Notes under the pieces: generated by a model
What the model saw: only the letters and a program-made list of their open reading frames with translations
Told to the model about the DNA's origin: nothing
The model's database searches: none
Position numbers and translations under genes: made by a program
Shown: positions 1-64,000 of the stretch, piece by piece
Position numbering within the stretch: position 1 is the first letter of the stretch
Layout: every line of letters starts with the position of its first letter
Assembly: GCF_003002815.1 (NCBI RefSeq)
Contig: NZ_PVTF01000014.1
Coordinates: 62,001 to 126,000 of the forward strand
DNA from: Umezawaea tangerina
Lineage (GTDB): Bacteria > Actinomycetota > Actinomycetes > Mycobacteriales > Pseudonocardiaceae
Length of the DNA stretch: 64,000 nt
Direction: 5' to 3'

Positions 1-9
1 GATAGTGAC

Positions 10-3000
10 GTGCAGGAAATCGACTGGATGCGCCCTGGTGGTGCTCCCACGTCACTTCGGCCCGTCCGGATCAACATCGGCTGGGGCGCGGATGCGCTTG
101 AAGTCGCGCTCGCGACGTCGGAGAACGTGCCTCGCATGGATGACGTTCGGCGACTTTGGGCTATGCGCTGGCATCGGCGGGCCGCACCGGTGCTCCTCGT
201 GGTCGGCTACGAGAGGGCCGGTGGTTGGGAGGCGACGGTTTGCGGGCCGGGTGACGATCCAGCGGCCATAGCGGGGCTTGATCTGCGGCAGGTCGACAGG
301 ATCTGCACGGCGGCGTTGGCGGAGGCCAATCCGTCGGCCGCGAGGCGGACTCTGCAACGGCTGTTGGACGGTCTCAAGGACCAGTTGATCGCGGGGTTGA
401 CCAACCAGGGGCTGTTCGCCTCGCACGAACTCCGCCACGGTGTCCCGATCCGTCCCGACTGGCAGGACGCCCGCACCGCCGGTGAGGCGCTTCTCGACAA
501 GACCGGACTCGACCTCATCTCCGGCCTTGGCTACCAGGTCAGCCCGCACGGATCCGTGGCGCAGGTGTTGACGGCGGACGGTAGTAGGCAAGCGGTGGCG
601 GTGCTGCTCCACGAAGAGGAGTTGTTCGACCGGCCCGGTCAGCGATTCGGGACCGTTTCCCCCGTCATGAGGGGCCTGGCCATCGCGCAAGACCAAGGAC
701 TTCACTGGCTCATCGTGGTCAGGGGGACGCAATTGCGCCTCTACCCGGCCAACCCCGATGTGGGCGTCGGTCGGAAGGGGCGGTCTGAGACCTTCGTCGA
801 ACTCGACCTGGCTCTTCTGACGGAGGAGGAAGCGGGCTATCTACCCCTGCTGTTCGCACCTTCCGCGCTCGCCGACAACGGAACCGTGGTCGAGATACTC
901 GCGGCGTCCGTCGACCACGCCAGCGCACTCGGCACCAGACTTCGCGAGCGCGTTTACGTCGACGTGGTCCCGGCGCTCGCTGTCGCCGTCGCCAGGGCCA
1001 TGAAAGCCGATACCGGCTCGGAACTCGACGAGGCGGAGTTGCACGAGGCGTACCACCGCACGCTCGTCATCCTGTTCCGGCTCCTCTTCGTCGCGTACGC
1101 CGAAGATCGCGGGCTGCTGCCGTACCAGCGCAACCCGCGCTACACGAAGAAGGCGCTCAAGAGCTTCGCCCGCGAATTCACGAACAACCCCGTCCTCGAG
1201 TTCGACGCCGAGTCGCACGACCGGTGGGACGACCTCCTGGCGGTCTGGCACGCGGTCGACGACGGCAACCGCGACTGGGGCGTTCCCGCTTACAACGGGG
1301 GCCTTTTCGCCGATGATCCCGAACTGCACCCCTCGGGTGACGCCATCGGTCGCATGCGGCTCACCGACGCGGAGATCGGCCCGGTTCTCAAGGCGCTCGT
1401 CATCGACGTCAGCAGTGATGGTGAACCCGGCCCTGTGGATTTCCGTTCGTTGTCCGTCCGCGAGTTCGGCACCATCTACGAGGGGTTGCTCGAATCCTCG
1501 CTCTCGGTGGCGCCTGGTGACCTCACGATCGACCCCAAGAGCAAGGCATACCTGCCGGCCAAGTCGGGTGACCGCGTCGTCGTCCCGGCCGGGGCGGTCT
1601 ACTTCCACAACGCTTCCGGTGCCCGCAAGGCAACGGGTTCCTACTTCACGAAGGCGTTCGCGGTCGAGCACCTCCTGGACACCGCGCTCGAACCCGCCCT
1701 GGTCGACCACTTGGCGACCGTCGGAAGGCTTCTGACCGCGGAGGACGAGGCGGGAGCCGCCGACAAGTTCTTCGACTTCCGCGTCGTCGACCTGGCCATG
1801 GGGTCGGGTCACTTCCTCGTGGCCGCCATCGACCGCATGGAGAACCGGTTCGCGACGTTCCTCAGCGATCACCCGGTGCCTGCCGTGAACGACGAACTAC
1901 TCCGCCTGTCGCAGGCGGCGGAGAAGGCGCTCGGCGACGCGGGTGGGCAGGTGGAGATCGACATCTCCATGCTCCTGCGCCGCCAGATCGCCCGGCGCTG
2001 CGTCTACGGCCTCGACCTCAACCCGATCGCGGTCGAGTTGGCCAGGCTCGCGATCTGGATCCACACCTTCGTTCCCGGACTCCCGATGTCCTCGCTGGAC
2101 CACGGTCTCCGGGTGGGCAACAGCCTTACCGGGATGGGCACCGTGGACGAGGCGCTGGCCGTCTTCGAACCCAAGGCGGTGGTCGGCCAGTACAGCCTCT
2201 TCGGTGAGCAGATCGTGGACGCGCTCGGGGCGGCGCGGGATCGCCTGGTCCGCGTCGCGCGCACAGCCGAAGCGACGAAAGCGGAGGCGAGGGAAGCTTC
2301 TCGAGCACACGCCGAGGCGATGCGGGAGGCTGCGGACGCCAAGACGCTGCTCGACGCGGCCGTGGGTGTCCGGCTCGGGAGGATTCCTGTGCCCACTGAC
2401 GTCGACGAGGCACTCGCCTCGGGTGCCGCCGAAGTGACGGTCCAGGCCGTACAACGTCTGGGAGCGGTGCACCTGCCATTCTTGTTCCCCGAGGTCTTCA
2501 TGCGCGAGGCGTCGGGGTTCGACGTCGTGCTCGGCAATCCGCCGTGGGAGAAGGTCCGCTGGGAGCCCGCGCCGTACTGGGTCGGTGTCAGTCCCGGCCT
2601 GATCGCGCTTCCTGCCAAGGTCCGCGAAGCGAAGATCGGTGAACTCCGCGCATCGCACCCGCTTGAGGCGGCGCACGAACGAGCCGAGCAGGAGCACCGT
2701 GCCGAACTCCAGGAGTACTTCAAGCGCGGGTTCACCCTCAGGGGTGGGACCCACCTCGAACTGGCCCAGTTGATGTTGGAGCGGGCCTTGAAGGTCTTGC
2801 GCCGGGGTGGGCGCATCGGGCTGGTGCTCCCGCGGCAGAGCATGGTGTTGGCCGGCTGGAAGAACCTGCGGAAGGCCCTGGTCGAAGAGCATGATCTTCG
2901 CCTTGTCCAGGCGCGGAACAACGCGGAATGGATATTCGAGGATGTGCACGCGTCCTACGCCGTTGTTTTCCTCGCAACGGGGCCGTTGACGAACGGACCT

Positions 3001-3987
3001 GTCCGGGTTTGGGTCGCCACCTCTCCTGACGGGATTCGTTCTGCCGCGGACGGCAACGCCATAGAACTGAGCAAGGAGAACATCGAGTCGTACTCCGAGA
3101 CCGACGTCATTCCCTGGTTCGTCGATTCATCCGACAGGGACGTGTTCGACAGGATCCGCGTCCGACCGCGCCTGTCCGACAGCGAAGGGTGGATCACCGG
3201 GCACCACGATGCGCGGTGGGACTTCAGGGGCACTGGGCCGGACAGGGCACTCGCGGTTCATGCGCAGCCGCCTGGTGCTTGGAAAGTCCTGATGACCGCG
3301 CACGTGGACGCGTACGCGTTCGACGCGTCCGCCAAGTTCAAGCAGTCCATCTCGGACCTGGCGAAACTCGTCGCGAAGGGGCGTGGCGCCGCTGTGGGCG
3401 AGGGCGGGTTCGTCCTTGACGACACGCATCCCGTGGTCGTTGTGCGCCACCCGAGTCGGAGTGACGACACGCGCACCCTGATCGCCACGGCCTTACCCGA
3501 GCGGGACGTCCTGCACAACAAGGGGTACGTCCACGCCGTCGCCCATCAACCCGGCACGTCCGCGGAGAGCAAACTCGCGCTGCTGGGGTTGTTGAACACC
3601 AACACCCTCGACTGGTGGGTTCGGAGGTTCGTCGATCGGCACGTGACGGCACCCGTGATCAACCAACTCCCCCTGCCGGACTGGTCGGGTGGTCATATCT
3701 CCGCTGTGGCCGACAGGGTCGCGGTGCTGCTGTCCCGGAACCACTACAGCCGACTGGCGGGCGGTATCGACCTCGACGATCGCCTGCGAGGCGTGTCCGA
3801 AGACCTGACCGGCGCTCAGGACGATGACCTGCTCGCCGTGATCGAGGTCCTCGCCCTCGAGGGTTACGGCTTGACCGCCGAGGACTTCCTCACCATCAGG
3901 AAGGACTTCACCGACAAGGGGCTTTCCCCGCGCCATCTCGACCTGGTGCTGGCGCACCACAAGACGCGTCGCACGAAGGCGGCGTGA
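10..3987 (+). CDS. Eco57I-type adenine DNA methyltransferase (defence-type)
   Basis: A 1325-residue protein that probably methylates adenine in DNA. The SAM-binding motif I is seen as DLAMGSGHFL (about residue 595) and the catalytic motif IV as GNPPWEKV (about residue 840). The long N-terminal half (about 1-550, including LLFVAYAEDRGLLPY) and the C-terminal target-recognition-like part are typical of very large Eco57I/BREX/DISARM-class methylases. Translation is taken from GTG at 10, but the frame is open to the window edge, so the true start could lie upstream. A stop in another frame (TAG at 3-5 or TGA at 6-8) could end an upstream gene of the same operon. The helicase follows after 3 bases, so the two are almost certainly co-translated. 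Codon 1162 is TTA (3493-3495), rare in this DNA. Family assignment is strong; whether it acts as methylase only or with nuclease is inference. Confidence 0.85.
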   Translation: MQEIDWMRPGGAPTSLRPVRINIGWGADALEVALATSENVPRMDDVRRLWAMRWHRRAAPVLLVVGYERAGGWEATVCGPGDDPAAIAGLDLRQVDRICTAALAEANPSAARRTLQRLLDGLKDQLIAGLTNQGLFASHELRHGVPIRPDWQDARTAGEALLDKTGLDLISGLGYQVSPHGSVAQVLTADGSRQAVAVLLHEEELFDRPGQRFGTVSPVMRGLAIAQDQGLHWLIVVRGTQLRLYPANPDVGVGRKGRSETFVELDLALLTEEEAGYLPLLFAPSALADNGTVVEILAASVDHASALGTRLRERVYVDVVPALAVAVARAMKADTGSELDEAELHEAYHRTLVILFRLLFVAYAEDRGLLPYQRNPRYTKKALKSFAREFTNNPVLEFDAESHDRWDDLLAVWHAVDDGNRDWGVPAYNGGLFADDPELHPSGDAIGRMRLTDAEIGPVLKALVIDVSSDGEPGPVDFRSLSVREFGTIYEGLLESSLSVAPGDLTIDPKSKAYLPAKSGDRVVVPAGAVYFHNASGARKATGSYFTKAFAVEHLLDTALEPALVDHLATVGRLLTAEDEAGAADKFFDFRVVDLAMGSGHFLVAAIDRMENRFATFLSDHPVPAVNDELLRLSQAAEKALGDAGGQVEIDISMLLRRQIARRCVYGLDLNPIAVELARLAIWIHTFVPGLPMSSLDHGLRVGNSLTGMGTVDEALAVFEPKAVVGQYSLFGEQIVDALGAARDRLVRVARTAEATKAEAREASRAHAEAMREAADAKTLLDAAVGVRLGRIPVPTDVDEALASGAAEVTVQAVQRLGAVHLPFLFPEVFMREASGFDVVLGNPPWEKVRWEPAPYWVGVSPGLIALPAKVREAKIGELRASHPLEAAHERAEQEHRAELQEYFKRGFTLRGGTHLELAQLMLERALKVLRRGGRIGLVLPRQSMVLAGWKNLRKALVEEHDLRLVQARNNAEWIFEDVHASYAVVFLATGPLTNGPVRVWVATSPDGIRSAADGNAIELSKENIESYSETDVIPWFVDSSDRDVFDRIRVRPRLSDSEGWITGHHDARWDFRGTGPDRALAVHAQPPGAWKVLMTAHVDAYAFDASAKFKQSISDLAKLVAKGRGAAVGEGGFVLDDTHPVVVVRHPSRSDDTRTLIATALPERDVLHNKGYVHAVAHQPGTSAESKLALLGLLNTNTLDWWVRRFVDRHVTAPVINQLPLPDWSGGHISAVADRVAVLLSRNHYSRLAGGIDLDDRLRGVSEDLTGAQDDDLLAVIEVLALEGYGLTAEDFLTIRKDFTDKGLSPRHLDLVLAHHKTRRTKAA

Positions 3988-3990
3988 CCC

Positions 3991-6900
3991 ATGACGAAGC
4001 CATCGGCGGGTACCCGCCCGGAGTTCGCGACGAACGACGAGGCCAAGGGAGACCGCGTCGCCTCAGCGATCAACTCGCTCCTCTCCTACTTGCGTGGGAA
4101 GTGGGTGGAACCTCCCGCACTGGCCATCGCGACCGCTTACTTCAACCCGGCCGGGTTCGGCCTGCTCGCCGAAGAGTTGGAGAAGGCCGGACCGGTGCGC
4201 CTTCTGCTCGGGGCGGAGCCGACGGACGCGGGCCAGCTGTCCCGAGTACGGCCGCTGGGGCGGCGGCAGCGCCGCCGCGGACCGTCCCCCGAGGTGGTTC
4301 GTGCGTTGGAAGGGCACGCGCGATCGCTGTTGGAGGACCGCGACCTGCTCGGATTCACGCTTGAGGCCGACATGGCCGCGCGCCGGCTGGTGGCGTGGAT
4401 CGAGGAGCACCCCGGAGTTGAGGTGCGTCGGTACGAGCGCGGATTCCTGCACGGCAAGGCGTTCATCGTGGAGTCGGACACCACCGGTGTGATCGCAGGG
4501 TCGAGCAACTTCACCTACGCCGGCCTGGCGCGGAACAACGAGTTGAACCTCGGGCACTACCAACCGACCACGGTGGGGCAGGTGCTCGCCTGGTTCGACG
4601 AGCAGTGGGGCAAAGCGATCCCCTACGACCTCGCAGGGCTGTACAAGGCGAGGTGGGAGCCCTATCAGCCGCTGGACGTCTTCCTGCGGATGCTGCACGA
4701 GAACTACGGGGCCGATCTCGAGGACGCGACGGTCGGCTCGAAGCTCGGCCTCACCGCGTTCCAGGCTGACGGCGTGTGGCGGGCCAAGCGAATACTGGAC
4801 CGCCGCAACGGTGTCCTCATCGCGGACGAGGTCGGCCTGGGCAAGACCTACCTGGCCGGGGAGTTGATCTACGAGGCGACCGTGGTGCGCCGCCAGAAGG
4901 TGCTCATCATCTGCCCCGCCACGCTGCGCGACTCCACGTGGACCGGATTCCTGCGCCACCACAACCTCCGTGCCGACGTGCTGTCGTACGAGGAACTCGC
5001 GTCGAACATCGACACGGCGGGCAACCGCACGTCAGCGCTCCAGGACCTCGACGAGTACGCGATGGTGGTCATCGACGAGGCCCACGCGTTCCGCAACAAC
5101 GCCACCAGGCGGGCGGAGGCGTTGCACCGCATCGTCGACTCCAGGGTCCCCAAGGACCTGGTGCTGCTCACGGCGACCCCGGTGAACAACAGCCTCGAGG
5201 ACCTCTACAGCTTGATCATGTACTTCGCCCGCAACGACTACGCGTTCGCCGATGTCGGCATCCCGTCGTTGCGGCAGTACTTCAACAGGGCGATCGCGAC
5301 CGACCCCGACAGCCTGACCGCCCAGCACCTGTTCGACGTGCTCGACGCCACCGCCGTGCGGCGCACACGGCGGTTTGTGAAGAACCACTACAGGGGCGAC
5401 AGGATCCGGGTGAACGGCGTCGAGCAGGAGGTCTCCTTCCCCACGTGCGAGGTGCGCCGCGTCGACTACGACCTCGCGGGTGTGCTGCCCGGCGTGTTCG
5501 ACGCACTGGCTACATCACTGGGAGCCCACGTGGCAGAGGAGATCATGACGTCGACCGTGGCCGCCGGGGTCATCCTCGCCGACATCGGTCAGGTCCTCAC
5601 GATGGCGCGCTACGTGCCGTCCCAGTTCCGGCTCGACGGCGACACCGAGCAGTACGAGGCGCAGAACGCGGGGCTGCTGCGATCGGCGCTGCTGAAGCGG
5701 TTCGAATCCTCGGCGCACGCCTTCCGCAGCACCGTGGCGAAGATGATCACATCGCACGCTCGGTTCCTCAACGCCCTGGAAGCGGGCTACGTGCTCACAG
5801 GGGAGAACCTGCGCGACTTCGTCGCCGTCGGCATGGAGGGTGCCGAAGACTTCCTCGTCGAACTCGAGGACGACGAGGGCACGATGGACGCCTCCAACTA
5901 CGACGTCGACGCCCTCCGCGGAGCTGTCCAGGCGGACCAGGACATCCTGACCTCCTTGCACGACCGGGTCGGCCACATCGATCACACCACCGACCCCAAG
6001 GTCGAACGGCTTGTCGGCGAGCTCGCCACGATCGCCGCTGAGGCCGCCGCGGAGGGCATCGGTGAAGAGGACACCCGGAACAAGCGGAAGGTCCTCGTCT
6101 TCACCTACTTCGCCGACACCGCCGACTACATCCACACCGCCGTCAGGAACGCGGTCATCACCGACGAGCGGCTTCGTGCCTACCGGGATCGCCACGCCAA
6201 GATCTCCGGCTCGGACGGGAGCGATCGCACCGGGGTGATCACCGGGTTCGCCCCTCGCACAGCGGGGGCCGGGGATGAAGAGGACCTGTACGACCTCATC
6301 ATCACCACCGACGTGCTCGCCGAGGGGGTGAATCTGCAACAAGCTCGGCACATCATCAACTACGACCTGCCGTGGAACCCGATGAAGCTGGTCCAGCGGC
6401 ACGGGCGCATCGACCGCATCGGCTCCCTGCACAAGCGCGTGTTCATGCGCTGCTTCTTCCCGGACGAGGATCTCGACCGGTTGCTGGGCCTCGAGGAACG
6501 GCTCCAGCGGAAGCTGAAGCAGGCGGCGGCGGCCGTCGGTGTCGGTACGGTCCTGCCCGGCGTCGACCCGGTCGAGCGGTCGATAACCGAGACGCGCGAG
6601 ATGATCGACAGGATCAAGCGGGAAGAGGCCACTCTGTTCGAGGAGGGCGGCTCCGCGGCCCTGTCCGGTGAGGAGTACCGGCGCAGGTTGGCCGACGCCT
6701 TCAAGAACACCGCCACGAGGACCAGGGTCATCGGGTTGCCGTGGGGTTCGGGCGGTGCCATCGCCCGGCGGAACGCCGACCCCGGTTTCGTGTTCTGCGC
6801 TCGGGTCGGTGATCACGACAGGCCGTTCCACCGGTACGTGCCGCTCGACGAAGACCTGACGACGCGCACCGTCCGGACGGCGGACGGCGACCTGGTGGCG

Positions 6901-7416
6901 GAGATCGTCCGGGACACCCTCGCCTGCTTGAACCAGGCCGATCCCGGTGACCGGGACGCACCCGCGGTCGAGCTCGCGGAACCGATGTACCGGGCGGCGT
7001 TCGACGCGTGGGTCGTCGCACGAGCCGACGTGCATCGGGACTGGTCGCTCCACACGGATCCAGGAAGGCTCTCACCGCCGCTGCCCAAGGTGATGAGGAA
7101 GGCCGTCGAGTACGTCGAGGGACACGGTGCGTTCCTCGGCGAGCGGCAGGACGATCTGGCGTCGCGGCTCAGGGCGCCCTACACGAACAGGGTTCAGCGG
7201 GCTGTCCGCGGTGCACTCGCCCATGACGAGCACGGCACGCCGCAGGAGACCGTCGAACGCATCGCCGCGGTGGCCGACGAATACGGACTCAGCATTCCCG
7301 AACCGCCGATCCCCCTGCCGCCCGCGAACCTCGAGGACGTCCACCTGGTGTGCTGGACGGCGATCGTGCCCGTGCCTGAAGTCGAGTCGGAATCCGAACG
7401 GGAATCAGGAAGCTGA
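3991..7416 (+). CDS. SNF2-type helicase with N-terminal PLD-like domain
   Basis: 1141 residues. The N-terminal 210 residues form a PLD-like domain with one HxK motif (HGKAFIVE, then GSSNFTYAG). The usual Asp of HKD is Glu at the expected spacing, with an Asp two residues on. A superfamily 2 SNF2/RapA-type helicase follows: Walker A ADEVGLGKTYLA, DEAH box VVIDEAHAFRN, motif III LLTATPVNN, motif V TTDVLAEGVNL and motif VI QRHGRIDRIG. Roughly 300 residues of unassigned C-terminal sequence complete it. ATG at 3991 lies 3 bases after the methylase stop. DNA translocases paired with large adenine methylases occur in BREX, DISARM and type I/III-like restriction systems. Here the PLD domain could supply the nuclease that DISARM encodes separately (drmC). 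Function in phage restriction is inference from family and pairing. Confidence 0.85.
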   Translation: MTKPSAGTRPEFATNDEAKGDRVASAINSLLSYLRGKWVEPPALAIATAYFNPAGFGLLAEELEKAGPVRLLLGAEPTDAGQLSRVRPLGRRQRRRGPSPEVVRALEGHARSLLEDRDLLGFTLEADMAARRLVAWIEEHPGVEVRRYERGFLHGKAFIVESDTTGVIAGSSNFTYAGLARNNELNLGHYQPTTVGQVLAWFDEQWGKAIPYDLAGLYKARWEPYQPLDVFLRMLHENYGADLEDATVGSKLGLTAFQADGVWRAKRILDRRNGVLIADEVGLGKTYLAGELIYEATVVRRQKVLIICPATLRDSTWTGFLRHHNLRADVLSYEELASNIDTAGNRTSALQDLDEYAMVVIDEAHAFRNNATRRAEALHRIVDSRVPKDLVLLTATPVNNSLEDLYSLIMYFARNDYAFADVGIPSLRQYFNRAIATDPDSLTAQHLFDVLDATAVRRTRRFVKNHYRGDRIRVNGVEQEVSFPTCEVRRVDYDLAGVLPGVFDALATSLGAHVAEEIMTSTVAAGVILADIGQVLTMARYVPSQFRLDGDTEQYEAQNAGLLRSALLKRFESSAHAFRSTVAKMITSHARFLNALEAGYVLTGENLRDFVAVGMEGAEDFLVELEDDEGTMDASNYDVDALRGAVQADQDILTSLHDRVGHIDHTTDPKVERLVGELATIAAEAAAEGIGEEDTRNKRKVLVFTYFADTADYIHTAVRNAVITDERLRAYRDRHAKISGSDGSDRTGVITGFAPRTAGAGDEEDLYDLIITTDVLAEGVNLQQARHIINYDLPWNPMKLVQRHGRIDRIGSLHKRVFMRCFFPDEDLDRLLGLEERLQRKLKQAAAAVGVGTVLPGVDPVERSITETREMIDRIKREEATLFEEGGSAALSGEEYRRRLADAFKNTATRTRVIGLPWGSGGAIARRNADPGFVFCARVGDHDRPFHRYVPLDEDLTTRTVRTADGDLVAEIVRDTLACLNQADPGDRDAPAVELAEPMYRAAFDAWVVARADVHRDWSLHTDPGRLSPPLPKVMRKAVEYVEGHGAFLGERQDDLASRLRAPYTNRVQRAVRGALAHDEHGTPQETVERIAAVADEYGLSIPEPPIPLPPANLEDVHLVCWTAIVPVPEVESESERESGS

Positions 7417-7443
7417 TTTCACGGTACGGAGCGGAGGATTGGT

Positions 7444-7473
7444 GAACCCGGTTCAACGAAGTGAGCCGGGTTC
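7444..7473 (+). terminator. Candidate hairpin after the helicase gene
   Basis: An 8-bp inverted repeat (GAACCCGG at 7444-7451 and CCGGGTTC at 7466-7473, 14-base loop) lies 27 bases past the helicase stop. There is no U-tract, as is common in actinomycetes. The AT-richer stretch 7480-7560 that follows is the likely promoter zone of the response-regulator gene. Confidence 0.45.
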
Positions 7474-7582
7474 GCCTATCGCCGCGGTTGAATTACCTCT
7501 TTCGAGTGGAATATCCATCCTTTGTTACGTTTTCCGCCGCTGATCCGACTTCTTTTGTACACGACTCGGAGGAAGGTGGCTG

Positions 7583-8245
7583 GTGATCACGATCGCGGCT
7601 GTCGACGACCATCCGCTGATTCTGCACGGACTGGGGGCCTACTTGGCGAAATTCGCGTCGGACGTGACGTTGCGCGCGGTCTACCTGTCGGTTTCGGAGC
7701 TGTTGGCGAATCCACCGGTGCCGGAGGTGGTGCTGCTCGACCTGCTGCTGCCGGGGGAGCCCGAGGTCGCTGACAACGTGCGCAGGCTGCGCGAAGCCGA
7801 CGCGCAGGTGGTCGTCTACACCTCCGACACCCGACCTGGATGCGTGCACCAGGCGTTGCGAGCCGGGGCGCTCGGGTTGGTGTTGAAGGGAGATCCCGAG
7901 GAGCGGCTGGTCGACGCGATCCGGGCCGCGGCGGCCGGGGAGAGCGCCCATTCCAGCAGGCTCGCGCACGCGATCATCGAGGACCGGCGTGCGTTCATCC
8001 AGCTGCCGCAAAGGGAACGCGATGTCCTGACGCTGATCGCGAAAGGGCTTCCCCGCAAGCTGGTCGCGAAGGAACTCGGCATCAGCGAAAAGACGTTGCC
8101 GACCTACCTGAGTCGCGCGAGTGAACGCTACCGGGACGCGCTCGGCATTCCGGTGCCGCCGAGTCCGGGTGAGACGGTCGCGTTCGCCTTGGAGGACGGG
8201 CACATCGAGTTGTCAGCCGACCGGCCGCTTCGTGACGAGCCCTGA
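7583..8245 (+). CDS. NarL/LuxR-family response regulator
   Basis: 220 residues. An N-terminal receiver has the acidic pair D8-D9, the phospho-acceptor D53 (VVLLDLLLPG) and the conserved Thr/Ser (VVVYTSDT, about residue 76). A C-terminal LuxR-type helix-turn-helix follows (about 133-180, with ERDVLTLIAKG and VAKELGISEKT). GTG at 7583 is preceded by GGAGGAAGG. It sits directly upstream of a sensor kinase gene on the same strand, so the pair forms a two-component system whose stimulus cannot be read from the sequence. The HTH reads KTLPTYLSR where VxxHxxx is more usual, so its target specificity may be atypical. The position between a restriction-like operon and a nucleotide cyclase suggests, without proof, a role in an accessory island. 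Confidence 0.85.
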   Translation: MITIAAVDDHPLILHGLGAYLAKFASDVTLRAVYLSVSELLANPPVPEVVLLDLLLPGEPEVADNVRRLREADAQVVVYTSDTRPGCVHQALRAGALGLVLKGDPEERLVDAIRAAAAGESAHSSRLAHAIIEDRRAFIQLPQRERDVLTLIAKGLPRKLVAKELGISEKTLPTYLSRASERYRDALGIPVPPSPGETVAFALEDGHIELSADRPLRDEP

Positions 8246-8282
8246 CACGTCTCGCACCTACCTCTACGGCGTAGAGCGGGGT

Positions 8283-10463
8283 ATGCAGCGGTCGTTCGCC
8301 TCGCTCGCCCTGCTCCTGCTGGGGTCGAACCTCGGCACGATCGTGCCCATGGCGGATCGGGTGCCTCCGGCCGTGCTGGTGATGACGGCGATCTTCGGCG
8401 GGTATCTGTGCGTGACCGCCGCCCGTGCCTGGCGTGTGCGCCTGGGCGCGGCGGACAGCGTCACCGGAATGGTGTTGGCCGGGGTGAGCGCCCTGGCCTA
8501 CGTGGTGCCCACCGAACTGGTGCTGCCGATGGCGACCAGGGGCAACGCCGTGGTCGTGGCGACACTGCTGGCCGCGGGATTCCTGCGGACGCGTCTCGCG
8601 GTCGTGAGCTGCCTTGTGCTCGTGCTCGTGTACTTCGCGACCGCGCTGCCGGTGGACGGCCTGGCGGGAGCCGCGGAAGGGTTGTGGCCGATCCTGGCGT
8701 CTCCGCTGGCCGCCGGCGCGGTGAGCCGGGTGCTGCGGAGAGCCGCGTCCCGTGCCGATGAAGCTCAGGTTTCCGTGCACGCCGCGCGTGTCCTGTCCGC
8801 GTCGTCCGAAGCCCGGCGTGCGGCGCACAAGCAGTTCCAGCGCACCCTGCACGACGACGTGGCGGCGGCCTTGCGAGCTGTGACGACCCTTGGTCTCGAT
8901 CCTGAAGCGGTGCGCCAGGCTTGTGCCACCGCGATGATCCGCGCCGAGGCGGCGCCCGTGCCGCCGTCCAGCGAGGTAGAGGACCTGCGTGCCGGCCTGG
9001 ACCTGTTGCCTGGCCCGGCGGGGACGAAGGTGGAGCGGCTGCCGGGCCCACGGGTTCTGGTGTCCGGCGAGGTGGTGCGCGCCGTGCTCGACGCGGCCCG
9101 CGAGGTGCTGGCGAACGTCGGGCGGCATGCCAAGGCGACGGTGGTCGTGATCGAGCTCGTGGGCGACCGGGAGGGGTTCGTGTTGCTGATCCGCGACGAC
9201 GGCGTCGGCTTCCGCACGGACATGGTGCGCCGGACGTCGTTGGGTCTGCGGGAATCGGTCATCGGGCGGCTCGCCGAGATGGGCGGGACGGCCGACGTGC
9301 GCTCCGCGCCGGGAGAGGGGACCACCGTCGAGCTGCGGTGGTCGCGCCCGCGCGGCGAACCGCTGCCACCGGTTGTGAAGAGCACGCGCCTGCGAGGCAT
9401 GACCGCCGCGGTCGACGACTTGAGGCAGCCCCTTGCCGCGGTGTGCCTGCCCTACCTGGCAAGCATGGTCCTGCCGGTCGTGAGCAACCTGGACGCCGCA
9501 CCGGGGATGGGGTGGCTCGCGGCGTGGTACGGAATTCTGACCGCGGGCACAGTGCTGTTGATCATGTTCGCTTGTAAGGCGGTGCCTCTCGCGGTCGGCG
9601 TACTGGCGGGAGTGTGGGCCGGAGGTGGTGCGGCCGCCGCGCTCTTGGTGATCCCCGCGGACAGCTTGACGAACTTCGCCTCGTGGCCCATCGGCGCGAC
9701 CGGCCCGATGCTCGTCGTTCTGGGCACGCTCTGGCGTTGGCCCCTGTCGGTGGCGGCGCTCTTCGTCGAAGAGGTCCCGTTGCTCGGAATGATCGCCTCC
9801 GGCGCCTTCGTCACGCGCTCGTACACGGACGCTCTGCCCGCTGTCACGGCGCCGATGCTCGCACTGGTGATGGGCCTGGTCATCACGAACACCATCGCGA
9901 GGCTGGGTGGCGTGGTGCTCGCGGCGGGAGCCGAACGCACGGAGATCGCGGTGTCGACCGCCGCGCGTGACAGCAGGCTTTCCGTCCACGCGAAGCGGAT
10001 CGCCGAGATAGGAGCCGAGATCCTGCCGTTCCTGCGCTGGTTGGCCACCGCTGACCGCGCCGCGTTCGACCTGGAGGAGACCCGCGTCCGCGCTCGTGGA
10101 CTGGAGTGGATGGCCCGCGACGAACTGCACATCCCCGGAGTCCTGGACACGAGGCTGCGTCACCTGCTGATGACCGCGCGGGACAGCGGATGCGTGGTGA
10201 CCGTCCAGGCCGATACCGACACCCTGCACCCTCCGAGCAGTGTGCGCGTCGTGCTCGACGCGGCGCTGTCGACCTCCCCGATGCCGAGGGAACTCATCCT
10301 CTCGCTGTCGACCGAGGGCAGTGGGGTGCTGATCAGCCTGGTGTGCCAGCCGCATGACCGCGCACGGGCGGACGCACTGCGAACCGCGCTGCCCTCGGCT
10401 GCGGTGACCGAGTACGAGGCCGAGGCCATCGCGGTCGAACTGCTCGTCGCCCTCGACACCTGA
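8283..10463 (+). CDS. Sensor histidine kinase with duplicated, degenerate second module
   Basis: 726 residues from ATG at 8283 (GAGCGGGG upstream). An alternative GTG at 8232 would overlap the regulator gene. Residues about 1-165 hold roughly six membrane segments. A HisKA_3 dimerisation helix follows with the phospho-acceptor His190 (RTLHDDVAAAL), then an HATPase domain with N-box Asn278 (LANVGRHAKA), G1 box RDDGVGF and G2 region GEGTTVEL. After about residue 370 a second block of about six membrane segments is followed by a kinase-like C-terminal part (about 560-726) with no recognisable His box, N-box or G-box. The architecture looks like an internal duplication in which the second kinase core has decayed. 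The first core should phosphorylate the adjacent response regulator. The ligand is unknown. Confidence 0.85.
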   Translation: MQRSFASLALLLLGSNLGTIVPMADRVPPAVLVMTAIFGGYLCVTAARAWRVRLGAADSVTGMVLAGVSALAYVVPTELVLPMATRGNAVVVATLLAAGFLRTRLAVVSCLVLVLVYFATALPVDGLAGAAEGLWPILASPLAAGAVSRVLRRAASRADEAQVSVHAARVLSASSEARRAAHKQFQRTLHDDVAAALRAVTTLGLDPEAVRQACATAMIRAEAAPVPPSSEVEDLRAGLDLLPGPAGTKVERLPGPRVLVSGEVVRAVLDAAREVLANVGRHAKATVVVIELVGDREGFVLLIRDDGVGFRTDMVRRTSLGLRESVIGRLAEMGGTADVRSAPGEGTTVELRWSRPRGEPLPPVVKSTRLRGMTAAVDDLRQPLAAVCLPYLASMVLPVVSNLDAAPGMGWLAAWYGILTAGTVLLIMFACKAVPLAVGVLAGVWAGGGAAAALLVIPADSLTNFASWPIGATGPMLVVLGTLWRWPLSVAALFVEEVPLLGMIASGAFVTRSYTDALPAVTAPMLALVMGLVITNTIARLGGVVLAAGAERTEIAVSTAARDSRLSVHAKRIAEIGAEILPFLRWLATADRAAFDLEETRVRARGLEWMARDELHIPGVLDTRLRHLLMTARDSGCVVTVQADTDTLHPPSSVRVVLDAALSTSPMPRELILSLSTEGSGVLISLVCQPHDRARADALRTALPSAAVTEYEAEAIAVELLVALDT

Positions 10464-10467
10464 GCGG

Positions 10468-10491
10468 GCTGTCCTGTCTTTTGCGGACAGC
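10468..10491 (+). terminator. Candidate terminator after sensor kinase
   Basis: A 7-bp stem (GCTGTCC at 10468-10474, GGACAGC at 10485-10491) with a T-rich loop lies four bases after the kinase stop codon. It separates the two-component genes from the cyclase operon. Confidence 0.5.
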
Positions 10492-10572
10492 GGGGAAGCC
10501 ACTCCGTCAGTCACTCTCAATCGCATCGGATCACCTGGTCCGGCAACGAGAACAAGACGAGGACGGTGTGTC

Positions 10573-11685
10573 GTGGGAACTCTCCGCGAAGACTTCAACA
10601 ACCCGCAGCGCGTGCCCAAGGTCGTCATGCACGTGACGCTGACCGACGCGACCTCGATGAAGGCGCTCGGCGACGCGAACTGGCTGCCCACCATGGCCTG
10701 GTTCTTCGAGCAGGTCGGTGACGCGGTGACCCAGCAGGGCGGCACGATCTGCAAGTACCTCAACGACGGGGTGGAGGCGACGTTCCCCGTCGACCTGGCC
10801 GCGGAGGCGATCAACTCCGGCATCCAGGTGCAGGAGCGGATCGTCGAGGCCCAGCGGGACAACACCTACCGCTGCAACTGCTCCATCGGCATCGCCACCG
10901 GACGCGTTGTGGAGTTCAACAGCGGCGCGTACACCGACTACGTCGGAGCCGTCGTCGACCGCTCGGCGCGGCTCGCCTACGCGGCCAACGCCGGAGCGAT
11001 CTTCGTGGACGAGGCCACTGTCGGCGCGTCCAACATGATGAGGGTGTTCTCCAACTACGGCAACGTGATCAACCGGGAAGGAGGGCAGTACCTGTCGCCG
11101 CTGGAAGAACTGCCGGCCGCCGGGTTCCCCGAGCGGATCAGCTACCACGAGATCCTCTGGGCCGCGCAGCCGTTCAGCGTGCGGGCCAGCGAGGTGACCA
11201 AGATCGGCGACATGCCGATTCCGGACCGGTCGCCCGCGCCGAAACCCCTGCAGAGGCGGGAGTGGCTGCGCGGCACGGTGTCCCGTTGGGACGACGAGCG
11301 CGGCAACGGATTCCTCTCCACTTCGACGGGGACGTACTTCCTGCACCGTAGTCACCTGGCGGCCGGGATCAGCCGGATCGATGTGGGTACCACGGTGTTC
11401 TTCCTCGGGGAGGAAGCGCACGGTGCCGGGAGACACCCGCGCGCCGTGTGTGCGCTGCCGGTCGGTGCCGAACTCTCCGTGCGGATCGACAAGATCCGCA
11501 CAGCGTTCGGCTTCCACCGGCTGGCCGACTCGCGCAACTTCGGCCGGGAACTGTTCCTGGACCTGGGACGCGGCGCGGAGAGCCGGTTCCAGCTCGGTCA
11601 GCAGGTCCGGGTGCGGGTGACGGAGAACCAGGAGGGCCCGGTCGGCGCGGTGATCGTGCCCGAGCAGCAGGCGCTCTCCGCATGA
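10573..11685 (+). CDS. Class III nucleotide cyclase domain fused to cold-shock-like domains
   Basis: 370 residues. Residues about 14-190 match the class III cyclase (CHD) fold. Candidate metal-binding aspartates are D25 (VTLTDATSM) and D65 (KYLNDGVEATF). Base-contacting candidates are K61 and D122 (YTDYVGAVV). The transition-state Arg is R133 (DRSARLAYAA), while the usual Asn of this helix is Asp129. Residues about 233-295 look like a cold-shock/OB domain (RGTVSRWDDERGNGFLS, then YFLHRSHL). A second OB-like segment (about 300-365, ITKIRTAFGF-like in position, read as DKIRTAFGFHRL) completes the protein. GTG at 10573 follows GAGGAC. It overlaps the next gene by 4 bases (ATGA), so the products probably act together. 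Cyclase with RNA/DNA-binding OB domains is an unusual fusion. The product nucleotide, and whether catalysis survives the Asn-to-Asp change, are open. Confidence 0.75.
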   Translation: MGTLREDFNNPQRVPKVVMHVTLTDATSMKALGDANWLPTMAWFFEQVGDAVTQQGGTICKYLNDGVEATFPVDLAAEAINSGIQVQERIVEAQRDNTYRCNCSIGIATGRVVEFNSGAYTDYVGAVVDRSARLAYAANAGAIFVDEATVGASNMMRVFSNYGNVINREGGQYLSPLEELPAAGFPERISYHEILWAAQPFSVRASEVTKIGDMPIPDRSPAPKPLQRREWLRGTVSRWDDERGNGFLSTSTGTYFLHRSHLAAGISRIDVGTTVFFLGEEAHGAGRHPRAVCALPVGAELSVRIDKIRTAFGFHRLADSRNFGRELFLDLGRGAESRFQLGQQVRVRVTENQEGPVGAVIVPEQQALSA

Positions 11686-12293
11686 GACCCAGGCGACTGG
11701 CAGACGGCACCCGCTTCGCGATGGCGTTGACCATCGCGGGCGGGACCGCCGTCATGGTGGGCGCGTGGTTCGACGGCTACCTCCAGGCGGTCTGCCTGGA
11801 GCTAGGTGGCGCGGTGCTGCTCCTTGCTCCGCTCGTGCTGGCCGAGGGTGTCGTGACCGGCCGCATCGGCAGGCGGGTCGAAGACGGAGTGGCGGAGGCG
11901 TTGAACGGGGCTGCGGGCACACCGCATCCGGACGACACGGCGCGCATCCGAGACCACCTCGTCGATCACCTGCGGAGGTCGGGGCAGGCCTGGCAGGCGA
12001 TGACAGCGGACAGCGGACCGTTCGACCTGGCACTGGAGCGTCCGGGCAGCCGCATCGCGGTCGCGATCCGGCAAACGCCGTTCGCCCTGGACTCGGCGAC
12101 GGTCCAGAGGCTGCACACCGAGGCTCGGAAACTGGGGCACACCGAACTCGTCGTGATCAGCCTGACCTCGCCGACGGACCTCGCGGAGGAGTTGGCCCTC
12201 CACACGCCGGGGTTGACGTTGATCGGCGACGTCGCGGACCTCGACGCGAGGCTGGACAACGCCCTGCGCACGGCCGCCGCACGGCGCTCGTGA
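11682..12293 (+). CDS. Small two-TM protein with restriction-endonuclease-like C-terminal domain
   Basis: 203 residues. ATG at 11682 overlaps the cyclase stop. Two hydrophobic segments (about 12-29 and 34-54) are followed by a charged linker (VVTGRIGRRVEDGV) and a soluble domain (about 80-203). The stretch PFDLALERPGSRIAVAIR, then HTELVVISL, has the beta-strand pattern and first Asp of Mrr/PD-(D/E)xK-like folds. The catalytic Lys position reads Arg or is missing, so nuclease activity is doubtful. A membrane protein translationally coupled to a nucleotide cyclase resembles the layout of Pycsar cyclase/PycTM pairs, but I do not recognise the DUF5706 domain typical of those effectors. Best described as the probable membrane partner of the cyclase; function unknown. 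Confidence 0.7.
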   Translation: MRPRRLADGTRFAMALTIAGGTAVMVGAWFDGYLQAVCLELGGAVLLLAPLVLAEGVVTGRIGRRVEDGVAEALNGAAGTPHPDDTARIRDHLVDHLRRSGQAWQAMTADSGPFDLALERPGSRIAVAIRQTPFALDSATVQRLHTEARKLGHTELVVISLTSPTDLAEELALHTPGLTLIGDVADLDARLDNALRTAAARRS

Positions 12294-12394
12294 CCGCTAG
12301 ACAACCGCTTCAGGCAGGTGGTGCGGGGCTGAGCGCCGCACCCCCTGCCCGAAGCCCAGCGAGGTCGGACGCTCACTTGCCCGCGTGCAGGGCG

Positions 12395-13651
12395 CTATTC
12401 CACTGCGGTGGTGGCGGCGACTGGGGTGGTGTTGGTGGGGGCCGTGGGGGTTTCGTTGGGGTCGGGTTGGCGGGAGATGAGGATGGCGGCGGCTGTTGTT
12501 AGGGCGGCGCAGCCGAGGATCATGGGTAGGTAGCTGTGTTCTACGTCGGCGATGATGGCGCCGACCTGGCTGCTTAGGGCGACGGCGACCATGTGGAGGG
12601 ACCAGAGGACGCCGAGGGCGGTGCCGCGGGTGCCTTTGGGGACGATCTGGGTGATCCAGACGGTGGTGGCGACGACGGTGGCGAGGTAGCTGGCGCCGAA
12701 GATGGCGCCGAACAGCAGGACGATGGCGGCGGAGTCGAAGAAGGGGAGCAGGAGCATGGAGGCGGCGCGGATGAGGTAGGCGCCCATGAGGGTGGTGCGG
12801 ATGAGGCCCTTGTCGCAGAGGCGGCCGGCTACGAGGGAGCCGATGATTTCTAGGACGCCGAGCAGTACGAAGGAGAGGGAGCTGACGGCTGGGGCCACGC
12901 CGTGGTCGTGCATGTGGGGGAAGAGGTGCACGTCGATGAAGGCCATGGTGGTGCCGCAGGCGAAGAAGGGGAGGATGAGGCCGCGGACGCGCTTGTTCTG
13001 GAAGGTGGTGCGGATTCCTTGCCAGAGCGTGGTTTCCGAGGGGGTGGGGCGGCCGCCCTGGCGTGCTGAGTACTTGACCAGCACGAGGGACAGGGGGAGC
13101 AGGACGGCGATGAAGACGACGCCGACCGCGAGCAGGATCCGGTTCCACGTGAGGGTGGTGCCCAGGAAAGTCCACAGTGGAACGAGGACGATGAAGCCGA
13201 CGGCGGCGCCGTTGGTGAGGACGGCGTAGACGAAGCCCGCGTTCCTGCCGCGGAAGAGCTGGTCGGCGAGCACGCCGAGCGGGACGAACGAGAGCATGGT
13301 GCAGCCGATGGCGCCGAGCACGCCGTAGGCGAGGACGAACATCCAGATGTCGGTGGCGTAGGCGCAGAGGATCAGCACGCCGCCGGTGGTGGCCGCGCCG
13401 ATCGCGAGGACGGGCACGGCGCCGATGCGTTCGGCGAGGTGGCCGACGGCGGAGGAGACGAGGGCGGTGACCACCGCGAAGAGGGTGGTGGCGATCGCGA
13501 GCGTGCCGCGGTTGACGTCGAGGCCGTCGGCGATGGGCAGGAAGAGCACCTGCACCGTGCTCTTGAGCGACGAGCCCGCCATCGAGATGAGGAAGCTGAC
13601 AGTGGTCGCGAAAAGGACGAATGCGGTGATTCGGCCCGCTGTTCTGGTCAT
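12395..13651 (-). CDS. MFS transporter
   Basis: 418 residues from ATG at 13651, preceded on the minus strand by AAAGGGG. A TTG 60 bases further out would add 20 basic residues. Twelve membrane segments are readable, with GHLAERIGAVPVL at the loop 2-3 position and GRLCDKGLIR at the equivalent loop of the second half. It belongs to the major facilitator superfamily, close to monocarboxylate or oxalate:formate antiporter-type members, but the substrate cannot be deduced. It stands alone, convergent with the cyclase operon. The C-terminal tail is rich in Thr, Pro and Ala and probably disordered. Confidence 0.8.
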   Translation of the reverse strand: MTRTAGRITAFVLFATTVSFLISMAGSSLKSTVQVLFLPIADGLDVNRGTLAIATTLFAVVTALVSSAVGHLAERIGAVPVLAIGAATTGGVLILCAYATDIWMFVLAYGVLGAIGCTMLSFVPLGVLADQLFRGRNAGFVYAVLTNGAAVGFIVLVPLWTFLGTTLTWNRILLAVGVVFIAVLLPLSLVLVKYSARQGGRPTPSETTLWQGIRTTFQNKRVRGLILPFFACGTTMAFIDVHLFPHMHDHGVAPAVSSLSFVLLGVLEIIGSLVAGRLCDKGLIRTTLMGAYLIRAASMLLLPFFDSAAIVLLFGAIFGASYLATVVATTVWITQIVPKGTRGTALGVLWSLHMVAVALSSQVGAIIADVEHSYLPMILGCAALTTAAAILISRQPDPNETPTAPTNTTPVAATTAVE

Positions 13652-14153
13652 GCCGCGGAACACACCCCTTTGTCGTCCGGCGGCGCGCGTGCGTGTGCGA
13701 CACCATTCCAAGATCCATGGCGGAGTCCGGGCGCGCTCCTGCGGGCGCCCGGCGGTCCGCGGGTCATCCTGGCACGGGGGAACTGTCCGGAGAACGGTTT
13801 TCCGCCCCGCCGGGGTTTGTTATAAGAATGGCGAATAGGTGGGCACGGCTGGGGTGACCTTGTCGTGGGAAACCCTATTCGCCCGTTGACAGTGCGGCCC
13901 CGGTGTGCGTGGAACCGCTTCTACCTGGGGGTTGTCGAGCCATCCGGCCTTCGCATGCCAGGTTTCGGGATGTGCTGGTGAGGGCTGTGCTTCCTGTGCA
14001 TAATACGGCGGACCCGGACATCCCGCGGTAATGGACAGCGCTCGGTGGGCGATTTTTCCGGTGAACAGCCCATTCGGTGGCGACAAACGGGTGAACCCCC
14101 GATTTCACCGGGGCTGGACTTCCGAAATCACGACGGACGGGAAATGGCGGACG
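13652..14153. other. Divergent intergenic region
   Basis: About 500 bases between the MFS transporter (minus) and the mycothiol-dependent dehydrogenase (plus). No convincing gene is seen. AT-rich patches around 13800-13840 (TTGTTATAAGAATGG) and 13995-14005 (GTGCATAATACGG) are the best promoter candidates. Upstream in-frame codons of the dehydrogenase reach 14031, but conservation starts only at 14154. Confidence 0.4.
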
Positions 14154-15245
14154 ATGTCGCAGACGGCTAAGGCAGTGGTCGCACTCGGCAAGGGGCGGCC
14201 GGTGGAGGTGCGGGACGTCATCGTCCCGGACCCCGGACCGGGGGAGGTGACGGTCCGGGTCCAGGCGTCCGGCGTCTGCCACACCGACCTGCACTACCGG
14301 GACGGCGTCATCGGCGACAAGTTCCCCTACCTGCTGGGCCACGAGGCCTCCGGTGTGGTGGACCGGATCGGGCCGGGCGTGCACAACGTGGCCCCCGGCG
14401 ACTTCGTGATCCTCAACTGGCGCGCGGTGTGCGGGCGCTGCCGCCCCTGCCGTCGCGGCAACCCGACCGCGTGCGTCGACGACTTCGTGGCGGACCAGCA
14501 GATGACGCTGGCCACTGGTGAGCCGCTCGGTGCGGCACTCGGCATCGGCGCGTTCAGCGAGCTGACCCTCGTCCACAGTGGACAGTGCACGCCGGTCGAC
14601 CCCCGCGTCGACCCGGCGGTGGCCGGGCTGCTCGGCTGCGGCGTGATGTCGGGGCTCGGCGCGGCGATGAACACCGGCGGGGTCACCAGGGGCGACTCGG
14701 TCGCGGTGATCGGCGTCGGCGGTGTCGGCGGGGCGGCGGTGGCCGGTGCGAAGCTGGCGGGCGCCACCCGGATCATCGCGGTCGACGTGGACGAGCGGAA
14801 GCTGGCCCACGCCAAGGGGTTCGGCGCGACGGACCTGGTCGACGCCCGGAAGACCGACGACGTGGTCGCCGCCATCAGGGCGCTCACCGACGGCCTCGGT
14901 GCGGACGTGGTGATCGACGCGGCCGGCTTCCCGGAGACCTGGCGGCAGGCGTTCTACTCCCGTGCGCTCGGCGGTACGTTCGTGCTCGTCGCCCGGCCGG
15001 ACGCGGGGATGCGCCTGGAGATGCCGCTGCTCGACACCTTCCTGCGCGGCGGCGTCTACAAGACCTCCTGGTACGGCGACTGCCTGCCGTCGCGGGACTT
15101 CCCGGCGCTGGTCGACCTGCACCTGCAGGGCAATCTGCCGCTGGAGAGGTTCGTCACCGAGAGGATCTCGCTGGCCGACGTCGAGGAGGCGTTCGTCAGC
15201 ATGCGCCGCGGTGACGTCCTGCGCAGCGTCGTGGAGATGGGCTGA
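14154..15245 (+). CDS. mscR: S-(hydroxymethyl)mycothiol dehydrogenase
   Basis: 363 residues. A zinc-dependent class III alcohol dehydrogenase oxidising the formaldehyde-mycothiol adduct, and in relatives also reducing S-nitrosomycothiol. Seen are the catalytic-zinc Cys in [13 protein letters not shown], the His in GHEASGVV, the start of the structural-zinc site (CGRCRPC, with a later Cys in GNPTAC), the Rossmann glycines ([12 protein letters not shown]) and family-typical stretches such as [18 protein letters not shown] and [14 protein letters not shown]-like (here [14 protein letters not shown]). ATG at 14154 is chosen because homology begins there ([14 protein letters not shown]). The gene stands alone, upstream of a strong hairpin. 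It indicates that the host makes mycothiol, an actinobacterial trait. Identification rests on close resemblance to remembered family sequences. Confidence 0.9.
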
Positions 15246-15254
15246 ACGACGGAC

Positions 15255-15286
15255 GACGCCGTCGGGACCGGGGTCCCGACGGCGTC
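15255..15286. terminator. Bidirectional terminator hairpin
   Basis: A perfect 15-bp inverted repeat (15255-15269 with 15272-15286) fills the gap between the convergent dehydrogenase and lipoprotein genes. It can serve both strands. Confidence 0.8.
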
Positions 15287-15293
15287 CTGGTGG

Positions 15294-16187
15294 TCAGCCG
15301 AAGAACAGCGACCTGATGCCTGCGGGGAAGCCGATCGCCGCGAGGTCGGGCACGTCCTCGGTGATCACGAGCGACTTGCCCTTGCACCCGGCGTCGGACC
15401 AGATCTTGAGCGAGCCGGACGGCTGGATCGACTTGATCTCGCCGCGGACGTCCTTGCAGCCGGGGCCGGTGATGCCGCTGGCGAAGTTGTCACCGCTGAA
15501 GTCGTCGAAGTTCTTGCCGGTGAACACGGTCGCGGAGGTCGCGGGCTTCGCGTCGGGAGCGGCGGGCGGCGGCGTGACCGGCTTGGCGGGACCGGCCTTC
15601 TGGCCGTCCGGCGTGACGCCGAACCAGGTGCCGCCGACGCCTTGGCCCAGCGTGTCACCCGGCTTGGTGTCCTTGGTGAAGCGGTAGACCGGCCACCCCT
15701 TGATGGTCACCTGGAGCTTGCCGTCGTCGCGCTTGACGACGCCGATGTCCTGCTTCTTGATGCCCGCGAAGAAGATCTTCCCACCCGGCATGACGGTGAC
15801 CGGCGGCCACGTCACGGCGCAGTCGCCGTTGCAGGTGGCCTTGGACGGGTTCGCGGAGTCCTTGTCGAACCGGTACAGCGTCAGCCCGGCGCCGTTGATC
15901 ACGACCGGGTCCAGGTCGCCCGCGCTGGCCGCGCGCAGCGACACCCACTTCTCGCGCGTCTCCGCCGGAGCGCTCACGGGGGCCATGTCGCCCGCCTTCT
16001 CGTCGGCCTTGTTGGACCGGGCCGTGCCCGACAGGGTCTGCACGTCGGAGGTGGTGCCGGAGCCGCTGTCGGGGGACGACGACTGCGTCGCGGGTTGCGC
16101 GGTGCCGCCGGTGGAGCCGCAGGCGGACAGCGCGATCGCGCCGACCGCGAAAAGGACGGCAAGGGGCCAGGCATGCTTGCGCAGCAT
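15294..16187 (-). CDS. Secreted-repeat lipoprotein with crystallin-like C-terminal domain
   Basis: 297 residues. The type II signal peptide ends in the lipobox ALSAC (Cys23), so the protein is anchored outside the membrane. After a Ser/Thr-rich linker come two copies of the secreted-repeat (Lipoprotein_15/COG4315) motif: LTLYRFDKDS with CNGDCAVTWPPV, and WPVYRFTKDTKPGDT with GVGGTWFGVTPDG. The last 80 residues (FTGKNFDDFSG, then LVITEDVPDL and GIRSLFFG) resemble a beta/gamma-crystallin half, a weaker assignment. ATG at 16187 starts the signal peptide; upstream in-frame sequence is not conserved-looking. The role is unknown; relatives have been linked to redox or metal handling at the surface. 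Confidence 0.8.
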   Translation of the reverse strand: MLRKHAWPLAVLFAVGAIALSACGSTGGTAQPATQSSSPDSGSGTTSDVQTLSGTARSNKADEKAGDMAPVSAPAETREKWVSLRAASAGDLDPVVINGAGLTLYRFDKDSANPSKATCNGDCAVTWPPVTVMPGGKIFFAGIKKQDIGVVKRDDGKLQVTIKGWPVYRFTKDTKPGDTLGQGVGGTWFGVTPDGQKAGPAKPVTPPPAAPDAKPATSATVFTGKNFDDFSGDNFASGITGPGCKDVRGEIKSIQPSGSLKIWSDAGCKGKSLVITEDVPDLAAIGFPAGIRSLFFG

Positions 16188-16320
16188 TGGTTTTCTCCGA
16201 GTGTGGTGTGGTGCAAGTCGATGTACGACCCAAGCACGCACGCGCGGCCGGATCGGTTCAATCCTTTTCGGATCGACTTCGAGAACCTTGCACGGGCACC
16301 GGAACGAGACGCGCTGGGCG

Positions 16321-17124
16321 TCAGCGATGGGCGTCCACTTGGGACTCGCGCAGCACGCGCAGGAGCTCCTGGCGCAGCCCGGCGCAGACGGCGATCGTCG
16401 CCGCCGAGTCGGCGGTGTGCTCGGTGTCGTCGAGGTCCACGACGACACCGCCCGCTTCGCGCACCAGCAGCACACCGGCGAGCGTGTCCCACGGCATGTT
16501 CGCGAGGATGACCGACGCGTCCAGCCTGCCCTGCGCGACCCACGCCAGGTCGATCGCCGCCGTGCCGATCATCCTGATCCGCTGCGCACGGGCGCCGAGC
16601 CTGCTGAGCAACGCCATCCGGACGGCGTTCTTCGCCTCCGCGCCCTCACCGCGCGCGAAGTCGCCGATGGAGATCACGGCCTCCGCCACGTCGTCCACGG
16701 CCGAGGCGCGGACGCGCTCTTCACCGACGAACGCGCCCCCGCCCTGCACGGCGGAGTAGGTCACGCCGAGGAACGGCGCGTCGATCGCGGCCAGCACCCC
16801 GCGGCGACCCGCGACCAGGCCCAGTGACACGGCGCACAACGGGATGCCGCGGGCGAGGTTCGCCGTGCCGTCGACCGGGTCCAGGGCCCACCACAGCGAG
16901 TCGTCCGCCGGCCCGCTGCGACCGTGCTCCTCGCCGAGCACGCCGATCTCCGGCGTCTCCCGCGCCAGGAACGCCTGCACGGCGTCCTCCACGGCGAGGT
17001 CGACGTCGGTCACCATGTCGCGCTCGCCCTTGGCCGTCACCGACCGCGGCGCGCGCTCGGTGACGATCCTGTTGCCGATCGCCACGGCCTCGCGGGCGAT
17101 CGGCAGCAGGTCCTCGTAGCTCAA
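16321..17124 (-). CDS. Inositol-monophosphatase-family phosphatase
   Basis: 267 residues. Mg-dependent sugar-phosphate phosphatase fold: GEEHGRSG supplies the first metal Glu, WALDPVDGTANLARGIP the central DxxDGT motif, and MPWDTLAGVLLVREAGG the C-terminal WD motif. The TTG start at 17124 overlaps the stop of the cyclohydrolase gene (TTGA), so it is translated from the same mRNA. Members hydrolyse inositol-1-phosphate, histidinol-phosphate, PAP or nucleotide-sugar phosphates, and the substrate cannot be assigned from sequence. Coupling to a GTP cyclohydrolase II suggests it dephosphorylates a ribosyl-pyrimidine phosphate intermediate, which is inference. Confidence 0.85.
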   Translation of the reverse strand: MSYEDLLPIAREAVAIGNRIVTERAPRSVTAKGERDMVTDVDLAVEDAVQAFLARETPEIGVLGEEHGRSGPADDSLWWALDPVDGTANLARGIPLCAVSLGLVAGRRGVLAAIDAPFLGVTYSAVQGGGAFVGEERVRASAVDDVAEAVISIGDFARGEGAEAKNAVRMALLSRLGARAQRIRMIGTAAIDLAWVAQGRLDASVILANMPWDTLAGVLLVREAGGVVVDLDDTEHTADSAATIAVCAGLRQELLRVLRESQVDAHR

Positions 17125-17768
17125 CGGTCGACCGCGTGCGGCAGGTCGGACTCGAACACGTCCACCTGCGGGAGGTCGTGGCCGAGCCGGTCGCGCTTCG
17201 CGGTCAGGTAGCCGATGTTGTGGTCGTTCGCGGGCATCAGCAGCGGCACGCGCGCCGCCACCGCGATCCCGTTCGACTCCAGCGCCTCGATCTTGTCCGG
17301 GTTGTTGGACATGAGCCGCACCGACCGCACCCGCAGGTGCCGGAGCACCAGCGCGGCCGGGCCGTAGTCGCGGGTGTCGACGGGCAGTCCCAGCGCCGTC
17401 GCCGAGTCGAGCGTGTCCATGCCCTGCTCGTCCTGCAGCACGTGCGTGCGCACCTTCTCGACCAGGCCGATGCCCCGGCCCTCGTGGCCGCGCAGGTAGA
17501 TCAGGATCCCGCTGCCCTCGCGGACGATCGCGTCCAGCGCCGCGTCCAGCTGTTCGCCGCACTCGCACCGCATGGCGCCGAAGATGTCACCGGTCATGCA
17601 CTCCGAGTGCACGCGGACGAGCACGTTCTCGCGCATCCGCGTCTTCCCGTAGACCATGGCCATGTGCTCGTGCCCGTCGGCCCGGAACGCCACGGCGCGG
17701 AACGTCCCGCGCCTGGTCACCAGGTCCGACTCGGCCACGTCTTCGTGACTGATGGCTTGCTCGTGCAT
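17121..17768 (-). CDS. GTP cyclohydrolase II paralogue, probable FAPy-forming type
   Basis: 215 residues. Opens the GTP imidazole ring. Zinc ligands Cys57, Cys68 and Cys70 ([16 protein letters not shown]) and the [10 protein letters not shown] loop are intact. At the position of the Tyr in the E. coli RibA QGYDT motif this protein has Met117 (QGMDT), and the nearby Tyr of KIRAY is His109. From memory, the S. coelicolor paralogue SCO6655 has Met at a conserved Tyr (reported as residue 120) and releases the formylated product FAPy instead of the deformylated one. The present protein shows the same kind of change. It is monofunctional (no RibB domain) and is not in a riboflavin operon. It reads divergently from the PTPS-like gene, 80 bases away, which is probably a shared promoter region. 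Confidence 0.85.
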
Positions 17769-17848
17769 CCGGTCCCCTCGTCACCAGGTTCCGTCCGATC
17801 GCATCTAGTCTCGGCCGGAAGTCGTACCGTAACCCGGCTCGACCACAC

Positions 17849-18259
17849 ATGGAGGTCACCCTGTTCAGCATTACCGTCCGCGATCACGTGATGATCGCGC
17901 ACAGCTTCCGCGGCGAGGTCTTCGGTCCGGCACAACGCTTGCACGGAGCAACGTTCGTGGTGGACGCGAAGTTCAACCGGACCGATCTCGACTCCGACAA
18001 CATCGTCGTCGACATCGGACTGGCCACCCAGGAGCTGGGCGCTGTCCTCGCCGAGTTCAACTACCGCAACCTGGACGAGGTACCCGCTTTCACCGGCGTC
18101 AACACGTCGACGGAGTTCCTCGCCAAGGTGATCGCGGACCGGTTGGCGGACCGCGTCCACGCGGGTGCGCTCGGTGAGGGCGCCCGCGGGCTGAGCGCGA
18201 TCTCCGTCACGTTGCACGAGTCGCACGTCGCGTGGGCGAGCTACGAACGTCCGTTGTGA
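17849..18259 (+). CDS. 6-pyruvoyltetrahydropterin synthase (QueD/PTPS) homologue with altered active site
   Basis: 136 residues. The PTPS fold is recognisable from [21 protein letters not shown] and the C-terminal [11 protein letters not shown]. Classical enzymes bind Zn with three His and use a Cys nucleophile before the LHGH motif. Here His18 and His32 remain, the third ligand is Ala34 (LHGA) and no Cys is present. Normal PTPS or QueD chemistry is therefore unlikely. From memory, a structurally studied S. coelicolor homologue (SCO6650) near the FAPy-forming cyclohydrolase also has a changed active site. ATG at 17849 is used; a TTG 12 bases on (LFSITV) is an alternative. The gene begins a four-gene overlapping run on the plus strand. 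It probably acts on the opened-ring product of the adjacent cyclohydrolase. Confidence 0.8.
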
Positions 18260-19281
18260 CCGTCCACGTGGTCCTCCCCGGCGGGGTCGACGACGTGACC
18301 GCCCCCAGCGGGGGCAACGTCTACGACCGCAGGGTCTGCGCCGGGCTCGGCGTCCACGAGGTGGCCGTCGGGGGTGCCTGGCCGCGTCCGGGGGCAAACG
18401 TTCGCGCGGAGCTGGCGGCCGTGCTGGCCGGGTTCCCCGACGGCGACGTGGTACTGCTCGACGGGCTCGTGGCCTGCGGCGTTCCCGAGGTCGTCGGACC
18501 GCAGGCCGGCCGACTGCGGCTGGCCGTCCTGGTGCACCTGCCGCTGGCCGACGAGACCGGCCTGACCCCCGCGGCCGCGGCGGAGCTCGACGCCGCCGAG
18601 CGGGCCGTCCTGCGGGCCGTGGACGCGGTCGTGGCGACCAGCCCGTGGGCGGCGCGGCGGCTGGTCGGGCACCACGGGCTGGCTCCCGAGCGGGTGCACA
18701 CCGTCGTGCCCGGCACCGACCCCGCCCCGCTCGCGCCCGGCAGCGGCGGGTCCGGGCGGCTGCTCTGCGTGGCCTCGGTGACCCCGCGCAAGGGCCACGA
18801 CCTGCTGGTGCAGGCCCTGGCGACGGTCGCCGACCTGCCGTGGACGCTCGACTGCGTCGGGCCGCTGGGCCACGCCGAGCACGTCGCGCGGGTCCGCGAG
18901 CTGGCCGAGCGGCACGGGCTCGCCGACCGGGTGCGGCTCACCGGCCCGCTCACCGGCGAGCCGCTGCACCGGGCCTACGCCGCCGCCGACCTGTTCGTGC
19001 TGGCCTCCCGCGCCGAGACCTACGGGATGGTGGTGACCGAGGCGCTGGCCCGAGGCCTCCCGGTGCTGGCCAGCGCGGTGCCCGACGCGCTCGGCGACGG
19101 CGGGCTGCTCCTGCCGCCGGGTGACGCCGGGGCGCTCGCGGCCGCGCTGCGGCGCTGGTTCACCGACGAGGACACCCGTCGTGAGCTGCGCGGATCGGCC
19201 CTCCGCCGGAGGGGCGCGCTGCCGACGTGGGACGAAGCCGTCCGGGACCTGGGACGGGTGCTGGCTAGCCTGCGCGGATGA
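18256..19281 (+). CDS. GT4-family glycosyltransferase
   Basis: 341 residues. GTG at 18256 overlaps the previous stop (GTGA). The C-terminal Rossmann half carries the GT-B/GT4 signature: [17 protein letters not shown], the phosphate-binding Lys region, [18 protein letters not shown] with the EX7E motif, and [16 protein letters not shown]. The N-terminal half starts with [17 protein letters not shown], where a glycine-rich acceptor loop is expected. It transfers a sugar from a nucleotide donor to an unknown acceptor in the cytoplasm. Translational coupling to the PTPS homologue and the methyltransferase points to tailoring of the same metabolite. Confidence 0.85.
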
Positions 19282-20072
19282 CGACACCTGGCTTCGCCCC
19301 GGAATGGCTCTCCCTGCGCGAGAGCGCCGACGCCGACGCCCGCTCGACCGAGCTCCCGGAGCTGCTCGGGCCCGCGTTGAACCGGGACCCCCTGGTCGTA
19401 CGTGACCTGGGTTGTGGAACGGGATCGATGGGACGGTGGCTCGCCGGACGGCTGGGCGGCGTGCAGCACTGGGTGCTGCACGACCGCGACCCCCGTCTGC
19501 TCGACCTGGCCGGTGCGAGCATGACCGGCCACGGGGTGACGGTGCAGACGCGGGAGGGCGACCTCACCGCGCTGCGGGCGGCCGACCTCGAGGGCACCTC
19601 GCTGGTGACCGCCTCGGCGCTGCTGGACCTGTTGACCGACGACGAAGTGAACGGGTTGGCCGCCGCGTGCGTAGAAGTCGGTGTGCCCGCACTGTTCACG
19701 CTCTCCGTCGCCGGGAAGGTCGAGCTCGATCCGGCCGACCCGCTCGACGCCGCGTTCCAGGAGGCGTTCAACGCCCACCAGCGCCGCGTCGTGGACGGCC
19801 GCCGTCTGCTCGGCCCCGACGCCGTGGCGGCCACGACGAGCGCGTTCGAGACCCGCGGCGCCCAGGTGGTCACCCGGCCCAGCCCGTGGCGGCTCGGGGC
19901 GGACCAGGCCGCGCTGACGGCCCAGTGGCTGCGCGGCTGGGTCGCCGCGGCCTGCGAGCAGGACCCGGCGCTGGCCGCCGACGCCCCCGCCTACCTGGAA
20001 CGACGGCTCGCGGGCGGGTCGCGGGTCGTGGTGCACCACACCGATCTCCTGGCGCTCCCGAGGGCCGACTGA
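19278..20072 (+). CDS. SAM-dependent methyltransferase
   Basis: 264 residues. Class I fold with motif I VRDLGCGTGSMGRWL, an acidic residue ending strand 2 (VLHDRDPRLLDL), and VTASALLDLLTDDEV around motif IV. ATG overlaps the glycosyltransferase stop by 4 bases. Substrate is unknown; the position in the operon suggests methylation of the GTP-derived product or of its glycoside. Confidence 0.8.
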   Translation: MTTPGFAPEWLSLRESADADARSTELPELLGPALNRDPLVVRDLGCGTGSMGRWLAGRLGGVQHWVLHDRDPRLLDLAGASMTGHGVTVQTREGDLTALRAADLEGTSLVTASALLDLLTDDEVNGLAAACVEVGVPALFTLSVAGKVELDPADPLDAAFQEAFNAHQRRVVDGRRLLGPDAVAATTSAFETRGAQVVTRPSPWRLGADQAALTAQWLRGWVAAACEQDPALAADAPAYLERRLAGGSRVVVHHTDLLALPRAD

Positions 20073-21076
20073 TGGGCAGGCTGTGGCCGTGGCTGCGCCT
20101 GCTGATGGCGGTCGGCATCCTCGTTGCGCTGGGGTGGCGGCTCGGTACCGGCGCGTTCGTGGACGGGCTGCGCGCGATCAGCGCGTGGTCCGTGCTCGCC
20201 GCGCTGGGCATCGGGTTCGCGACCACCGTGCTCAGCGCGTGGCGGTGGTGCGTCGTCGCCCGCGGCCTCGGCCTTCCGCTGCCGCTGGGCACCGCCGTGG
20301 CGGACTACTACCGCGGCCTGCTGCTCAACTCCGTGCTCCCCGCGGGCGTGCTCGGCGACGTGCACCGCGCGGTGAACCACGGCAAGCAGTCCGGTGACGT
20401 CGGCCGCGGCGTGCGCGCGGTGGTGTTCGAGCGGTTCGCTGGCCAGGTGGTGCTGATCGCCATCGGTGTCGCCGTGCTGCTCACCCAGCCCGTCACGGCG
20501 GTGGACCTCGTGCCCGGCCGCGGTGTCGTGCTCACCGCGCTGGCGGTGCTCGCCGTCGCGGCCGGGCTCGCCGCGAGCTCCCCGGCCGTGCGCCGGGCGC
20601 TGCGGACGACGTGGGCGGACGCGCGGGCGGGCCTGCTGTCCCGCTCCGCCCTGCCGCGCGTGGTGTTCTCGTCCGCGGCGACCCTGCTCGGGCACCTCGC
20701 GATGTTCTTCGTGGCGGCCAGGGTCGCCGGGTCGACGGCGTCGGTCGGCCAGCTCGTGCCGCTGTTCGTGCTGGCGCTGCTGGTGATGGCGATCCCGGTG
20801 AACGTCGGTGGCTGGGGACCGCGCGAGGCGTTCCTCGCGGTCGCGTTCGGCACGGCCGGACTCGGTGCGGCACAAGGGCTCACCACCGCGGTCGTCTACG
20901 GCGTGCTGGCCATGGTCGCCGGTCTGCCCGGTGTGCTGGTGCTGTTCCGCGGTCGGGCCACCGCACCCGTCGTGCCGCCGGTACCCGCGGGGCGGCCGTC
21001 AGGCGCCCAGGACGTCGAGGTACTGCCCGAACGACTCGACCAGCGCCGCGAGCAGGTCCTCCCCCTTGCGGCTTGA
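20072..21076 (+). CDS. YbhN/UPF0104-type integral membrane protein (LPG synthase TM family)
   Basis: 334 residues with about eight membrane segments. Family-typical elements are ALGIGFATTVLSAWRWCVVARGLG, split here as two helices, YYRGLLLNSVLPAGVLGDVHRA, and VNVGGWGPREAFLA near the end. The family (PF03706) includes the flippase half of lysyl-PG synthase and many orphans next to glycosyltransferases. A lipid- or polyprenyl-linked product is therefore plausible. Its ATG shares one base with the preceding stop. Its last 78 bases overlap the convergent creatininase gene, so the C-terminal 26 residues (hydrophilic) lie in a double-coding stretch. Confidence 0.8.
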   Translation: MGRLWPWLRLLMAVGILVALGWRLGTGAFVDGLRAISAWSVLAALGIGFATTVLSAWRWCVVARGLGLPLPLGTAVADYYRGLLLNSVLPAGVLGDVHRAVNHGKQSGDVGRGVRAVVFERFAGQVVLIAIGVAVLLTQPVTAVDLVPGRGVVLTALAVLAVAAGLAASSPAVRRALRTTWADARAGLLSRSALPRVVFSSAATLLGHLAMFFVAARVAGSTASVGQLVPLFVLALLVMAIPVNVGGWGPREAFLAVAFGTAGLGAAQGLTTAVVYGVLAMVAGLPGVLVLFRGRATAPVVPPVPAGRPSGAQDVEVLPERLDQRREQVLPLAA

Positions 21077-21694
21077 CGCGAGCGAAGGTCGGCCGACGAC
21101 ACCGGACTCCGTGTACGGGGCCAGTCCCAGCGTCAGCAGGTGCCGCCGGTCGTCGGCGAGGTGGTCGCTCGTCCCGTACCCGGCCCGCACCACCTCGGGG
21201 TGGGCGTGCAGCAGGATCGACGTCTCCAGCTCACCCGCGTGCATGTCGCTGTCGGCCGACGTCTCGATGCCCGCGGCGGTCCGCGCGCCGTCCCAGTCGG
21301 CCAGGCCGGGGAACAACGCCATCCCGTCGGACTCCTGCACGATGTTGGAGAGCACGTAGTTGCCCCCGTGCCCGTTGACCAGGACCAGGTTCGGGACGCC
21401 GGAGCGGCGCAGCGAGTCGGCGATGTCGCGCACCACCGAGAACAGCGTGCGCGCCGAGATGCTCACCGTCCCCGGCCACGCCGCGTGCTCCTGCGAGCAC
21501 GAGATCGTCAACGGCGGCAACAGCTGCACGGGGTACGCGTCCGCGACGGCCCGCGCGATCGTGCACGCGATGACGGTGTCCGTCGCCAGGGGCAGGAACT
21601 CGCCGTGCTGCTCGTGGCTGCCGACGGGCAGCACGGCGACGGTCGCCCGGCGGTCGCGGACGTCGGTGGTGGTGTCAAGCGGAACCAGCTGCAT
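20999..21694 (-). CDS. Creatininase-family amidohydrolase, possible FAPy deformylase
   Basis: 231 residues. The metal-binding pattern of the creatininase family is intact: PVGSHEQHGEFLPLATDT supplies Glu, His and Asp, NGHGGN a loop residue, and HAGELETS the His/Glu pair. The family includes creatininase, MftE and the archaeal FAPy formyl-hydrolase ArfB. Because a Met-type (FAPy-forming) cyclohydrolase II sits in the same locus, removal of the formyl group from FAPy is the most economical job. That is inference. ATG at 21694 is favoured; TTG at 21712 and GTG at 21703 are alternatives. It overlaps the upstream dehydrogenase gene by 20 bases and the convergent YbhN-like gene by 78. Confidence 0.8.
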   Translation of the reverse strand: MQLVPLDTTTDVRDRRATVAVLPVGSHEQHGEFLPLATDTVIACTIARAVADAYPVQLLPPLTISCSQEHAAWPGTVSISARTLFSVVRDIADSLRRSGVPNLVLVNGHGGNYVLSNIVQESDGMALFPGLADWDGARTAAGIETSADSDMHAGELETSILLHAHPEVVRAGYGTSDHLADDRRHLLTLGLAPYTESGVVGRPSLASSRKGEDLLAALVESFGQYLDVLGA

Positions 21695-22664
21695 GCTCCG
21701 CACGGTAGTCAATCCGGTGGCACAGCGCCGGGAGCTCGCCGCTGGCCAGCCTCGGCACCACGTCGGGCAGCTCGTCGAAGCGGCTCTCGCCGGTGATGAG
21801 CGCGTCGAACACCGGGTCCGCCAACAGGTCCAGCGCCAGCGCCATCCGCTCGGCGTAGGTCCGGTCCGGACGGCCGACCGTCCCGACCTGGCTGCTGCGC
21901 ACGGTGAGCCTGCGGGAGTGGAAGAACTCGCCGAGCGGCACGCTGACCCGCCGGTCGCCGTACCAGCTCAGCTCGACCACCCGGCCCTCCGGCGCGAGCA
22001 GTTTCAACGACCTGGTGAGCCCGGCCTCGGTGGCGCTGGCGTGCACGACGAGGTCGCACCCCGCCAGGGCGTCCTCGGGCAGCGCGAAGTCCACGCCGAG
22101 CGCGTCGGCGACGTCCGCGCGCGCGGGATCGGCGTCCACCAGCTGGATCCGGGCGCCGGGGAACCCCGCGAGCACCCCGGCGACGGCGCACCCGACCATC
22201 CCGCCGCCGACGACCGCGATCCGGTCGCCGATGAGCGGAGCCGCGTCCCACACCGCGTTAACGGCCGTTTCCACCGTCCCGGCGAGCACGGCGCGCTGGG
22301 GTGGAACCGGTTCCGGGACCGGTGTCACCGCTTCGGCGGGCACGACGTACTCCGTCTGATGTGGATGGAGGCAGAACACCGTGCGGCCGCGGAGATCCGG
22401 CGGACCGTCCTCGACGACACCGACGTTGAGGTACCCGTACTTGACCGGCCACGGGAAGTCGCCCTCCTGGAACGGCGCCCGCATCGCGGAGTGCTGGTTC
22501 TCGGGCACACCACCGCGCAGGACAAGGGCTTCCGTGCCGCGGCTGATCCCCGAGTAGAGCGTGCGGACGCGGACCTCGCCGGGCCCCGGATCGGGGATCC
22601 GTCCGTTCCGGATCTCACTTTTTCCGTCCGAGGTGAACCAAAGAGACCTTGCCGCGCGTGTCAT
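21675..22664 (-). CDS. MDR-superfamily (zinc-type alcohol) dehydrogenase
   Basis: 329 residues. ATG at 22664 has GGAGG at proper distance. GroES-like N-terminal domain (DPGPGEVRVRTLYSGISRGTE) and Rossmann domain (IAVVGGGMVGCAVAGVLA). The SGISRGTE subtype lacks the usual catalytic Cys and structural-zinc Cys cluster; seen instead is FCLHPHQTEYVVP. Oxidises or reduces an unknown alcohol or carbonyl with NAD(P). Co-transcribed with the creatininase gene. Divergent by 47 bases from the CDP-alcohol phosphotransferase. Confidence 0.8.
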   Translation of the reverse strand: MTRAARSLWFTSDGKSEIRNGRIPDPGPGEVRVRTLYSGISRGTEALVLRGGVPENQHSAMRAPFQEGDFPWPVKYGYLNVGVVEDGPPDLRGRTVFCLHPHQTEYVVPAEAVTPVPEPVPPQRAVLAGTVETAVNAVWDAAPLIGDRIAVVGGGMVGCAVAGVLAGFPGARIQLVDADPARADVADALGVDFALPEDALAGCDLVVHASATEAGLTRSLKLLAPEGRVVELSWYGDRRVSVPLGEFFHSRRLTVRSSQVGTVGRPDRTYAERMALALDLLADPVFDALITGESRFDELPDVVPRLASGELPALCHRIDYRAEHAAGSA

Positions 22665-22711
22665 CCAAGAACCTCCGAGAAAAACGACGGGGCCCACTGC
22701 CGAGGGGCGTG

Positions 22712-23461
22712 ATGACCACACTTCAGCACAACACCACGATGTCGGCCGTGCCGGAGCACGCGGCGTGGGCGGGCTCCCAAGTCCTCCTGCTCGGTGTGCT
22801 CGACGGCACGGTGGGGCTCAACCTCGTCGGTTGGCTCGCCGGACTCGCCTACGCCGTCGCCACCTGGGCGCTGCTGGGCGGCGCGTTGCAGCGCTCCGGC
22901 ACCGCGCTGGGCCCGGCCGACCGGGTCACCCTCGCCAGGGGCGTGCTCGTCGGCGCCGTCACCGCGCTGGTGGTCGACCGGGCGGGGGAGGGCGTGCCCA
23001 CGACGCTCGTCGTCGTCTTCACCGCCGTGGCGCTGTCGCTGGACTTCGTGGACGGCCAGGTCGCCCGGCGCACCGGGACCGCGTCGCCGCTGGGTGCCCG
23101 GTTCGACATGGAGGTCGACGCCTTCCTCATCCTCGTGCTGAGCGCCCACGTGGCGCTCGCGCTGGGCCCGTGGGTGCTGCTGATCGGCCTGATGCGCTAC
23201 GTCTTCGTCGCGGCGTCCTGGGCGGCGCCCTGGCTGTCGGCGGACCTGCCGTCGAGCTACGCCCGCAAGACCGTGGCCGCGCTGCAGGGCGTGTTCCTCG
23301 TCGTGGCCGCGTCCGGTCTGCTGCCCCGCGCGGAGATCGTCGTCGGGGTCGCCCTCGCGACGCTGCTGTGGTCGTTCGGCCGGGACACGGCGTGGCTGTA
23401 CCGCAACCGGCCGACCCTGGTGGCGGAGGCCGCGGCGGTGGAAGGATGCGTCCATGTCTGA
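22712..23461 (+). CDS. CDP-alcohol phosphatidyltransferase family protein
   Basis: 249 residues from ATG at 22712 (GAGGGG upstream). The catalytic CDP-OH-P motif DFVDGQVARR, then G-x3-D-x3-D (PLGARFDMEVDAF), is complete at about residues 112-138. Six membrane segments surround it. The enzyme joins a CDP-activated alcohol to a hydroxyl acceptor with loss of CMP. In this locus it may attach or transfer a (glyco)phospho moiety to the GTP-derived product at the membrane, which is inference. The next gene overlaps its end by 8 bases. Confidence 0.85.
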   Translation: MTTLQHNTTMSAVPEHAAWAGSQVLLLGVLDGTVGLNLVGWLAGLAYAVATWALLGGALQRSGTALGPADRVTLARGVLVGAVTALVVDRAGEGVPTTLVVVFTAVALSLDFVDGQVARRTGTASPLGARFDMEVDAFLILVLSAHVALALGPWVLLIGLMRYVFVAASWAAPWLSADLPSSYARKTVAALQGVFLVVAASGLLPRAEIVVGVALATLLWSFGRDTAWLYRNRPTLVAEAAAVEGCVHV

Positions 23462-23849
23462 CCGGGGCACCACCGCGCGCAACGTCGGCAACATCGTGCT
23501 GTGGGTCGTCCAGATCCTGCTCGCCGCCTACTTCGTCTACAGCGGGTACCTGCTGTTCGGCGACGGCACCGTGCGGAAGTTCGACGAGATCGGCCTCGGC
23601 CAGTGGCTGCGCTACCTCACCGGCGTGCTGGAGGTCGCGGGCGCCATCGGCCTGCTCGTCCCGCGGCTGTGCGGACTGGCCGCGCTGGGGCTCGCGGGTG
23701 TGATGGTCGGCGCTGTCGGCACCGAGCTGTTCCTGGTGGCCAAGGGCGGTCCCGTGCTGCCCGCCGAGCTGCTCGTGGTGTGCCTCGTGGTCGCGTTCTT
23801 CCGGCGGGACACCGTCCTCGCGCTCCTGGCGAGCGTCCGCCGGTCCTGA
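23454..23849 (+). CDS. DoxX-family membrane protein
   Basis: 131 residues, four membrane segments, with the DoxX-like layout (LLAAYFVYSGYLLF, then YLTGVLEVAGAIGLLVPR). DoxX relatives occur with oxidoreductases and in redox stress complexes, but the biochemical role is undefined. It overlaps the phosphotransferase gene and ends exactly one base before the convergent reductase gene ends (stops at 23849 and 23850). Confidence 0.75.
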   Translation: MSDRGTTARNVGNIVLWVVQILLAAYFVYSGYLLFGDGTVRKFDEIGLGQWLRYLTGVLEVAGAIGLLVPRLCGLAALGLAGVMVGAVGTELFLVAKGGPVLPAELLVVCLVVAFFRRDTVLALLASVRRS

Positions 23850-24521
23850 TCAGCGCTTGGGGAAGTAGCGCAGCACGGCCACGTCCCCGAGCTTCTCCAC
23901 GGCCTCCAGGTGGAACCGGTGCGCGGGCCCGCCGGGGAACTCGCCGGGGTTCACGAACCGCGGCGCGGAACCCTGCCCGATGAGCATGGGCGCGACCGCC
24001 ATCCGGATCTCGTCGGCCAGCCCGGCCTCCAGGAAACCGGTGTGGATCCGGCCGCCGCCCTCGACCATGAGCCGCTCCACGCCGCGGCGGCCAAGGTCGT
24101 CGAGCAGGTCGCCGAGGTCGATCGCGGACCCGAGCGCGACGACCTCCGCGAGGCCGCCGAGGCACGCCGTCGCCGTCACCCGGCCGGAATCCGTTGTGTA
24201 GACGAGCTTCTCGCCACCGTGGTGCCAGAACCTCAGGTCGGGGTCGAGGTTCCCTGAGTCGGTGACGGTGACCTTCACGGGGTGCTCGACGAGTCCGGCC
24301 GCCACCCGCGCCGCCCGGCGCTCGCCGCTGTTCACCAGCAGCCGCGGGTTGTCCCGGCGCACGGTCTCCGCGCCCACCAGGATGGCGCCCGACTCCGCGC
24401 GCATCCGGTCCACGTGGTCGAAGTCGTCCGCGTTGGACAGCGGGAACCGCTCCGCGCTCCGGTCGTCGATGTAGCCGTCCACGCTGACGGCGACGCTGAG
24501 CAGAACGTACGGGCGCGTCAC
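23850..24521 (-). CDS. RibD C-terminal-type pyrimidine reductase
   Basis: 223 residues from GTG at 24521. Dihydrofolate-reductase-like fold of RibD_C: SVDGYIDD at the N-terminus, AILVGAETVRRDNPRLLV (NADPH/substrate loop) and MVEGGGRIHTGFLEAGLADE. In riboflavin or archaeal F420 routes this family reduces the ribosylaminopyrimidine side chain to ribityl. A stand-alone RibD_C beside a FAPy-type cyclohydrolase and a creatininase homologue mirrors the archaeal order of steps ArfA-ArfB-ArfC. Its substrate here is inference. Confidence 0.85.
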   Translation of the reverse strand: MTRPYVLLSVAVSVDGYIDDRSAERFPLSNADDFDHVDRMRAESGAILVGAETVRRDNPRLLVNSGERRAARVAAGLVEHPVKVTVTDSGNLDPDLRFWHHGGEKLVYTTDSGRVTATACLGGLAEVVALGSAIDLGDLLDDLGRRGVERLMVEGGGRIHTGFLEAGLADEIRMAVAPMLIGQGSAPRFVNPGEFPGGPAHRFHLEAVEKLGDVAVLRYFPKR

Positions 24522-24645
24522 GGTTCGTCCGTTTCGTGTGGGCTGCCGGGGCTTCCCGACACGGTACCCACCCCGCGCGGGTGAACCGACCACGTCCCGC
24601 GCGCGTGTACCCAGTCGTAGGAGTTCCGCGCGGAAGGGTCTCGGG

Positions 24646-26328
24646 ATGTCGTTGGGCACGCTTCTCCGGCGGAGGGCCGATCCGGCCGCCGCGACCGCAC
24701 CCACCCGCCGCCGCCGCGCGGTCACGTGGGTCGTCACCGGGTTGGCGGGCCTGTTCGTGCTGCTGGTCCTCGTGGCCCCGGCGGACTTCGACCGCTTCAC
24801 GGTCGGGGAGTTCGCCCGCGTGCCGCTGGAGGGTCTGGTCGGCGTGGTGGTCCTGCTGGTCCTGCCGCCGCGGGCGCGCCGGGTCGTCGCCCTGGTCGGC
24901 GGCGTGCTGCTCGGCGTGCTGACCGTGGTGAAGCTCATGGACATCGGCTTCGACGCGGTGCTGTACCGGCCGTTCGACCTGGTGCTGGACTGGCCGCTGC
25001 TCGGACCCGCGGTGGACTACGTGAAGGTGACCGTCGGCACGGCGGGCGAGATCGCCGCGATCGTGCTGACCGCGCTGCTCGTCATCGGCGTGGTCGTGCT
25101 CACCACCCGCTCGGTGCTGCGGCTGGCCGACGTCGTGGGCAGGCACCGCCTCGCCGCGACCCGCGCCGTGGCGCTGGCCGCGATCGCCGCGCTCACCTGG
25201 GTGTTCCCCGGCGTGCCGGTCGTGTCCTCCAACGCCGTGTCGCTGGCGGTCGACCACACCAAGCAGGTGGGGGTCGGGCTGCACGACAAGGAGGCGTTCG
25301 CCGCGGAGTCCGCGGTCGACGCCTACCGCGACACCCCCGGCAGCCAGTTGCTGACCGGGTTGCGGGGCAAGGACGTCGTGATCGCGTTCGTGGAGAGCTA
25401 CGGCCGCGACGCGGTCGAGGACCCCGAGCTCGCGCCGGTCGTCGACGCCGCGCTGGACCGGGGTACGCGGACCCTCAAGGAGGCCGGGTACAGCTCGCGC
25501 AGCGGCTGGCTCACCTCGCCCACGGCGGGCGGCGGCAGCTGGCTGGCGCAGGCGACCCTGCTGTCCGGGCTGTGGATCGACAACCAGCAGCGCTACCGCA
25601 CGCTGATGGCCAGCGACCGGCTCACCCTCAACGACGCCTTCCGGCGCGCGGACTGGCGGTCGGTCGGCGTCGTCCCCGGCATCACGCAGGCGTGGCCGGA
25701 GGGCGAGTTCTTCGGCTACGACCCCGTCTACGCCGCCGCCGACCTCGGCTACCGCGGCCCGCGCTTCGGCTACGCCACCATGCCCGACCAGTACACGCTC
25801 TCCGCGTTCCAGAAGGCCGAGCGCTCCAAGCCGGGTCACGCGCCCGTGATGGCGTCGATCCCGCTGCTGTCGAGCCACGCGCCGTGGTCGCCGATCCCGC
25901 GGGGCATCGACTGGGACGACGTCGGCGACGGGTCGGTGTACAACACGATGGAGTCCGGCAACCAGGCGCCCGAGTCGATCTTCGGCCGCGACCCCAAGGG
26001 CGTCCGCGCCGACTACGCGCGGTCCGTCGAGTACTCCGTGGACACCCTCGTGTCCTACGTGAAGACCTACGGCGACGACAACCTGGTGCTCGTCTTCCTC
26101 GGCGACCACCAGCCCGCCCAGATCGTCACCGGGGAGGGCGCGGGCCACGACGTGCCGATCACCGTCGTCGCCCACGACCCCGCCGTGCTGGACCGCGTCT
26201 CCTCGTGGGGCTGGAACGACGGCATCAAGCCCGCCCCGGAGGCCCCGGTGTGGCCGATGAGCGACTTCCGCGACAAGTTCCTCACCGCGTTCGGCACGCC
26301 GCCCACCGTCGCGGCGGTCAGCCCTTGA
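24646..26328 (+). CDS. Membrane sulfatase/alkaline-phosphatase-superfamily protein
   Basis: 560 residues from ATG at 24646 (GGAAGGG upstream). Five N-terminal membrane segments (about 22-200) precede an extracytoplasmic hydrolase domain with VIAFVESYGRDAVED (metal Glu and following loop), WLTSPTAGGGSWLAQATLLSG (Thr/Ser nucleophile region) and VFLGDHQPAQIV (Asp-His metal pair). The architecture resembles LtaS- or OpgB-like phosphoglycerol transferases. It could transfer or hydrolyse phosphoglycerol or sulfate groups on a surface glycolipid. It follows the GTP-derived cluster and may belong to it. The C-terminus overlaps the convergent monooxygenase-like gene by 11 bases. Confidence 0.8.
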   Translation: MSLGTLLRRRADPAAATAPTRRRRAVTWVVTGLAGLFVLLVLVAPADFDRFTVGEFARVPLEGLVGVVVLLVLPPRARRVVALVGGVLLGVLTVVKLMDIGFDAVLYRPFDLVLDWPLLGPAVDYVKVTVGTAGEIAAIVLTALLVIGVVVLTTRSVLRLADVVGRHRLAATRAVALAAIAALTWVFPGVPVVSSNAVSLAVDHTKQVGVGLHDKEAFAAESAVDAYRDTPGSQLLTGLRGKDVVIAFVESYGRDAVEDPELAPVVDAALDRGTRTLKEAGYSSRSGWLTSPTAGGGSWLAQATLLSGLWIDNQQRYRTLMASDRLTLNDAFRRADWRSVGVVPGITQAWPEGEFFGYDPVYAAADLGYRGPRFGYATMPDQYTLSAFQKAERSKPGHAPVMASIPLLSSHAPWSPIPRGIDWDDVGDGSVYNTMESGNQAPESIFGRDPKGVRADYARSVEYSVDTLVSYVKTYGDDNLVLVFLGDHQPAQIVTGEGAGHDVPITVVAHDPAVLDRVSSWGWNDGIKPAPEAPVWPMSDFRDKFLTAFGTPPTVAAVSP

Positions 26329-26644
26329 CGGCCATCTCGCCCAGCTCGGACCACTCCTCGCCGGGGACCGTGAAGTTCACGATCCGCGGCGTGGCGGCGA
26401 GGTAGCCGGGGAGGGTCTCGCCCGCCTGCTTGAAGTGGTCGGACCGGACGTGCGCGGCGCCCGCCTCGTCGTCGCGGAACGCCTCGACGAGGACGTACTC
26501 GGTGGCGTCGTCGACGCTGCGGGACCAGTCGAACCAGAGGCAGCCGGGCTCGGCCCTGGTCGCCTCGGTGAACTCGCGGGTGATCTCCGGCCACGCGTCG
26601 GCGTGGTCGGGCTGCACCCGGAACTTGGCGGTGATGAAGATCAT
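26318..26644 (-). CDS. Antibiotic-biosynthesis-monooxygenase (ABM) domain protein
   Basis: 108 residues from ATG at 26644. ABM-fold beta-alpha pattern: ITAKFRVQPDHADAW, then EPGCLWFDWSRSVDD, EYVLVEAFRDDEAGAAH and HVRSDHFKQ. Members degrade or oxidise quinones and haem or act on small aldehydes, and most are uncharacterised. It stands alone, convergent with the sulfatase gene. Confidence 0.8.
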   Translation of the reverse strand: MIFITAKFRVQPDHADAWPEITREFTEATRAEPGCLWFDWSRSVDDATEYVLVEAFRDDEAGAAHVRSDHFKQAGETLPGYLAATPRIVNFTVPGEEWSELGEMAVKG

Positions 26645-26769
26645 GGCGCTCCTCGGTCCGGCGGGTGTCGGGACCATCGACCCTAGTGCGACCACGGGGT
26701 GGTCGCCCGGTCCGCGGTGGCGTCGGAAAACCGGGTGCCTGCCGGGGTGCCCGCGGGCAGGATGACCAC

Positions 26770-27975
26770 GTGCCCACTACGCAGGCCGGGAACCCGTTGC
26801 GGCGGCCCGCGTTCCGGTGGTTCTTCCTCGGGCGGTCGGTGTCGCTGCTCGGCGGGTCGATGACGTCGGTCGCGCTGGCGTTCGCGGTGCTCCAGGCGTC
26901 GGGCCGGGCGGGCGACCTGGCGGTCGTGCTGGCCGCGGCCACGGTGCCGCTGGTCCTGTTCGTGCTGGTGGGCGGGTCGGTCGCGGACCGGTTCTCCAAG
27001 GGGCGGCTGCTCACGCTGTCCAACCTCGGCGCCGGGGTCACCCAGGGCGCGGTCGCCGTCGTGCTGCTGGCCGGTGCCTACGACCTGCGGCTGGTCGTCG
27101 TGCTGGAGTTCCTGAACGGCACGCTGACCGCGTTCACCACGCCCGCGCTGCGCGGTGTCCTGCCGGAGCTGGTCGGGCTCGACGAGGTGCAGCGGGCCAA
27201 CTCGCTGCTCAGCGCGGTGCGCTACGGCGCCCGCATCCTCGGGCCCCCGGTGGCCGGGCTGCTGGTCGTGGCCGCGGGCGGTGGGTGGGCGATCGCGGTG
27301 GACGCGCTGAGCTTCGTGCTCGCCGGGCTGTGCATGGCGCGGCTGGACCTGCCCGCGAAGGTGGCGCGGGGCCAGAGCCTGCTGCGGGACATGCGGGACG
27401 GGTGGCAGGAGTTCCGCGCCACCACGTGGGTGTGGTCGATCGTCGCGGTGTTCTCGCTGGCGAACATGGTCGCCGTCGGGGTGTGGGCCGTGCTCGGGCC
27501 GACCATCGCGCTGCGGACGGTCGGGCAGTCGTCCTGGGGGCTGGTGCTCGGCGTGGAGGCGCTGGGGGTGCTGGTGATGGCCGCGGCCATGTACCGGCTC
27601 GTGCTGCCCAGGCTGATGCTCGCCGGGCAGCTCGCGATCGTGGTGGGCGGGCTGCCGATGGTGGTGCTCGGTCTCGGCGCGGGCGTGCCGTGGCTGGCCG
27701 GGGCCGCGTTCGCCGCCGGGCTGGGGTCCGGCCTGTTCGGGATCGCCTGGGAGACCTCGCTGCAGGAGCACGTGCCCGCGCACCTGTTGTCCAGGATCAC
27801 CTCCTACGACGACTTCGGCTCGTACGTGGCCATCCCGATCGGCCAGCTCGGCGTGGTGCCGCTGGCCCTGGTGTTCGGGGACACGCGGGTGGCCCTGGTC
27901 GGCGGGGTGGTGTTCTCGGTGCTGGTGCTGCTGCCGTTGGCGAGCGCGTCCGTGCGCGGGCTGCGGCACGGCTGA
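26770..27975 (+). CDS. MFS exporter (EntS-like)
   Basis: 401 residues from GTG at 26770. About twelve membrane segments; loop 2-3 reads GGSVADRFSKGRLL, and ANSLLSAVRYGARILGPPVAG is typical of the MFS_3 (enterobactin exporter-like) subgroup. It probably expels a small molecule or drug. It starts a plus-strand run with the dehydrogenase and lipoprotein that follow (37- and 27-base gaps). Confidence 0.8.
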   Translation: MPTTQAGNPLRRPAFRWFFLGRSVSLLGGSMTSVALAFAVLQASGRAGDLAVVLAAATVPLVLFVLVGGSVADRFSKGRLLTLSNLGAGVTQGAVAVVLLAGAYDLRLVVVLEFLNGTLTAFTTPALRGVLPELVGLDEVQRANSLLSAVRYGARILGPPVAGLLVVAAGGGWAIAVDALSFVLAGLCMARLDLPAKVARGQSLLRDMRDGWQEFRATTWVWSIVAVFSLANMVAVGVWAVLGPTIALRTVGQSSWGLVLGVEALGVLVMAAAMYRLVLPRLMLAGQLAIVVGGLPMVVLGLGAGVPWLAGAAFAAGLGSGLFGIAWETSLQEHVPAHLLSRITSYDDFGSYVAIPIGQLGVVPLALVFGDTRVALVGGVVFSVLVLLPLASASVRGLRHG

Positions 27976-28012
27976 GGGCGCGCCCGGTCCGCGGCGGGGG
28001 CAGGATCGGGGC

Positions 28013-28870
28013 ATGACGAGGATCGGTTTTCTGGGCACCGGGATCATGGGTCTGCCGATGGCGGCGAACATCGCGGCAGCCGGGCTGGACGTGCGGGCGT
28101 GGAACCGGACGCGGGCCAGGGCGGAGCCGTTGGGTGAGCGCGGTGTCGAGGTCGTCGACACCGCCCGCGAGGCCGTCGCCGGGGCGGACGTCGTGGTCAC
28201 GATGCTCGCCGACGGGCCCGCGGTCGACGAGGCGGTGGCGGCCGCCGACCTGGCGAACGGCCAGGTGTGGGTGCAGATGAGCACCGTCGGCGTCGAGTGG
28301 TCGGCGGCGCTGGCGCGGGTCGCGGAGAAGGCGGGCGCGGTCTACGTGGACGCGCCGGTGCTGGGCACCAGGCAGCCCGCGGAGGCGGGCGCGCTCGTGG
28401 TGCTGGCGTCCGGCCCGGACGACGCCTGCGAGCGGGTGGCGCCGGTGTTCGACGCCGTCGGGTCGCGGACGGTGTGGGTCGGGGAGGCGGGCGCGGGCAG
28501 CAGGCTCAAGCTCGCCGCCAACGCGTGGGTGCTGTCGCTGACCAACGCGCTGGCGGAAAGCGTTGCCCTGACGGGAAGTCTGGGCCTGGACCCGGCGCTG
28601 TTCCTGGAGGCGATCAAGGGCGGCTCGATGGACGCGCCCTACGCGCGGGTCAAGGGCACGGCCATGATCGAGGACCGCTTCCCGCCCAGCTTCCCCGCCT
28701 ACCTCGCGGCCAAGGACGCCCGGCTGGTGATCGAGGCGGGCGGTGCCGACGTGGACCTGGCCGGGACGCGGGCGGCGCTCGCGCACCTCGACGCCGCGGT
28801 CGACGCGGGCTTCGGCGAGGAGGACCTCGGCGTGCTGTTCCGGGCGGTCCGGTCCAACCGCGCGACCTGA
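28013..28870 (+). CDS. 3-hydroxyisobutyrate-dehydrogenase-family oxidoreductase
   Basis: 285 residues. NAD(P)-binding GFLGTGIMGLPMAANI at the N-terminus, substrate-binding DAPVLGTRQPAEAGAL, and the catalytic Lys in GSRLKLAANAWVL. These enzymes oxidise beta-hydroxyacids or reduce tartronate/succinic semialdehyde or imines. The precise substrate is unknown. The gene is full length and typical in size. Confidence 0.85.
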   Translation: MTRIGFLGTGIMGLPMAANIAAAGLDVRAWNRTRARAEPLGERGVEVVDTAREAVAGADVVVTMLADGPAVDEAVAAADLANGQVWVQMSTVGVEWSAALARVAEKAGAVYVDAPVLGTRQPAEAGALVVLASGPDDACERVAPVFDAVGSRTVWVGEAGAGSRLKLAANAWVLSLTNALAESVALTGSLGLDPALFLEAIKGGSMDAPYARVKGTAMIEDRFPPSFPAYLAAKDARLVIEAGGADVDLAGTRAALAHLDAAVDAGFGEEDLGVLFRAVRSNRAT

Positions 28871-28897
28871 GCGCCGGACCGTTGGATACTGGCCGAC

Positions 28898-30028
28898 ATG
28901 CGCGGACGTGTGCTTGCGGTGGTGGTGGCGGTGCTGGTCGCCGGGTGCACGGCCGCGCCCGGCGGCACCGGGTCGGCCGGGCCCGCCCCGGTCGTGCTCA
29001 CCAAGGTCGAGCTGCCCGCGGGCTCGGTGCCCGTGGTGCTGGCGGCGGCCGGGGACGCGCTGCTGGTCGGCGTCCGGCGCGACGGCCAGTCCGTCGTGCC
29101 CGCGTTGCTGCGGCGCGGTGCCGACGGGGCGTTCACCGACGTCCCGCTCACCGCCGCCACGCCCTACGGGATGCTCGCCACCTGGTACTCCCTTGCCGTG
29201 GACGGCGACCGCGTGCTGGCGATCGGCGGGGAACGCGGGGGCGCGCACGGCAACGTGCGGTGGAGCGCGTGGACCGGGACGACGGCGGGCGTTTCCGAGA
29301 AGCTGCAAGGGTTCTCGGTGTTCGGCGGGTGGGGCGCGGGCGAGCTGAACGACGCCGTGTGGACGCCCGCGGGCCCGCTGCTCGTCGGCACGTGGCAGAG
29401 CCTCAAGGTCGGCTCGGACGTCGCCGTGTGGACCGCCGACGGCGACACGTGGGTGCGGCAGAGCTCCGCGGGCACGGCGCTGGAGAACACCCCGGAGTCG
29501 CTGGGGTTCCCGCTCGCCGCGACCACGACCGGTCCCGGCGTGCTGGTGGCGGGGTGGCGGCTCGCGGGTGGGAAGCAGGAGCCCGCGGTGTGGCGTTCGA
29601 CGTCCGGCAACACCGGGTGGACGGCCGCGGCGCTGCCCGACGCCGGGACCACCGGCGCGGCGGTCGCGGTGCGCTGCTGGGACGGCGCGTGCGGCGCGTC
29701 CGGCTGGGTGGACGGGAAGCTGGCCGTGTGGAAGGTGACCGACGGGGCGGCCACCCGGCTGTCCGGGGCCCCGCCGATCGCGGTGGGGGACCGGGACCGG
29801 CTGGCCGCGCCGGTCGACGTGGACGGGCGGCTGACCCAGTTCGTCGCCGACGGCGGGCGGGTGCAGGTCGCGCAGGCCGACGGTGCCGGGTGGACGGTCC
29901 GCGACGTGTCCGGGCCGAGCGGCGCGGTCACCGCCGTGGTCCGGGTCGGCGACGTGGTGTACCTGGTCGCCGGGGCGGACGACAGCTCGCGGACGTTGTG
30001 GCGGGTGGACGCGGCGGCGCTGCGCTGA
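28898..30028 (+). CDS. Lipoprotein, probable beta-propeller
   Basis: 376 residues. Short signal peptide with lipobox LVAGC (Cys17). The rest contains about six recurring Trp/Gly-containing segments (VRWSAWTG, VAVWTADGDTWVRQ, AVWRSTSGNTGWT, LAVWKVTDG, LWRVDAAAL) as in secreted sensor-type propellers. No catalytic motif is seen, so no function can be given. Confidence 0.75.
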   Translation: MRGRVLAVVVAVLVAGCTAAPGGTGSAGPAPVVLTKVELPAGSVPVVLAAAGDALLVGVRRDGQSVVPALLRRGADGAFTDVPLTAATPYGMLATWYSLAVDGDRVLAIGGERGGAHGNVRWSAWTGTTAGVSEKLQGFSVFGGWGAGELNDAVWTPAGPLLVGTWQSLKVGSDVAVWTADGDTWVRQSSAGTALENTPESLGFPLAATTTGPGVLVAGWRLAGGKQEPAVWRSTSGNTGWTAAALPDAGTTGAAVAVRCWDGACGASGWVDGKLAVWKVTDGAATRLSGAPPIAVGDRDRLAAPVDVDGRLTQFVADGGRVQVAQADGAGWTVRDVSGPSGAVTAVVRVGDVVYLVAGADDSSRTLWRVDAAALR

Positions 30029-30055
30029 CGGTCCTGCGGGTCGCCTCCGCGGCAG

Positions 30056-30094
30056 TTGACATGCTCCAAGACGACCGGTCATATTGAGCCGTCG
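30056..30094 (+). promoter_or_regulatory. Promoter and TetR operator of the NAD(P)-dependent alcohol dehydrogenase
   Basis: TTGACA at 30056-30061 and TCATAT at 30079-30084 are 17 bases apart. A 23-bp imperfect palindrome at 30072-30094 (16 of 23 positions symmetric; outer arms CGAC and GTCG, inner TCA and TGA) covers the -10 box. Its core recurs, 16 of 17 bases on the opposite strand, in front of the neighbouring TetR gene, so the TetR protein probably represses both. Confidence 0.75.
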
Positions 30095-30122
30095 AACGAG
30101 TCCTGACCGGTTGAGGAGAACG

Positions 30123-31130
30123 ATGTCCACCTACCGCGCCTTCGAAGTGACGGGTCCGCAGGACTTCACGCTGGTCGAGCGGGAGCTGGTCCCGCCGTCG
30201 CCGAGGCAGGTCCGGGTGCGCGTCGAGGCCTGCGGTGTCTGCCACACCGACGCCTTCTCCATCGGCGGTGCCACCGCCGGACGCCCGGTCGTGCCGGGGC
30301 ACGAGGTCGTCGGCGTGATCGACGCGGTCGGCGAGGGCGTCACGGCGTGGCGGGTCGGCGAACGGGTGGGCATCGGCTTCCTCGGCGGACATTGCGGCGA
30401 GTGCGACCGGTGCCGCCGCGGCGACTTCGTGAACTGCTCGGACCAGCCGCAGACCGGCGGCCAGGTGGAGGGCGGCTACGCCGAGTACGCCTACGCCAGG
30501 ACGTCCGGGCTGGTGCGGGTGCCGGAGGGGATGTCCGCCGTCGAGGCCGCGCCGCTGCTGTGCGCCGGGCTCACCGTCTACAACGCGCTGCGCGCCTCCG
30601 GTGCCCCGGCCGGGTCGCTGGTCGCCGTGCAGGGCATCGGCGGTCTCGGCCACCTCGCGCTCCAGTACGCCAGCAGGCTCGGCCACGAGGTCGTCGCCAT
30701 CGCCCGCGGCACGGACAAGGCCGCCCAGGCCGCCGACCTCGGTGCTGACCACTACGTCGACAGCACCGACGGCGACCCCGGCAAGGCGCTGCGGGCGCTC
30801 GGCGGCGCCGCCGCGATCATCGCCACGGCCGCGCACGGCGGCTCGATGTCCGCGCTGGTCAAGGGGCTGGCGCCGCACGGCGTGCTGGCGGTCGTGGGCG
30901 CGGCGGCCGACCCGATCCAGGTCTCGACCACCGAGCTGATCTTCGGCGCCCGCACGATCACCGGCGTCCTCACCGGGAGCGCGATCGAGAACGAGGACAA
31001 CCTCGCGTTCAGCGCCCGGCGCGGCGTGCGCCCGATGGTCGAGGTGATGCCGCTCGACCAGGCGCCCGAGGCGTTCGCGCACATGATGTCCGGCAAGGCC
31101 CGCTTCCGGGTCGTGCTGGAGGTGAAGTAG
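30123..31130 (+). CDS. Zinc-dependent alcohol dehydrogenase (AdhA-like)
   Basis: 335 residues from ATG at 30123 (AGGAGA upstream). Catalytic-zinc Cys in CGVCHTDAF and His in PGHEVVGVI; structural-zinc cluster CGECDRC with CGHC-type spacing (HCGECDRCRRGDFVNC); Rossmann glycines in VQGIGGLGHLALQYA. It resembles the bacterial AdhA/YahK/YjgB group of broad-range aldehyde reductases. It is transcribed towards its probable regulator (TetR); the two genes end with no base between them. Induction by a reactive aldehyde or quinone would fit, but the inducer is unknown. Confidence 0.85.
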   Translation: MSTYRAFEVTGPQDFTLVERELVPPSPRQVRVRVEACGVCHTDAFSIGGATAGRPVVPGHEVVGVIDAVGEGVTAWRVGERVGIGFLGGHCGECDRCRRGDFVNCSDQPQTGGQVEGGYAEYAYARTSGLVRVPEGMSAVEAAPLLCAGLTVYNALRASGAPAGSLVAVQGIGGLGHLALQYASRLGHEVVAIARGTDKAAQAADLGADHYVDSTDGDPGKALRALGGAAAIIATAAHGGSMSALVKGLAPHGVLAVVGAAADPIQVSTTELIFGARTITGVLTGSAIENEDNLAFSARRGVRPMVEVMPLDQAPEAFAHMMSGKARFRVVLEVK

Positions 31131-31694
31131 CTACTTCAGCACCGAGTCGAAGACCACGCTGAAGAAGGCGGCGAAGGACGACCCGTCCTTCGCCGCCCGC
31201 GCGCCGACGACCGCGCCCTCCCAGGCGTTCACGACGAACAGCGCCAGCACGTCCGGGTCCTGCCCGCGCAGGGAGTCCCCGGCCTCGCGCAGCAGGTCCG
31301 CCACGGCCTTCGTCCACACCGCGAACGCCGTGCGCACGCCGTCGGCGATGGCCGGGCTGTGGTCGGCGGCCTCCGCCGTGAAGTTCCCGAACACGCAGCC
31401 GCGCGCGTAGTCGTACCGGGCGATGTCGTCGGCCAGGAACCCGAAGTGCGCGCGCAGCCGGGCGATCGGCTCGACGGACCGGTCGGCCAGGTCCTCCAGG
31501 CGGCGGGAGGTGCCGTAGCGGTCCACCACGACGAGCGCGAGAGCCTCCTTGCTCTCGAAGTGGTTGTAGAACGACCCCTTCGGCACGCCCGCGGTGTCGG
31601 TGACCAGCTTCACGCCGCACGCGTTGTAGCCGTGCCGGTGGAACTCCTCGGACGCCGCGTCGACGATCCGGTCCCGCACGCTCGGCCTGCCCAT
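31131..31694 (-). CDS. TetR-family repressor of the adjacent dehydrogenase
   Basis: 187 residues from ATG at 31694. The N-terminal HTH shows IVDAASEEFHRHGYNACGV and VPKGSFYNHFESKEAL. The C-terminal domain (GCVFGNFTAEAADHSP) resembles the NemR/AcuR-type ligand domain that often has a reactive Cys. A Cys is present at GCVFG. The operator core in its own promoter matches the one in the dehydrogenase promoter, so the circuit is autoregulated. Homology begins at this ATG, and starting further upstream would cover the operator. Confidence 0.85.
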   Translation of the reverse strand: MGRPSVRDRIVDAASEEFHRHGYNACGVKLVTDTAGVPKGSFYNHFESKEALALVVVDRYGTSRRLEDLADRSVEPIARLRAHFGFLADDIARYDYARGCVFGNFTAEAADHSPAIADGVRTAFAVWTKAVADLLREAGDSLRGQDPDVLALFVVNAWEGAVVGARAAKDGSSFAAFFSVVFDSVLK

Positions 31695-31712
31695 GGACGT
31701 CCCCTCCGCCGG

Positions 31713-31737
31713 TGTCCGTCCAATATGAGCGGTCGTC
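31713..31737 (-). promoter_or_regulatory. Operator in the TetR promoter, shared with the dehydrogenase promoter
   Basis: CAATATGAGCGGTCGTC at 31721-31737 differs at one base from the reverse complement of 30070-30086. It ends about 27 bases before the repressor start codon, a position suited to autorepression. Confidence 0.75.
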
Positions 31738-31861
31738 TCAGCCCCGGTCAAGGCGGGTTCCCGCCCTGCGGGAGGCCCGGCGACCGGTCCCGTGCCACCG
31801 CGCGGCCGCGAACGTGGTGGGTGTCGTCGCGGCGATCGCGATCAAGTCGATAATGGGCGCC

Positions 31862-32428
31862 ATGGCGACCGTTGTGCTGTTCCACTCCGTGTACGGGCTG
31901 CGCTCCGCTGTGCTGGAGGCCGCGGGCCGGTTCCGGGAGGCGGGGCACGCGGTGGTGACCCCCGACCTGTACGACGGGGAGATCGCGCCGACGCTGGACG
32001 AGGGCTTCGAGCTGGCGCAGTGGATCGGGTGGCCGTCGATCGCGGACCGGGCGCGCGCGGCCGTGCGGGACCTGCCGCCGGACACGGTGCTCGCCGGGTT
32101 CTCCATGGGCGCGGGCGTCGCGGGCGGCCTGCTCAGCGAACGGCCGGACGCCGCCGGAGCCCTGTTCCTGCACGGCACCGGGGCCGTCCCGAGCAACGTG
32201 CGGCCGGGCCTGCCGATGCAGATGCACGTGGCCGACCCGGACGTGTACGCGACGCCGCGCGAGGTCTCCGAGTGGGTCAAGGCCGCGGCGGGCGCGCGGG
32301 CCGAGGTGTTCCGCTACCCCGGTGTCGGCCACCTCTTCACCGACACCGGCCTCGCCGACTACGACGAGGAGGCCGCCGAGCTCGTGTGGCGGCGCTGCCT
32401 CGACTTCCTGGCCGGGCTCTGGAACTAG
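31862..32428 (+). CDS. Dienelactone-hydrolase-family protein
   Basis: 188 residues from ATG at 31862 (an ATG 9 bases earlier is possible). Alpha/beta-hydrolase with VVLFHSVYGLR near the N-terminus, VTPDLYDGEIAPTLDEG, the nucleophile elbow GFSMGAG (Ser instead of the Cys of classical dienelactone hydrolase), Asp in HVADPDVY, and the catalytic His in YPGVGHLFTD. Substrate unknown. Its 3' end overlaps that of the convergent atpB-like gene. Confidence 0.8.
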   Translation: MATVVLFHSVYGLRSAVLEAAGRFREAGHAVVTPDLYDGEIAPTLDEGFELAQWIGWPSIADRARAAVRDLPPDTVLAGFSMGAGVAGGLLSERPDAAGALFLHGTGAVPSNVRPGLPMQMHVADPDVYATPREVSEWVKAAAGARAEVFRYPGVGHLFTDTGLADYDEEAAELVWRRCLDFLAGLWN

Positions 32429-33198
32429 TGGTCGGCGGCCAGCGCGCGACCGATGTAGTTCGCCGTCAGCAGCGCGAAGATGTACGCCTGGAGCACCTGG
32501 ACCAGCGCCTCCAGGAACGTCATCGCGACCGCGAACGCGAAAGCCAGCAGTGACACGGGTTTGAGCGCCGCGCCCGCCTCCAGCAGGAGGAACTCGCCGC
32601 CGAGGGTGAACACCAGCAGGATGAGGTGGCCCGCGAACATCGCCGCGAACACCCGGATCGCGAGCGAGAGCGGGTCCATGAAGAACCGCAGGAACAGCTC
32701 GATCGGCGTCAGCATCAGGTAGACGGGCTTCGGCACGCCCGGCGGGAACAGCTGGTTCTTCAGGTAGCCGCCCAGCCCGTGCCGCCGGATGCCGACGACG
32801 TGGAACAGCGGGTAGAGGACCACCAGCAGCGCCAACGGGAAACCGGTGTGCGCCATGGTCGGGAACTGGATGAACGGCACGATGCCGAAGATGTTGTTCA
32901 CCAGGATGAAGGTGAACAGCGTGACGATCAGCGGCACGTACGGGCGGAAGTCCTTGCCGCCGATCTGCTCCCTGGCGATGGTGTCGCGGCCGAAGTCGTA
33001 GACGGACTCGGCGGCGAACTGGAACCTGCCCGGCACGATCGCGAGGCGGCGGGTGGCGGTCAGGAAGAAGGCCGCGACCAGCACGACCGACAACACCAGC
33101 AGCACCATGGGCTTGGTGATCCCGGCGACGATCGCGGGCGGGAAGAAGTCGGCGGTGCTCGGCGGTACGAACGTCCCGTCGGCAAGCACGGTGGTCAT
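32425..33198 (-). CDS. Orphan F0F1 ATP synthase subunit a homologue
   Basis: 257 residues, 5-6 membrane segments. Family signatures: FGRDTIAREQIGGKDFRPYVPL, PLSLAIRVFAAMFAGHLIL with the essential Arg of the proton half-channel, and ALVQVLQAYIFALLTANYI. The conserved Asn after RLFG in most subunits a is Ala here (RVFAAM). No other atp gene lies nearby: upstream is a TetR gene, downstream a hydrolase. It is either a paralogue of the subunit in the main atp operon or a relocated sole copy. ATG at 33198 follows AAGGGGG. Being outside the operon is unusual because subunit a is normally made in fixed stoichiometry. Confidence 0.85.
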   Translation of the reverse strand: MTTVLADGTFVPPSTADFFPPAIVAGITKPMVLLVLSVVLVAAFFLTATRRLAIVPGRFQFAAESVYDFGRDTIAREQIGGKDFRPYVPLIVTLFTFILVNNIFGIVPFIQFPTMAHTGFPLALLVVLYPLFHVVGIRRHGLGGYLKNQLFPPGVPKPVYLMLTPIELFLRFFMDPLSLAIRVFAAMFAGHLILLVFTLGGEFLLLEAGAALKPVSLLAFAFAVAMTFLEALVQVLQAYIFALLTANYIGRALAADH

Positions 33199-33282
33199 GG
33201 GCGAAACCCCCTTCGTCCAAGCTGTCCGGCGAACGTAGCCGACCGGCTCGAACGAACGGGGGTGCGCCCGTTCGGCCGTCCG

Positions 33283-33954
33283 TCAGTGGTGCGGCTGCCA
33301 GGTGCACATGACGGTCTCCAACGACTGGACGTCCAGCGCCTTTCGGGGGAGCTCCGCCTCGTGGCACCGGTCGGCGCGCAGGCCGTCGAGCAGCACGCCG
33401 AGGTAGCGGCGCCACAGTTCGGGCCGCACGTCCTGGGTGTACTCGATGACCGATCCGATCATCATGTGGATGATCGCGATGTCGGTGGCCTCGAAGTCCG
33501 CCCGCAGCTGCCCGGAGTCCTTGGCGCGCTGCACCACCTTCATCGCCAACGGGATCAGCCTGGCCTTGGACTCGGCCACGCGCTCCCGGCCGAAGTTGTT
33601 GGACAGCATCACCTCCCGCAGGCCGCGGTCGTCGGCGTGCAGGGCGGCGGTGCGCAGCAGCAGGTTCGCGAACGCGTCCCACGGGTCGCCCTCGGTGAGG
33701 GCCTGCTCGGCCAGCGCCCCGATCTCGTCGAGCCGGTCGGCGAACATCGCCTCGACGAGGTGCTCCTTGCTCGGGAAGCGCCGGTAGACGGTGCCGACGC
33801 CGAGGCCCGCGTGGTGGGCGATGTCGTCGAGGGTGGCGCCGAAACCGCGTTCGCTGAAGACGTCCCGCGCGGAAGCGATGATCTTGCGGCGGTTGAGTTC
33901 CGCATCCCGACGCAGGGGCCGCACCGTTGCGACGGGGACTGTGTCCCGTGTCAT
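33283..33954 (-). CDS. TetR-family regulator of the adjacent DHA2 efflux pump
   Basis: 223 residues. HTH: IIASARDVFSERGFGATL and LGVGTVYRRFPSKEHL. The C-terminal domain (WDAFANLLLRTAALHADDRGLR) is of the kind found in drug-efflux repressors. It is divergent from a 14-TM drug transporter with a palindrome between them (33970-33994), which indicates local control. Confidence 0.85.
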   Translation of the reverse strand: MTRDTVPVATVRPLRRDAELNRRKIIASARDVFSERGFGATLDDIAHHAGLGVGTVYRRFPSKEHLVEAMFADRLDEIGALAEQALTEGDPWDAFANLLLRTAALHADDRGLREVMLSNNFGRERVAESKARLIPLAMKVVQRAKDSGQLRADFEATDIAIIHMMIGSVIEYTQDVRPELWRRYLGVLLDGLRADRCHEAELPRKALDVQSLETVMCTWQPHH

Positions 33955-33969
33955 GGTCCCCAGGGTAGC

Positions 33970-33994
33970 GAAGTTGAGGGAACTCCTCCACTTC
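33970..33994. promoter_or_regulatory. Palindromic operator between TetR and DHA2 transporter genes
   Basis: A 25-bp imperfect palindrome with arms GAAGTtGAGG and CCTCcACTTC (all but one position of each arm paired, 5-base centre) sits 15 bases from the TetR start and 62 bases from the transporter start. It is the expected binding site of the divergent TetR protein. Confidence 0.8.
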
Positions 33995-34056
33995 GTGTGT
34001 ACGCTGGTCGAGTATCCGGAGACATCGACTCCACATAAACCTGTGAGGACTTGCTC

Positions 34057-35562
34057 ATGCCCGAGTCACCGACCGCCACGGTGGAGGCTCCACGGTCCGT
34101 CGCCGCGCACAGCGACAACCCGCACCACTCCCGACGCTGGCTGATCCTGGTCATGATCGGCATCGCGCAGCTCATGGTCGTGCTCGACGCGACGATCGTG
34201 AACATCGCCCTGCCGTCCGCCCAGGCCGACCTCGGCTTCAGCAACGACGCCCGCCAGTGGGTCGTCACCGCCTACGCGCTCGCGTTCGGCAGCCTGCTGC
34301 TGCTCGGCGGCAGGGTCGGCGACATCTTCGGCCGCAAGTACGCGTTCCTGGTCGGCCTCGCCGGCTTCGCCGTGGTCTCCGCCATCGGCGGTGCCGCCAA
34401 CGGCATCGAGATGCTGCTGGTCTCCCGCGCCGCGCAGGGCGTGTTCGGCGCGCTGCTCGCGCCCGCCGCGCTGTCGCTGCTCACCACGACGTTCACCGAC
34501 CCCAAGGAGCGCGGTCGCGCGTTCGGCATCTTCGGCGCCATCGCCGGTGGTGGCGCCGCGGTCGGCCTGCTGCTCGGCGGCGTGCTCACCGAGTACCTCG
34601 ACTGGCGCTGGTGCATGTTCGTCAACATCATCTTCGCGGTGGTCGCGTTCGTCGGCTCCTACTTCCTGCTGCGCCACGAGCCCGTGCTCGGCGACCGGCC
34701 GAAGCTCGACGTGCCCGGCACGCTGACCGCGTCCGCCGGTCTGTTCGCCCTGGTCTACGGCTTCGCCAACGCCGAGAGCCACGACTGGTCGTCGGTCTCG
34801 GTCTGGGGCTTCCTGGTCGCGGGCGTCGTGCTGCTCGGCATGTTCGTCCGCATCCAGATGACGACGGCGCACCCGCTGCTGCCCATGCGCATCGTGCTCG
34901 ACCGCGACCGCGGCGGCGCCTACGCGGCGGTGTTCCTGCTCGGCATCGGGATGTTCGCGATCTTCCTGTTCCTCACCTTCTACCTCCAGCAGAACCTGCG
35001 GTTCACGCCCATCGAGAGCGGCCTCGCGTTCCTCCCGATGGTCGGCGCGCTGATGCTGAGCGCCACCACGGCGACCACCGTCCTGCTGCCGCGCATCGGC
35101 GCCCGGCCGCTGGTCCCGACCGGCATGGTGATCGGCGCGGGCGGCCTGTTCTGGATGAGCCAGATCGGGATCACCAGCACCTACGCCGACGGCGTGCTGT
35201 TCCCGCTGATGGTGATGGGCCTGGGCATCGGCCTGGCGATGGCGCCCGCGATGAACGTCGCCACCCTCGGCGTGGACGCGCACGACGCCGGTGTCGCCTC
35301 GGCGACGGTGAACACGATGCAGCAGATCGGCGGGTCGATCGGCACGGCGCTGCTGAGCACGCTCGCCGCCGACGCCGCGACGTCGTTCCTGGCGGGCAAG
35401 CAGCCCACGCCGCTGCTCATGGCGGAGGCCGCGATCGACAGCTACACCACGGCGTTCACCTGGGCCGCGTTCATCTTCCTCGCGGGCGCGGTCGTGTCCG
35501 GGGCGCTGCTGCGCTCGGGCGTGCAGACGGTGCGGGGCTCCGCGCCCGCCGTGCACATGTGA
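34057..35562 (+). CDS. DHA2-family drug efflux MFS transporter
   Basis: 501 residues with 14 membrane segments. Motifs: LDATIVNIALPSAQADL (DHA2 motif D1), GGRVGDIFGRKYAF (motif A), LVSRAAQGVFGALLAPAALS (motif B) and GAIAGGGAAVGLLLGGVLTE (motif C, antiporter). It resembles EmrB/QacA/LfrA-type proton-driven multidrug exporters. ATG at 34057 is used; TTG at 34051 is weaker. Controlled by the divergent TetR protein. Confidence 0.9.
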   Translation: MPESPTATVEAPRSVAAHSDNPHHSRRWLILVMIGIAQLMVVLDATIVNIALPSAQADLGFSNDARQWVVTAYALAFGSLLLLGGRVGDIFGRKYAFLVGLAGFAVVSAIGGAANGIEMLLVSRAAQGVFGALLAPAALSLLTTTFTDPKERGRAFGIFGAIAGGGAAVGLLLGGVLTEYLDWRWCMFVNIIFAVVAFVGSYFLLRHEPVLGDRPKLDVPGTLTASAGLFALVYGFANAESHDWSSVSVWGFLVAGVVLLGMFVRIQMTTAHPLLPMRIVLDRDRGGAYAAVFLLGIGMFAIFLFLTFYLQQNLRFTPIESGLAFLPMVGALMLSATTATTVLLPRIGARPLVPTGMVIGAGGLFWMSQIGITSTYADGVLFPLMVMGLGIGLAMAPAMNVATLGVDAHDAGVASATVNTMQQIGGSIGTALLSTLAADAATSFLAGKQPTPLLMAEAAIDSYTTAFTWAAFIFLAGAVVSGALLRSGVQTVRGSAPAVHM

Positions 35563-35580
35563 TCTCCTGACGGGGTCCTC

Positions 35581-35614
35581 CGAAGGCCGTCGCGCTCCGG
35601 TGCGACGGCCTTCG
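35581..35614. terminator. Terminator after the efflux gene
   Basis: A perfect 13-bp stem (35581-35593 and 35602-35614) with an 8-base loop begins 18 bases after the transporter stop. Confidence 0.85.
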
Positions 35615-35687
35615 GCTTCGCCGCTGAAAGCGTTTGCCGTCGCTCCTAGTATTCGGGGGCTGGAATCCCCGACGGAACGGAGCACCT

Positions 35688-36524
35688 GTGGACAGGCTCG
35701 ACGCGATCCTCGCGGGCATGGCGTTGACCGCACGGGCACCGGACACGCAACGGGCGCAGACGCGGTACCGGATGGGGCTGGTGGACACCTGGGCGATCCC
35801 CGAGGGCGCCTCGGTGCTGGAGATCGGCTGCGGCCAGGGCGACATGACCGCCGTGCTGGCCGAGGCCGTCGGGCCGACCGGCCGGGTGGTGGCGCTGGAC
35901 AACGCCGACCCGTCCTACGGGAGCCCGGTGTCCATCGGCGAGTCGATGGACCACCTCAAGGCGAGCCCCCTGGGGGACCGGGTGGACGCGCGGTTCCTGG
36001 CGGACGTGCTGGACGAGTCGCTGGACTTCCCGGCGGACTCGTTCGACTTCGTCGTGATGTCGCACTGCTCCTGGTACTTCGAGTCCGTCGAGGGCTTCGA
36101 GGCGGTGCTGCGCCGGATCCGGCCGTGGGCGCTGCGGCTCTGCTTCGCCGAGTGGGACCTGAGGCCGCGGTCGCTGGACCAGATGCCGCACCTGCTGGCC
36201 GTGCTGGTGCAGGGCCAGGTCGAGGCGACCAGCGAACGCGGCGACGGGAACGTGCGCACGCCCTCGTCGCACGAGGGTCTGCTGCGGAGCCTGGCGCGCA
36301 GCGGCTGGGGGCCCAGCGCGGAGTCCAGTGTGGACACCTCCGACATGCAGGACGCGGACTGGGAGATCGACGCGTGCTTCCGGATCGTGGAGGAGCGCGG
36401 CGAGGGGCTTCCGGGGCTGGTGCGGGACTTCGTGTACAGCCAGGTGGACGTCCTGCGCGGACTGGCGCGGGAGCGGGGGAACACGCCGCTGCCGTCGTAC
36501 GTTCTCGTGGCGGAACGGGTGTGA
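35688..36524 (+). CDS. SAM-dependent methyltransferase
   Basis: 278 residues from GTG at 35688 (GGAG upstream). Motif I VLEIGCGQGDMTAVLAEAVG, acidic strand-2 end VVALDNADP, motif IV region SFDFVVMSHCSWYFES. Small-molecule methyltransferase of the UbiE/Tam type. Substrate unknown. Stand-alone, convergent with a MerR gene 19 bases away. Confidence 0.8.
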   Translation: MDRLDAILAGMALTARAPDTQRAQTRYRMGLVDTWAIPEGASVLEIGCGQGDMTAVLAEAVGPTGRVVALDNADPSYGSPVSIGESMDHLKASPLGDRVDARFLADVLDESLDFPADSFDFVVMSHCSWYFESVEGFEAVLRRIRPWALRLCFAEWDLRPRSLDQMPHLLAVLVQGQVEATSERGDGNVRTPSSHEGLLRSLARSGWGPSAESSVDTSDMQDADWEIDACFRIVEERGEGLPGLVRDFVYSQVDVLRGLARERGNTPLPSYVLVAERV

Positions 36525-36543
36525 GGGGGCGGTGTAAGGGGGC

Positions 36544-36942
36544 TCAGCCGAGCGGGAGGTCCGGGGGGATCTGCAGGGCGATCGAGACCAGGGAGTGCAC
36601 CCTGATGGCGATGGCGGCCAGCAGGCCCTGGGTCTCCGGGGTCGCGGTCTCCAGCGCCGCGTTGAGGACGCGGAGGTCGTCGTCGATGCTCGTGAGGATG
36701 GCGGTGACGTCCGCGTGGCCGCCGGTGAACGCCGCGGCGATGTCGTCGAGGCTCACGCCCTGGGTCTCCAGGCGCTGGATGACGGCGATGCGGTCGGCGT
36801 CGGCGGGGGCGTAGAGGCGGTAGTTGCTCGCCGTGCGGCCTGCGGGTTTGAGCAGGCCGAGGCCGGTGTAGTAGTCGACGGTGCGGATGCTCACACCCGC
36901 ACGGGCCGCGAGCTCGCCGATCCTGACGAGGGTGTCGCTCAT
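36544..36942 (-). CDS. MerR-family transcriptional regulator
   Basis: 132 residues. HTH: VRIGELAARAGVSIRTVDYYTGLGLLKP, read as two adjoining blocks, then NYRLYAPADADRIAVIQRL and a short dimerisation helix. No Cys cluster, so it is not a metal sensor of the MerR/ZntR type. The promoter is shared with the divergent CNNM-type gene, which may be its target. Confidence 0.8.
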   Translation of the reverse strand: MSDTLVRIGELAARAGVSIRTVDYYTGLGLLKPAGRTASNYRLYAPADADRIAVIQRLETQGVSLDDIAAAFTGGHADVTAILTSIDDDLRVLNAALETATPETQGLLAAIAIRVHSLVSIALQIPPDLPLG

Positions 36943-36975
36943 CCCGGTCTCCTTCCCGTCTTGTCCCGGTAACCG

Positions 36976-36995
36976 TACAGTGTCACGTGCTAGTG
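36976..36995. promoter_or_regulatory. Possible MerR operator
   Basis: A 20-bp imperfect palindrome centred on CACGTG (14 of 20 positions symmetric) lies between the divergent MerR and CNNM genes. It is short on independent support. Confidence 0.35.
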
Positions 36996-37026
36996 TCGAG
37001 TGCATGCGTTTCCGGTTCGGTACTGC

Positions 37027-38361
37027 ATGTTGATCTTGTTGGGTCTGCTGGCCATCGTGCTGCTCACCGCGGCGACGGGGTACTTCGTCGCGCAGGAGTT
37101 CACCTACATGGCCGTGGACCGCGGGCGGCTCCAGCAGCTCGCCGAGGAAGGCGACAAGTCCGCCGAGCGCGCCTACCGGGTGACCCAGCGGCTGTCGTTC
37201 ATGCTCTCCGGCGCGCAGCTGGGGATCACGCTCACCGCCCTGCTCGTCGGCTACGTCGCCGAGCCGCTGCTGGGCGCCGGGCTGGCCTCGCTGCTCGGGT
37301 TCACCGGGTGGTCGGAGGCGGCGCTGCTGTCGCTGTCCGTCGCCGTCGCGCTGGTGTTCGCGACCGTCGTGCAGATGGTGCTGGGCGAGCTGCTCCCCAA
37401 GAACCTCGCCATCGCCAAGCCCGAGGCGCTCGCGCTGGCGCTGGCCGGGTCGACGCTGGTGTACCTGAAGGTCGCCGGGCCGGTCATCCGCTTCTTCGAC
37501 GCCTCGGCGAACCGGCTCCTCAAGCTGGTCGGCATCGAGCCCGTGGAGGAGCTGCCGCAGGGCGCCACCGGGGACGAGCTGGTGCACATCATCGGCGAGG
37601 CGGGCGAGCAGGGGTACCTGGACACCGAGCTGTCGCAGCTGCTGGACCGGGGCATCGACTTCCGCGGGCTGGTCGCCGAGCAGGCGATGACGCCGCGGGT
37701 CCGGGTGCACACCGTGCGGGCGGACGAGCCGGTGTCGCGGGTCGTGGACCTGCTCGACACCGGGCACTCGCGGTTCCCGGTGATGGGCGAGGACCTGGAC
37801 GACGTGGTCGGTGTCGTCGGGCTGGCCGAGGTGCTGACGCTGGCGCCCGAGGAGCGGGCGACCACGCCGTTGCGGAAGGTCGTGTCGCCGACCGTGCTGG
37901 TGCCCGCGACGCTGCCGCTGCCGGGGGTGCTGGAACGGCTGCGGGCCGAGCACCGGCAGATGGCGATCGTGGTGGACGAGTTCGGCGGCTTCGCCGGGGT
38001 GGTCTCGCTGGAGGACCTGGCCGAGGAGCTGGTCGGCGAGATCCACGACGAGGACGACCTGGTCGGCGAGGTGCCGGAACGGCGCGACGACGGGTCGTGG
38101 ATGCTGCCCGGTCGGCTGCGGATCGACGAGATCGCCGACCTCACGGGCGTCGCGCTGCCCGAGCACGAGGGGTACGACACGGTGTCCGGGCTGGTGCTGC
38201 GCCACCTCGGGCGCACCGCGCGGGTCGGTGACGAGGTGCCGCTGAGCATCGAGACGCCCTCGTTGGAGGACCTGCCGCCGCGGCAGGTCGTGCTGCGGGT
38301 GGTGGCCGTCGAGCGGCACGTGCCGCGCACGGTGCTGCTGCGCGTGGAGGAGACGCCGTGA
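37027..38361 (+). CDS. CNNM/CorC-type (DUF21-CBS-CorC_HlyC) transporter
   Basis: 444 residues from ATG at 37027; a GTG at 37000 is possible. DUF21 membrane domain (about 1-190, with AQLGITLTALLVGYVAEPLL and LGELLPKNLAIAKPE), two CBS domains (about 215-340, with MTPRVRVHTV and MAIVVDEFGGFAGVV) and a C-terminal CorC_HlyC domain (WMLPGRLRIDEIADLTG). This family moves or senses Mg/Co, gated by ATP-Mg at the CBS pair. Forms an overlapping pair with the next gene. Confidence 0.85.
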   Translation: MLILLGLLAIVLLTAATGYFVAQEFTYMAVDRGRLQQLAEEGDKSAERAYRVTQRLSFMLSGAQLGITLTALLVGYVAEPLLGAGLASLLGFTGWSEAALLSLSVAVALVFATVVQMVLGELLPKNLAIAKPEALALALAGSTLVYLKVAGPVIRFFDASANRLLKLVGIEPVEELPQGATGDELVHIIGEAGEQGYLDTELSQLLDRGIDFRGLVAEQAMTPRVRVHTVRADEPVSRVVDLLDTGHSRFPVMGEDLDDVVGVVGLAEVLTLAPEERATTPLRKVVSPTVLVPATLPLPGVLERLRAEHRQMAIVVDEFGGFAGVVSLEDLAEELVGEIHDEDDLVGEVPERRDDGSWMLPGRLRIDEIADLTGVALPEHEGYDTVSGLVLRHLGRTARVGDEVPLSIETPSLEDLPPRQVVLRVVAVERHVPRTVLLRVEETP

Positions 38362-39401
38362 GCCTGTTCATCTCGCTGCTGCTGTTGGCGGGCAACGCCT
38401 TCTTCGTCGCCGGTGAGTTCGCGCTGATCTCCGCGAAGCGGCACCGGCTGGAGCAGTCCGCCGCCGAGGGCAGGCGCGCGGCCCGCGCGGCGGTCGCGGG
38501 CATCCGCGAGCTGTCGATCATGCTCGCGGGCGCGCAGCTCGGGATCACGCTGTGCACCCTGGGGCTCGGCGCGCTGGCCGAGCCCGCGGTCGCCGAGCTG
38601 CTCGACCCGCTGCTGGTCGCGGTGGGGCTGCCGACCGGCCTCTCGCACGCGATCGCGTTCGTCCTGAGCCTGGTGCTGGTGGTGTTCCTGCACATGGTGG
38701 TCGGCGAGATGGCCCCGAAGTCGTGGGCGATCAGCCACCCCGAGCGGTCCGCGCTGCTGCTGGCGGTGCCGTTCCGCGCGTTCGCCCGAGCCACCCGCTG
38801 GCTGCTGACCACCCTCAACGGCGCCACGAACGCGTTGCTGCGCTTGATGAAGGTGGAGCCGCAGGACGAGCTGGCGCAGGCGCACCGGCCGGAGGACCTG
38901 CGGATGCTGGTCCGCCAGTCCGGCGAGCACGGCCTGATCCCCGAGGGCCAGCAGAAGCTGCTGACCAGGATGCTCCAGCTGCAGAAGACCACGCTGGACC
39001 AGGTCATGGTGCCGATCGACGCCGTCCTGACGGTCACCGAGGACACCACCGCCACCGAGGTCGAGCAGCTCAGCCGCACCTGCGGCCGGTCGCGCTTCCC
39101 GGTGACCGACGCCGCCGGTGTCCACGCCGGGCTGGTGCACATCCGCGAGGTCGTGCGCGCCACGGCCGTGGGCACCGACCCGGTGGCGCGCGAGCTGATG
39201 AGCACCCCGCTGCGACTGGGCGCCGACCTGCCGGTGGCCCGCGCGGTCACCGCGATGCGCGAGCACCGCTCGCAGCTCGCGCTCGTCGTGGGCGCGGACG
39301 AACGGGTGGTCGGCATCGCCGCGCTGGAGGACCTCCTCGAGGAGCTCATCGGCGAGTTCGACGACGAGACCGACCCCCGCAGTCGACCGGTGTCGCCCTG
39401 A
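38358..39401 (+). CDS. CNNM/CorC-type transporter lacking the CorC_HlyC domain
   Basis: 347 residues. GTG overlaps the previous stop (GTGA). DUF21 domain (AGAQLGITLCTLGLGALAEP, LHMVVGEMAPKSWAISHPE) and CBS pair (VMVPIDAVLTV, LALVVGADERVVGIAALED). Ends after the CBS region, so it is about 90 residues shorter than its partner. The two probably form a hetero-oligomer. Tandem CNNM pairs of this kind are common in actinobacteria. Confidence 0.85.
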   Translation: MSLFISLLLLAGNAFFVAGEFALISAKRHRLEQSAAEGRRAARAAVAGIRELSIMLAGAQLGITLCTLGLGALAEPAVAELLDPLLVAVGLPTGLSHAIAFVLSLVLVVFLHMVVGEMAPKSWAISHPERSALLLAVPFRAFARATRWLLTTLNGATNALLRLMKVEPQDELAQAHRPEDLRMLVRQSGEHGLIPEGQQKLLTRMLQLQKTTLDQVMVPIDAVLTVTEDTTATEVEQLSRTCGRSRFPVTDAAGVHAGLVHIREVVRATAVGTDPVARELMSTPLRLGADLPVARAVTAMREHRSQLALVVGADERVVGIAALEDLLEELIGEFDDETDPRSRPVSP

Positions 39402-39435
39402 CACCGGGTACTCCCCATCCCCGGAGGAAATCCTG

Positions 39436-40389
39436 ATGTTCAAGCGGATGCTGAGCGCGTTCGGTGTCGGCGGACCGTCCGTCGACACCGTGCTGGACTC
39501 CCCGCACGCCACACCCGGTGGCGTCGTCACGGGACAGGTCCGCGTCCAGGGCGGCAGCAACGACGTGGAGATCGGCCAGGTCGTGCTGTCGCTGGTCACC
39601 CGCGTCGAGGTCGAGCACGGAGACCACGAGGGGTCGACCACCGCGGAGTTCCACCGCGTCGTGGTCGCGCAGGCCGTCCGGGTCGCGGCGGGCCAGCCGC
39701 TGTCGATCCCGTTCCAGTTCCCGATCCCGTGGGAGACGCCGATCACCGCGGTCGGCTCCACCCACCTGCACGGCATGACCGTCGGCGTGCGCACCGAGCT
39801 GGTGATCGCGGGCGCGCCGGACAAGGGCGACCTCGACCCGATCTCCGTGCACCCGCTGCCGTCGCAGGACCGCGTGCTGGACGCCTTCGGGGCGCTGGGC
39901 TTCCAGTTCCGCAAGGCCGACGTCGAGGCGGGCCACCTGCACGGCGTGCCTCAGGAGCTGGGGTTCTACCAGGAGATCGAGTTCTACCCGCCCGCCCAGT
40001 TCGGCGGCCGGATCAGCCAGGTCGAGCTGACGTTCGTCGCCAACCCGCACGAGCTGTACGTGGTGCTGGAGGCCGACAAGCGCGGCGGGATGTTCAGCTC
40101 GGGCGGTGACGCGTTCGGCCACTTCGCGCTGTCGCACCACGAGGCGCAGGGCGCCGACTGGTCCGCGATCGTCAGCCAGTGGATGGCGCAGGTCGCCGAG
40201 CGCGGCGCCCAGCACGGCCACGCCGGGTACGGCGGGTACGACCACCACGGCGGGTACGAGCAGCACGGGCACCGCGGACCGGGCATGGGCGCGGTCGTCG
40301 GCGGCGTGGCCGCGGGTGTCGTCGGCGGCATGGTGCTGGGCGAGGTGTTCGACGAGGTCGGCGAGTCGTTCGGGTTCGACGAGGAGTAG
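39436..40389 (+). CDS. spo0M: Spo0M (sporulation-control) family protein
   Basis: 317 residues. Arrestin-like Spo0M domain: FKRMLSAFGVGGPSVDTVLD, GGVVTGQVRVQGGSNDVEIG and the later GFQFRKADVEAGHL. The C-terminal tail is rich in Gly/His/Tyr (HAGYGGYDHHGGYEQHGH) followed by a small hydrophobic glycine segment, unlike the charged end of the Bacillus protein. Spo0M influences cell division or sporulation control; a direct role here is not known. The His-rich tail could bind metal. It lies 34 bases behind the CNNM pair and probably in the same operon. Confidence 0.85.
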   Translation: MFKRMLSAFGVGGPSVDTVLDSPHATPGGVVTGQVRVQGGSNDVEIGQVVLSLVTRVEVEHGDHEGSTTAEFHRVVVAQAVRVAAGQPLSIPFQFPIPWETPITAVGSTHLHGMTVGVRTELVIAGAPDKGDLDPISVHPLPSQDRVLDAFGALGFQFRKADVEAGHLHGVPQELGFYQEIEFYPPAQFGGRISQVELTFVANPHELYVVLEADKRGGMFSSGGDAFGHFALSHHEAQGADWSAIVSQWMAQVAERGAQHGHAGYGGYDHHGGYEQHGHRGPGMGAVVGGVAAGVVGGMVLGEVFDEVGESFGFDEE

Positions 40390-40395
40390 GTCGCC

Positions 40396-40429
40396 GTGCG
40401 GGCGCCCCTTGACTTGGGGGTGCCCGCAC
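40396..40429. terminator. Terminator after spo0M
   Basis: A 13-bp stem with one G-T wobble (40396-40408 with 40416-40429) begins six bases after the spo0M stop. The loop TTGACTT with flanking GGGG is also found in the inverted repeat at 41116-41236. Confidence 0.75.
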
Positions 40430-40479
40430 GCCTTGTGGCGCAACGGCTTCCGCCTGGGTCCACATCGGACCTTCGGCGG

Positions 40480-40860
40480 TCAGTGCGATGTGGTCAGCGG
40501 GGCCTCGGAGGTGCGGACGGCGTTCATCCGGTTGACCTTGAACCTGCGGACGGCCGAACGGACCGCGGTGGGCAGGCGGGCGGGTTCGGGCCTGGGGCGG
40601 GCACGCCGGGCCGACATCTCGCACACGACGTTCTCGGCGGTGTCCAACAACCAACCGCGCACCCAGTCACCACCGGTGGTGATGGCCTCGGAGTAGCGCC
40701 AAGCGCGGACGAGGGTCTCCTCGGCCACGTCCTCGGCGATGCGCGGATCACCGGTGAGCCTGGTGGCGTAGGCGAGAAGGGCACGGCCGTGCTCCTGGTA
40801 GAGCCTGCGCACCAGCAGCTCGCCTGCGACCACTTCGGCGCGCGTGGAACGGAAGAGCAC
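40480..40860 (-). pseudogene. ECF sigma factor fragment with region 2 only
   Basis: 126 residues. Region 2 is clear: LYQEHGRALLAYATRLTGDP, then IAEDVAEETLVRAWRYSE and WLLDTAENVVCEMSARRAR. After that the protein ends in about 30 basic residues (RLPTAVRSAVRRFKVNRMN) with no region 4 helix-turn-helix. Normal ECF factors are 170-200 residues. It is either a truncated remnant or a region-2-only protein that binds core RNA polymerase or an anti-sigma factor. GTG at 40860 is the probable start. Upstream is a 500-base repeat-rich gap. Confidence 0.65.
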
Positions 40861-40998
40861 CGGATCCCCACTTCGTCATGCTGTTCGCTGTACCCGGACG
40901 TGCGTGAACGCGTCTGGAGACAGGCTGCGGCAACGGTTCTACGACGGTAGAACATCCCTAGTGGACAACTGGTGACTAGTTTGTGACCGTGGTGGTGG

Positions 40999-41116
40999 GG
41001 GTGTCAGCGGCGAGGTCAGGCGGAGTGTCGGTGCCGCGAACTACGGGGTGTCGCTACAGCGGTCTTCGGGGGTGTCGCTTCCACGGACTACGGGGTGTCG
41101 CTGCAGCGGACCCGGG
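40999..41116. repeat. Degenerate tandem repeat, about five 23-24-bp units
   Basis: Units start GGTGTCGCT or a variant at 41000, 41023, 41047, 41071 and 41094. The last three also share a central CAGCGG or CACGGA block and end in ACGG or CGGG. The array runs directly into the inverted repeat. Confidence 0.7.
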
Positions 41117-41236
41117 TGCGGTCGGCTTGACTTGGGGCCCCTTTTTTGGGCTTCGTCGGGCGAAAAAGGGCAGGTGGTAGAGCCTGCCCGCCGCCGCAAG
41201 TCTAAGCCCAAAAACCCCAAGTCAAGCCGACCGCAC
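41116..41236. repeat. 121-bp inverted-repeat element
   Basis: Outer arms of 22 bp pair perfectly (41116-41137 with 41215-41236). An inner arm pairs TTTTTGGGCTT (41143-41153) with AAGCCCAAAAA (41204-41214). The centre contains its own hairpin GGGCAGG/CCTGCCC (41168-41189). Transcribed, it would fold as a long branched hairpin. It could be a non-autonomous MITE-like element, a terminator, or a structured RNA; I see no target-site duplication or protein. Confidence 0.75.
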
Positions 41237-41359
41237 TAGCGGACGAGCATGCTCGCTTCCAGCGTCGTTGGTCGCTTGCTGGCTGCTTCCAGCGTTGTTG
41301 GGCTGACTGGTGCTTGTTGTCGTCGTGGCTGTGCAGCTTGGTCGTTGTTGTTGCTGTTG

Positions 41360-42538
41360 TCAGTTGGTTGTGTCCGAGCGGACTTCGAAGGTGTAGCGGT
41401 CGCCGCGGAAGAGGGCGCGGACGCGTTCGACTGGGTTGGTGTTGGGGTCGCGGGTTATGCGGTGGAGCAGGAGCATGGGGGCGGCGGGGGTGGTGGCGAG
41501 CAGGCGGGCTTCGCGGGGGGAGGCGAGGACGGTTTCGACCTGTTCGTCGGTGCTGGTGGGGATGGTGAAGTAGCGGTCGCGGAGGCAGTCGAGCAGTGGG
41601 AGTTCCGCGTCGAAGACCTCGATGAGGTCGGGGAAGCGCTTGGCCGAGAGGTAGCTGGACTCCAGGGACATGGGTTCGTCGTCGACGAGCATCAGGCGTT
41701 CGATGTGGATGACCGGGTCGCCGGGGTCGAGGTCGAGGTCGTGGGCGAGCTCGGCGTCGGCCGCGAGTTGTTCGGCGGTGACGAGGCGGCGGGTGTGGCT
41801 GGGTTCGCCGGTGCCGGTCTCGCGGCTGGGGACGCCCAGCGGGCGGACGAGCTTGGGGGGTGCGACGAAGGTGCCGCTGCCCTGCTTGCGCCGGACCTTG
41901 CCCTCGACGACGAGCTCGCCGATGGCCTGGCGCAGTGTCATGCGCGCGATGCCGAATTGGGCGGACAGTTCTCGCTCCGGAGGTAGGGGGGCACCTTGCC
42001 CCAGTTCCTGCATCAGGTCCAGCAAACGGGTCTTGGCGTGGTAGTAGCGCGGCACCCGACCGTCTTCGGGAATACCAGCCCGAACCGGGTCGGCCGCGCG
42101 GTGCGGGCCATCCGGGTATTCGTGCGCCTCGGCCGAGATGACCTGGTGCGATCCGTCGAGCATGCGGACCGCGGGGCGCGGAATCGCGTTCGCGAACACG
42201 ACCAGCTCACGCCCGCCGACCGGCCGGTGCAGCCTGGTGCGCAGCGTCGACATCACCATCGCGCCGCGGGTCTCCGGGCGCACCGGCGAGTCGCTGTGCC
42301 GCACCTTGAGCTCGACCCGGACCGTGTGTCCGTATTCCCGGACCGTGCGCTGCGCGACGACGGTGCCGACCGGGTGGGGCATCCGCATGACCAGAACCTG
42401 GTCGTCGTCTTCCGTCCACCACGTCCACGTCGGTGTTGTCCGCATGGACGTGCTGGTAACCAGGCCGAGGATTTCGCCGACGTCTTCCCGGCTCTCCTCG
42501 ACGACCTTCGTCGTGCGTTCTCCGGTGGGGTTGAGCAT
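41360..42538 (-). CDS. GntR/HutC-family regulator with a 150-residue N-terminal extension
   Basis: 392 residues from ATG at 42538 (AGGGAGAT upstream). The C-terminal 240 residues are an ordinary DasR-like regulator: VPRYYHAKTRLLDLMQEL, the winged helix PPERELSAQFGIARMTLRQ and GKVRRKQGSGTFVAPPKL, then a UTRA ligand domain (MSLESSYLSAKRFPDL, RALFRGDRYTFEV). The first ~150 residues (TWTWWTEDDDQVLVMRMP, GGRELVVFANAIPRPAVRM) have normal codon bias and no identity that I recognise. Relatives start near the HTH, so this is a fusion or a second domain. Ligand probably a phospho-sugar by family; target may be the divergent small gene at 43334. Confidence 0.75.
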   Translation of the reverse strand: MLNPTGERTTKVVEESREDVGEILGLVTSTSMRTTPTWTWWTEDDDQVLVMRMPHPVGTVVAQRTVREYGHTVRVELKVRHSDSPVRPETRGAMVMSTLRTRLHRPVGGRELVVFANAIPRPAVRMLDGSHQVISAEAHEYPDGPHRAADPVRAGIPEDGRVPRYYHAKTRLLDLMQELGQGAPLPPERELSAQFGIARMTLRQAIGELVVEGKVRRKQGSGTFVAPPKLVRPLGVPSRETGTGEPSHTRRLVTAEQLAADAELAHDLDLDPGDPVIHIERLMLVDDEPMSLESSYLSAKRFPDLIEVFDAELPLLDCLRDRYFTIPTSTDEQVETVLASPREARLLATTPAAPMLLLHRITRDPNTNPVERVRALFRGDRYTFEVRSDTTN

Positions 42539-43333
42539 TTGAGCCAACCATCTCCCTGACGTGGCCGAACAGGTCGGATGCGGTCAAGACATCGTTCGTG
42601 TCCCGTAGGTCCTTCAGGGTGGACGAAATCCCGCGTGATTCGACGTGCGATGGACCCTGACCTGCGCCAACGCCCATTGCCCGACCAAGGGGTCGGCAGG
42701 CCCAACCACTACCTGCCAACCCCCCGACCGGTGGGGGTGCACGTCGGTCCCTGCCACCGCGTGCACCGACGCCCCCGCGCGGAAATCCACATGCGAATAC
42801 GCGGGGACGAAGCCTTCATCGAGTAATAGGGGTGGATCCGCACGAGTCGACTGACGCCCACCTCGATCCCGGACCCACCGCCACATTAGGTGCGAAGTGA
42901 ATATCGTGCAAACCCCCTGCCCCGATGGACACGATGACCTGCCCCGATGTCCTGGATTCCGGTGAATGTGGAACAAAGTCACGGGTTCCTCACCGGTAAT
43001 GCGAAACCACCTGATACCGGAGTTTCCCAAGATTGACTTGGCAACAAGTTGTCTAGTCGGAATCCCCCACATTCCCACCGCGTTTAGCCGCGACCTGCGT
43101 GCACTTCTGCCGGTTGCCGGGCTGTACCTGTGGCCAACAGCCGGTCTTTGCGCCAAACGCTCACCGGGCACGTCCGGGTCAAGGGGCTTATGGTTCTTTG
43201 TCAAAGCCGGTGGGATGGATCACAATGACCAGGCAGGAGGAATACCGATCACCGGACAGTGTGCACGCGATCACGCAGAGGGAACACAGGCACGCGCATT
43301 TTCCGTCGACAGCCGAGCGGGAGGTGGCACCGC
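42539..43333. other. Long intergenic region upstream of the GntR gene
   Basis: About 795 bases with lower GC than the flanking genes and no credible gene. Several short open frames (for example 42966-43337 plus) lack a ribosome site and show no codon bias. It holds a palindrome at 43035-43058 and a small hairpin CCGACC/GGTCGG near 42680. It probably carries the promoters of the GntR gene and the small membrane-protein gene. Confidence 0.5.
43035..43058. promoter_or_regulatory. Candidate GntR operator
   Basis: A 24-bp imperfect palindrome, 18 of 24 positions symmetric, with outer GACT/AGTC and inner CAAC/GTTG. One half contains GTCTAG, as in HutC-subfamily sites. It lies about 280 bases before the small membrane-protein gene. 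Confidence 0.5.
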
Positions 43334-43612
43334 ATGACACCGGGAACCATCCTGCTCATCCTCGCAGGCCTCCTGACGGCAACCACCCTCTTCTTCACCA
43401 CCCGCCACCTACTCCGCCTCCGCGCCGAACGCACCAGGCTCAACCACATCCGCGCCTCCATCGCCCAGTGGCTAACCGCCGACATGGCAAACCCGCCAGA
43501 CGAGGTCACAGAACTAAAACCCCCCACCACCCCCACCAACCCCACCCGCCCAGACCCTTTCGGCTGGTTCGGCTCCGGCCCCGGCAACCACTTCAAAAGC
43601 TGGATCGCCTAA
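43334..43612 (+). CDS. Small single-TM hypothetical protein
   Basis: 92 residues from ATG at 43334, with GGGAGGTGG eight bases upstream. One membrane segment (about 4-22, GTILLILAGLLTATTLFF), a basic helix (RLRAERTRLNHIRASIAQW) and a Pro/Thr-rich tail ending GPGNHFKSWIA. The product is likely an inner-membrane protein with the tail in the cytoplasm. No family is recognised. Confidence 0.65.
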   Translation: MTPGTILLILAGLLTATTLFFTTRHLLRLRAERTRLNHIRASIAQWLTADMANPPDEVTELKPPTTPTNPTRPDPFGWFGSGPGNHFKSWIA

Positions 43613-43694
43613 CCCACCAGCACCCCCAGCCCGTCCGACAGTCCGACGGCGAACCCGAGCAAGCGCCACCCCACCCCACCCACCCCACCCCGTT

Positions 43695-43869
43695 GGGCGC
43701 AGCCCGCCAGCGCGCATCCGGCGCGGAGCGCCTGGGGCCTTGTCGGCGCCAGCCGATGCCTGGTCCGCCGCGAAGCGCGGATGCCTTGTCCAAGGGCGAA
43801 GCCGAGGATGCCTTGTCGGGCGCAGCCCGATGCCCTGTCGAGCGCAGCTCGATGTCTGGCGAAGCCAGA
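43695..43869. repeat. Array of short hairpin units, copy 1
   Basis: Eight successive small palindromes at 43695-43705, 43720-43732, 43743-43756, 43764-43781, 43789-43808, 43816-43830, 43838-43852 and 43855-43869. Most fit a pattern TGTC-NN-GC-G(C/A)A-GC-NN-GATGCC, in which the arm bases vary in compensating fashion (TCGGGC/GCCCGA, TCGAGC/GCTCGA, TCTGGC/GCCAGA) while the loop GCA or GAA and the flanks stay constant. The first three units recur nearly unchanged in copy 2 (61697-61774). Confidence 0.85.
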
Positions 43870-43901
43870 TCCCCTCCCGCCCCCGATACACAGCGCCCTC
43901 C

Positions 43902-43958
43902 TGCCTTGCCCTGTCTTGTCAAGATGGCTTTATCATCTTGACAAGACAGGGCAAGGCA
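43902..43958. terminator. 25-bp perfect hairpin, copy 1
   Basis: Arms 43902-43926 and 43934-43958 are perfectly complementary over 25 bp with a 7-base loop. It lies between the convergent small-protein and VanZ genes and directly follows the hairpin array. It shares the TTGTCAAGA arm core with the second copy at 61846-61904. Bidirectional termination is the likely role. Confidence 0.85.
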
Positions 43959-44133
43959 TTGAGACAATCGCGCGCCGGGGGCCGGGCTTCGCCAGAGGGT
44001 GGGCACCCCAGAACTCTCACGAGGGCCGGAACACGCACAAGTGGGCACGCGCCGCGCTACACCAGCGGCAGGACAGCCGGAACCGGGCTCCACGGGACCA
44101 GCACCACGAACCAAACCCCACAGAAAGCACCCC

Positions 44134-45288
44134 TCAAGACCGCCTCCCAGCCACCCGCCTCTCCCGAACCCTCTCCCGAACCCTCTCCCGAACCCCACCC
44201 ACCCGAACTCCCGAACCCCCACGCCCAAGATCCCCACGCCCCAACACCCCACGGGTCCCCGCCACCCGCTCATGCCACCCCAACTGGTCCCGCCGAAACG
44301 CCGGCACCGCGAACACCCCCAGGAACACCAACGCCACCGCCAGCAGGTCCACCCCGAACCCCGTCCAACTGCTCAACCTCGGCGACAGCAGCACCGCGTA
44401 GGCCACCAACCCGGTGACCCCCAACGCCTCGCGGACGAGAACCCGCAACGGATCCGCCCGGCCCCCGTCCAACCGCCGCACCCGGTACCGCATCAACCAG
44501 CTGCCCACCGTCCACCCACCCGTCGCAACGGGCAGCACGACCCTCATCACCACGGCCAGCGCGACCTGCAGCCACGCGTTGTCCGGGACCAGCAGCCGTG
44601 CCACCACCAGGAACACCAGCGCGTCGGCCACCAGCGCCAGCGCCTTGCGCGGCACGCTCACCGTCCCCGGCCGGGCCACCGCCTCCTCCGCCTCGGGCAG
44701 CGCGGGTACCACGATCGCGACCGGTGCGACCATCCACCCGATCAGGGAGCCGGACGTGTTCGAGATCAGGTCGTCGACGTCGGAGATGCGGTACGGGCAC
44801 GGGTAGATGCCGAAGTTCCCGGTGTACTGCACGACCTCCACGATCAGCGAGATGCCGAGCCCGATGAACACCGTGGCCAGCACGCCCTTGCCGTACGCCT
44901 TGTGCAGCACGACGCCCAGCGGGACGAACAGCGCGGCGTTGAAGGCCTGCTGGACGAACGCGGTCGACGTGGCCATCGCGACGATGCCGGACCTGCCGTA
45001 GGCGGACATGTTGGCGCGCATGTCGGTCACCCACTGGAACGGGACGGTGGAGAGCATCTGGTCGCCGTTGCACAGGTTCGCGCGGTTCGGGAACGGCAGG
45101 AAGATCAGGGCGAGCGCGACCAGGCCGTAGGCGAGCAACCCGTACAGCACCAGCGCGCGGCGCGGCTCGATGCGGCCGAAGCGGTAGTAGTGCAGCGCCA
45201 CCAGGGGGAGCAGGATCAGCGCGCCGACACCCACGAAGGCCAGGAAGCCCGTGCGGATGTTCTCCAGGTACGAACTCAGCATGTCCAT
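44134..45288 (-). CDS. VanZ-RDD membrane protein
   Basis: 384 residues from ATG at 45288 (ATG at 45282 also possible). N-terminal VanZ-like domain (about 1-190: FVPLGVVLHKAYGKG, LIVEVVQYTGNFGIYPCPYRISD split around the motif, and DDLISNTSGSLIGW). An RDD domain with three membrane segments follows (about 205-350: LVADALVFLVVARLLV, WTVGSWLMRYRVRRLDG). The tail carries three RERV-type repeats (12-bp DNA repeats near 44160-44196) and is Arg/Gly-rich. VanZ relatives affect teicoplanin susceptibility; the role of VanZ-RDD fusions is unknown. Confidence 0.8.
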   Translation of the reverse strand: MDMLSSYLENIRTGFLAFVGVGALILLPLVALHYYRFGRIEPRRALVLYGLLAYGLVALALIFLPFPNRANLCNGDQMLSTVPFQWVTDMRANMSAYGRSGIVAMATSTAFVQQAFNAALFVPLGVVLHKAYGKGVLATVFIGLGISLIVEVVQYTGNFGIYPCPYRISDVDDLISNTSGSLIGWMVAPVAIVVPALPEAEEAVARPGTVSVPRKALALVADALVFLVVARLLVPDNAWLQVALAVVMRVVLPVATGGWTVGSWLMRYRVRRLDGGRADPLRVLVREALGVTGLVAYAVLLSPRLSSWTGFGVDLLAVALVFLGVFAVPAFRRDQLGWHERVAGTRGVLGRGDLGRGGSGVRVGGVRERVRERVRERRVAGRRS

Positions 45289-45351
45289 CCGTTCCACAGG
45301 GTTGTCCCGCGTCCTTACCCCCGGACCGGCCCGGCGAAACGTGGATGGGCG

Positions 45352-46548
45352 CTAGTTCCCGCGCATGGCGTGCGCGGCCGCGGCCAACCGGGCGATGCCG
45401 ACGTCGATGTCAGGTTCGCGGACCCGGCTGAAGGACAGCCGCAGGTGCTCGTGGTCGACCCGGTCGGCGAAGAACCCCGCGCCCGGCACGAACGCCACCG
45501 AGGCCTCCCGCGCCCGTGCGGCGAGCGCGGTGGTGTCGACGCCGGGCAGGTGCAGCCAGGTGAAGAAGCCGCCGCGCGGCACGGTCCACGTGCCGAGGCC
45601 GTCGACGTGCTCGCCGAGCGCGGCGAGCATCAGCTCCGCCCGGCCGCGGTAGAGCTCGCGGGCCCGCGGCAGGTGGGTGTCGAAGTGCCCGGCGCGCAGG
45701 AACTCCTCCAGCATCCGCTGGCCGAGCGCCCCGGCGCACTGGTCGGAGTTCTGCTTGGCCACCACCAGCCGCGCGACGACCTCGGCCGGTCCGGCGGCCC
45801 AGCCGAGCCGGACGCCGGGGAAGAACGTCTTCGAGAACGTGCCGATCTGCACGACCACGTCCGGGTTCAGCGACCACAGGCTGGGGTGGCGCTCGTCGGT
45901 GAACCCGAGCTGCCGGTAGGCGACGTCCTCGACGACCAGCACGCCGTGGCGGGCGCACAGCTCGACCAGCGCGGTCCGGCGTTCGGCCGACAGCTGGCGG
46001 CCGCTGGGGTTCTGGTGGTCCGGGATCGTGTACAGCAGCTTCGGCACCACGTCCGAGGACGCCAGCAGCGCGGCCAGCGCCTCGACGTCCAGCCCATCGT
46101 CGTCCATCGGCACGCCGCGCAGCACAGGGTCGAACGCGGCGAACCCGGACACCGCGCCGAGGTAGCTCGGCTCCTCGACCAGCACGACGTCACCGGGGTC
46201 GAGCACGGACCTCGCGATCAGCGTGACCGCGTCGATGCCGCCGCTGGTGATCATCAGCTCGTCGTCGGACGGCCGGTGCCCCTGTTCGGCGGCCAGCAGG
46301 CCGGCCACCGCGTGGCGGGTGCTCTCGACACCTTCGCTCGGCGCGTACTGCAACGCGATGGCGGCGTCCTCGGCCATCAGGTCGCGGGCGATGTCCGCGA
46401 CCGTCGAGGTGGGGAAGATCCCCAGTTCGGGGAAACCGCCGGAGAAGTTGACGACCCCGCGCGCGTTGGCCAGCGCCAGGATGCCGCCGAGCAGGTCCTG
46501 CTGGGTGCGGGTGCGCGCCGCGAGCCTGGTCGACCAGTCGATGCCCAT
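45352..46548 (-). CDS. PLP-dependent aminotransferase (class I/II, 2-aminoadipate type)
   Basis: 398 residues. PLP Lys in GTFSKTFFPGVRLGW. Other features are SGGFPELGIFP near the N-terminus, LQYAPSEGVESTRHAVA, TSGGIDAVTL, TIPDHQNPSG (PLP-ring Asn/Asp) and the C-terminal Arg in LRLSFSRV. It resembles LysN/ARO8-type transaminases and the catalytic half of MocR regulators, but no HTH domain is attached. It follows the SARP gene on the same strand after 19 bases and probably shares its mRNA. Substrate not assignable. Confidence 0.85.
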   Translation of the reverse strand: MGIDWSTRLAARTRTQQDLLGGILALANARGVVNFSGGFPELGIFPTSTVADIARDLMAEDAAIALQYAPSEGVESTRHAVAGLLAAEQGHRPSDDELMITSGGIDAVTLIARSVLDPGDVVLVEEPSYLGAVSGFAAFDPVLRGVPMDDDGLDVEALAALLASSDVVPKLLYTIPDHQNPSGRQLSAERRTALVELCARHGVLVVEDVAYRQLGFTDERHPSLWSLNPDVVVQIGTFSKTFFPGVRLGWAAGPAEVVARLVVAKQNSDQCAGALGQRMLEEFLRAGHFDTHLPRARELYRGRAELMLAALGEHVDGLGTWTVPRGGFFTWLHLPGVDTTALAARAREASVAFVPGAGFFADRVDHEHLRLSFSRVREPDIDVGIARLAAAAHAMRGN

Positions 46549-46567
46549 GCGTTGCGCCCCTGTCGTC

Positions 46568-49500
46568 CTAGGCCGTGGTGACGCAGCGGTCCGCGTACCG
46601 GTCGAGCACCTGGCGGGTCACGCTCAGGCGCGAGTCCACCTCCAGCTTCTGCAGCAGCCGCGTCACGTGCACCTGCACGGTGTTGCGGGACATGCTCAGC
46701 CGGGTCGCGATGTCGGAGTTCGGCCAGCCGGCCGCCACCAGGTCGGCCACCCGCTGCTCGATCTGGTCCAGCGGTCGCCCGTCGGCCGCGCCGCGACCGC
46801 CGACCCGCCACCGGATGCCGAACGGCTTGAGCCGCGACTCGGCCCGGCGCACGTCCCACGCGGCCCCGAGTCCGGTGTAGACGGTCAGCGCGTCGTAGAA
46901 CGCCGCGTGCGCGTCCTCGGTGCGGTCACCGGCGGCCAGCAGGACCGCCCGGTCCTCGGACACCGCCGCGAGCTCGACCTTGCGCCCCACCGAGCTGAAG
47001 TGCTTGGCCACCGGGACCAGCGCGTCCGGGTCGCGTTCGATCAGCCCCTGGCACCAGATCGCCGCGATCGTCGCCCGCGCGGGCCCGACCTCCTGGTCCG
47101 CGCCGAGGTGGCACGCCGCCAGCGCGGCCTCCGCCAGGTCGGGCTCGCCCTGCTCCAGCGCGAGCCGCGCGAGCCGGGGCAGCCACTGGTGGTTCGGCAC
47201 CATCCTGGGGTAGTCGTCGGCCAGCAGCGGCAGCAGCGCGCGCAGCGCCTCGTCCGGCCTGCCGCGCTGCTCGGCGGAGACCGACAGCGCCATCGCCAGG
47301 AAGTCGTCGCGGATCCCGACCGGCGCCGCGGGCTGGTCCACCGCCGTCTTGAGGTGCGTCTCCAACGCCGCCGAGTCGTCGCGGTGCGCGGCGACCAGCG
47401 CCTTCACCCCGTGCAGCAACCGGATCGAGCCGTGCTGGCGCACGCCGTGGAAGGTGATCTCCGGGCGGTCCCGCACCACGCCGTCCAGCTCGGCCAGCGC
47501 CTCGTCCCACCGGCCGAGCCAGTAGTGGTGCACGGCCAGCGGGATGTGCGGTCCGTCGGTGAGGCCGCGCAGGGTGACCAGGTGCCGGGCCGCCTCCAGG
47601 GTCCGGTCCGCCGCGTCGAGGTCGTCGAGGTTCTGCAGCGTGAAGACCTTGTCCTCCAGCAGGCACAGCTCCAGGTCGGCCTGCGCCGGGTCGCCGGACA
47701 CGGCCGCCAGCGCGGTGTCGACGTGCTGGAGCGCCTCCTGGTGGCGACGGCGCATCGAGGCGGTCTCCCACCTCGTCTCGGCCGCGAGCGCGGGGGAGGT
47801 GCCCGCCGGGTCGCCGGGGTCGACCTCGGCCAGCAGCGCCCGGTGCCGGGCCCGCCAGTGCTCCGGCACGTCCGGGTCCGCCACGGCCTGCCGCAGCGAC
47901 TCCACGGCGCGCTGGTGCTCGCCGAGGCAGTGGTCGAAGTACGCCAGCACGAGCCGCATCTCCGCGGCGCGCTCCGGGTCGCGCGTCGTGGCCAGCACGG
48001 TCCGCACCTCGTTCACCGGCTGCTCGCCGAGCCAGAACCGCAGCCGCACCAGCCGGGTGGTGAGCGACTCCCGCGCGCTGTCGCGCAGGCTCGGGCTCTC
48101 CACGGCGTGCGCCAGCAGCTCGGCGGCGATCGCGGGGGAGCGGCCCGCGACGGCGTTCGTGTGCGACAGCAGCCACTGGGTGACCCAGGCGTCGGCCGGG
48201 ACCGGCCCGCCGAGCAGCTGCTCCGCGACCCGTTCCACGTGCGCGCCCGCGTCGTCCAGGGTCTCCGCCGACTGCCGGTGCAGGGCGACGCGCACGGTGG
48301 CCGGGATGGCCTCGTACAGGGCGCGGCGCACCAGCCCGTGGCGGAACGCGAACCGCTGGCCGGACTCCCCGATCACGCCCGCGTTGGACGCCTCCTCCAC
48401 GGCGGGCAGCAGCTCGGAGGCCTGCTTGCCCATCACGGTGGCGAGGTCGCTCAGGTCGAACTCCGCGCCCAGCAGCGCGGCCCAGCGCAGCGCGTCCCTG
48501 GTGGTGTCCTCCAGGTGGTCGAGCCGCCTGGTCACGACGGTGTTGACCGTCGGCTGCGAGGGGTACCGGCTGCGGTCGTGGGCGATCTCGGCGATGCCGT
48601 CGAACACGGCCACCGCGTCGTCGCGCACCAGCGCCTCGACGATCTCCTCCAGGTAGCGGGGGTTGCCGCCCGCGCAGTCGGCCGTGCCGAGCAGCTCGGC
48701 GCCGGGCGTGGTGCCCAGCAGCCTGCCCACCAGCTCCGTCGCGGCGCTCTCGCGCAGCGGGTCGAGCCGCAGCAGCTCGCCGCCGCCCATCGACACCACG
48801 GTCCGCAACGGGTCCAGCTCGGCCCGGCGGGGGTGCGGCCTGCACGAGCCGACGAGCAGCAGCGGCAGGTGCCTGCTCGCCTTCGCGAGCCGGTGCCACA
48901 CCAGCAGGCTGGCGTCGTCGGCCCACTGGAGGTCCTCCAGCACCAGCACGACCGGCCCGTCCTCGCACAGCTCGTCGACGAAGCCGACGACCCGGTCGAC
49001 CAGGCCGATCAGCCGGTCGACGGCCACCAGCACCGGGTCCTCCTGCTGCCACGGGTACGCGGGCTCGGCGGAGTGCCCCGGCAGCCCGGTGGCGAACTCG
49101 GCCCGGCGCGGGTCGGGCGACCGCGAGTCGATGCCGAGGCACGCCAGCACCAGGCTGAGTGGAAAGCGCCTTCCCATTTCGTCCCCGGCCTGCCAGAGCA
49201 CTTCGCAGCCCCGGTCGACGGCGTCGGCGAGGCCCGTGGCGATCAGGCCGGACTTGCCGATCCCCGGCTCGCCCTCGACCCACACCGCCGTGCCCTTGCC
49301 GTTCATCAGCTCGACGAGCGCGCCGCGCAGCGCGGCCAGCTCGGGCTCCCGGCCGACGAACACCTCCGGGTACGCCGGGATCGGCGACCGCGGCACCACG
49401 TCGGGCTGGCCGCCCGCGCGCTCGCGGGCGGCGCTGATCTCGTCGTGCACCTTGCGCAGCTTCGCGCCCGGCTCGATGCCGAGCTGGTCGACCAGGACCT

Positions 49501-50194
49501 CCCTGGTCTCCCGGAACACCTCCAGCGCCTCGTTCGCGCGGCCGGAGCGGTGCAGCGCCTGCATGAGCAGCGCCCTCGGCGTCTCGCGCAGCGGGTAGGC
49601 GGTGCTCAGGTCGAACAGCTCGTCGACGGCCTCGGAGAGGTCGCCGGACTCCAGCATGATCTCCGCGCGCCGTTCCAGGACGTCCAGGTGCAGCTCCGCG
49701 AGCCTGCCCCGGTGCAGCGCGGCGAACGGCCCGTCGATGCCGGTGAGCGCCTCGCCCCGCCACAGCACGAGCGCCGCGTCCAGCGCGGCCCGCGCGCCCG
49801 CCGCGTCCCGGCGGTCCCAGCACTGCTGCGCGGCCTCGCGCAGCCGGTCGAACTCGCGCACGTCCAGCAGGCCGGGTTCCAGCCGCAGGCTGTAGCCGGA
49901 CCCGGCGGACACCAGCATCTGACCGCCGGTCCACTTGGAACGGACGGGTTCGAGCGCGCGCCGCAGCCGGGAGACGTAGGTGTAGAGGCTGCTGTCGACG
50001 GCGCCGGGCGGCGACTCGCCCCAGATGGCGTCGACCAGCTCCTCGCGGGACACCACCTGGTTCGCGCGCATGGCGAGCACGGTGAACAGGGCGCGCTGCC
50101 GGGCCGAGCCGAGCGCCAGCTCCGCGTCCCCGCGCCAGGCGCGGACCGCGCCCAGCAGCTGGACCCGCAGCGGTTCGGCCAACTCCGTCGACAT
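46568..50194 (-). CDS. SARP-LAL hybrid regulator (BTAD, AAA ATPase, LuxR HTH) 1
   Basis: 1208 residues from ATG at 50194 (GGGAGCGG upstream). Order of domains: OmpR-type winged helix (about 1-100), BTAD (about 105-255), AAA_16/STAND ATPase with Walker A EGEPGIGKSGL (about 308) and Walker B VVLVLEDLQWADD, a long TPR-like region, and a C-terminal LuxR HTH (about 1145-1200, QRVADLVAAGWPNSDIATRLSMS). Activators of this class switch on antibiotic clusters. No such cluster lies in the window. Same layout as the gene at 51529-55224, suggesting duplication. Confidence 0.9.
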   Translation of the reverse strand: MSTELAEPLRVQLLGAVRAWRGDAELALGSARQRALFTVLAMRANQVVSREELVDAIWGESPPGAVDSSLYTYVSRLRRALEPVRSKWTGGQMLVSAGSGYSLRLEPGLLDVREFDRLREAAQQCWDRRDAAGARAALDAALVLWRGEALTGIDGPFAALHRGRLAELHLDVLERRAEIMLESGDLSEAVDELFDLSTAYPLRETPRALLMQALHRSGRANEALEVFRETREVLVDQLGIEPGAKLRKVHDEISAARERAGGQPDVVPRSPIPAYPEVFVGREPELAALRGALVELMNGKGTAVWVEGEPGIGKSGLIATGLADAVDRGCEVLWQAGDEMGRRFPLSLVLACLGIDSRSPDPRRAEFATGLPGHSAEPAYPWQQEDPVLVAVDRLIGLVDRVVGFVDELCEDGPVVLVLEDLQWADDASLLVWHRLAKASRHLPLLLVGSCRPHPRRAELDPLRTVVSMGGGELLRLDPLRESAATELVGRLLGTTPGAELLGTADCAGGNPRYLEEIVEALVRDDAVAVFDGIAEIAHDRSRYPSQPTVNTVVTRRLDHLEDTTRDALRWAALLGAEFDLSDLATVMGKQASELLPAVEEASNAGVIGESGQRFAFRHGLVRRALYEAIPATVRVALHRQSAETLDDAGAHVERVAEQLLGGPVPADAWVTQWLLSHTNAVAGRSPAIAAELLAHAVESPSLRDSARESLTTRLVRLRFWLGEQPVNEVRTVLATTRDPERAAEMRLVLAYFDHCLGEHQRAVESLRQAVADPDVPEHWRARHRALLAEVDPGDPAGTSPALAAETRWETASMRRRHQEALQHVDTALAAVSGDPAQADLELCLLEDKVFTLQNLDDLDAADRTLEAARHLVTLRGLTDGPHIPLAVHHYWLGRWDEALAELDGVVRDRPEITFHGVRQHGSIRLLHGVKALVAAHRDDSAALETHLKTAVDQPAAPVGIRDDFLAMALSVSAEQRGRPDEALRALLPLLADDYPRMVPNHQWLPRLARLALEQGEPDLAEAALAACHLGADQEVGPARATIAAIWCQGLIERDPDALVPVAKHFSSVGRKVELAAVSEDRAVLLAAGDRTEDAHAAFYDALTVYTGLGAAWDVRRAESRLKPFGIRWRVGGRGAADGRPLDQIEQRVADLVAAGWPNSDIATRLSMSRNTVQVHVTRLLQKLEVDSRLSVTRQVLDRYADRCVTTA

Positions 50195-50626
50195 ACTGCG
50201 CCGCTCCCGTTCACAACGCGCACGCCCGCGCGGGCACAGCTGGTGCCAACCGCCCACTTTACCGCTCTGTGCGGGGAAAACAGCGCCCTAAAAAGGCAAC
50301 ACCGTTGACGAATGACGGGTCAACGATGAGGCTGTGGACATACCCGTCGGTACCTCGACGACTTGACGCGAAATGAGACGCGGCTTGCAAGGTTGGGACC
50401 AAGACGGCACAACGCGCGAGGCGAGAAGTGCGCGAGGGCAGGCTTCGCAGGTCAAAAGGCCATGAAGAATGATAACCGCGTGACCGAACCGGACCCCTGT
50501 GGCACGCTCTCATAGTAAGTTCACGCGGAGTCAAGACTGCGACGCGCGATGCGCGCCGGGCGTCAAGAGTTCGTAGAGGTCGCTCGCCCACACTTCGAAT
50601 CGAAAGATCGAACTGTGGAGGCACTC
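50195..50626. other. Divergent regulatory region
   Basis: 432 bases without a gene, between the SARP gene (minus) and a LuxR gene (plus). It contains a 7-bp palindrome CGTTGAC/GTCAACG (50303-50325). It also holds CATGAAGAATGATAACCGCG at 50461-50480, which matches 58496-58515 at 16 of 20 bases. TGATAA there may be a -10 element. Confidence 0.5.
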
Positions 50627-51250
50627 ATGGCACGGGTACGGGTCGTCGTACACAGCACGGACCCCATGACCTACGTCGGGCTGACGAGCTACCTCAAGTC
50701 GCGCCCCGAGATGGTCATCGTCGACAAGCAGGATGCCGGTCAGGCGGACGTCGCCGTGTTCTCGACCGAACGGCTCACCTCGGAGGCCATGAACCGGCTC
50801 CGGGCACTGGCCGCCGAGCGCACGGTGCCGACGGTCCTGATGGCGGGCGCGCTCACCGAGGCGCCGCTGCTCGCGGTGGTGGAGTGCGGTGTGGTCGCGA
50901 TATTGCCGCGCAGCGCGGTGACCGGCGAACAGCTGGTCGACAGCATCATGGCCGCGGCCGCGGGCAACGGCGTCATGCCGCGCGACATCCTCGGCAAGCT
51001 CCTCAAGCGCGTGGAGATGCTCCAGCGCGAGGTGCTGGCGCCGAACGGGCTCAACGTCGCCGGGCTGGAACCGAGGGAGGTGGACGTCCTGCGGCTCATC
51101 GCCGAGGGATGGGGCACCGACGAGATCGCGAAGGAGCTGCAGTACTCGGAGCGCACCGTCAAGAACGTCATCTACAACGTCACCAACCGCCTGAAGCTGC
51201 GCAACCGCGCGCACGCCGTCGCCTACGCGCTCCGCGCGGGCGTGATCTGA
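50627..51250 (+). CDS. LuxR-family regulator with atypical receiver
   Basis: 207 residues from ATG at 50627 (GTGGAGG upstream). The receiver fold is visible (VRVVVHSTDPMTYVGLTSYL), but the acidic pocket is reduced to one Asp and the phospho-acceptor strand reads ADVAVFSTERL with no Asp. So it is probably phosphorylation-independent. The C-terminal LuxR HTH is normal (EPREVDVLRLIAEGWGTDEI, YSERTVKNVIYNVTNRL). No partner kinase is nearby. It reads divergently from SARP 1. Confidence 0.85.
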   Translation: MARVRVVVHSTDPMTYVGLTSYLKSRPEMVIVDKQDAGQADVAVFSTERLTSEAMNRLRALAAERTVPTVLMAGALTEAPLLAVVECGVVAILPRSAVTGEQLVDSIMAAAAGNGVMPRDILGKLLKRVEMLQREVLAPNGLNVAGLEPREVDVLRLIAEGWGTDEIAKELQYSERTVKNVIYNVTNRLKLRNRAHAVAYALRAGVI

Positions 51251-51528
51251 CAGCAGGACCGATTGTTCGTTTAGTCCACAACCGTGGTGCCTTTCAGCAC
51301 GAAGACCGGTGATTCCCCCGCCGAGGAACCGCGCGCTTGCTCCGCACTCGCAGCGCGGTCCGGTGATTCGAACTTCGTTTCCCGCACTACCCGGTCGACC
51401 GCACGACGCCGATGACGTGGCGCACCGCCGAAGACCGGGGCCAACGGGCCCCGGTCGGCGGTCGACCCGGAAGGTGATTCCACGAAATGATTTTCCGACG
51501 CACGTGCATTCGCGCGTGCGGATGCCGG
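51251..51528. other. Convergent gap with terminator
   Basis: 278 bases between the LuxR and SARP 2 genes. No gene is seen. The strong hairpin at 51433-51456 is the only recognisable element. Confidence 0.5.
51433..51456. terminator. Strong hairpin terminator
   Basis: A perfect 10-bp stem (51433-51442 with 51447-51456, loop AACG) extended by CGCC/GGCG outside. It lies between convergent regulator genes. Confidence 0.75.
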
Positions 51529-54500
51529 TCAGCGTCCCGTGGCGGACCTGCCGAGCTCGTGGTGCCGTTCGGCGATCTGGGAACGCGACCGGACACCGAG
51601 CTTGCCGAGGATCCGGGTCACGTGCGCCTGGACCATGCGGCGCGGCAACGACATCCGGACCGCGATGTCCGGGTTGGACTGACCGCTCGCGACCAGCTCG
51701 GCGATCCGCAGCTCGACCGGTGTGAGCGTGTCCCAGCCCGCCGCCGCCCGCGTGCTCGTCGCCGCGACGTCGTGGTGGATGCCGAACTCGTCCATCTTCG
51801 CCCCGGCCCGCGCCAGATCCCATTTGGCGTCCAGCTCGGTGTAGATCTCCGCGGCCTCCGCGAACGCCGCCCGCGCGTCGGCGCGCATGCCGACCTTCGC
51901 CAGCAGCACGGACGCCTCCTCCAGCGCCGCCGCCAGCTCCACCCGGCGGCCGACCTGGCGGTAGTGCCCGACCGCGACCAGCGCGGGCTCCGGGTCGCCG
52001 GTGACCAGCGCCTTGCACCGGTGCAGCGCGGTGTAGGCGCGGGTCGGCACGGACTCCCGCGCCGCCTCCAGCTCGGCGACCTCCATCACCTCGGCGACCC
52101 GGTCGTGGTCGCCGACCTCCAGCGCGAGCCGCAGGATGTCTGGCAGCCACTGGTGGCGCAGCATCATGTCCGCGTAGGCCGGGTTGAGGATCCGCTTCAC
52201 CGCGTCCAGACCGCGCCGCACGTCCCCGCTCTGCACGGCCGCCAGGGACCGGGCCAGCAGCAGGAAGTCGCACGCCTCGCGCTCGGCGGCGGTCACCACG
52301 AGCAGCGCGTCGGCGGCGTCCAGGTGCGCCGCGGAGGACGCGCTGTCGTGCCGGTGCAACGCGATCAGCGCGGACACGCCGTGCAGCAGCAGGCCGTTCG
52401 GGCCGGGGTCGACGAGTCCCGAGTAGCTGATCGCGGGACCGTCCTCGGCCACCGTGTTCAGCTCCAGCAGCGCCTCGTCCCAGCGGCCGGTCCAGTAGTG
52501 GTGCACCGCCGCCGACACCTGGGGTCCGACCGGCAGGCCGTACTTGACCGTCAGCTCGTCCACGGTGGCAAGCGCCACGTCGACCTCGTCGAGCTGGTCG
52601 AGGTTCTGCAGGGTGAACATCCGGTTGTCCAGCAGGTTGAAGTGCATGCCCGCCAGCTCCGGGGCGCCGTCCACCGCGACGATCGCGTCGTCCACGTACT
52701 TGAGCGCGCTGCGGTGGTTGCGCCGCACCGACTCCACCAGCCACAGCGTCTGCAGCGCGTGCGCGACCAGGTAGGCGTCGCCGTTGGCCACGGCCTCGGC
52801 GTGCGCGGCCTTGCCCGCGACCTCCGCCTCGTCGATGTAGGTGACGTCGCGGCGCAGGTGGGCGAGCAGCGACTTGTGCCGCACGTGCCAGATCTCCGGC
52901 ACCGAGGGGTCCACCTCGGCCTCGGTGAGCGCCTGGAGCGCCAGCTGGCGCTTGTCCTGCCGCAGCAGCGTGGCCGCGAGCAGCTGGCGCATCTCGGCCG
53001 AGCGGGTCGGGTCGGTGGAGATCGCCAACGCCTGCCGCGCCTGCGCCTCCGGGTCGCGGGCCAGCCGGAACAGCACCCGCACCAGCGCGACCAGCAGCAG
53101 CTCGCGGTTCGGGTCGCGCGGACCGCCCAGGTCCAGCGCCTGCTCCAGCAGCTCCGCGGAGATCAGCGGCGCCCGGTTCGACAGCTCGGCGGCGTTGTCG
53201 ACGAGCCAGTCGCCGACCCACGAGTCGAGGTCCGACGCGGCCGCGACCAGCTGCTCGGCCACGCGGCTCGACGGCGCTCCCGCGTCCGCCAGCGCCTTGG
53301 CCGCCTGCTTGTGCAGCACCCCGCGCATCGGCCCGGAGATGCTGCCGTACGCGGCCTCGCGCAGCAGCGGGTGCCGGAACACCAGCCGCGGCTCGCCGTG
53401 GCCCAGCACGTTGGCCGCCATGGCGTCCTTGACCGCGCGCGCCACCTCGGGCACCAGCCGTCCGGACAGCCCGGCGATCTGCGCGATCGTGGCCTCGGCA
53501 CCGAGCACGGCGGCCCAGCGCAGCACCTCGCGGGTGCGCTCGGGCAGCGACTGCGACGTCCGCTGGACGGCCGCGAACAGCGTGCGCGGCGCGTCCTCGG
53601 CCTGCGTCTCGTCCACGTGCGCCACGCCGTCGATCAGGTCGACGGCCTGGTCGCGGACCAGCGCGCCCACCATCTCCCGCAGGTACAGCGGGTTGCCCGC
53701 GGCGCGCGCGGTCAGCTTGCGCAGCTCCTGGCCGGGGCGGCCGCCGACCAGCTCGGCGGTCATCGAGTCCACGTCCAGGTAGGTCAGCGGTTCGAGGATC
53801 AGCACGTCGCCGTCGTTGGCCCGGACGCGGGAGCGCAGCTGGTCGAGCTCGGTCCGGCCGTGCCGCGAGCGCGAGCAGGTGACCAGCAGCAGCGGCAGCT
53901 GGCGGGTGGCCGCGGCGAGCCTGCGCCACAGCGACACCGACGACTCGTCGGCCCACTGGAGGTCGTCCAGGACCAGCACCGTGGGCGCCCGGTGGCACAT
54001 CCGGTCCACCAGCGACAGGATCCGGTCCACCACGCTCTGGATCGGGTCGCCGTCCTCGGTGCCGCCGCCCTCCGGCCCGCCGGTGCGCAGCCTGCCCGCG
54101 AGGTCGGCGCGGTCCGGGTCGGAGGACGACTGGTCGATGCCGAGGCACTCGAGCAGCACCTGGAGGGGGAAGCGGCCCGCGAGCTGGTCGGCGACCGCCC
54201 AGCCGACCTGGCAGCCCAGCCGTTCGGAGTCCGCGAGGCCGACGGCGAGCAGCTCGGACTTGCCGATGCCGGGCTCGCCCTCGATCCACACCGTCCCGCC
54301 CACGCCCGCCGCGACGTCCACCAGCCGGTCCCGCAGCCGCCGCGCCTCCGCGTCGCGCCCGACGAAGACCTCGCTGTTCGCGTGCCGCAACGCGCTCGGA
54401 CCGGACGGCTCGTCGGCCACCTCGACCCCGGCGGCGCCCTCGGGGGCCTCGTCGCCGCTGAGCACGACGGCGTGCGCCTGGCGCAGCGCCGGACCGGGCT

Positions 54501-55224
54501 TGGTGCCCAGCTCGCGCATCAGCGTCTCGCGCGCGTCGCGGAACACCGCGAGCGCCTCGGCCTGCCGTCCGCCGCGGCTGAGCGCGATCATCAGCAGCGC
54601 GCGCAGCGACTCGCGCAACGGGTAGTCCTGCACCAGCGCGCCGAGCTCGGCGGCCAGCTCGACGTGCGCGCCCAGCGCCAGGCGCGAGGTGGCCAGCGCC
54701 TCCACGGCGGCGACCCGGCGTTCGGCCCAGGTGGTGCGCATGTGCTCGGCGAACGGCCCCGGCACGCCGGAGAACGGCTCGCCGCGGAACAGCCCGAGCG
54801 CCTGCTCCAGCGTGCCCGCCGCGCCCCGGTGGTCACCGGCGCCCGCCATGGTCTCCGCGCGGGCGAACAGCTTGTCGAACGCCACCGTGTCGATCCGGTG
54901 CGGGTCGAGCCGCAGCGCGTAGCCGTGCTTGGTGGAGTGCAGCGTCTCCTTGCTGTCGGCCACCCCCGCCTCGGCGAGGGCGCGGCGCAGGGCCGAGACG
55001 TAGGTGTAGACGCTGCCCGGCGCGCTGACCGGGGCGGAGTCGCCCCACACCGCGGCGATGAGCTCCTCGCGGGACACGGCCTGGCCGGTCCTGGACGCCA
55101 GCACGGCGAACACCGCGCGCTGCCTGCTGGGTCCCAGCGGCACCTCCGCGCCGCCGAGCACCGCGCGGACCGGGCCCAGCAGCTCGACGTGCACCTGCTT
55201 GCCGCTTGTTTCCTGCACCTTCAC
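51529..55224 (-). CDS. SARP-LAL hybrid regulator (BTAD, AAA ATPase, LuxR HTH) 2
   Basis: 1231 residues from GTG at 55224 (GAGGGAT upstream). Winged helix (HVELLGPVRAVLGGAEVPLG), BTAD, ATPase with Walker A EGEPGIGKSELL and Walker B VLVLDDLQWADE, TPR-like region, and C-terminal LuxR HTH (VELRIAELVASGQSNPDIAV). Equal in plan and length to SARP 1, with matching stretches such as SAAVHHYWTGRWDEAL versus AVHHYWLGRWDEAL, so the two are paralogues. No biosynthetic target is seen nearby. Confidence 0.9.
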   Translation of the reverse strand: MKVQETSGKQVHVELLGPVRAVLGGAEVPLGPSRQRAVFAVLASRTGQAVSREELIAAVWGDSAPVSAPGSVYTYVSALRRALAEAGVADSKETLHSTKHGYALRLDPHRIDTVAFDKLFARAETMAGAGDHRGAAGTLEQALGLFRGEPFSGVPGPFAEHMRTTWAERRVAAVEALATSRLALGAHVELAAELGALVQDYPLRESLRALLMIALSRGGRQAEALAVFRDARETLMRELGTKPGPALRQAHAVVLSGDEAPEGAAGVEVADEPSGPSALRHANSEVFVGRDAEARRLRDRLVDVAAGVGGTVWIEGEPGIGKSELLAVGLADSERLGCQVGWAVADQLAGRFPLQVLLECLGIDQSSSDPDRADLAGRLRTGGPEGGGTEDGDPIQSVVDRILSLVDRMCHRAPTVLVLDDLQWADESSVSLWRRLAAATRQLPLLLVTCSRSRHGRTELDQLRSRVRANDGDVLILEPLTYLDVDSMTAELVGGRPGQELRKLTARAAGNPLYLREMVGALVRDQAVDLIDGVAHVDETQAEDAPRTLFAAVQRTSQSLPERTREVLRWAAVLGAEATIAQIAGLSGRLVPEVARAVKDAMAANVLGHGEPRLVFRHPLLREAAYGSISGPMRGVLHKQAAKALADAGAPSSRVAEQLVAAASDLDSWVGDWLVDNAAELSNRAPLISAELLEQALDLGGPRDPNRELLLVALVRVLFRLARDPEAQARQALAISTDPTRSAEMRQLLAATLLRQDKRQLALQALTEAEVDPSVPEIWHVRHKSLLAHLRRDVTYIDEAEVAGKAAHAEAVANGDAYLVAHALQTLWLVESVRRNHRSALKYVDDAIVAVDGAPELAGMHFNLLDNRMFTLQNLDQLDEVDVALATVDELTVKYGLPVGPQVSAAVHHYWTGRWDEALLELNTVAEDGPAISYSGLVDPGPNGLLLHGVSALIALHRHDSASSAAHLDAADALLVVTAAEREACDFLLLARSLAAVQSGDVRRGLDAVKRILNPAYADMMLRHQWLPDILRLALEVGDHDRVAEVMEVAELEAARESVPTRAYTALHRCKALVTGDPEPALVAVGHYRQVGRRVELAAALEEASVLLAKVGMRADARAAFAEAAEIYTELDAKWDLARAGAKMDEFGIHHDVAATSTRAAAGWDTLTPVELRIAELVASGQSNPDIAVRMSLPRRMVQAHVTRILGKLGVRSRSQIAERHHELGRSATGR

Positions 55225-55324
55225 TGGCGATCCCTCGAGGCGTCGGTGTGCTCATCTGGCTGGACGGACACCCCCGGACGCCACTGGTGCCAACGGGGCA
55301 CGGGGGCGCAGCGGGGTCAAAGTA

Positions 55325-58183
55325 TCAGGCTCGATCGAGTCGGGCGATCCTCTTGCGAACCTCCTCCGGTGTGAACAACGACGGTCCCACCCGGTGGATC
55401 CGGCTGTTCTCCACCAGTGCCGACGCCTCCTGCCACAGCCCCCGCGCGCGGACCGGGTCGCCCGCGCCGACGTGGGCGTCGCCGAGCAGCACCAGGCTCC
55501 CGACCTCGCCGACCAGGCTCGCCTGCGCCCGGTGCATGTCCACCGCGCGCTGCAGGCAGGTCACCGCCTCCTCGTACCGGTGCAGGCGCAGGTGCGCCTC
55601 GCCGAACTCCGCCCAGCAGTTGGCCTGGCCGTTGAGGTCGTCGGCCTGCCGGAACATCCCCATCGCGCGGTCCAGCAGGTCCAGGGCCTCGTCGGTGCGG
55701 CCGAGCCGCAGCGCGCAGACGCCCATGCCCTCCAACGAGATCGCCACCCCGCCGACGTGCCCCATGTCCCGGTACAGCCGGTGCGCCCGCTCGTAGTACC
55801 CGAACGCGCCCGCGTGGTCGCCGTACACGTCCTGTCCGCGCCGGGCCAGCACGTCGCCGATGTTGCGCTGCACGTAGGCCTGGTCGTCGACCCACCCGAG
55901 CCGGTCGAGCAGCTCGGCGGTGCGCCGCAGGTGCGCGAGCGCGCCCTCGGTGTCGCCCATGAAGTAGTGCGCGCCCGCCAGGCTGCGCAGCGTCCTGGCC
56001 TCGCCGACCTGGTCGTCGACCGACCTGGCCGCCCGCAGCGCCGCCCGCATCGTCGCGGCCCACGACAGGTGCACGCCCTGGCGCTGGAAGAACTCCTGCA
56101 TGCTCACCGCGATCCGCCACGCGTGGTCGGCGAACCCGCGCTCCGCGGCCTGGTCGACGAAGTTGTGCAGCACGTGCTGCTCCGCGCGGAACCACGCCAT
56201 CGCCCGGTCGCGGTCGCGCGCCACCTCGGGCGTGACACCGGGCGCGGGCGGTGCCTGCGGCGAGGAGGGCTGGTGCGGCTGGAGCACCAGGCCGATGCCG
56301 TGCGCGGAGTGCAGGTAGTGGTCGGCCGTCCGGCGCAGCGCCTCCCGGCGGTCCTGCTCGGTGTCCAGCCCGTCGCCCAGCTCCAGCCCGTACACCCGGA
56401 TCAGGTCGTGGAACTGGAACCGGCCCGGCCGGTGCTCGGTCATCAGCCTGGTGCGGGTCAGCTCGCCCAGCGCGGCGCGCGCGGTCCGGACGTCCACGCC
56501 GAGCAGGCTCGCGCTCGCCGGCGTCGAGATGTCCGGGCCCCAGTGCCGCGCCAGCAGCCGGAACAGCCGGGCCGCCCGCGGGCTCAACGTGCGGTAGGAC
56601 CAGGAGAACACCGCGCGCAGGTCGCTGGTGTCGTCGTAGGAGAACGCGTCCAGCCCGCCCTGCGCGTCGCGCAGCTCCCTGGCGATCGCGCTCAGCGGCA
56701 CGTCGGGGTAGGCCGCCGCGCGGGCGGACACCACGGCCAGCGCGAGCGGCAGCCGTCCGCACATCGCGACGATCTCGTCCACGGCGTCGGGCTCGGCCGC
56801 GCTGCGGGCCGCGCCCAGCCGCAGCGCGACCATCGTGCGGGCCTCGTCGACCGGCATCGGGTCCAGCGTGAACGGCCGCGCGCCCTCCGCGGCGACCAGG
56901 CCGGTGAGCCGGTTGCGGCTGGTCACGATCGTCAGGCAGTCCGGTGCGCCGGGGATCAGCGGCAGCACGTGGTCGACGTCGCGGGCGTTGTCCAGCACCA
57001 CGAGCATCCGCTTGCCCCGCAGCAGACTCCGGTACAGCCCGGTCTGCGCGTCCAGGTCCGGCGGGATGCGGTTGCTCGGCATGCCCAGCGCGTACAGGAA
57101 GCCGCGCAGCGCCTCGGCGGTCCCCATCACCGACCCGCTGGGGTCGAACCCGCGCAGGTTCACGAACAGCTGGCCGTCCGGGAACGCGTCGGCGGCCTCG
57201 CGGGCGAACCGGACGGCGACCGTGGTCTTGCCCGCGCCCGGCATGCCGTCGATGAGGGCCAGCGCCATCGGGTGGTGCTCGTCGTGCAGCGCGGTCAGCA
57301 TCCCGGCCAGCTCGGCGTCGCGGCCGCTGAAGGTCGGCAGGTCGTTCGGCAGCTGGGCCGGTCTTATCAGGTCGATCACCTGGTCGCGGCGGCCGTCCTG
57401 GCCGTCGTCGCCGAGCAGCTGCTCGTGCGCGGCGCGCAGCCGGGGACCGGGGTCGATGCCCAGCTCGTCGACCAGCCGCCCGACGACGGCCCGGTGCACC
57501 GCCAGCGCCTCCGCCCGGTGGCCCTCGGCCGCCAGCACGAGCACCAGCCGGGCGTGCAGCTCCTCGTTCAACGGGTCCAGCGGCGCCAGGACGCGCAGCA
57601 GGTCGAGCACCTCGCCCGCGGCGCCGCACTCCAGCGCCACGTCGGCCATCTCGGCCGCGGCCGACAGGCATTCCCGGTCCAGCGCGGCGAAACCCGGCTC
57701 GGCGCCCGCGCTGCGGCGCAGCCCGGCGGCGCACCGGTCGTGCCACAGCCCCAACGCCTCGACGAAGAGCCGCACGGCGGCGTCGGGGTCCTCGCGCGTC
57801 ACGGCCTCGCGCGCCCGGCCCACCAGCAGCCGGAACCGCGGCACGTCGGCGCACTCCTCGTCGACCCGCAACCGGTAGCCGCCGCCGTCGCGCAGCAGCC
57901 ACTCGCCGGTCGCCCGCAGCGGCAGGCCGGGTTCCAGCACCCGCCGCAGCTGCCCCACGTTGCGGTGCACCACGTTGGCCGCGCTGGCGGGGGCGTCCTC
58001 GCCCCACAGCGCCCCGATCAGCTCGCTCAGCGGCACTGGCTGGCCCGCGTGCACGAGCAGCACGGCGAGGATCAGCCGCTGCTGCGGCGGACCGAGGTCC
58101 AGCTCCTCGTCCCCGCGCCACACCCGCACCGGGCCGAGCACCGAGAACCTCAGCCCCGCTAAGTCGTCGTACGCGGCAGGCAT
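55325..58183 (-). CDS. AfsR/SARP-type regulator (BTAD, NB-ARC, TPR)
   Basis: 952 residues from ATG at 58183 (GAGGAGGG upstream). Winged helix (RFSVLGPVRVWRGDEELDLG), BTAD, NB-ARC ATPase with Walker A DGMPGAGKTTVAVRF and the GLPLAL-type motif (GRLPLALAVV), then TPR repeats (AYVQRNIGDVLARRG, ANCWAEFGEAHLRLHRYEEA). No C-terminal LuxR domain, unlike its two neighbours. This is the AfsR layout of global secondary-metabolism regulators. Codon 8 is TTA (58160-58162), a codon very rare in this DNA and, in Streptomyces, dependent on the bldA tRNA. Confidence 0.9.
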   Translation of the reverse strand: MPAAYDDLAGLRFSVLGPVRVWRGDEELDLGPPQQRLILAVLLVHAGQPVPLSELIGALWGEDAPASAANVVHRNVGQLRRVLEPGLPLRATGEWLLRDGGGYRLRVDEECADVPRFRLLVGRAREAVTREDPDAAVRLFVEALGLWHDRCAAGLRRSAGAEPGFAALDRECLSAAAEMADVALECGAAGEVLDLLRVLAPLDPLNEELHARLVLVLAAEGHRAEALAVHRAVVGRLVDELGIDPGPRLRAAHEQLLGDDGQDGRRDQVIDLIRPAQLPNDLPTFSGRDAELAGMLTALHDEHHPMALALIDGMPGAGKTTVAVRFAREAADAFPDGQLFVNLRGFDPSGSVMGTAEALRGFLYALGMPSNRIPPDLDAQTGLYRSLLRGKRMLVVLDNARDVDHVLPLIPGAPDCLTIVTSRNRLTGLVAAEGARPFTLDPMPVDEARTMVALRLGAARSAAEPDAVDEIVAMCGRLPLALAVVSARAAAYPDVPLSAIARELRDAQGGLDAFSYDDTSDLRAVFSWSYRTLSPRAARLFRLLARHWGPDISTPASASLLGVDVRTARAALGELTRTRLMTEHRPGRFQFHDLIRVYGLELGDGLDTEQDRREALRRTADHYLHSAHGIGLVLQPHQPSSPQAPPAPGVTPEVARDRDRAMAWFRAEQHVLHNFVDQAAERGFADHAWRIAVSMQEFFQRQGVHLSWAATMRAALRAARSVDDQVGEARTLRSLAGAHYFMGDTEGALAHLRRTAELLDRLGWVDDQAYVQRNIGDVLARRGQDVYGDHAGAFGYYERAHRLYRDMGHVGGVAISLEGMGVCALRLGRTDEALDLLDRAMGMFRQADDLNGQANCWAEFGEAHLRLHRYEEAVTCLQRAVDMHRAQASLVGEVGSLVLLGDAHVGAGDPVRARGLWQEASALVENSRIHRVGPSLFTPEEVRKRIARLDRA

Positions 58184-58856
58184 CACCGTAGAACCCTCCT
58201 CGCGGCCCGTGCTCCTCACCACCGCGGTGAACGGTGCCGCTCCACCCCGTGAAGCGGTGGTGCGCTCGGACCGGGGTGGTCCACTGCGGACGATCTTAGC
58301 GACGACGCCGGAGCAATTCGTTGATTGAGCAACTATTCCGGTCGTTTTCGATGCGGGGGATCCGCTGTGCCACCGGGATCCCTGCCGGCGCGCCGGGGCG
58401 ATGTCAATCCGGATAGCGCGACGACTCCGTCTCATGTGGTCGGCGAAACCGCTCGGGGCGCACCCCTGGAAAGCGCTTCCGGATTGTGAGGATCTCATGA
58501 GGGGTGATAACCGCGATTCGGTGCGCGTTCAAGGGGTGGGCGGCGCGTCCCACTGGTCGCGAACACCCCCATTCGCCGCGCACCTGCCGCTGACCAGGTG
58601 TTCTTGTGGCGTGTTGTCGCCAACGTGCTGTCCACGGGGCGGGGTTCGGCACTACGGTGTCGCGACATCGGCCGTGCGCCGGTCCCGCGGGTGTCACCCG
58701 CCGGGCCGGGTCGTCACTACTTGGTCACTCTTTCCCCACAGGCTTCTGCCTACGCTGACGCGGACGCTTGGGCCGCGCCCTTCGGAGTTCTCGCTGCGGA
58801 GTCGGCCCCCGAAGGTGCCGGTCCCGGGATTCGCGCGCACGGGTATGGAGAAGACG
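58184..58856. other. Divergent regulatory region
   Basis: 673 bases between SARP 3 (minus) and a small LuxR gene (plus). No credible gene. CATGAGGGGTGATAACCGCG at 58496-58515 is shared with 50461-50480, with a TTGTGA 15 bases before TGATAA, so a promoter is possible. Confidence 0.45.
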
Positions 58857-59189
58857 ATGACCGTTTCTGATGATCTGGTCCGGGTGGACAGGATGACCTC
58901 GACGCGCCACCGCGACGGCGACGGGGGATTCCCGGAATTGGCGATGCTCAACGAGCAGCAATTCCAGCTGATGCAAATGCTCGCGGGCGGCCTGCCCGAC
59001 CGCTCGATCGCCCGCCGTCTTTGCCTCGCGCCGCGGACCCTGGCGCGCAGAATCTCCGAGATCTACCGCATCCTCGGTGTCGACACGCGCTTCCAGGCCG
59101 GTGTCGCGGCCCAGCGCCTCGGGCTCATCGGCGAGCCCGTCGGCGCCGGCAGGCCCGTCCGGGCCAGGGTCCAGGCCGCTCAGGGGTGA
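58857..59189 (+). CDS. Stand-alone LuxR-type HTH protein
   Basis: 110 residues from ATG at 58857 (GGAGAAG upstream; an ATG 12 bases earlier is possible). Only a LuxR-like DNA-binding domain is present: EQQFQLMQMLAGGLPDRSIA, then RRLCLAPRTLARRISEIYRI. No receiver. Several Arg residues in the recognition helix differ from the usual xTVxxH. It sits beside three SARP-type genes and may fine-tune them. Confidence 0.75.
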   Translation: MTVSDDLVRVDRMTSTRHRDGDGGFPELAMLNEQQFQLMQMLAGGLPDRSIARRLCLAPRTLARRISEIYRILGVDTRFQAGVAAQRLGLIGEPVGAGRPVRARVQAAQG

Positions 59190-59455
59190 CGTCCGGCGGG
59201 GGTGCGGTGGGAGGACCTCCTGGGCGGTGCCGGTCGCGCGAGCCGTGATCCGCGTCCTCCACCGCACACCTGCCGACGAAGTGCCGCGGCCGTCAAGGCC
59301 CCGGCCGCGTCCCGACGACGTTCAACCCTCGACGACCCCGCGGCGCGGCGGTCTCCGCGAGCCGGGAAGCCGGGCCTCCCAACAGGACCCCGCCCGCGGC
59401 GCGGTGGATCCCTTGGCCCGCCCCGTTCCGACGGCGCCGTCCACGCGCGCCCTCG

Positions 59456-59998
59456 TCAGATCCAGTAGGTGCGCACCTGGTTCACGCTGTCCACGAGCTC
59501 CTGCGGCACGGCCTCGGCCTGCTTGGTGGACGTGGCGTCGAGCGTGCGCACCACCGACTTCAGCCACCGGGTCGTGAACCGCGTCCGGCTGGCCACCACC
59601 GGGTCGGCCTCGCGGGCCGCCGCGGACATCGCGACCCGCAGGTCGGTCAGCGCCCTGGTCCACGCGACCGCCACGTCGACGGAGTGCAGCTCGACGATCC
59701 CACCGCGCTCCGGCAGCGTCGCCAGCACCGCGTTGAGCGCGTCGCGCAGCGGCCTGAGCACCTCGGGCTCCTGCCACCTCGACACCCCCGCGGACCGGCG
59801 CCGCAGGATCGCGCGCAGCCGCGGGTCGGTCGCCTCTGCGGCGGGGAAGGGCATGCCGAGCTCGCGCGACGAGTACCCGGCGAACCGGTCGTCCAGCAGG
59901 TCGCGCAGGCCGGTGAGGTAGGAGTGCAGCCTGCCGACCTCACCCCGCTCGAACACGCCCAGCACGAGGTGGTCGCCAACCCGGTCCCAGCAGATCAT
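59456..59998 (-). CDS. DUF2017/AosR-family protein
   Basis: 180 residues from ATG at 59998. It aligns by eye with M. tuberculosis Rv1332 (AosR): GLRDLLDDR, DPRLRAILRRR, and EPEVLRPLRDALNAVLATLP with ALTDLRVAM. AosR is described as a redox-responsive modulator of an ECF sigma factor. The present protein has one Cys (ICWD), so the redox mechanism may differ. Stand-alone gene. Confidence 0.75.
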   Translation of the reverse strand: MICWDRVGDHLVLGVFERGEVGRLHSYLTGLRDLLDDRFAGYSSRELGMPFPAAEATDPRLRAILRRRSAGVSRWQEPEVLRPLRDALNAVLATLPERGGIVELHSVDVAVAWTRALTDLRVAMSAAAREADPVVASRTRFTTRWLKSVVRTLDATSTKQAEAVPQELVDSVNQVRTYWI

Positions 59999-60700
59999 GA
60001 CCGTCGCCTTCCTCGTGGTGCGTGGTACCCGTCGAGTAGACCACCGGGCGTTGCGCCGAATGCCGGGAACCGGGCGGAAGTGGTCGTCGGTACGTCCCAC
60101 GTTGCACTTTCGCACCAAGGTCCGCGCAGGTCAGTGCGCGCGCAACAACCCGTCCCGCGATCCGGACGGCACCCGGTGGGCGCTCGGCTGGACGCGGCCC
60201 GCTGATGGCCCTCCGGGGCTGGGCGAGGCAAGTGGGAACCCGGTGCGCCCCGCAGCGGTGAGCGGGAACGACCGCCGTCACAACGCACTGGGCCCGCCGG
60301 GTACGGGCAGCGACGGCCAGCAGGTCCACCGGTGGGTGCCCGCGACCTCGGTCCGTCCGATGTGGACACCTGCTTCGCAGCGGCCTGCGGGCGCGACGCC
60401 GTGGCACCGCTGGAGCTGACGAAGTGGTTCGACACCAACCACCCCCACCTCGTCCCGGAGCCGGACCCGTCGACGGTGTTCGCGCTGACCGGTGACAAGC
60501 CGGTGGCGCGGTTCCGCGAGGCGCTCGCCCTCGGCGCGACGACCCGCCCGGTGCTCCTCGGTCCGGTGACGTTCCTGTTGCTGGCCAAGGCTTCCGCCGC
60601 GGCGCCACACGACTTCGTCCCGCTCGACCTGCTCGGCGCCCCGACCGCCCGCCCGGCTGCCTGCGCTGACGACTCCCCGCCACTCCCTTAACCTGGCCCG
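59999..60700. other. Intergenic region with a gene remnant
   Basis: About 700 bases between the AosR-like gene and the arylamine acetyltransferase gene. The first 330 bases hold nothing recognisable; the rest contains the metE remnant. Confidence 0.5.
60332..60691 (+). pseudogene. metE: metE (cobalamin-independent methionine synthase) remnant
   Basis: 119 codons. Residues about 12-100 match the middle of the MetE N-terminal domain: LELTKWFDTNHPHLVPEPD, VFALTGDKPVARFREALALG, and PVLLGPVTFLLLAKA with PLDLLG. In the intact enzyme (about 750 residues) these lie around positions 110-220 and the zinc/active-site C-terminal half follows. Both flanks are missing here. It is therefore a decayed fragment, about 15% of the gene. 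A functional metE or metH must be elsewhere or the strain depends on it. Confidence 0.8.
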
Positions 60701-61561
60701 ATGAGCATGCTGCTGGGAGTGGCGGGGACCGGCCAGGACGACGACGGCTGGGGAAGCGCAGCCCTGGACCTCGACGCGTACCTGGCCAGGATCGGCTACA
60801 CCGGCGACCGCAAGCCCACCGCCGCCACCTTGCGAGCCCTCCAACACGCCCACGTCACCACCATCCCGTGGGAGAACGTCGACATGTTCCTCGGCCTCCC
60901 CACCCGCCTGGACATCCCTGGTTTGCAGCAGAAACTCGTCACCCGATCCCGCGGCGGCGCCTGCTCCGAACACACCACCCTCTTCGCCGCCGCCCTGGAG
61001 AAACTGGGCTACCCGGTCACCGCCCTCCAGGGCCGCGTCCGCATGGGCGCTAGAAAACGCCGCCCAGCCACCCACAACCTGCTCCGCGTGGTAGCCGACG
61101 ACCGGATCTGGATCAGCGACGTCGGCTTCGGCAGCAGCCCCCTGGAACCCCTGGAACTGCAAGAAGGAAACGAGTCAACCCAAGGCGCCTGGCACTACCG
61201 CCTCACCAGGGAGGCGGACCTCTGGATCCTGCACTCCCACCGCGACAACACCTGGATCGCCGTGCACGCCTTCACCGAACAAACCCGCTACCCCGTCGAC
61301 CTGGTGGTGACCAACCACTACAACGCCACCCACCCCAACTCCCCGTTCAACACCCGCCTACTGGCCCAGCACGTCACCGACAACCGCCTCGTGATGCTGG
61401 ACAACACCAAGCTCATGACCGTCACACCACCAGCAGACCGCACAGACCGAACCCTGGAGCCCGACGAGGTCGCACAGGTGCTGGACACCACCTTCGGCAT
61501 CAAGCTCAACAAGGACGAAGCAGCAAAGGCGACCAAGAAGCTAACCCTCCCAGCCACCTGA
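60701..61561 (+). CDS. Arylamine N-acetyltransferase (NAT)
   Basis: 286 residues. Catalytic triad Cys88 (SRGGACSEH), His125 (PATHNLLRVV) and Asp140 (SDVGFG) fits NAT spacing. Other NAT features are IPWENVDMFLG and the C-terminal beta region. The usual RGGYCFE is RGGACSE. It transfers acetyl or other acyl groups from CoA to arylamines. Relatives also make macrolactams in ansamycin clusters, but no such cluster is seen here. ATG at 60701 or 60707. Confidence 0.85.
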   Translation: MSMLLGVAGTGQDDDGWGSAALDLDAYLARIGYTGDRKPTAATLRALQHAHVTTIPWENVDMFLGLPTRLDIPGLQQKLVTRSRGGACSEHTTLFAAALEKLGYPVTALQGRVRMGARKRRPATHNLLRVVADDRIWISDVGFGSSPLEPLELQEGNESTQGAWHYRLTREADLWILHSHRDNTWIAVHAFTEQTRYPVDLVVTNHYNATHPNSPFNTRLLAQHVTDNRLVMLDNTKLMTVTPPADRTDRTLEPDEVAQVLDTTFGIKLNKDEAAKATKKLTLPAT

Positions 61562-61611
61562 CCGCCACCTCGCACCCAGCACTGAACACCCACCCGCTTC
61601 GCCCAACGCAC

Positions 61612-61815
61612 AGCGAGGATGCCCTGTCCGACGCGCAGCGAGGATGCCTTCCCTGTCCGACGCGGAGCGAGGATCCCCACGTCGGGCGCAGCCCGCCACC
61701 CCGCCCCGTTGGGCGCAGCCCGCCAGCACGCATCCGGCGCGAAGCGCCTGGGGCCTTGTCGGCGCCAGCCGATGCCCTGAAGTCAGGCGCAGCCTGATGC
61801 TGGCGCAGCCAGACT
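61612..61815. repeat. Array of short hairpin units, copy 2
   Basis: Units with the same consensus as copy 1: TGTCCGACGCGCAGCGAGGA and TGTCCGACGCGGAGCGAGGA at about 61625 and 61653, GTCGGGCGCAGCCCGCC at 61681, GGGCGCAGCCC at 61710, GGCGCGAAGCGCC at about 61736, TCGGCGCCAGCCGA at about 61759, TCAGGCGCAGCCTGA at about 61783 and TGGCGCAGCCA at 61801. About 75 bases (61697-61774) are nearly identical to 43681-43760. Confidence 0.85.
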
Positions 61816-61845
61816 TCCCCCTGCACCCCGATCCGAAGCCATCTC

Positions 61846-61904
61846 TATGCCCGCCCAAGCTTGTCAAGACAGCTTCACCGTCTTGACAAGCTTGGGCGGG
61901 CATA
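61846..61904. terminator. 25-bp perfect hairpin, copy 2
   Basis: Arms 61846-61870 and 61880-61904 pair perfectly over 25 bp with a 9-base loop. It lies between the convergent acetyltransferase and modC genes, again directly after a hairpin array. The arm core TTGTCAAGA is shared with copy 1; the outer arm bases differ but compensate. Confidence 0.85.
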
Positions 61905-61969
61905 GAACACTCGGCGACCGGGGTAAAGGCACGTCCCCCAGTACCCAGCAGCCCCCGCCCAGCACCCCC

Positions 61970-63015
<1,046 letters not shown>

Positions 63016-63019
<4 letters not shown>

Positions 63020-63819
63020 GCGGCGCCGCCGACCCACCGGTCGCGCAGGCTGGCCAGCACGACGGCCGACACCAGCAGCAGCACGATACTCAGCACGATC
63101 GCCGCGTCCGGGTCGGTCTCCAGGGCGAGGTAGACCGCGAGCGGCATAGTCGTGGTCTTGCCGGGGAAGTTGCCCGCGAACGTGATGGTGGCGCCGAACT
63201 CGCCCAGCGCCCGCGCCCAGCACAGGACCGTGCCCGCGACGACGCCCGGCAGGATCGTCGGCAGCGTGACCCGGCGGAACGCCAGCCACCGCGAGGCCCC
63301 GAGCGTGGCGGCGGCCTCCTCGAACCTCGGGTCGGCCGCCCGCAGCGCGCCCTCGACGGAGATGACCAGGAACGGCATCGCCACGAACGCCTCGGCCACC
63401 ACGACCCCGGCCGTGGTGAACGGCAACGAGATCCCGAACCAGGAGTAGAGGTGGGAGCCGACCAGGCCGCGCCTGCCCAGCACCAGCAGCAGCGCCACGC
63501 CGCCGACCACCGGTGGCAGCACGAGCGGCACGGTCACCAGTGCCCGCAGCAGCCCGCGGCCCGGCAGGTCCGCGCGCGCCAGCAGCCACGCGAGCGGGAC
63601 CCCCAGCACCAGGCAGATCACCGTCGCCAGGCTCGCGCACAGCAGCGACAACGACAGCGCCTGCCCGACCGCCGGGCTGAACAGCTGGTCCGCCAGCGTG
63701 GCCCAGGGCGCGCGGACCAGCAGCCCGGCCAGCGGGACGAGCAGGAAGGCGAGCCCGACCAGCGCGGGCAGCACGAGGACGACGGGGAGCCGCCCCCGCG
63801 TGCCTGGGCGTCGGGTCAC
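63016..63819 (-). CDS. modB: Molybdate ABC transporter permease
   Basis: 267 residues, six membrane segments, with the permease EAA loop EAAATLGASRWLAFRRVTLP. SLSLLCASLATVICLVLGVP precedes it. GTG at 63819 overlaps the modA stop (GTGA). Confidence 0.85.
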
Positions 63820-64000
63820 GGAGCGGCGAAGCCCGCCGCGGTCAGCACCGCGGTGCCCTTGCCGGACAGCACGAAGTCCACGAAGGCCTTGGCCGCGGCC
63901 GCGTTCGGGGCCTTGGCCAGCGGGGCGATCGGGTAGTCGTTGACGGCCTTGTCGGACTCCGGGAACTCGATGCCCTCGACGTCGGCGCCCGCCGCCTTCA
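63816..64000 (-). CDS. modA: Molybdate-binding protein, C-terminal part (cut by window end)
   Basis: The last 61 codons, read from the window edge. The visible sequence (DVEGIEFPESDKAVNDYPIA, then AAKAFVDFVLSGKGTAVLTA) is the typical C-terminus of ModA-type periplasmic or lipid-anchored binding proteins. Overlaps modB by 4 bases. The N-terminus lies outside the window. Confidence 0.8.
   Translation of the reverse strand, partial: KAAGADVEGIEFPESDKAVNDYPIAPLAKAPNAAAAKAFVDFVLSGKGTAVLTAAGFAAP

Follow-up and report, generated by a model that had tools for sequence, protein, structure and literature searches.

The window, a stretch of 64,000 nucleotides from a contig of Umezawaea tangerina, carries a compact run of genes (Table 1) whose families had been listed in a preliminary description, and Pfam profiles run on the window proteins place every one of those families where that description had put it. 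Likely start positions were checked for five genes of the cluster. The cluster probably extends past 24521, where it had been taken to end, to include the sulfatase-like gene, which occurs in 12 of 16 loci from relatives and in 14 of 80 other loci; its product carries a conserved GDHQP motif (alignment A4) and is possibly LtaS/EptA-like. The signature of CDP-alcohol phosphotransferases, DGxxARxxxxxxxxGxxxDxxxD, is complete in the window protein, with D113, G114, A117, R118, G127, D131 and D135 invariant in 24 rows (alignment A3). The N-terminus of the MDR protein has weak BchC-like similarity (TIGR01202, 2.9e-9, below the cut-off).

Table 1. Genes of the cluster in the window, with position, strand and profile match
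Feature	Position	Strand	Profile match and remarks
Inositol-monophosphatase-family phosphatase, accessory	16321..17124	-	PF00459, 1.5e-49; start TTG at 17124
GTP cyclohydrolase II (GCHII) paralogue	17121..17768	-	PF00925 GTP_cyclohydro2, 2.6e-59
PTPS-fold protein	17849..18259	+	PF01242 PTPS, 2.1e-22
GT4-family glycosyltransferase	18232..19281	+	PF13692, 2.4e-27
Class I SAM methyltransferase	19278..20072	+	PF13649 Methyltransf_25, 2.1e-9
YbhN-like membrane protein, possible flippase	20072..21076	+	PF03706 LPG_synthase_TM, 2.6e-29
Creatininase-family protein, predicted FAPy deformylase	20999..21712	-	PF02633, 3.2e-60
MDR-superfamily oxidoreductase	21675..22664	-	PF00107, 8.3e-8, barely above cut-off
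CDP-alcohol phosphotransferase (CDPOH)	22712..23461	+	PF01066 CDP-OH_P_transf, 2.8e-12
DoxX-like membrane protein, accessory	23454..23849	+	PF13564 DoxX_2, 2e-14
RibD_C-family reductase	23850..24521	-	PF01872, 3.8e-41
Membrane sulfatase-superfamily protein, probable extension of the cluster	24646..26328	+	PF00884, 6.7e-4, below cut-off

Conservation of the gene set across actinobacteria

Loci were gathered with the PTPS homologue as sole query, giving at least 587 confirmed stretches, counted as stretches and not as distinct species, and 80 named loci among the matches listed; core genes were scored as present at 40% identity or more, and counts out of 104 loci include one stretch twice (L056 is L087). 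Failure of the genes to co-occur in other genomes had been named beforehand as grounds for refutation, and co-occurrence is what was found, all eight core genes being present in 67 of the 80 named loci and at least one absent in the remaining 13, partly owing to contig ends (both counts at 40% identity or more, among the matches listed). Where full flanks are available the eight are complete in 61 of 69 loci, the core genes are arranged in several different orders, and the named loci represent nine genera, as judged from the titles of the matches listed. Together these observations contradict a reading of the genes as unrelated neighbours brought together by chance, a reading that nothing found here favours and that we regard as virtually excluded. 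The gene set is a conserved cluster, kept by many soil actinobacteria. The phosphatase and DoxX genes, found in 11 and 12 of the 104 loci, are accessory to it, and by our own gene calls any additional family is confined to at most 42 of the 104.

As a control we used 253,179 bases, drawn from parts of the window that do not belong to the cluster and from loci retrieved with other creatininase, RibD_C and GCHII proteins, in which there was no match at 40% identity or more to the PTPS, GT4, methyltransferase, YbhN or creatininase proteins. The matches present were 29 to GCHII, as expected from the selection, two to RibD_C and one each to MDR, CDPOH, DoxX and the sulfatase-like protein. The CDPOH, DoxX and sulfatase-like matches and one of those to RibD_C trace back to the window locus itself, retrieved a second time as L159, and the other RibD_C match (L200) and the MDR match, at 41% identity (L199), lie in genomes that have either the cluster or something distantly related to it.

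Proposed formation and deformylation of FAPy

GTP cyclohydrolase II has three zinc-binding Cys in SEC...CxC, and Tyr105 of RibA is required for full conversion to 2,5-diamino-6-ribosylamino-4(3H)-pyrimidinone 5'-phosphate (DARPP). When the window GCHII is aligned with the E. coli enzyme (2BZ0), its HSEC and RCEC motifs align and His109 stands at the Tyr105 position. Every cluster GCHII fetched that shares its locus with a creatininase homologue (83 of 83, 82 of them distinct) has Met (62) or His (21) at this position, and the cluster GCHIIs without a creatininase homologue have Tyr (L065, L090 and L215) or, in one degenerate copy, Ser. Tyr is also present in all 31 readable GCHIIs from outside PTPS loci, a set made up of three from the window's own genome and 28 from 30 fetched loci, with L199 (no match), L203 (the L065 copy again) and 11 match rows without a locus set aside. 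The own genome holds four GCHIIs, and the cluster copy alone lacks Tyr. In a tree computed without L077 the Met and His types form a single clade (support 0.994), so that Tyr was lost once and the loci are not independent tests of the association between Tyr loss and the creatininase homologue. The cluster GCHII is predicted to open GTP and to stop at FAPy 5'-phosphate (AFRPP), with the formyl group retained; SCO6655 of S. coelicolor, as studied by Spoonamore et al. in 2006 and 2008, reportedly forms FAPy.

The metal ligands of the creatininase family are E, H, D, H and E, and in the homologues of the cluster protein the motifs EQHG, TD, HGGN and HAGE are near-invariant (alignment A2, one row of it empty). 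This protein, the sole PF02633 match in its genome, would deformylate FAPy to DARPP, a step that we propose from its co-variation with the GCHII residue and from the precedents of BrbF and ArfB. In the archaeal route to riboflavin and F420, ArfA, ArfB and ArfC carry out FAPy formation, deformylation and reduction separately, before deamination; that route uses GTP cyclohydrolase III, whereas the cluster has a GCHII variant, and the NCBIfam ArfB model gives the window protein 36.9 bits against a cut-off of 180. A Met- or His-type GCHII paired with a creatininase homologue fits conversion of GTP to FAPy followed by a separate deformylase, as with BrbF of Sinorhizobium and Brucella, a creatininase-annotated protein that removes formate from FAPy 5'-phosphate (PMC9478397). 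The likeness to BrbF is one of description, and BrbF serves riboflavin synthesis, whereas the window hydrolase lies beside a GCHII variant in a set of sugar and lipid genes. The FAPy-forming cyclohydrolase that partners BrbF is still missing (PMC9478397), and the cluster, if our reading is correct, would offer a bacterial GCHII-type source of FAPy beside a likely deformylase, which bears on that gap.

The top NCBIfam model for the window protein is MftE (TIGR03964), at 131.1 bits, which favours an alternative in which the protein acts as a peptidase like MftE or as some other amidase, the GCHII product is not FAPy and the association of the two genes reflects lineage history, though the score falls below the cut-off of 172. 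The single loss of Tyr fits such a history, as do two genomes (G317 and G081) that carry a 56% creatininase homologue yet have Tyr GCHIIs only, and in which there is no PTPS match at E 1e-20. Against this alternative, the 56% homologue of L075 has genes of the RibD_C and cytidine-deaminase families next to it, which is RibD-type chemistry again, and in 17 other genomes, all without a close homologue, no match exceeds 41% identity. We consider it quite improbable, and a role in mycofactocin was rejected on the MftE cut-off; FAPy formation and deformylation are the best supported part of the proposed pathway.

The preliminary description had the route run from GTP through FAPy to a deformylated and reduced pyrimidine, of which the association between Tyr loss and the creatininase homologue supports the part up to deformylation; the evidence for reduction does not extend to every lineage. 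The ribityl form would come from a RibD_C reductase encoded either within the cluster or at another site of the genome. The window reductase scores higher with the model of the archaeal DARPP reductase than with the bacterial RibD models (TIGR01508; top of seven listed models, 1.2e-42, 145.5 bits, cut-off 186.45), and such a gene lies inside the locus in only seven of the 80 named loci (40% identity or more, among the matches listed). Elsewhere in the genome it is found, within a Streptomyces-type genus (g44), in six of six cluster-positive and two of five cluster-negative genomes, and its neighbourhood includes a Tyr-type GCHII in five of those six and in neither of those two. Among 18 cluster-positive genomes, 13 have a RibD_C match of at least 50% (E 1e-30), two have a fusion type and three have neither form; given these three, and the two cluster-negative genomes that have such a match too, a strict coupling of reductase and cluster was rejected. 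A GCHII-RibD_C fusion is present in L090 (Pfam-checked), and we infer the same type, with a degenerate GCHII, in L091. The L090 fusion, a compact PTPS-GT4-YbhN-RibD_C-GCHII run in L215 and an unlinked RibD_C-GCHII pair in G437 suggest differing routes to the same early chemistry.

GCHII, formamidase and RibD_C are all riboflavin-type enzymes, and the involvement of BrbF in riboflavin synthesis (PMC9478397) would likewise suit a module like BrbF that supplies riboflavin or F420 by an alternative branch, with the sugar and lipid genes as mere neighbours. However, the genome has on another contig (C25) a Tyr GCHII with a RibB-like N-terminal part, seen by eye, close to its strongest RibD_C match, and the sugar and lipid genes persist in loci from which both GCHII and the creatininase homologue are missing, and we consider such a branch improbable. 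No RibB, lumazine synthase (RibH) or riboflavin synthase (RibE) is among the Pfam matches of the scanned window proteins.

Proposed later steps and the nature of the product

PTPS and QueD enzymes have a zinc His in HGH and a catalytic Cys. In a profile alignment with the PTPS 2G64, the PTPS-fold protein lacks this Cys and one zinc His, having Ala and HGA instead. A28, H32, G33 and A34 are the same in all 19 rows compared. The protein reaches 33.6 bits with the QueD model TIGR03367 (cut-off 89.25) and is the sole PF01242 match in its genome. The QueD and PTPS pathways to queuosine, deazapurines and tetrahydrobiopterin have the PTPS fold and a GTP-derived precursor in common with the cluster, but the cluster protein differs in the residues that it has lost; a deazapurine or queuosine-type product was rejected on this loss and on the lack of a second PF01242 match in the genome. 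The PTPS-fold protein may bind the pyrimidine or a derived pterin, which the MDR enzyme would oxidise or reduce and the methyltransferase would methylate. GT4 would add a sugar, the CDP-alcohol phosphotransferase and the YbhN protein would couple the product to a phospholipid of the membrane and transfer it outwards, and the sulfatase-superfamily protein may take part in some lineages. What glycosylation and methylation act on, the sequence in which they occur and the lipid or phospho linkage are inferred. On the proposal as a whole, in which filamentous-type actinobacteria devote this cluster to making a decorated, membrane-linked product from GTP through FAPy, our judgement is evenly balanced. 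The preliminary description knew of no product for such a gene set, and searches of open-access papers gave none either.

A narrower version, which we put forward tentatively and think rather unlikely, is a new class of membrane lipid, in which CDPOH would join CDP-diacylglycerol to a GTP-derived ribityl-pyrimidine phosphate, by analogy with PIP synthase, which uses inositol phosphate, before action of a phosphatase and GT4 as in PIM synthesis, methylation, and outward transfer by YbhN in aerial hyphae and spores. Actinobacterial synthesis of phosphatidylinositol and PIM uses a trio of CDP-alcohol phosphotransferase, monophosphatase and GT4. The window has an analogous trio, but its phosphatase is present in just 11 of 104 loci, and no inositol-phosphate-specific NCBIfam model exceeds its cut-off with the window proteins.

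The same early chemistry could instead lead to a soluble, secreted metabolite, a pyrimidine, pterin or nucleoside-like compound that carries sugar and methyl groups, with CDPOH and YbhN serving export or an activated intermediate and not a lipid anchor. 8-Azaguanine is not a lipid. As another GTP-derived natural product of Streptomyces (PMC7109123, PMC7674941) it favours such an outcome, and the GT4 (100 of 104 loci), MDR (100), methyltransferase (97) and PTPS-like genes are conserved as well as the membrane genes. The CDP-alcohol phosphotransferase (98 of 104) and YbhN-like (96 of 104) genes are both usually tied to lipid chemistry, however, and, with every further family limited by our gene calls to 42 of the 104 loci at most, no exporter candidate emerges; a soluble product seems to us somewhat unlikely.

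The Streptomyces counterpart and its expression

A similar cluster had been expected at SCO6650-SCO6655 and is indeed there, L088 having the same six genes, with a PTPS protein 99% identical to PDB 3D7J and a Met-type GCHII. The window PTPS-fold protein shares 108 of 132 residues with SCO6650, the protein of structure 3D7J, which was deposited as 'Uncharacterized protein SCO6650' and for which the cluster, if correctly read, gives a context. In the window the gene order differs, His replaces Met in the GCHII, and RibD_C, DoxX, sulfatase-like and phosphatase genes are included, unlike at SCO6650-SCO6655.

By gene count, the methyltransferase of the window corresponds in position to SCO6652, which stands at log2 0.8 in the substrate, 4.3 in the aerial and 4.1 in the spore stage and is given as up 17- to 20-fold at the aerial and spore stages (PMC3610822); this developmental signal is that of one gene in one table, identified by the same counting. 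SCO6655 appears in a table most of whose genes are described as up-regulated in stationary phase (PMC2853524). In Streptomyces, synthesis of the product probably falls in the phase of aerial growth and sporulation, and, should our model hold, many actinobacteria, Streptomyces included, would share an undescribed GTP-derived metabolite that is probably linked to sporulation. In Streptomyces-type loci the intergenic region between CDPOH and MDR, upstream of MDR, appears conserved by eye.

Content and extent of the cluster

The cluster is real, widespread and orphan. It lies on contig C14 of a 10.7 Mb genome, and each of the gene families named for it in a preliminary description was matched by Pfam. 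A relative from the same family, G017, is identical in sequence to locus L087 of Amycolatopsis regifaucium, which places the window in the Pseudonocardiaceae. That description ended the cluster at 24521; the sulfatase-like gene that follows is found in 12 of the 16 loci from relatives and in 14 of 80 others, and the cluster therefore probably ends near 26328. The mycothiol dehydrogenase gene on the other side is a neighbour only in the locus of the closest relative, one among the 104 compared.

Features of the window and of two comparison loci
Sequence	Position	Feature	Remark
Window	10-10463	Candidate phage-defence set	
Window	14031-15245	S-(hydroxymethyl)mycothiol dehydrogenase	
Window	16321-24521	Cluster as first described	
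Window	24646-26328	Membrane protein, sulfatase-superfamily match below cut-off	Directly after the region first described
Window	46568-55224	Two large BTAD/AAA/LuxR-type regulators	Flank a small gene on the opposite strand
L075 (genome G317)	8803-10623	Creatininase homologue (56%), RibD_C gene and cytidine-deaminase-family gene	PTPS cluster absent
L090	13827-15206	GCHII-RibD_C fusion with Tyr	Inside the cluster of Pseudonocardia asaccharolytica

The PTPS-like protein was present in 17 of 41 genomes, its own included, in the search of relatives, and in a draw of 396 genomes from the phylum it occurred at 75% identity or more in eight genomes and at 54-56% in two. In an equal-sized draw of 396 genomes, with handles matching the first, the creatininase homologue was found at 67% or more in seven genomes, again including its own, all seven being among the eight PTPS genomes; the eighth, G038, lacks that homologue and the GTP cyclohydrolase II (GCHII) of its locus is of the Tyr type. 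The next-best creatininase homologues (56%) belong to genomes G317 and G081, in which a PTPS search at E 1e-20 gave no match. Scanning genome contigs with the PTPS alignment confirmed at least 587 stretches out of at least 594, of which the 80 best, a choice biased to near relatives, were retained and represent nine genera as judged from titles. The preliminary description had proposed looking for the gene set in other genomes, and there it recurs: all eight core genes (PTPS, GCHII, creatininase, GT4, methyltransferase, YbhN, MDR and CDP-alcohol phosphotransferase) are present in 67 of these 80 loci and in 61 of the 69 whose flanks are complete. Across 104 loci (16 reached through PTPS and eight through the creatininase homologue in the sampled genomes, plus the 80 retained, one stretch occurring twice), PTPS is present in 102, MDR and GT4 in 100 each, CDP-alcohol phosphotransferase in 98, methyltransferase in 97, YbhN in 96, GCHII in 86, creatininase in 85, the sulfatase-like gene in 26, DoxX in 12 and the phosphatase in 11. 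The eight-gene sets follow four arrangements, in 60, 12, 5 and 4 loci, the five containing the duplicate stretch. The core genes are held together by selection. In genome G068, which carries a distant form of the cluster, a 41% MDR match adjoins a GCHII match on contig C796 (L199), possibly a further part of that cluster on another contig.

The cyclohydrolase and its creatininase partner

The predicted start of the pathway, conversion of GTP to the ring-opened, formyl-bearing FAPy followed by deformylation, as the preliminary description had it, is well supported by comparison of sequences. In the window GCHII the Cys residues of the zinc motif are conserved and His109 aligns opposite E. coli Tyr105, and in all 83 fetched loci (82 distinct) with both GCHII and a creatininase homologue this residue is Met (62) or His (21). 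The S. coelicolor orthologue of the cluster GCHII, SCO6655, reportedly makes FAPy owing to a Tyr to Met replacement (Spoonamore et al. 2006). Cluster GCHIIs lacking a creatininase homologue carry Tyr (L065, L090, L215) or, in L091 with its degenerate zinc motif, Ser. Outside PTPS loci Tyr is found in 31 of 31 readable GCHIIs; 30 of 41 match rows gave a locus to read, one of which (L199) yielded no match. The U. tangerina genome has four GCHIIs, Tyr being absent only from the cluster copy, and one creatininase-family match in total; no such match above 41% was found in the 17 (of 19) examined genomes without a close homologue.

Two observations limit this association. In a tree of 108 GCHIIs (62 Met, 21 His including the window, 24 Tyr and one Ser, with L077 left out) the Met clade is sister to the His clade and the two have one origin (support 0.994), so that the loci are not independent of each other. 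Furthermore, G317 and G081 carry the 56% creatininase homologue, yet their GCHIIs are of the Tyr type only. The neighbours of that homologue in G317, a less closely related actinobacterium within the phylum, mean that it still points to RibD-type chemistry, perhaps in a separate GTP-derived pathway. PMC9478397 describes BrbF, a bacterial FAPy formamidase annotated as a creatininase, and states that the FAPy-forming cyclohydrolase of BrbF bacteria is still to be discovered.

Reductase, PTPS-like protein and downstream genes

The window PTPS-like protein shares 108 of 132 residues with SCO6650, and in profile alignment with the PTPS 2G64 its Cys is replaced by Ala and its HGH by HGA. Both losses are common to all 19 aligned rows, while NTxTE and ESH are kept; the protein is likely to bind a molecule resembling a pterin or pyrimidine but not to catalyse the PTPS reaction, much the same view reportedly being taken in a 2008 structure paper.

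For the RibD_C protein the top NCBIfam model is the archaeal reductase of DARPP, the deformylated pyrimidine, at 145.5 bits, below the cut-off of 186.45. RibD_C genes are present in 32 of 104 loci, weak ones counted, and adjoin GCHII in L215; they occur in 13 of all 18 cluster-positive genomes tested. In genus g44, called Streptomyces-type from cluster order and similarity, RibD_C is unlinked and present in 6/6 cluster-positive versus 2/5 cluster-negative genomes, lying near a Tyr GCHII in 5/6 of the former and 0/2 of the latter having it, a pattern that is suggestive only. Unlinked RibD_C genes near a Tyr-type GCHII were seen in L244, L245, L246, L248, L249 and L252, from Streptomyces-type genomes and Kutzneria genome G437; they may form a pyrimidine module in which reduction comes first, the archaeal order.

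The family motif is intact in the CDP-alcohol phosphotransferase, but no substrate-specific model scored over cut-off (26.8 bits for archaetidylinositol phosphate synthase, where 180 are required), and its matches to solved structures are weak, the top ones being cholinephosphotransferases. As the top GT4 model, MshA, likewise falls short (77.1 bits against 462.5) and MDR is only weakly BchC-like, the sequence in which glycosylation, methylation and membrane linkage would occur, and the substrates they would act on, are proposed from family knowledge. The product is most likely a membrane molecule that carries sugar and is made during development. No description of it was found among the matches listed in searches of an open-access library that lacks most subscription papers.

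The Streptomyces locus and other genes of the window

Locus L088 is of the Streptomyces type, and its PTPS matches 3D7J at 99% identity; six of its genes run in the order PTPS, GT4, methyltransferase, YbhN, creatininase and GCHII. SCO6650 is the PTPS and SCO6655 is listed as a GTP cyclohydrolase II in a table of PMC2853524, most of whose genes are described there as up-regulated in stationary phase. Because the L088 order runs from SCO6650 to SCO6655, SCO6652 is, by counting, the methyltransferase. In PMC3610822, SCO6652 is one of the conserved genes of unknown function listed as showing the strongest differential expression, with log2 values relative to first mycelium of 0.8, 4.3 and 4.1 at 24, 48 and 72 h, which its authors name substrate, aerial and spores. 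By eye, the CDP-alcohol phosphotransferase-MDR intergenic region, upstream of MDR, looks strongly conserved in L071, L080, L088 and similar Streptomyces-type loci and holds a GTGACA...TACTGT-like promoter.

Elsewhere in the window, the candidate phage-defence set comprises a Type IIG-like restriction-methyltransferase that is also DrmMI-like, an HKD+Snf2 helicase that is also DrmD-like, a 780-aa protein with no Pfam match at 1e-8 and no PADLOC match, and a small ORF weakly similar to CARF.
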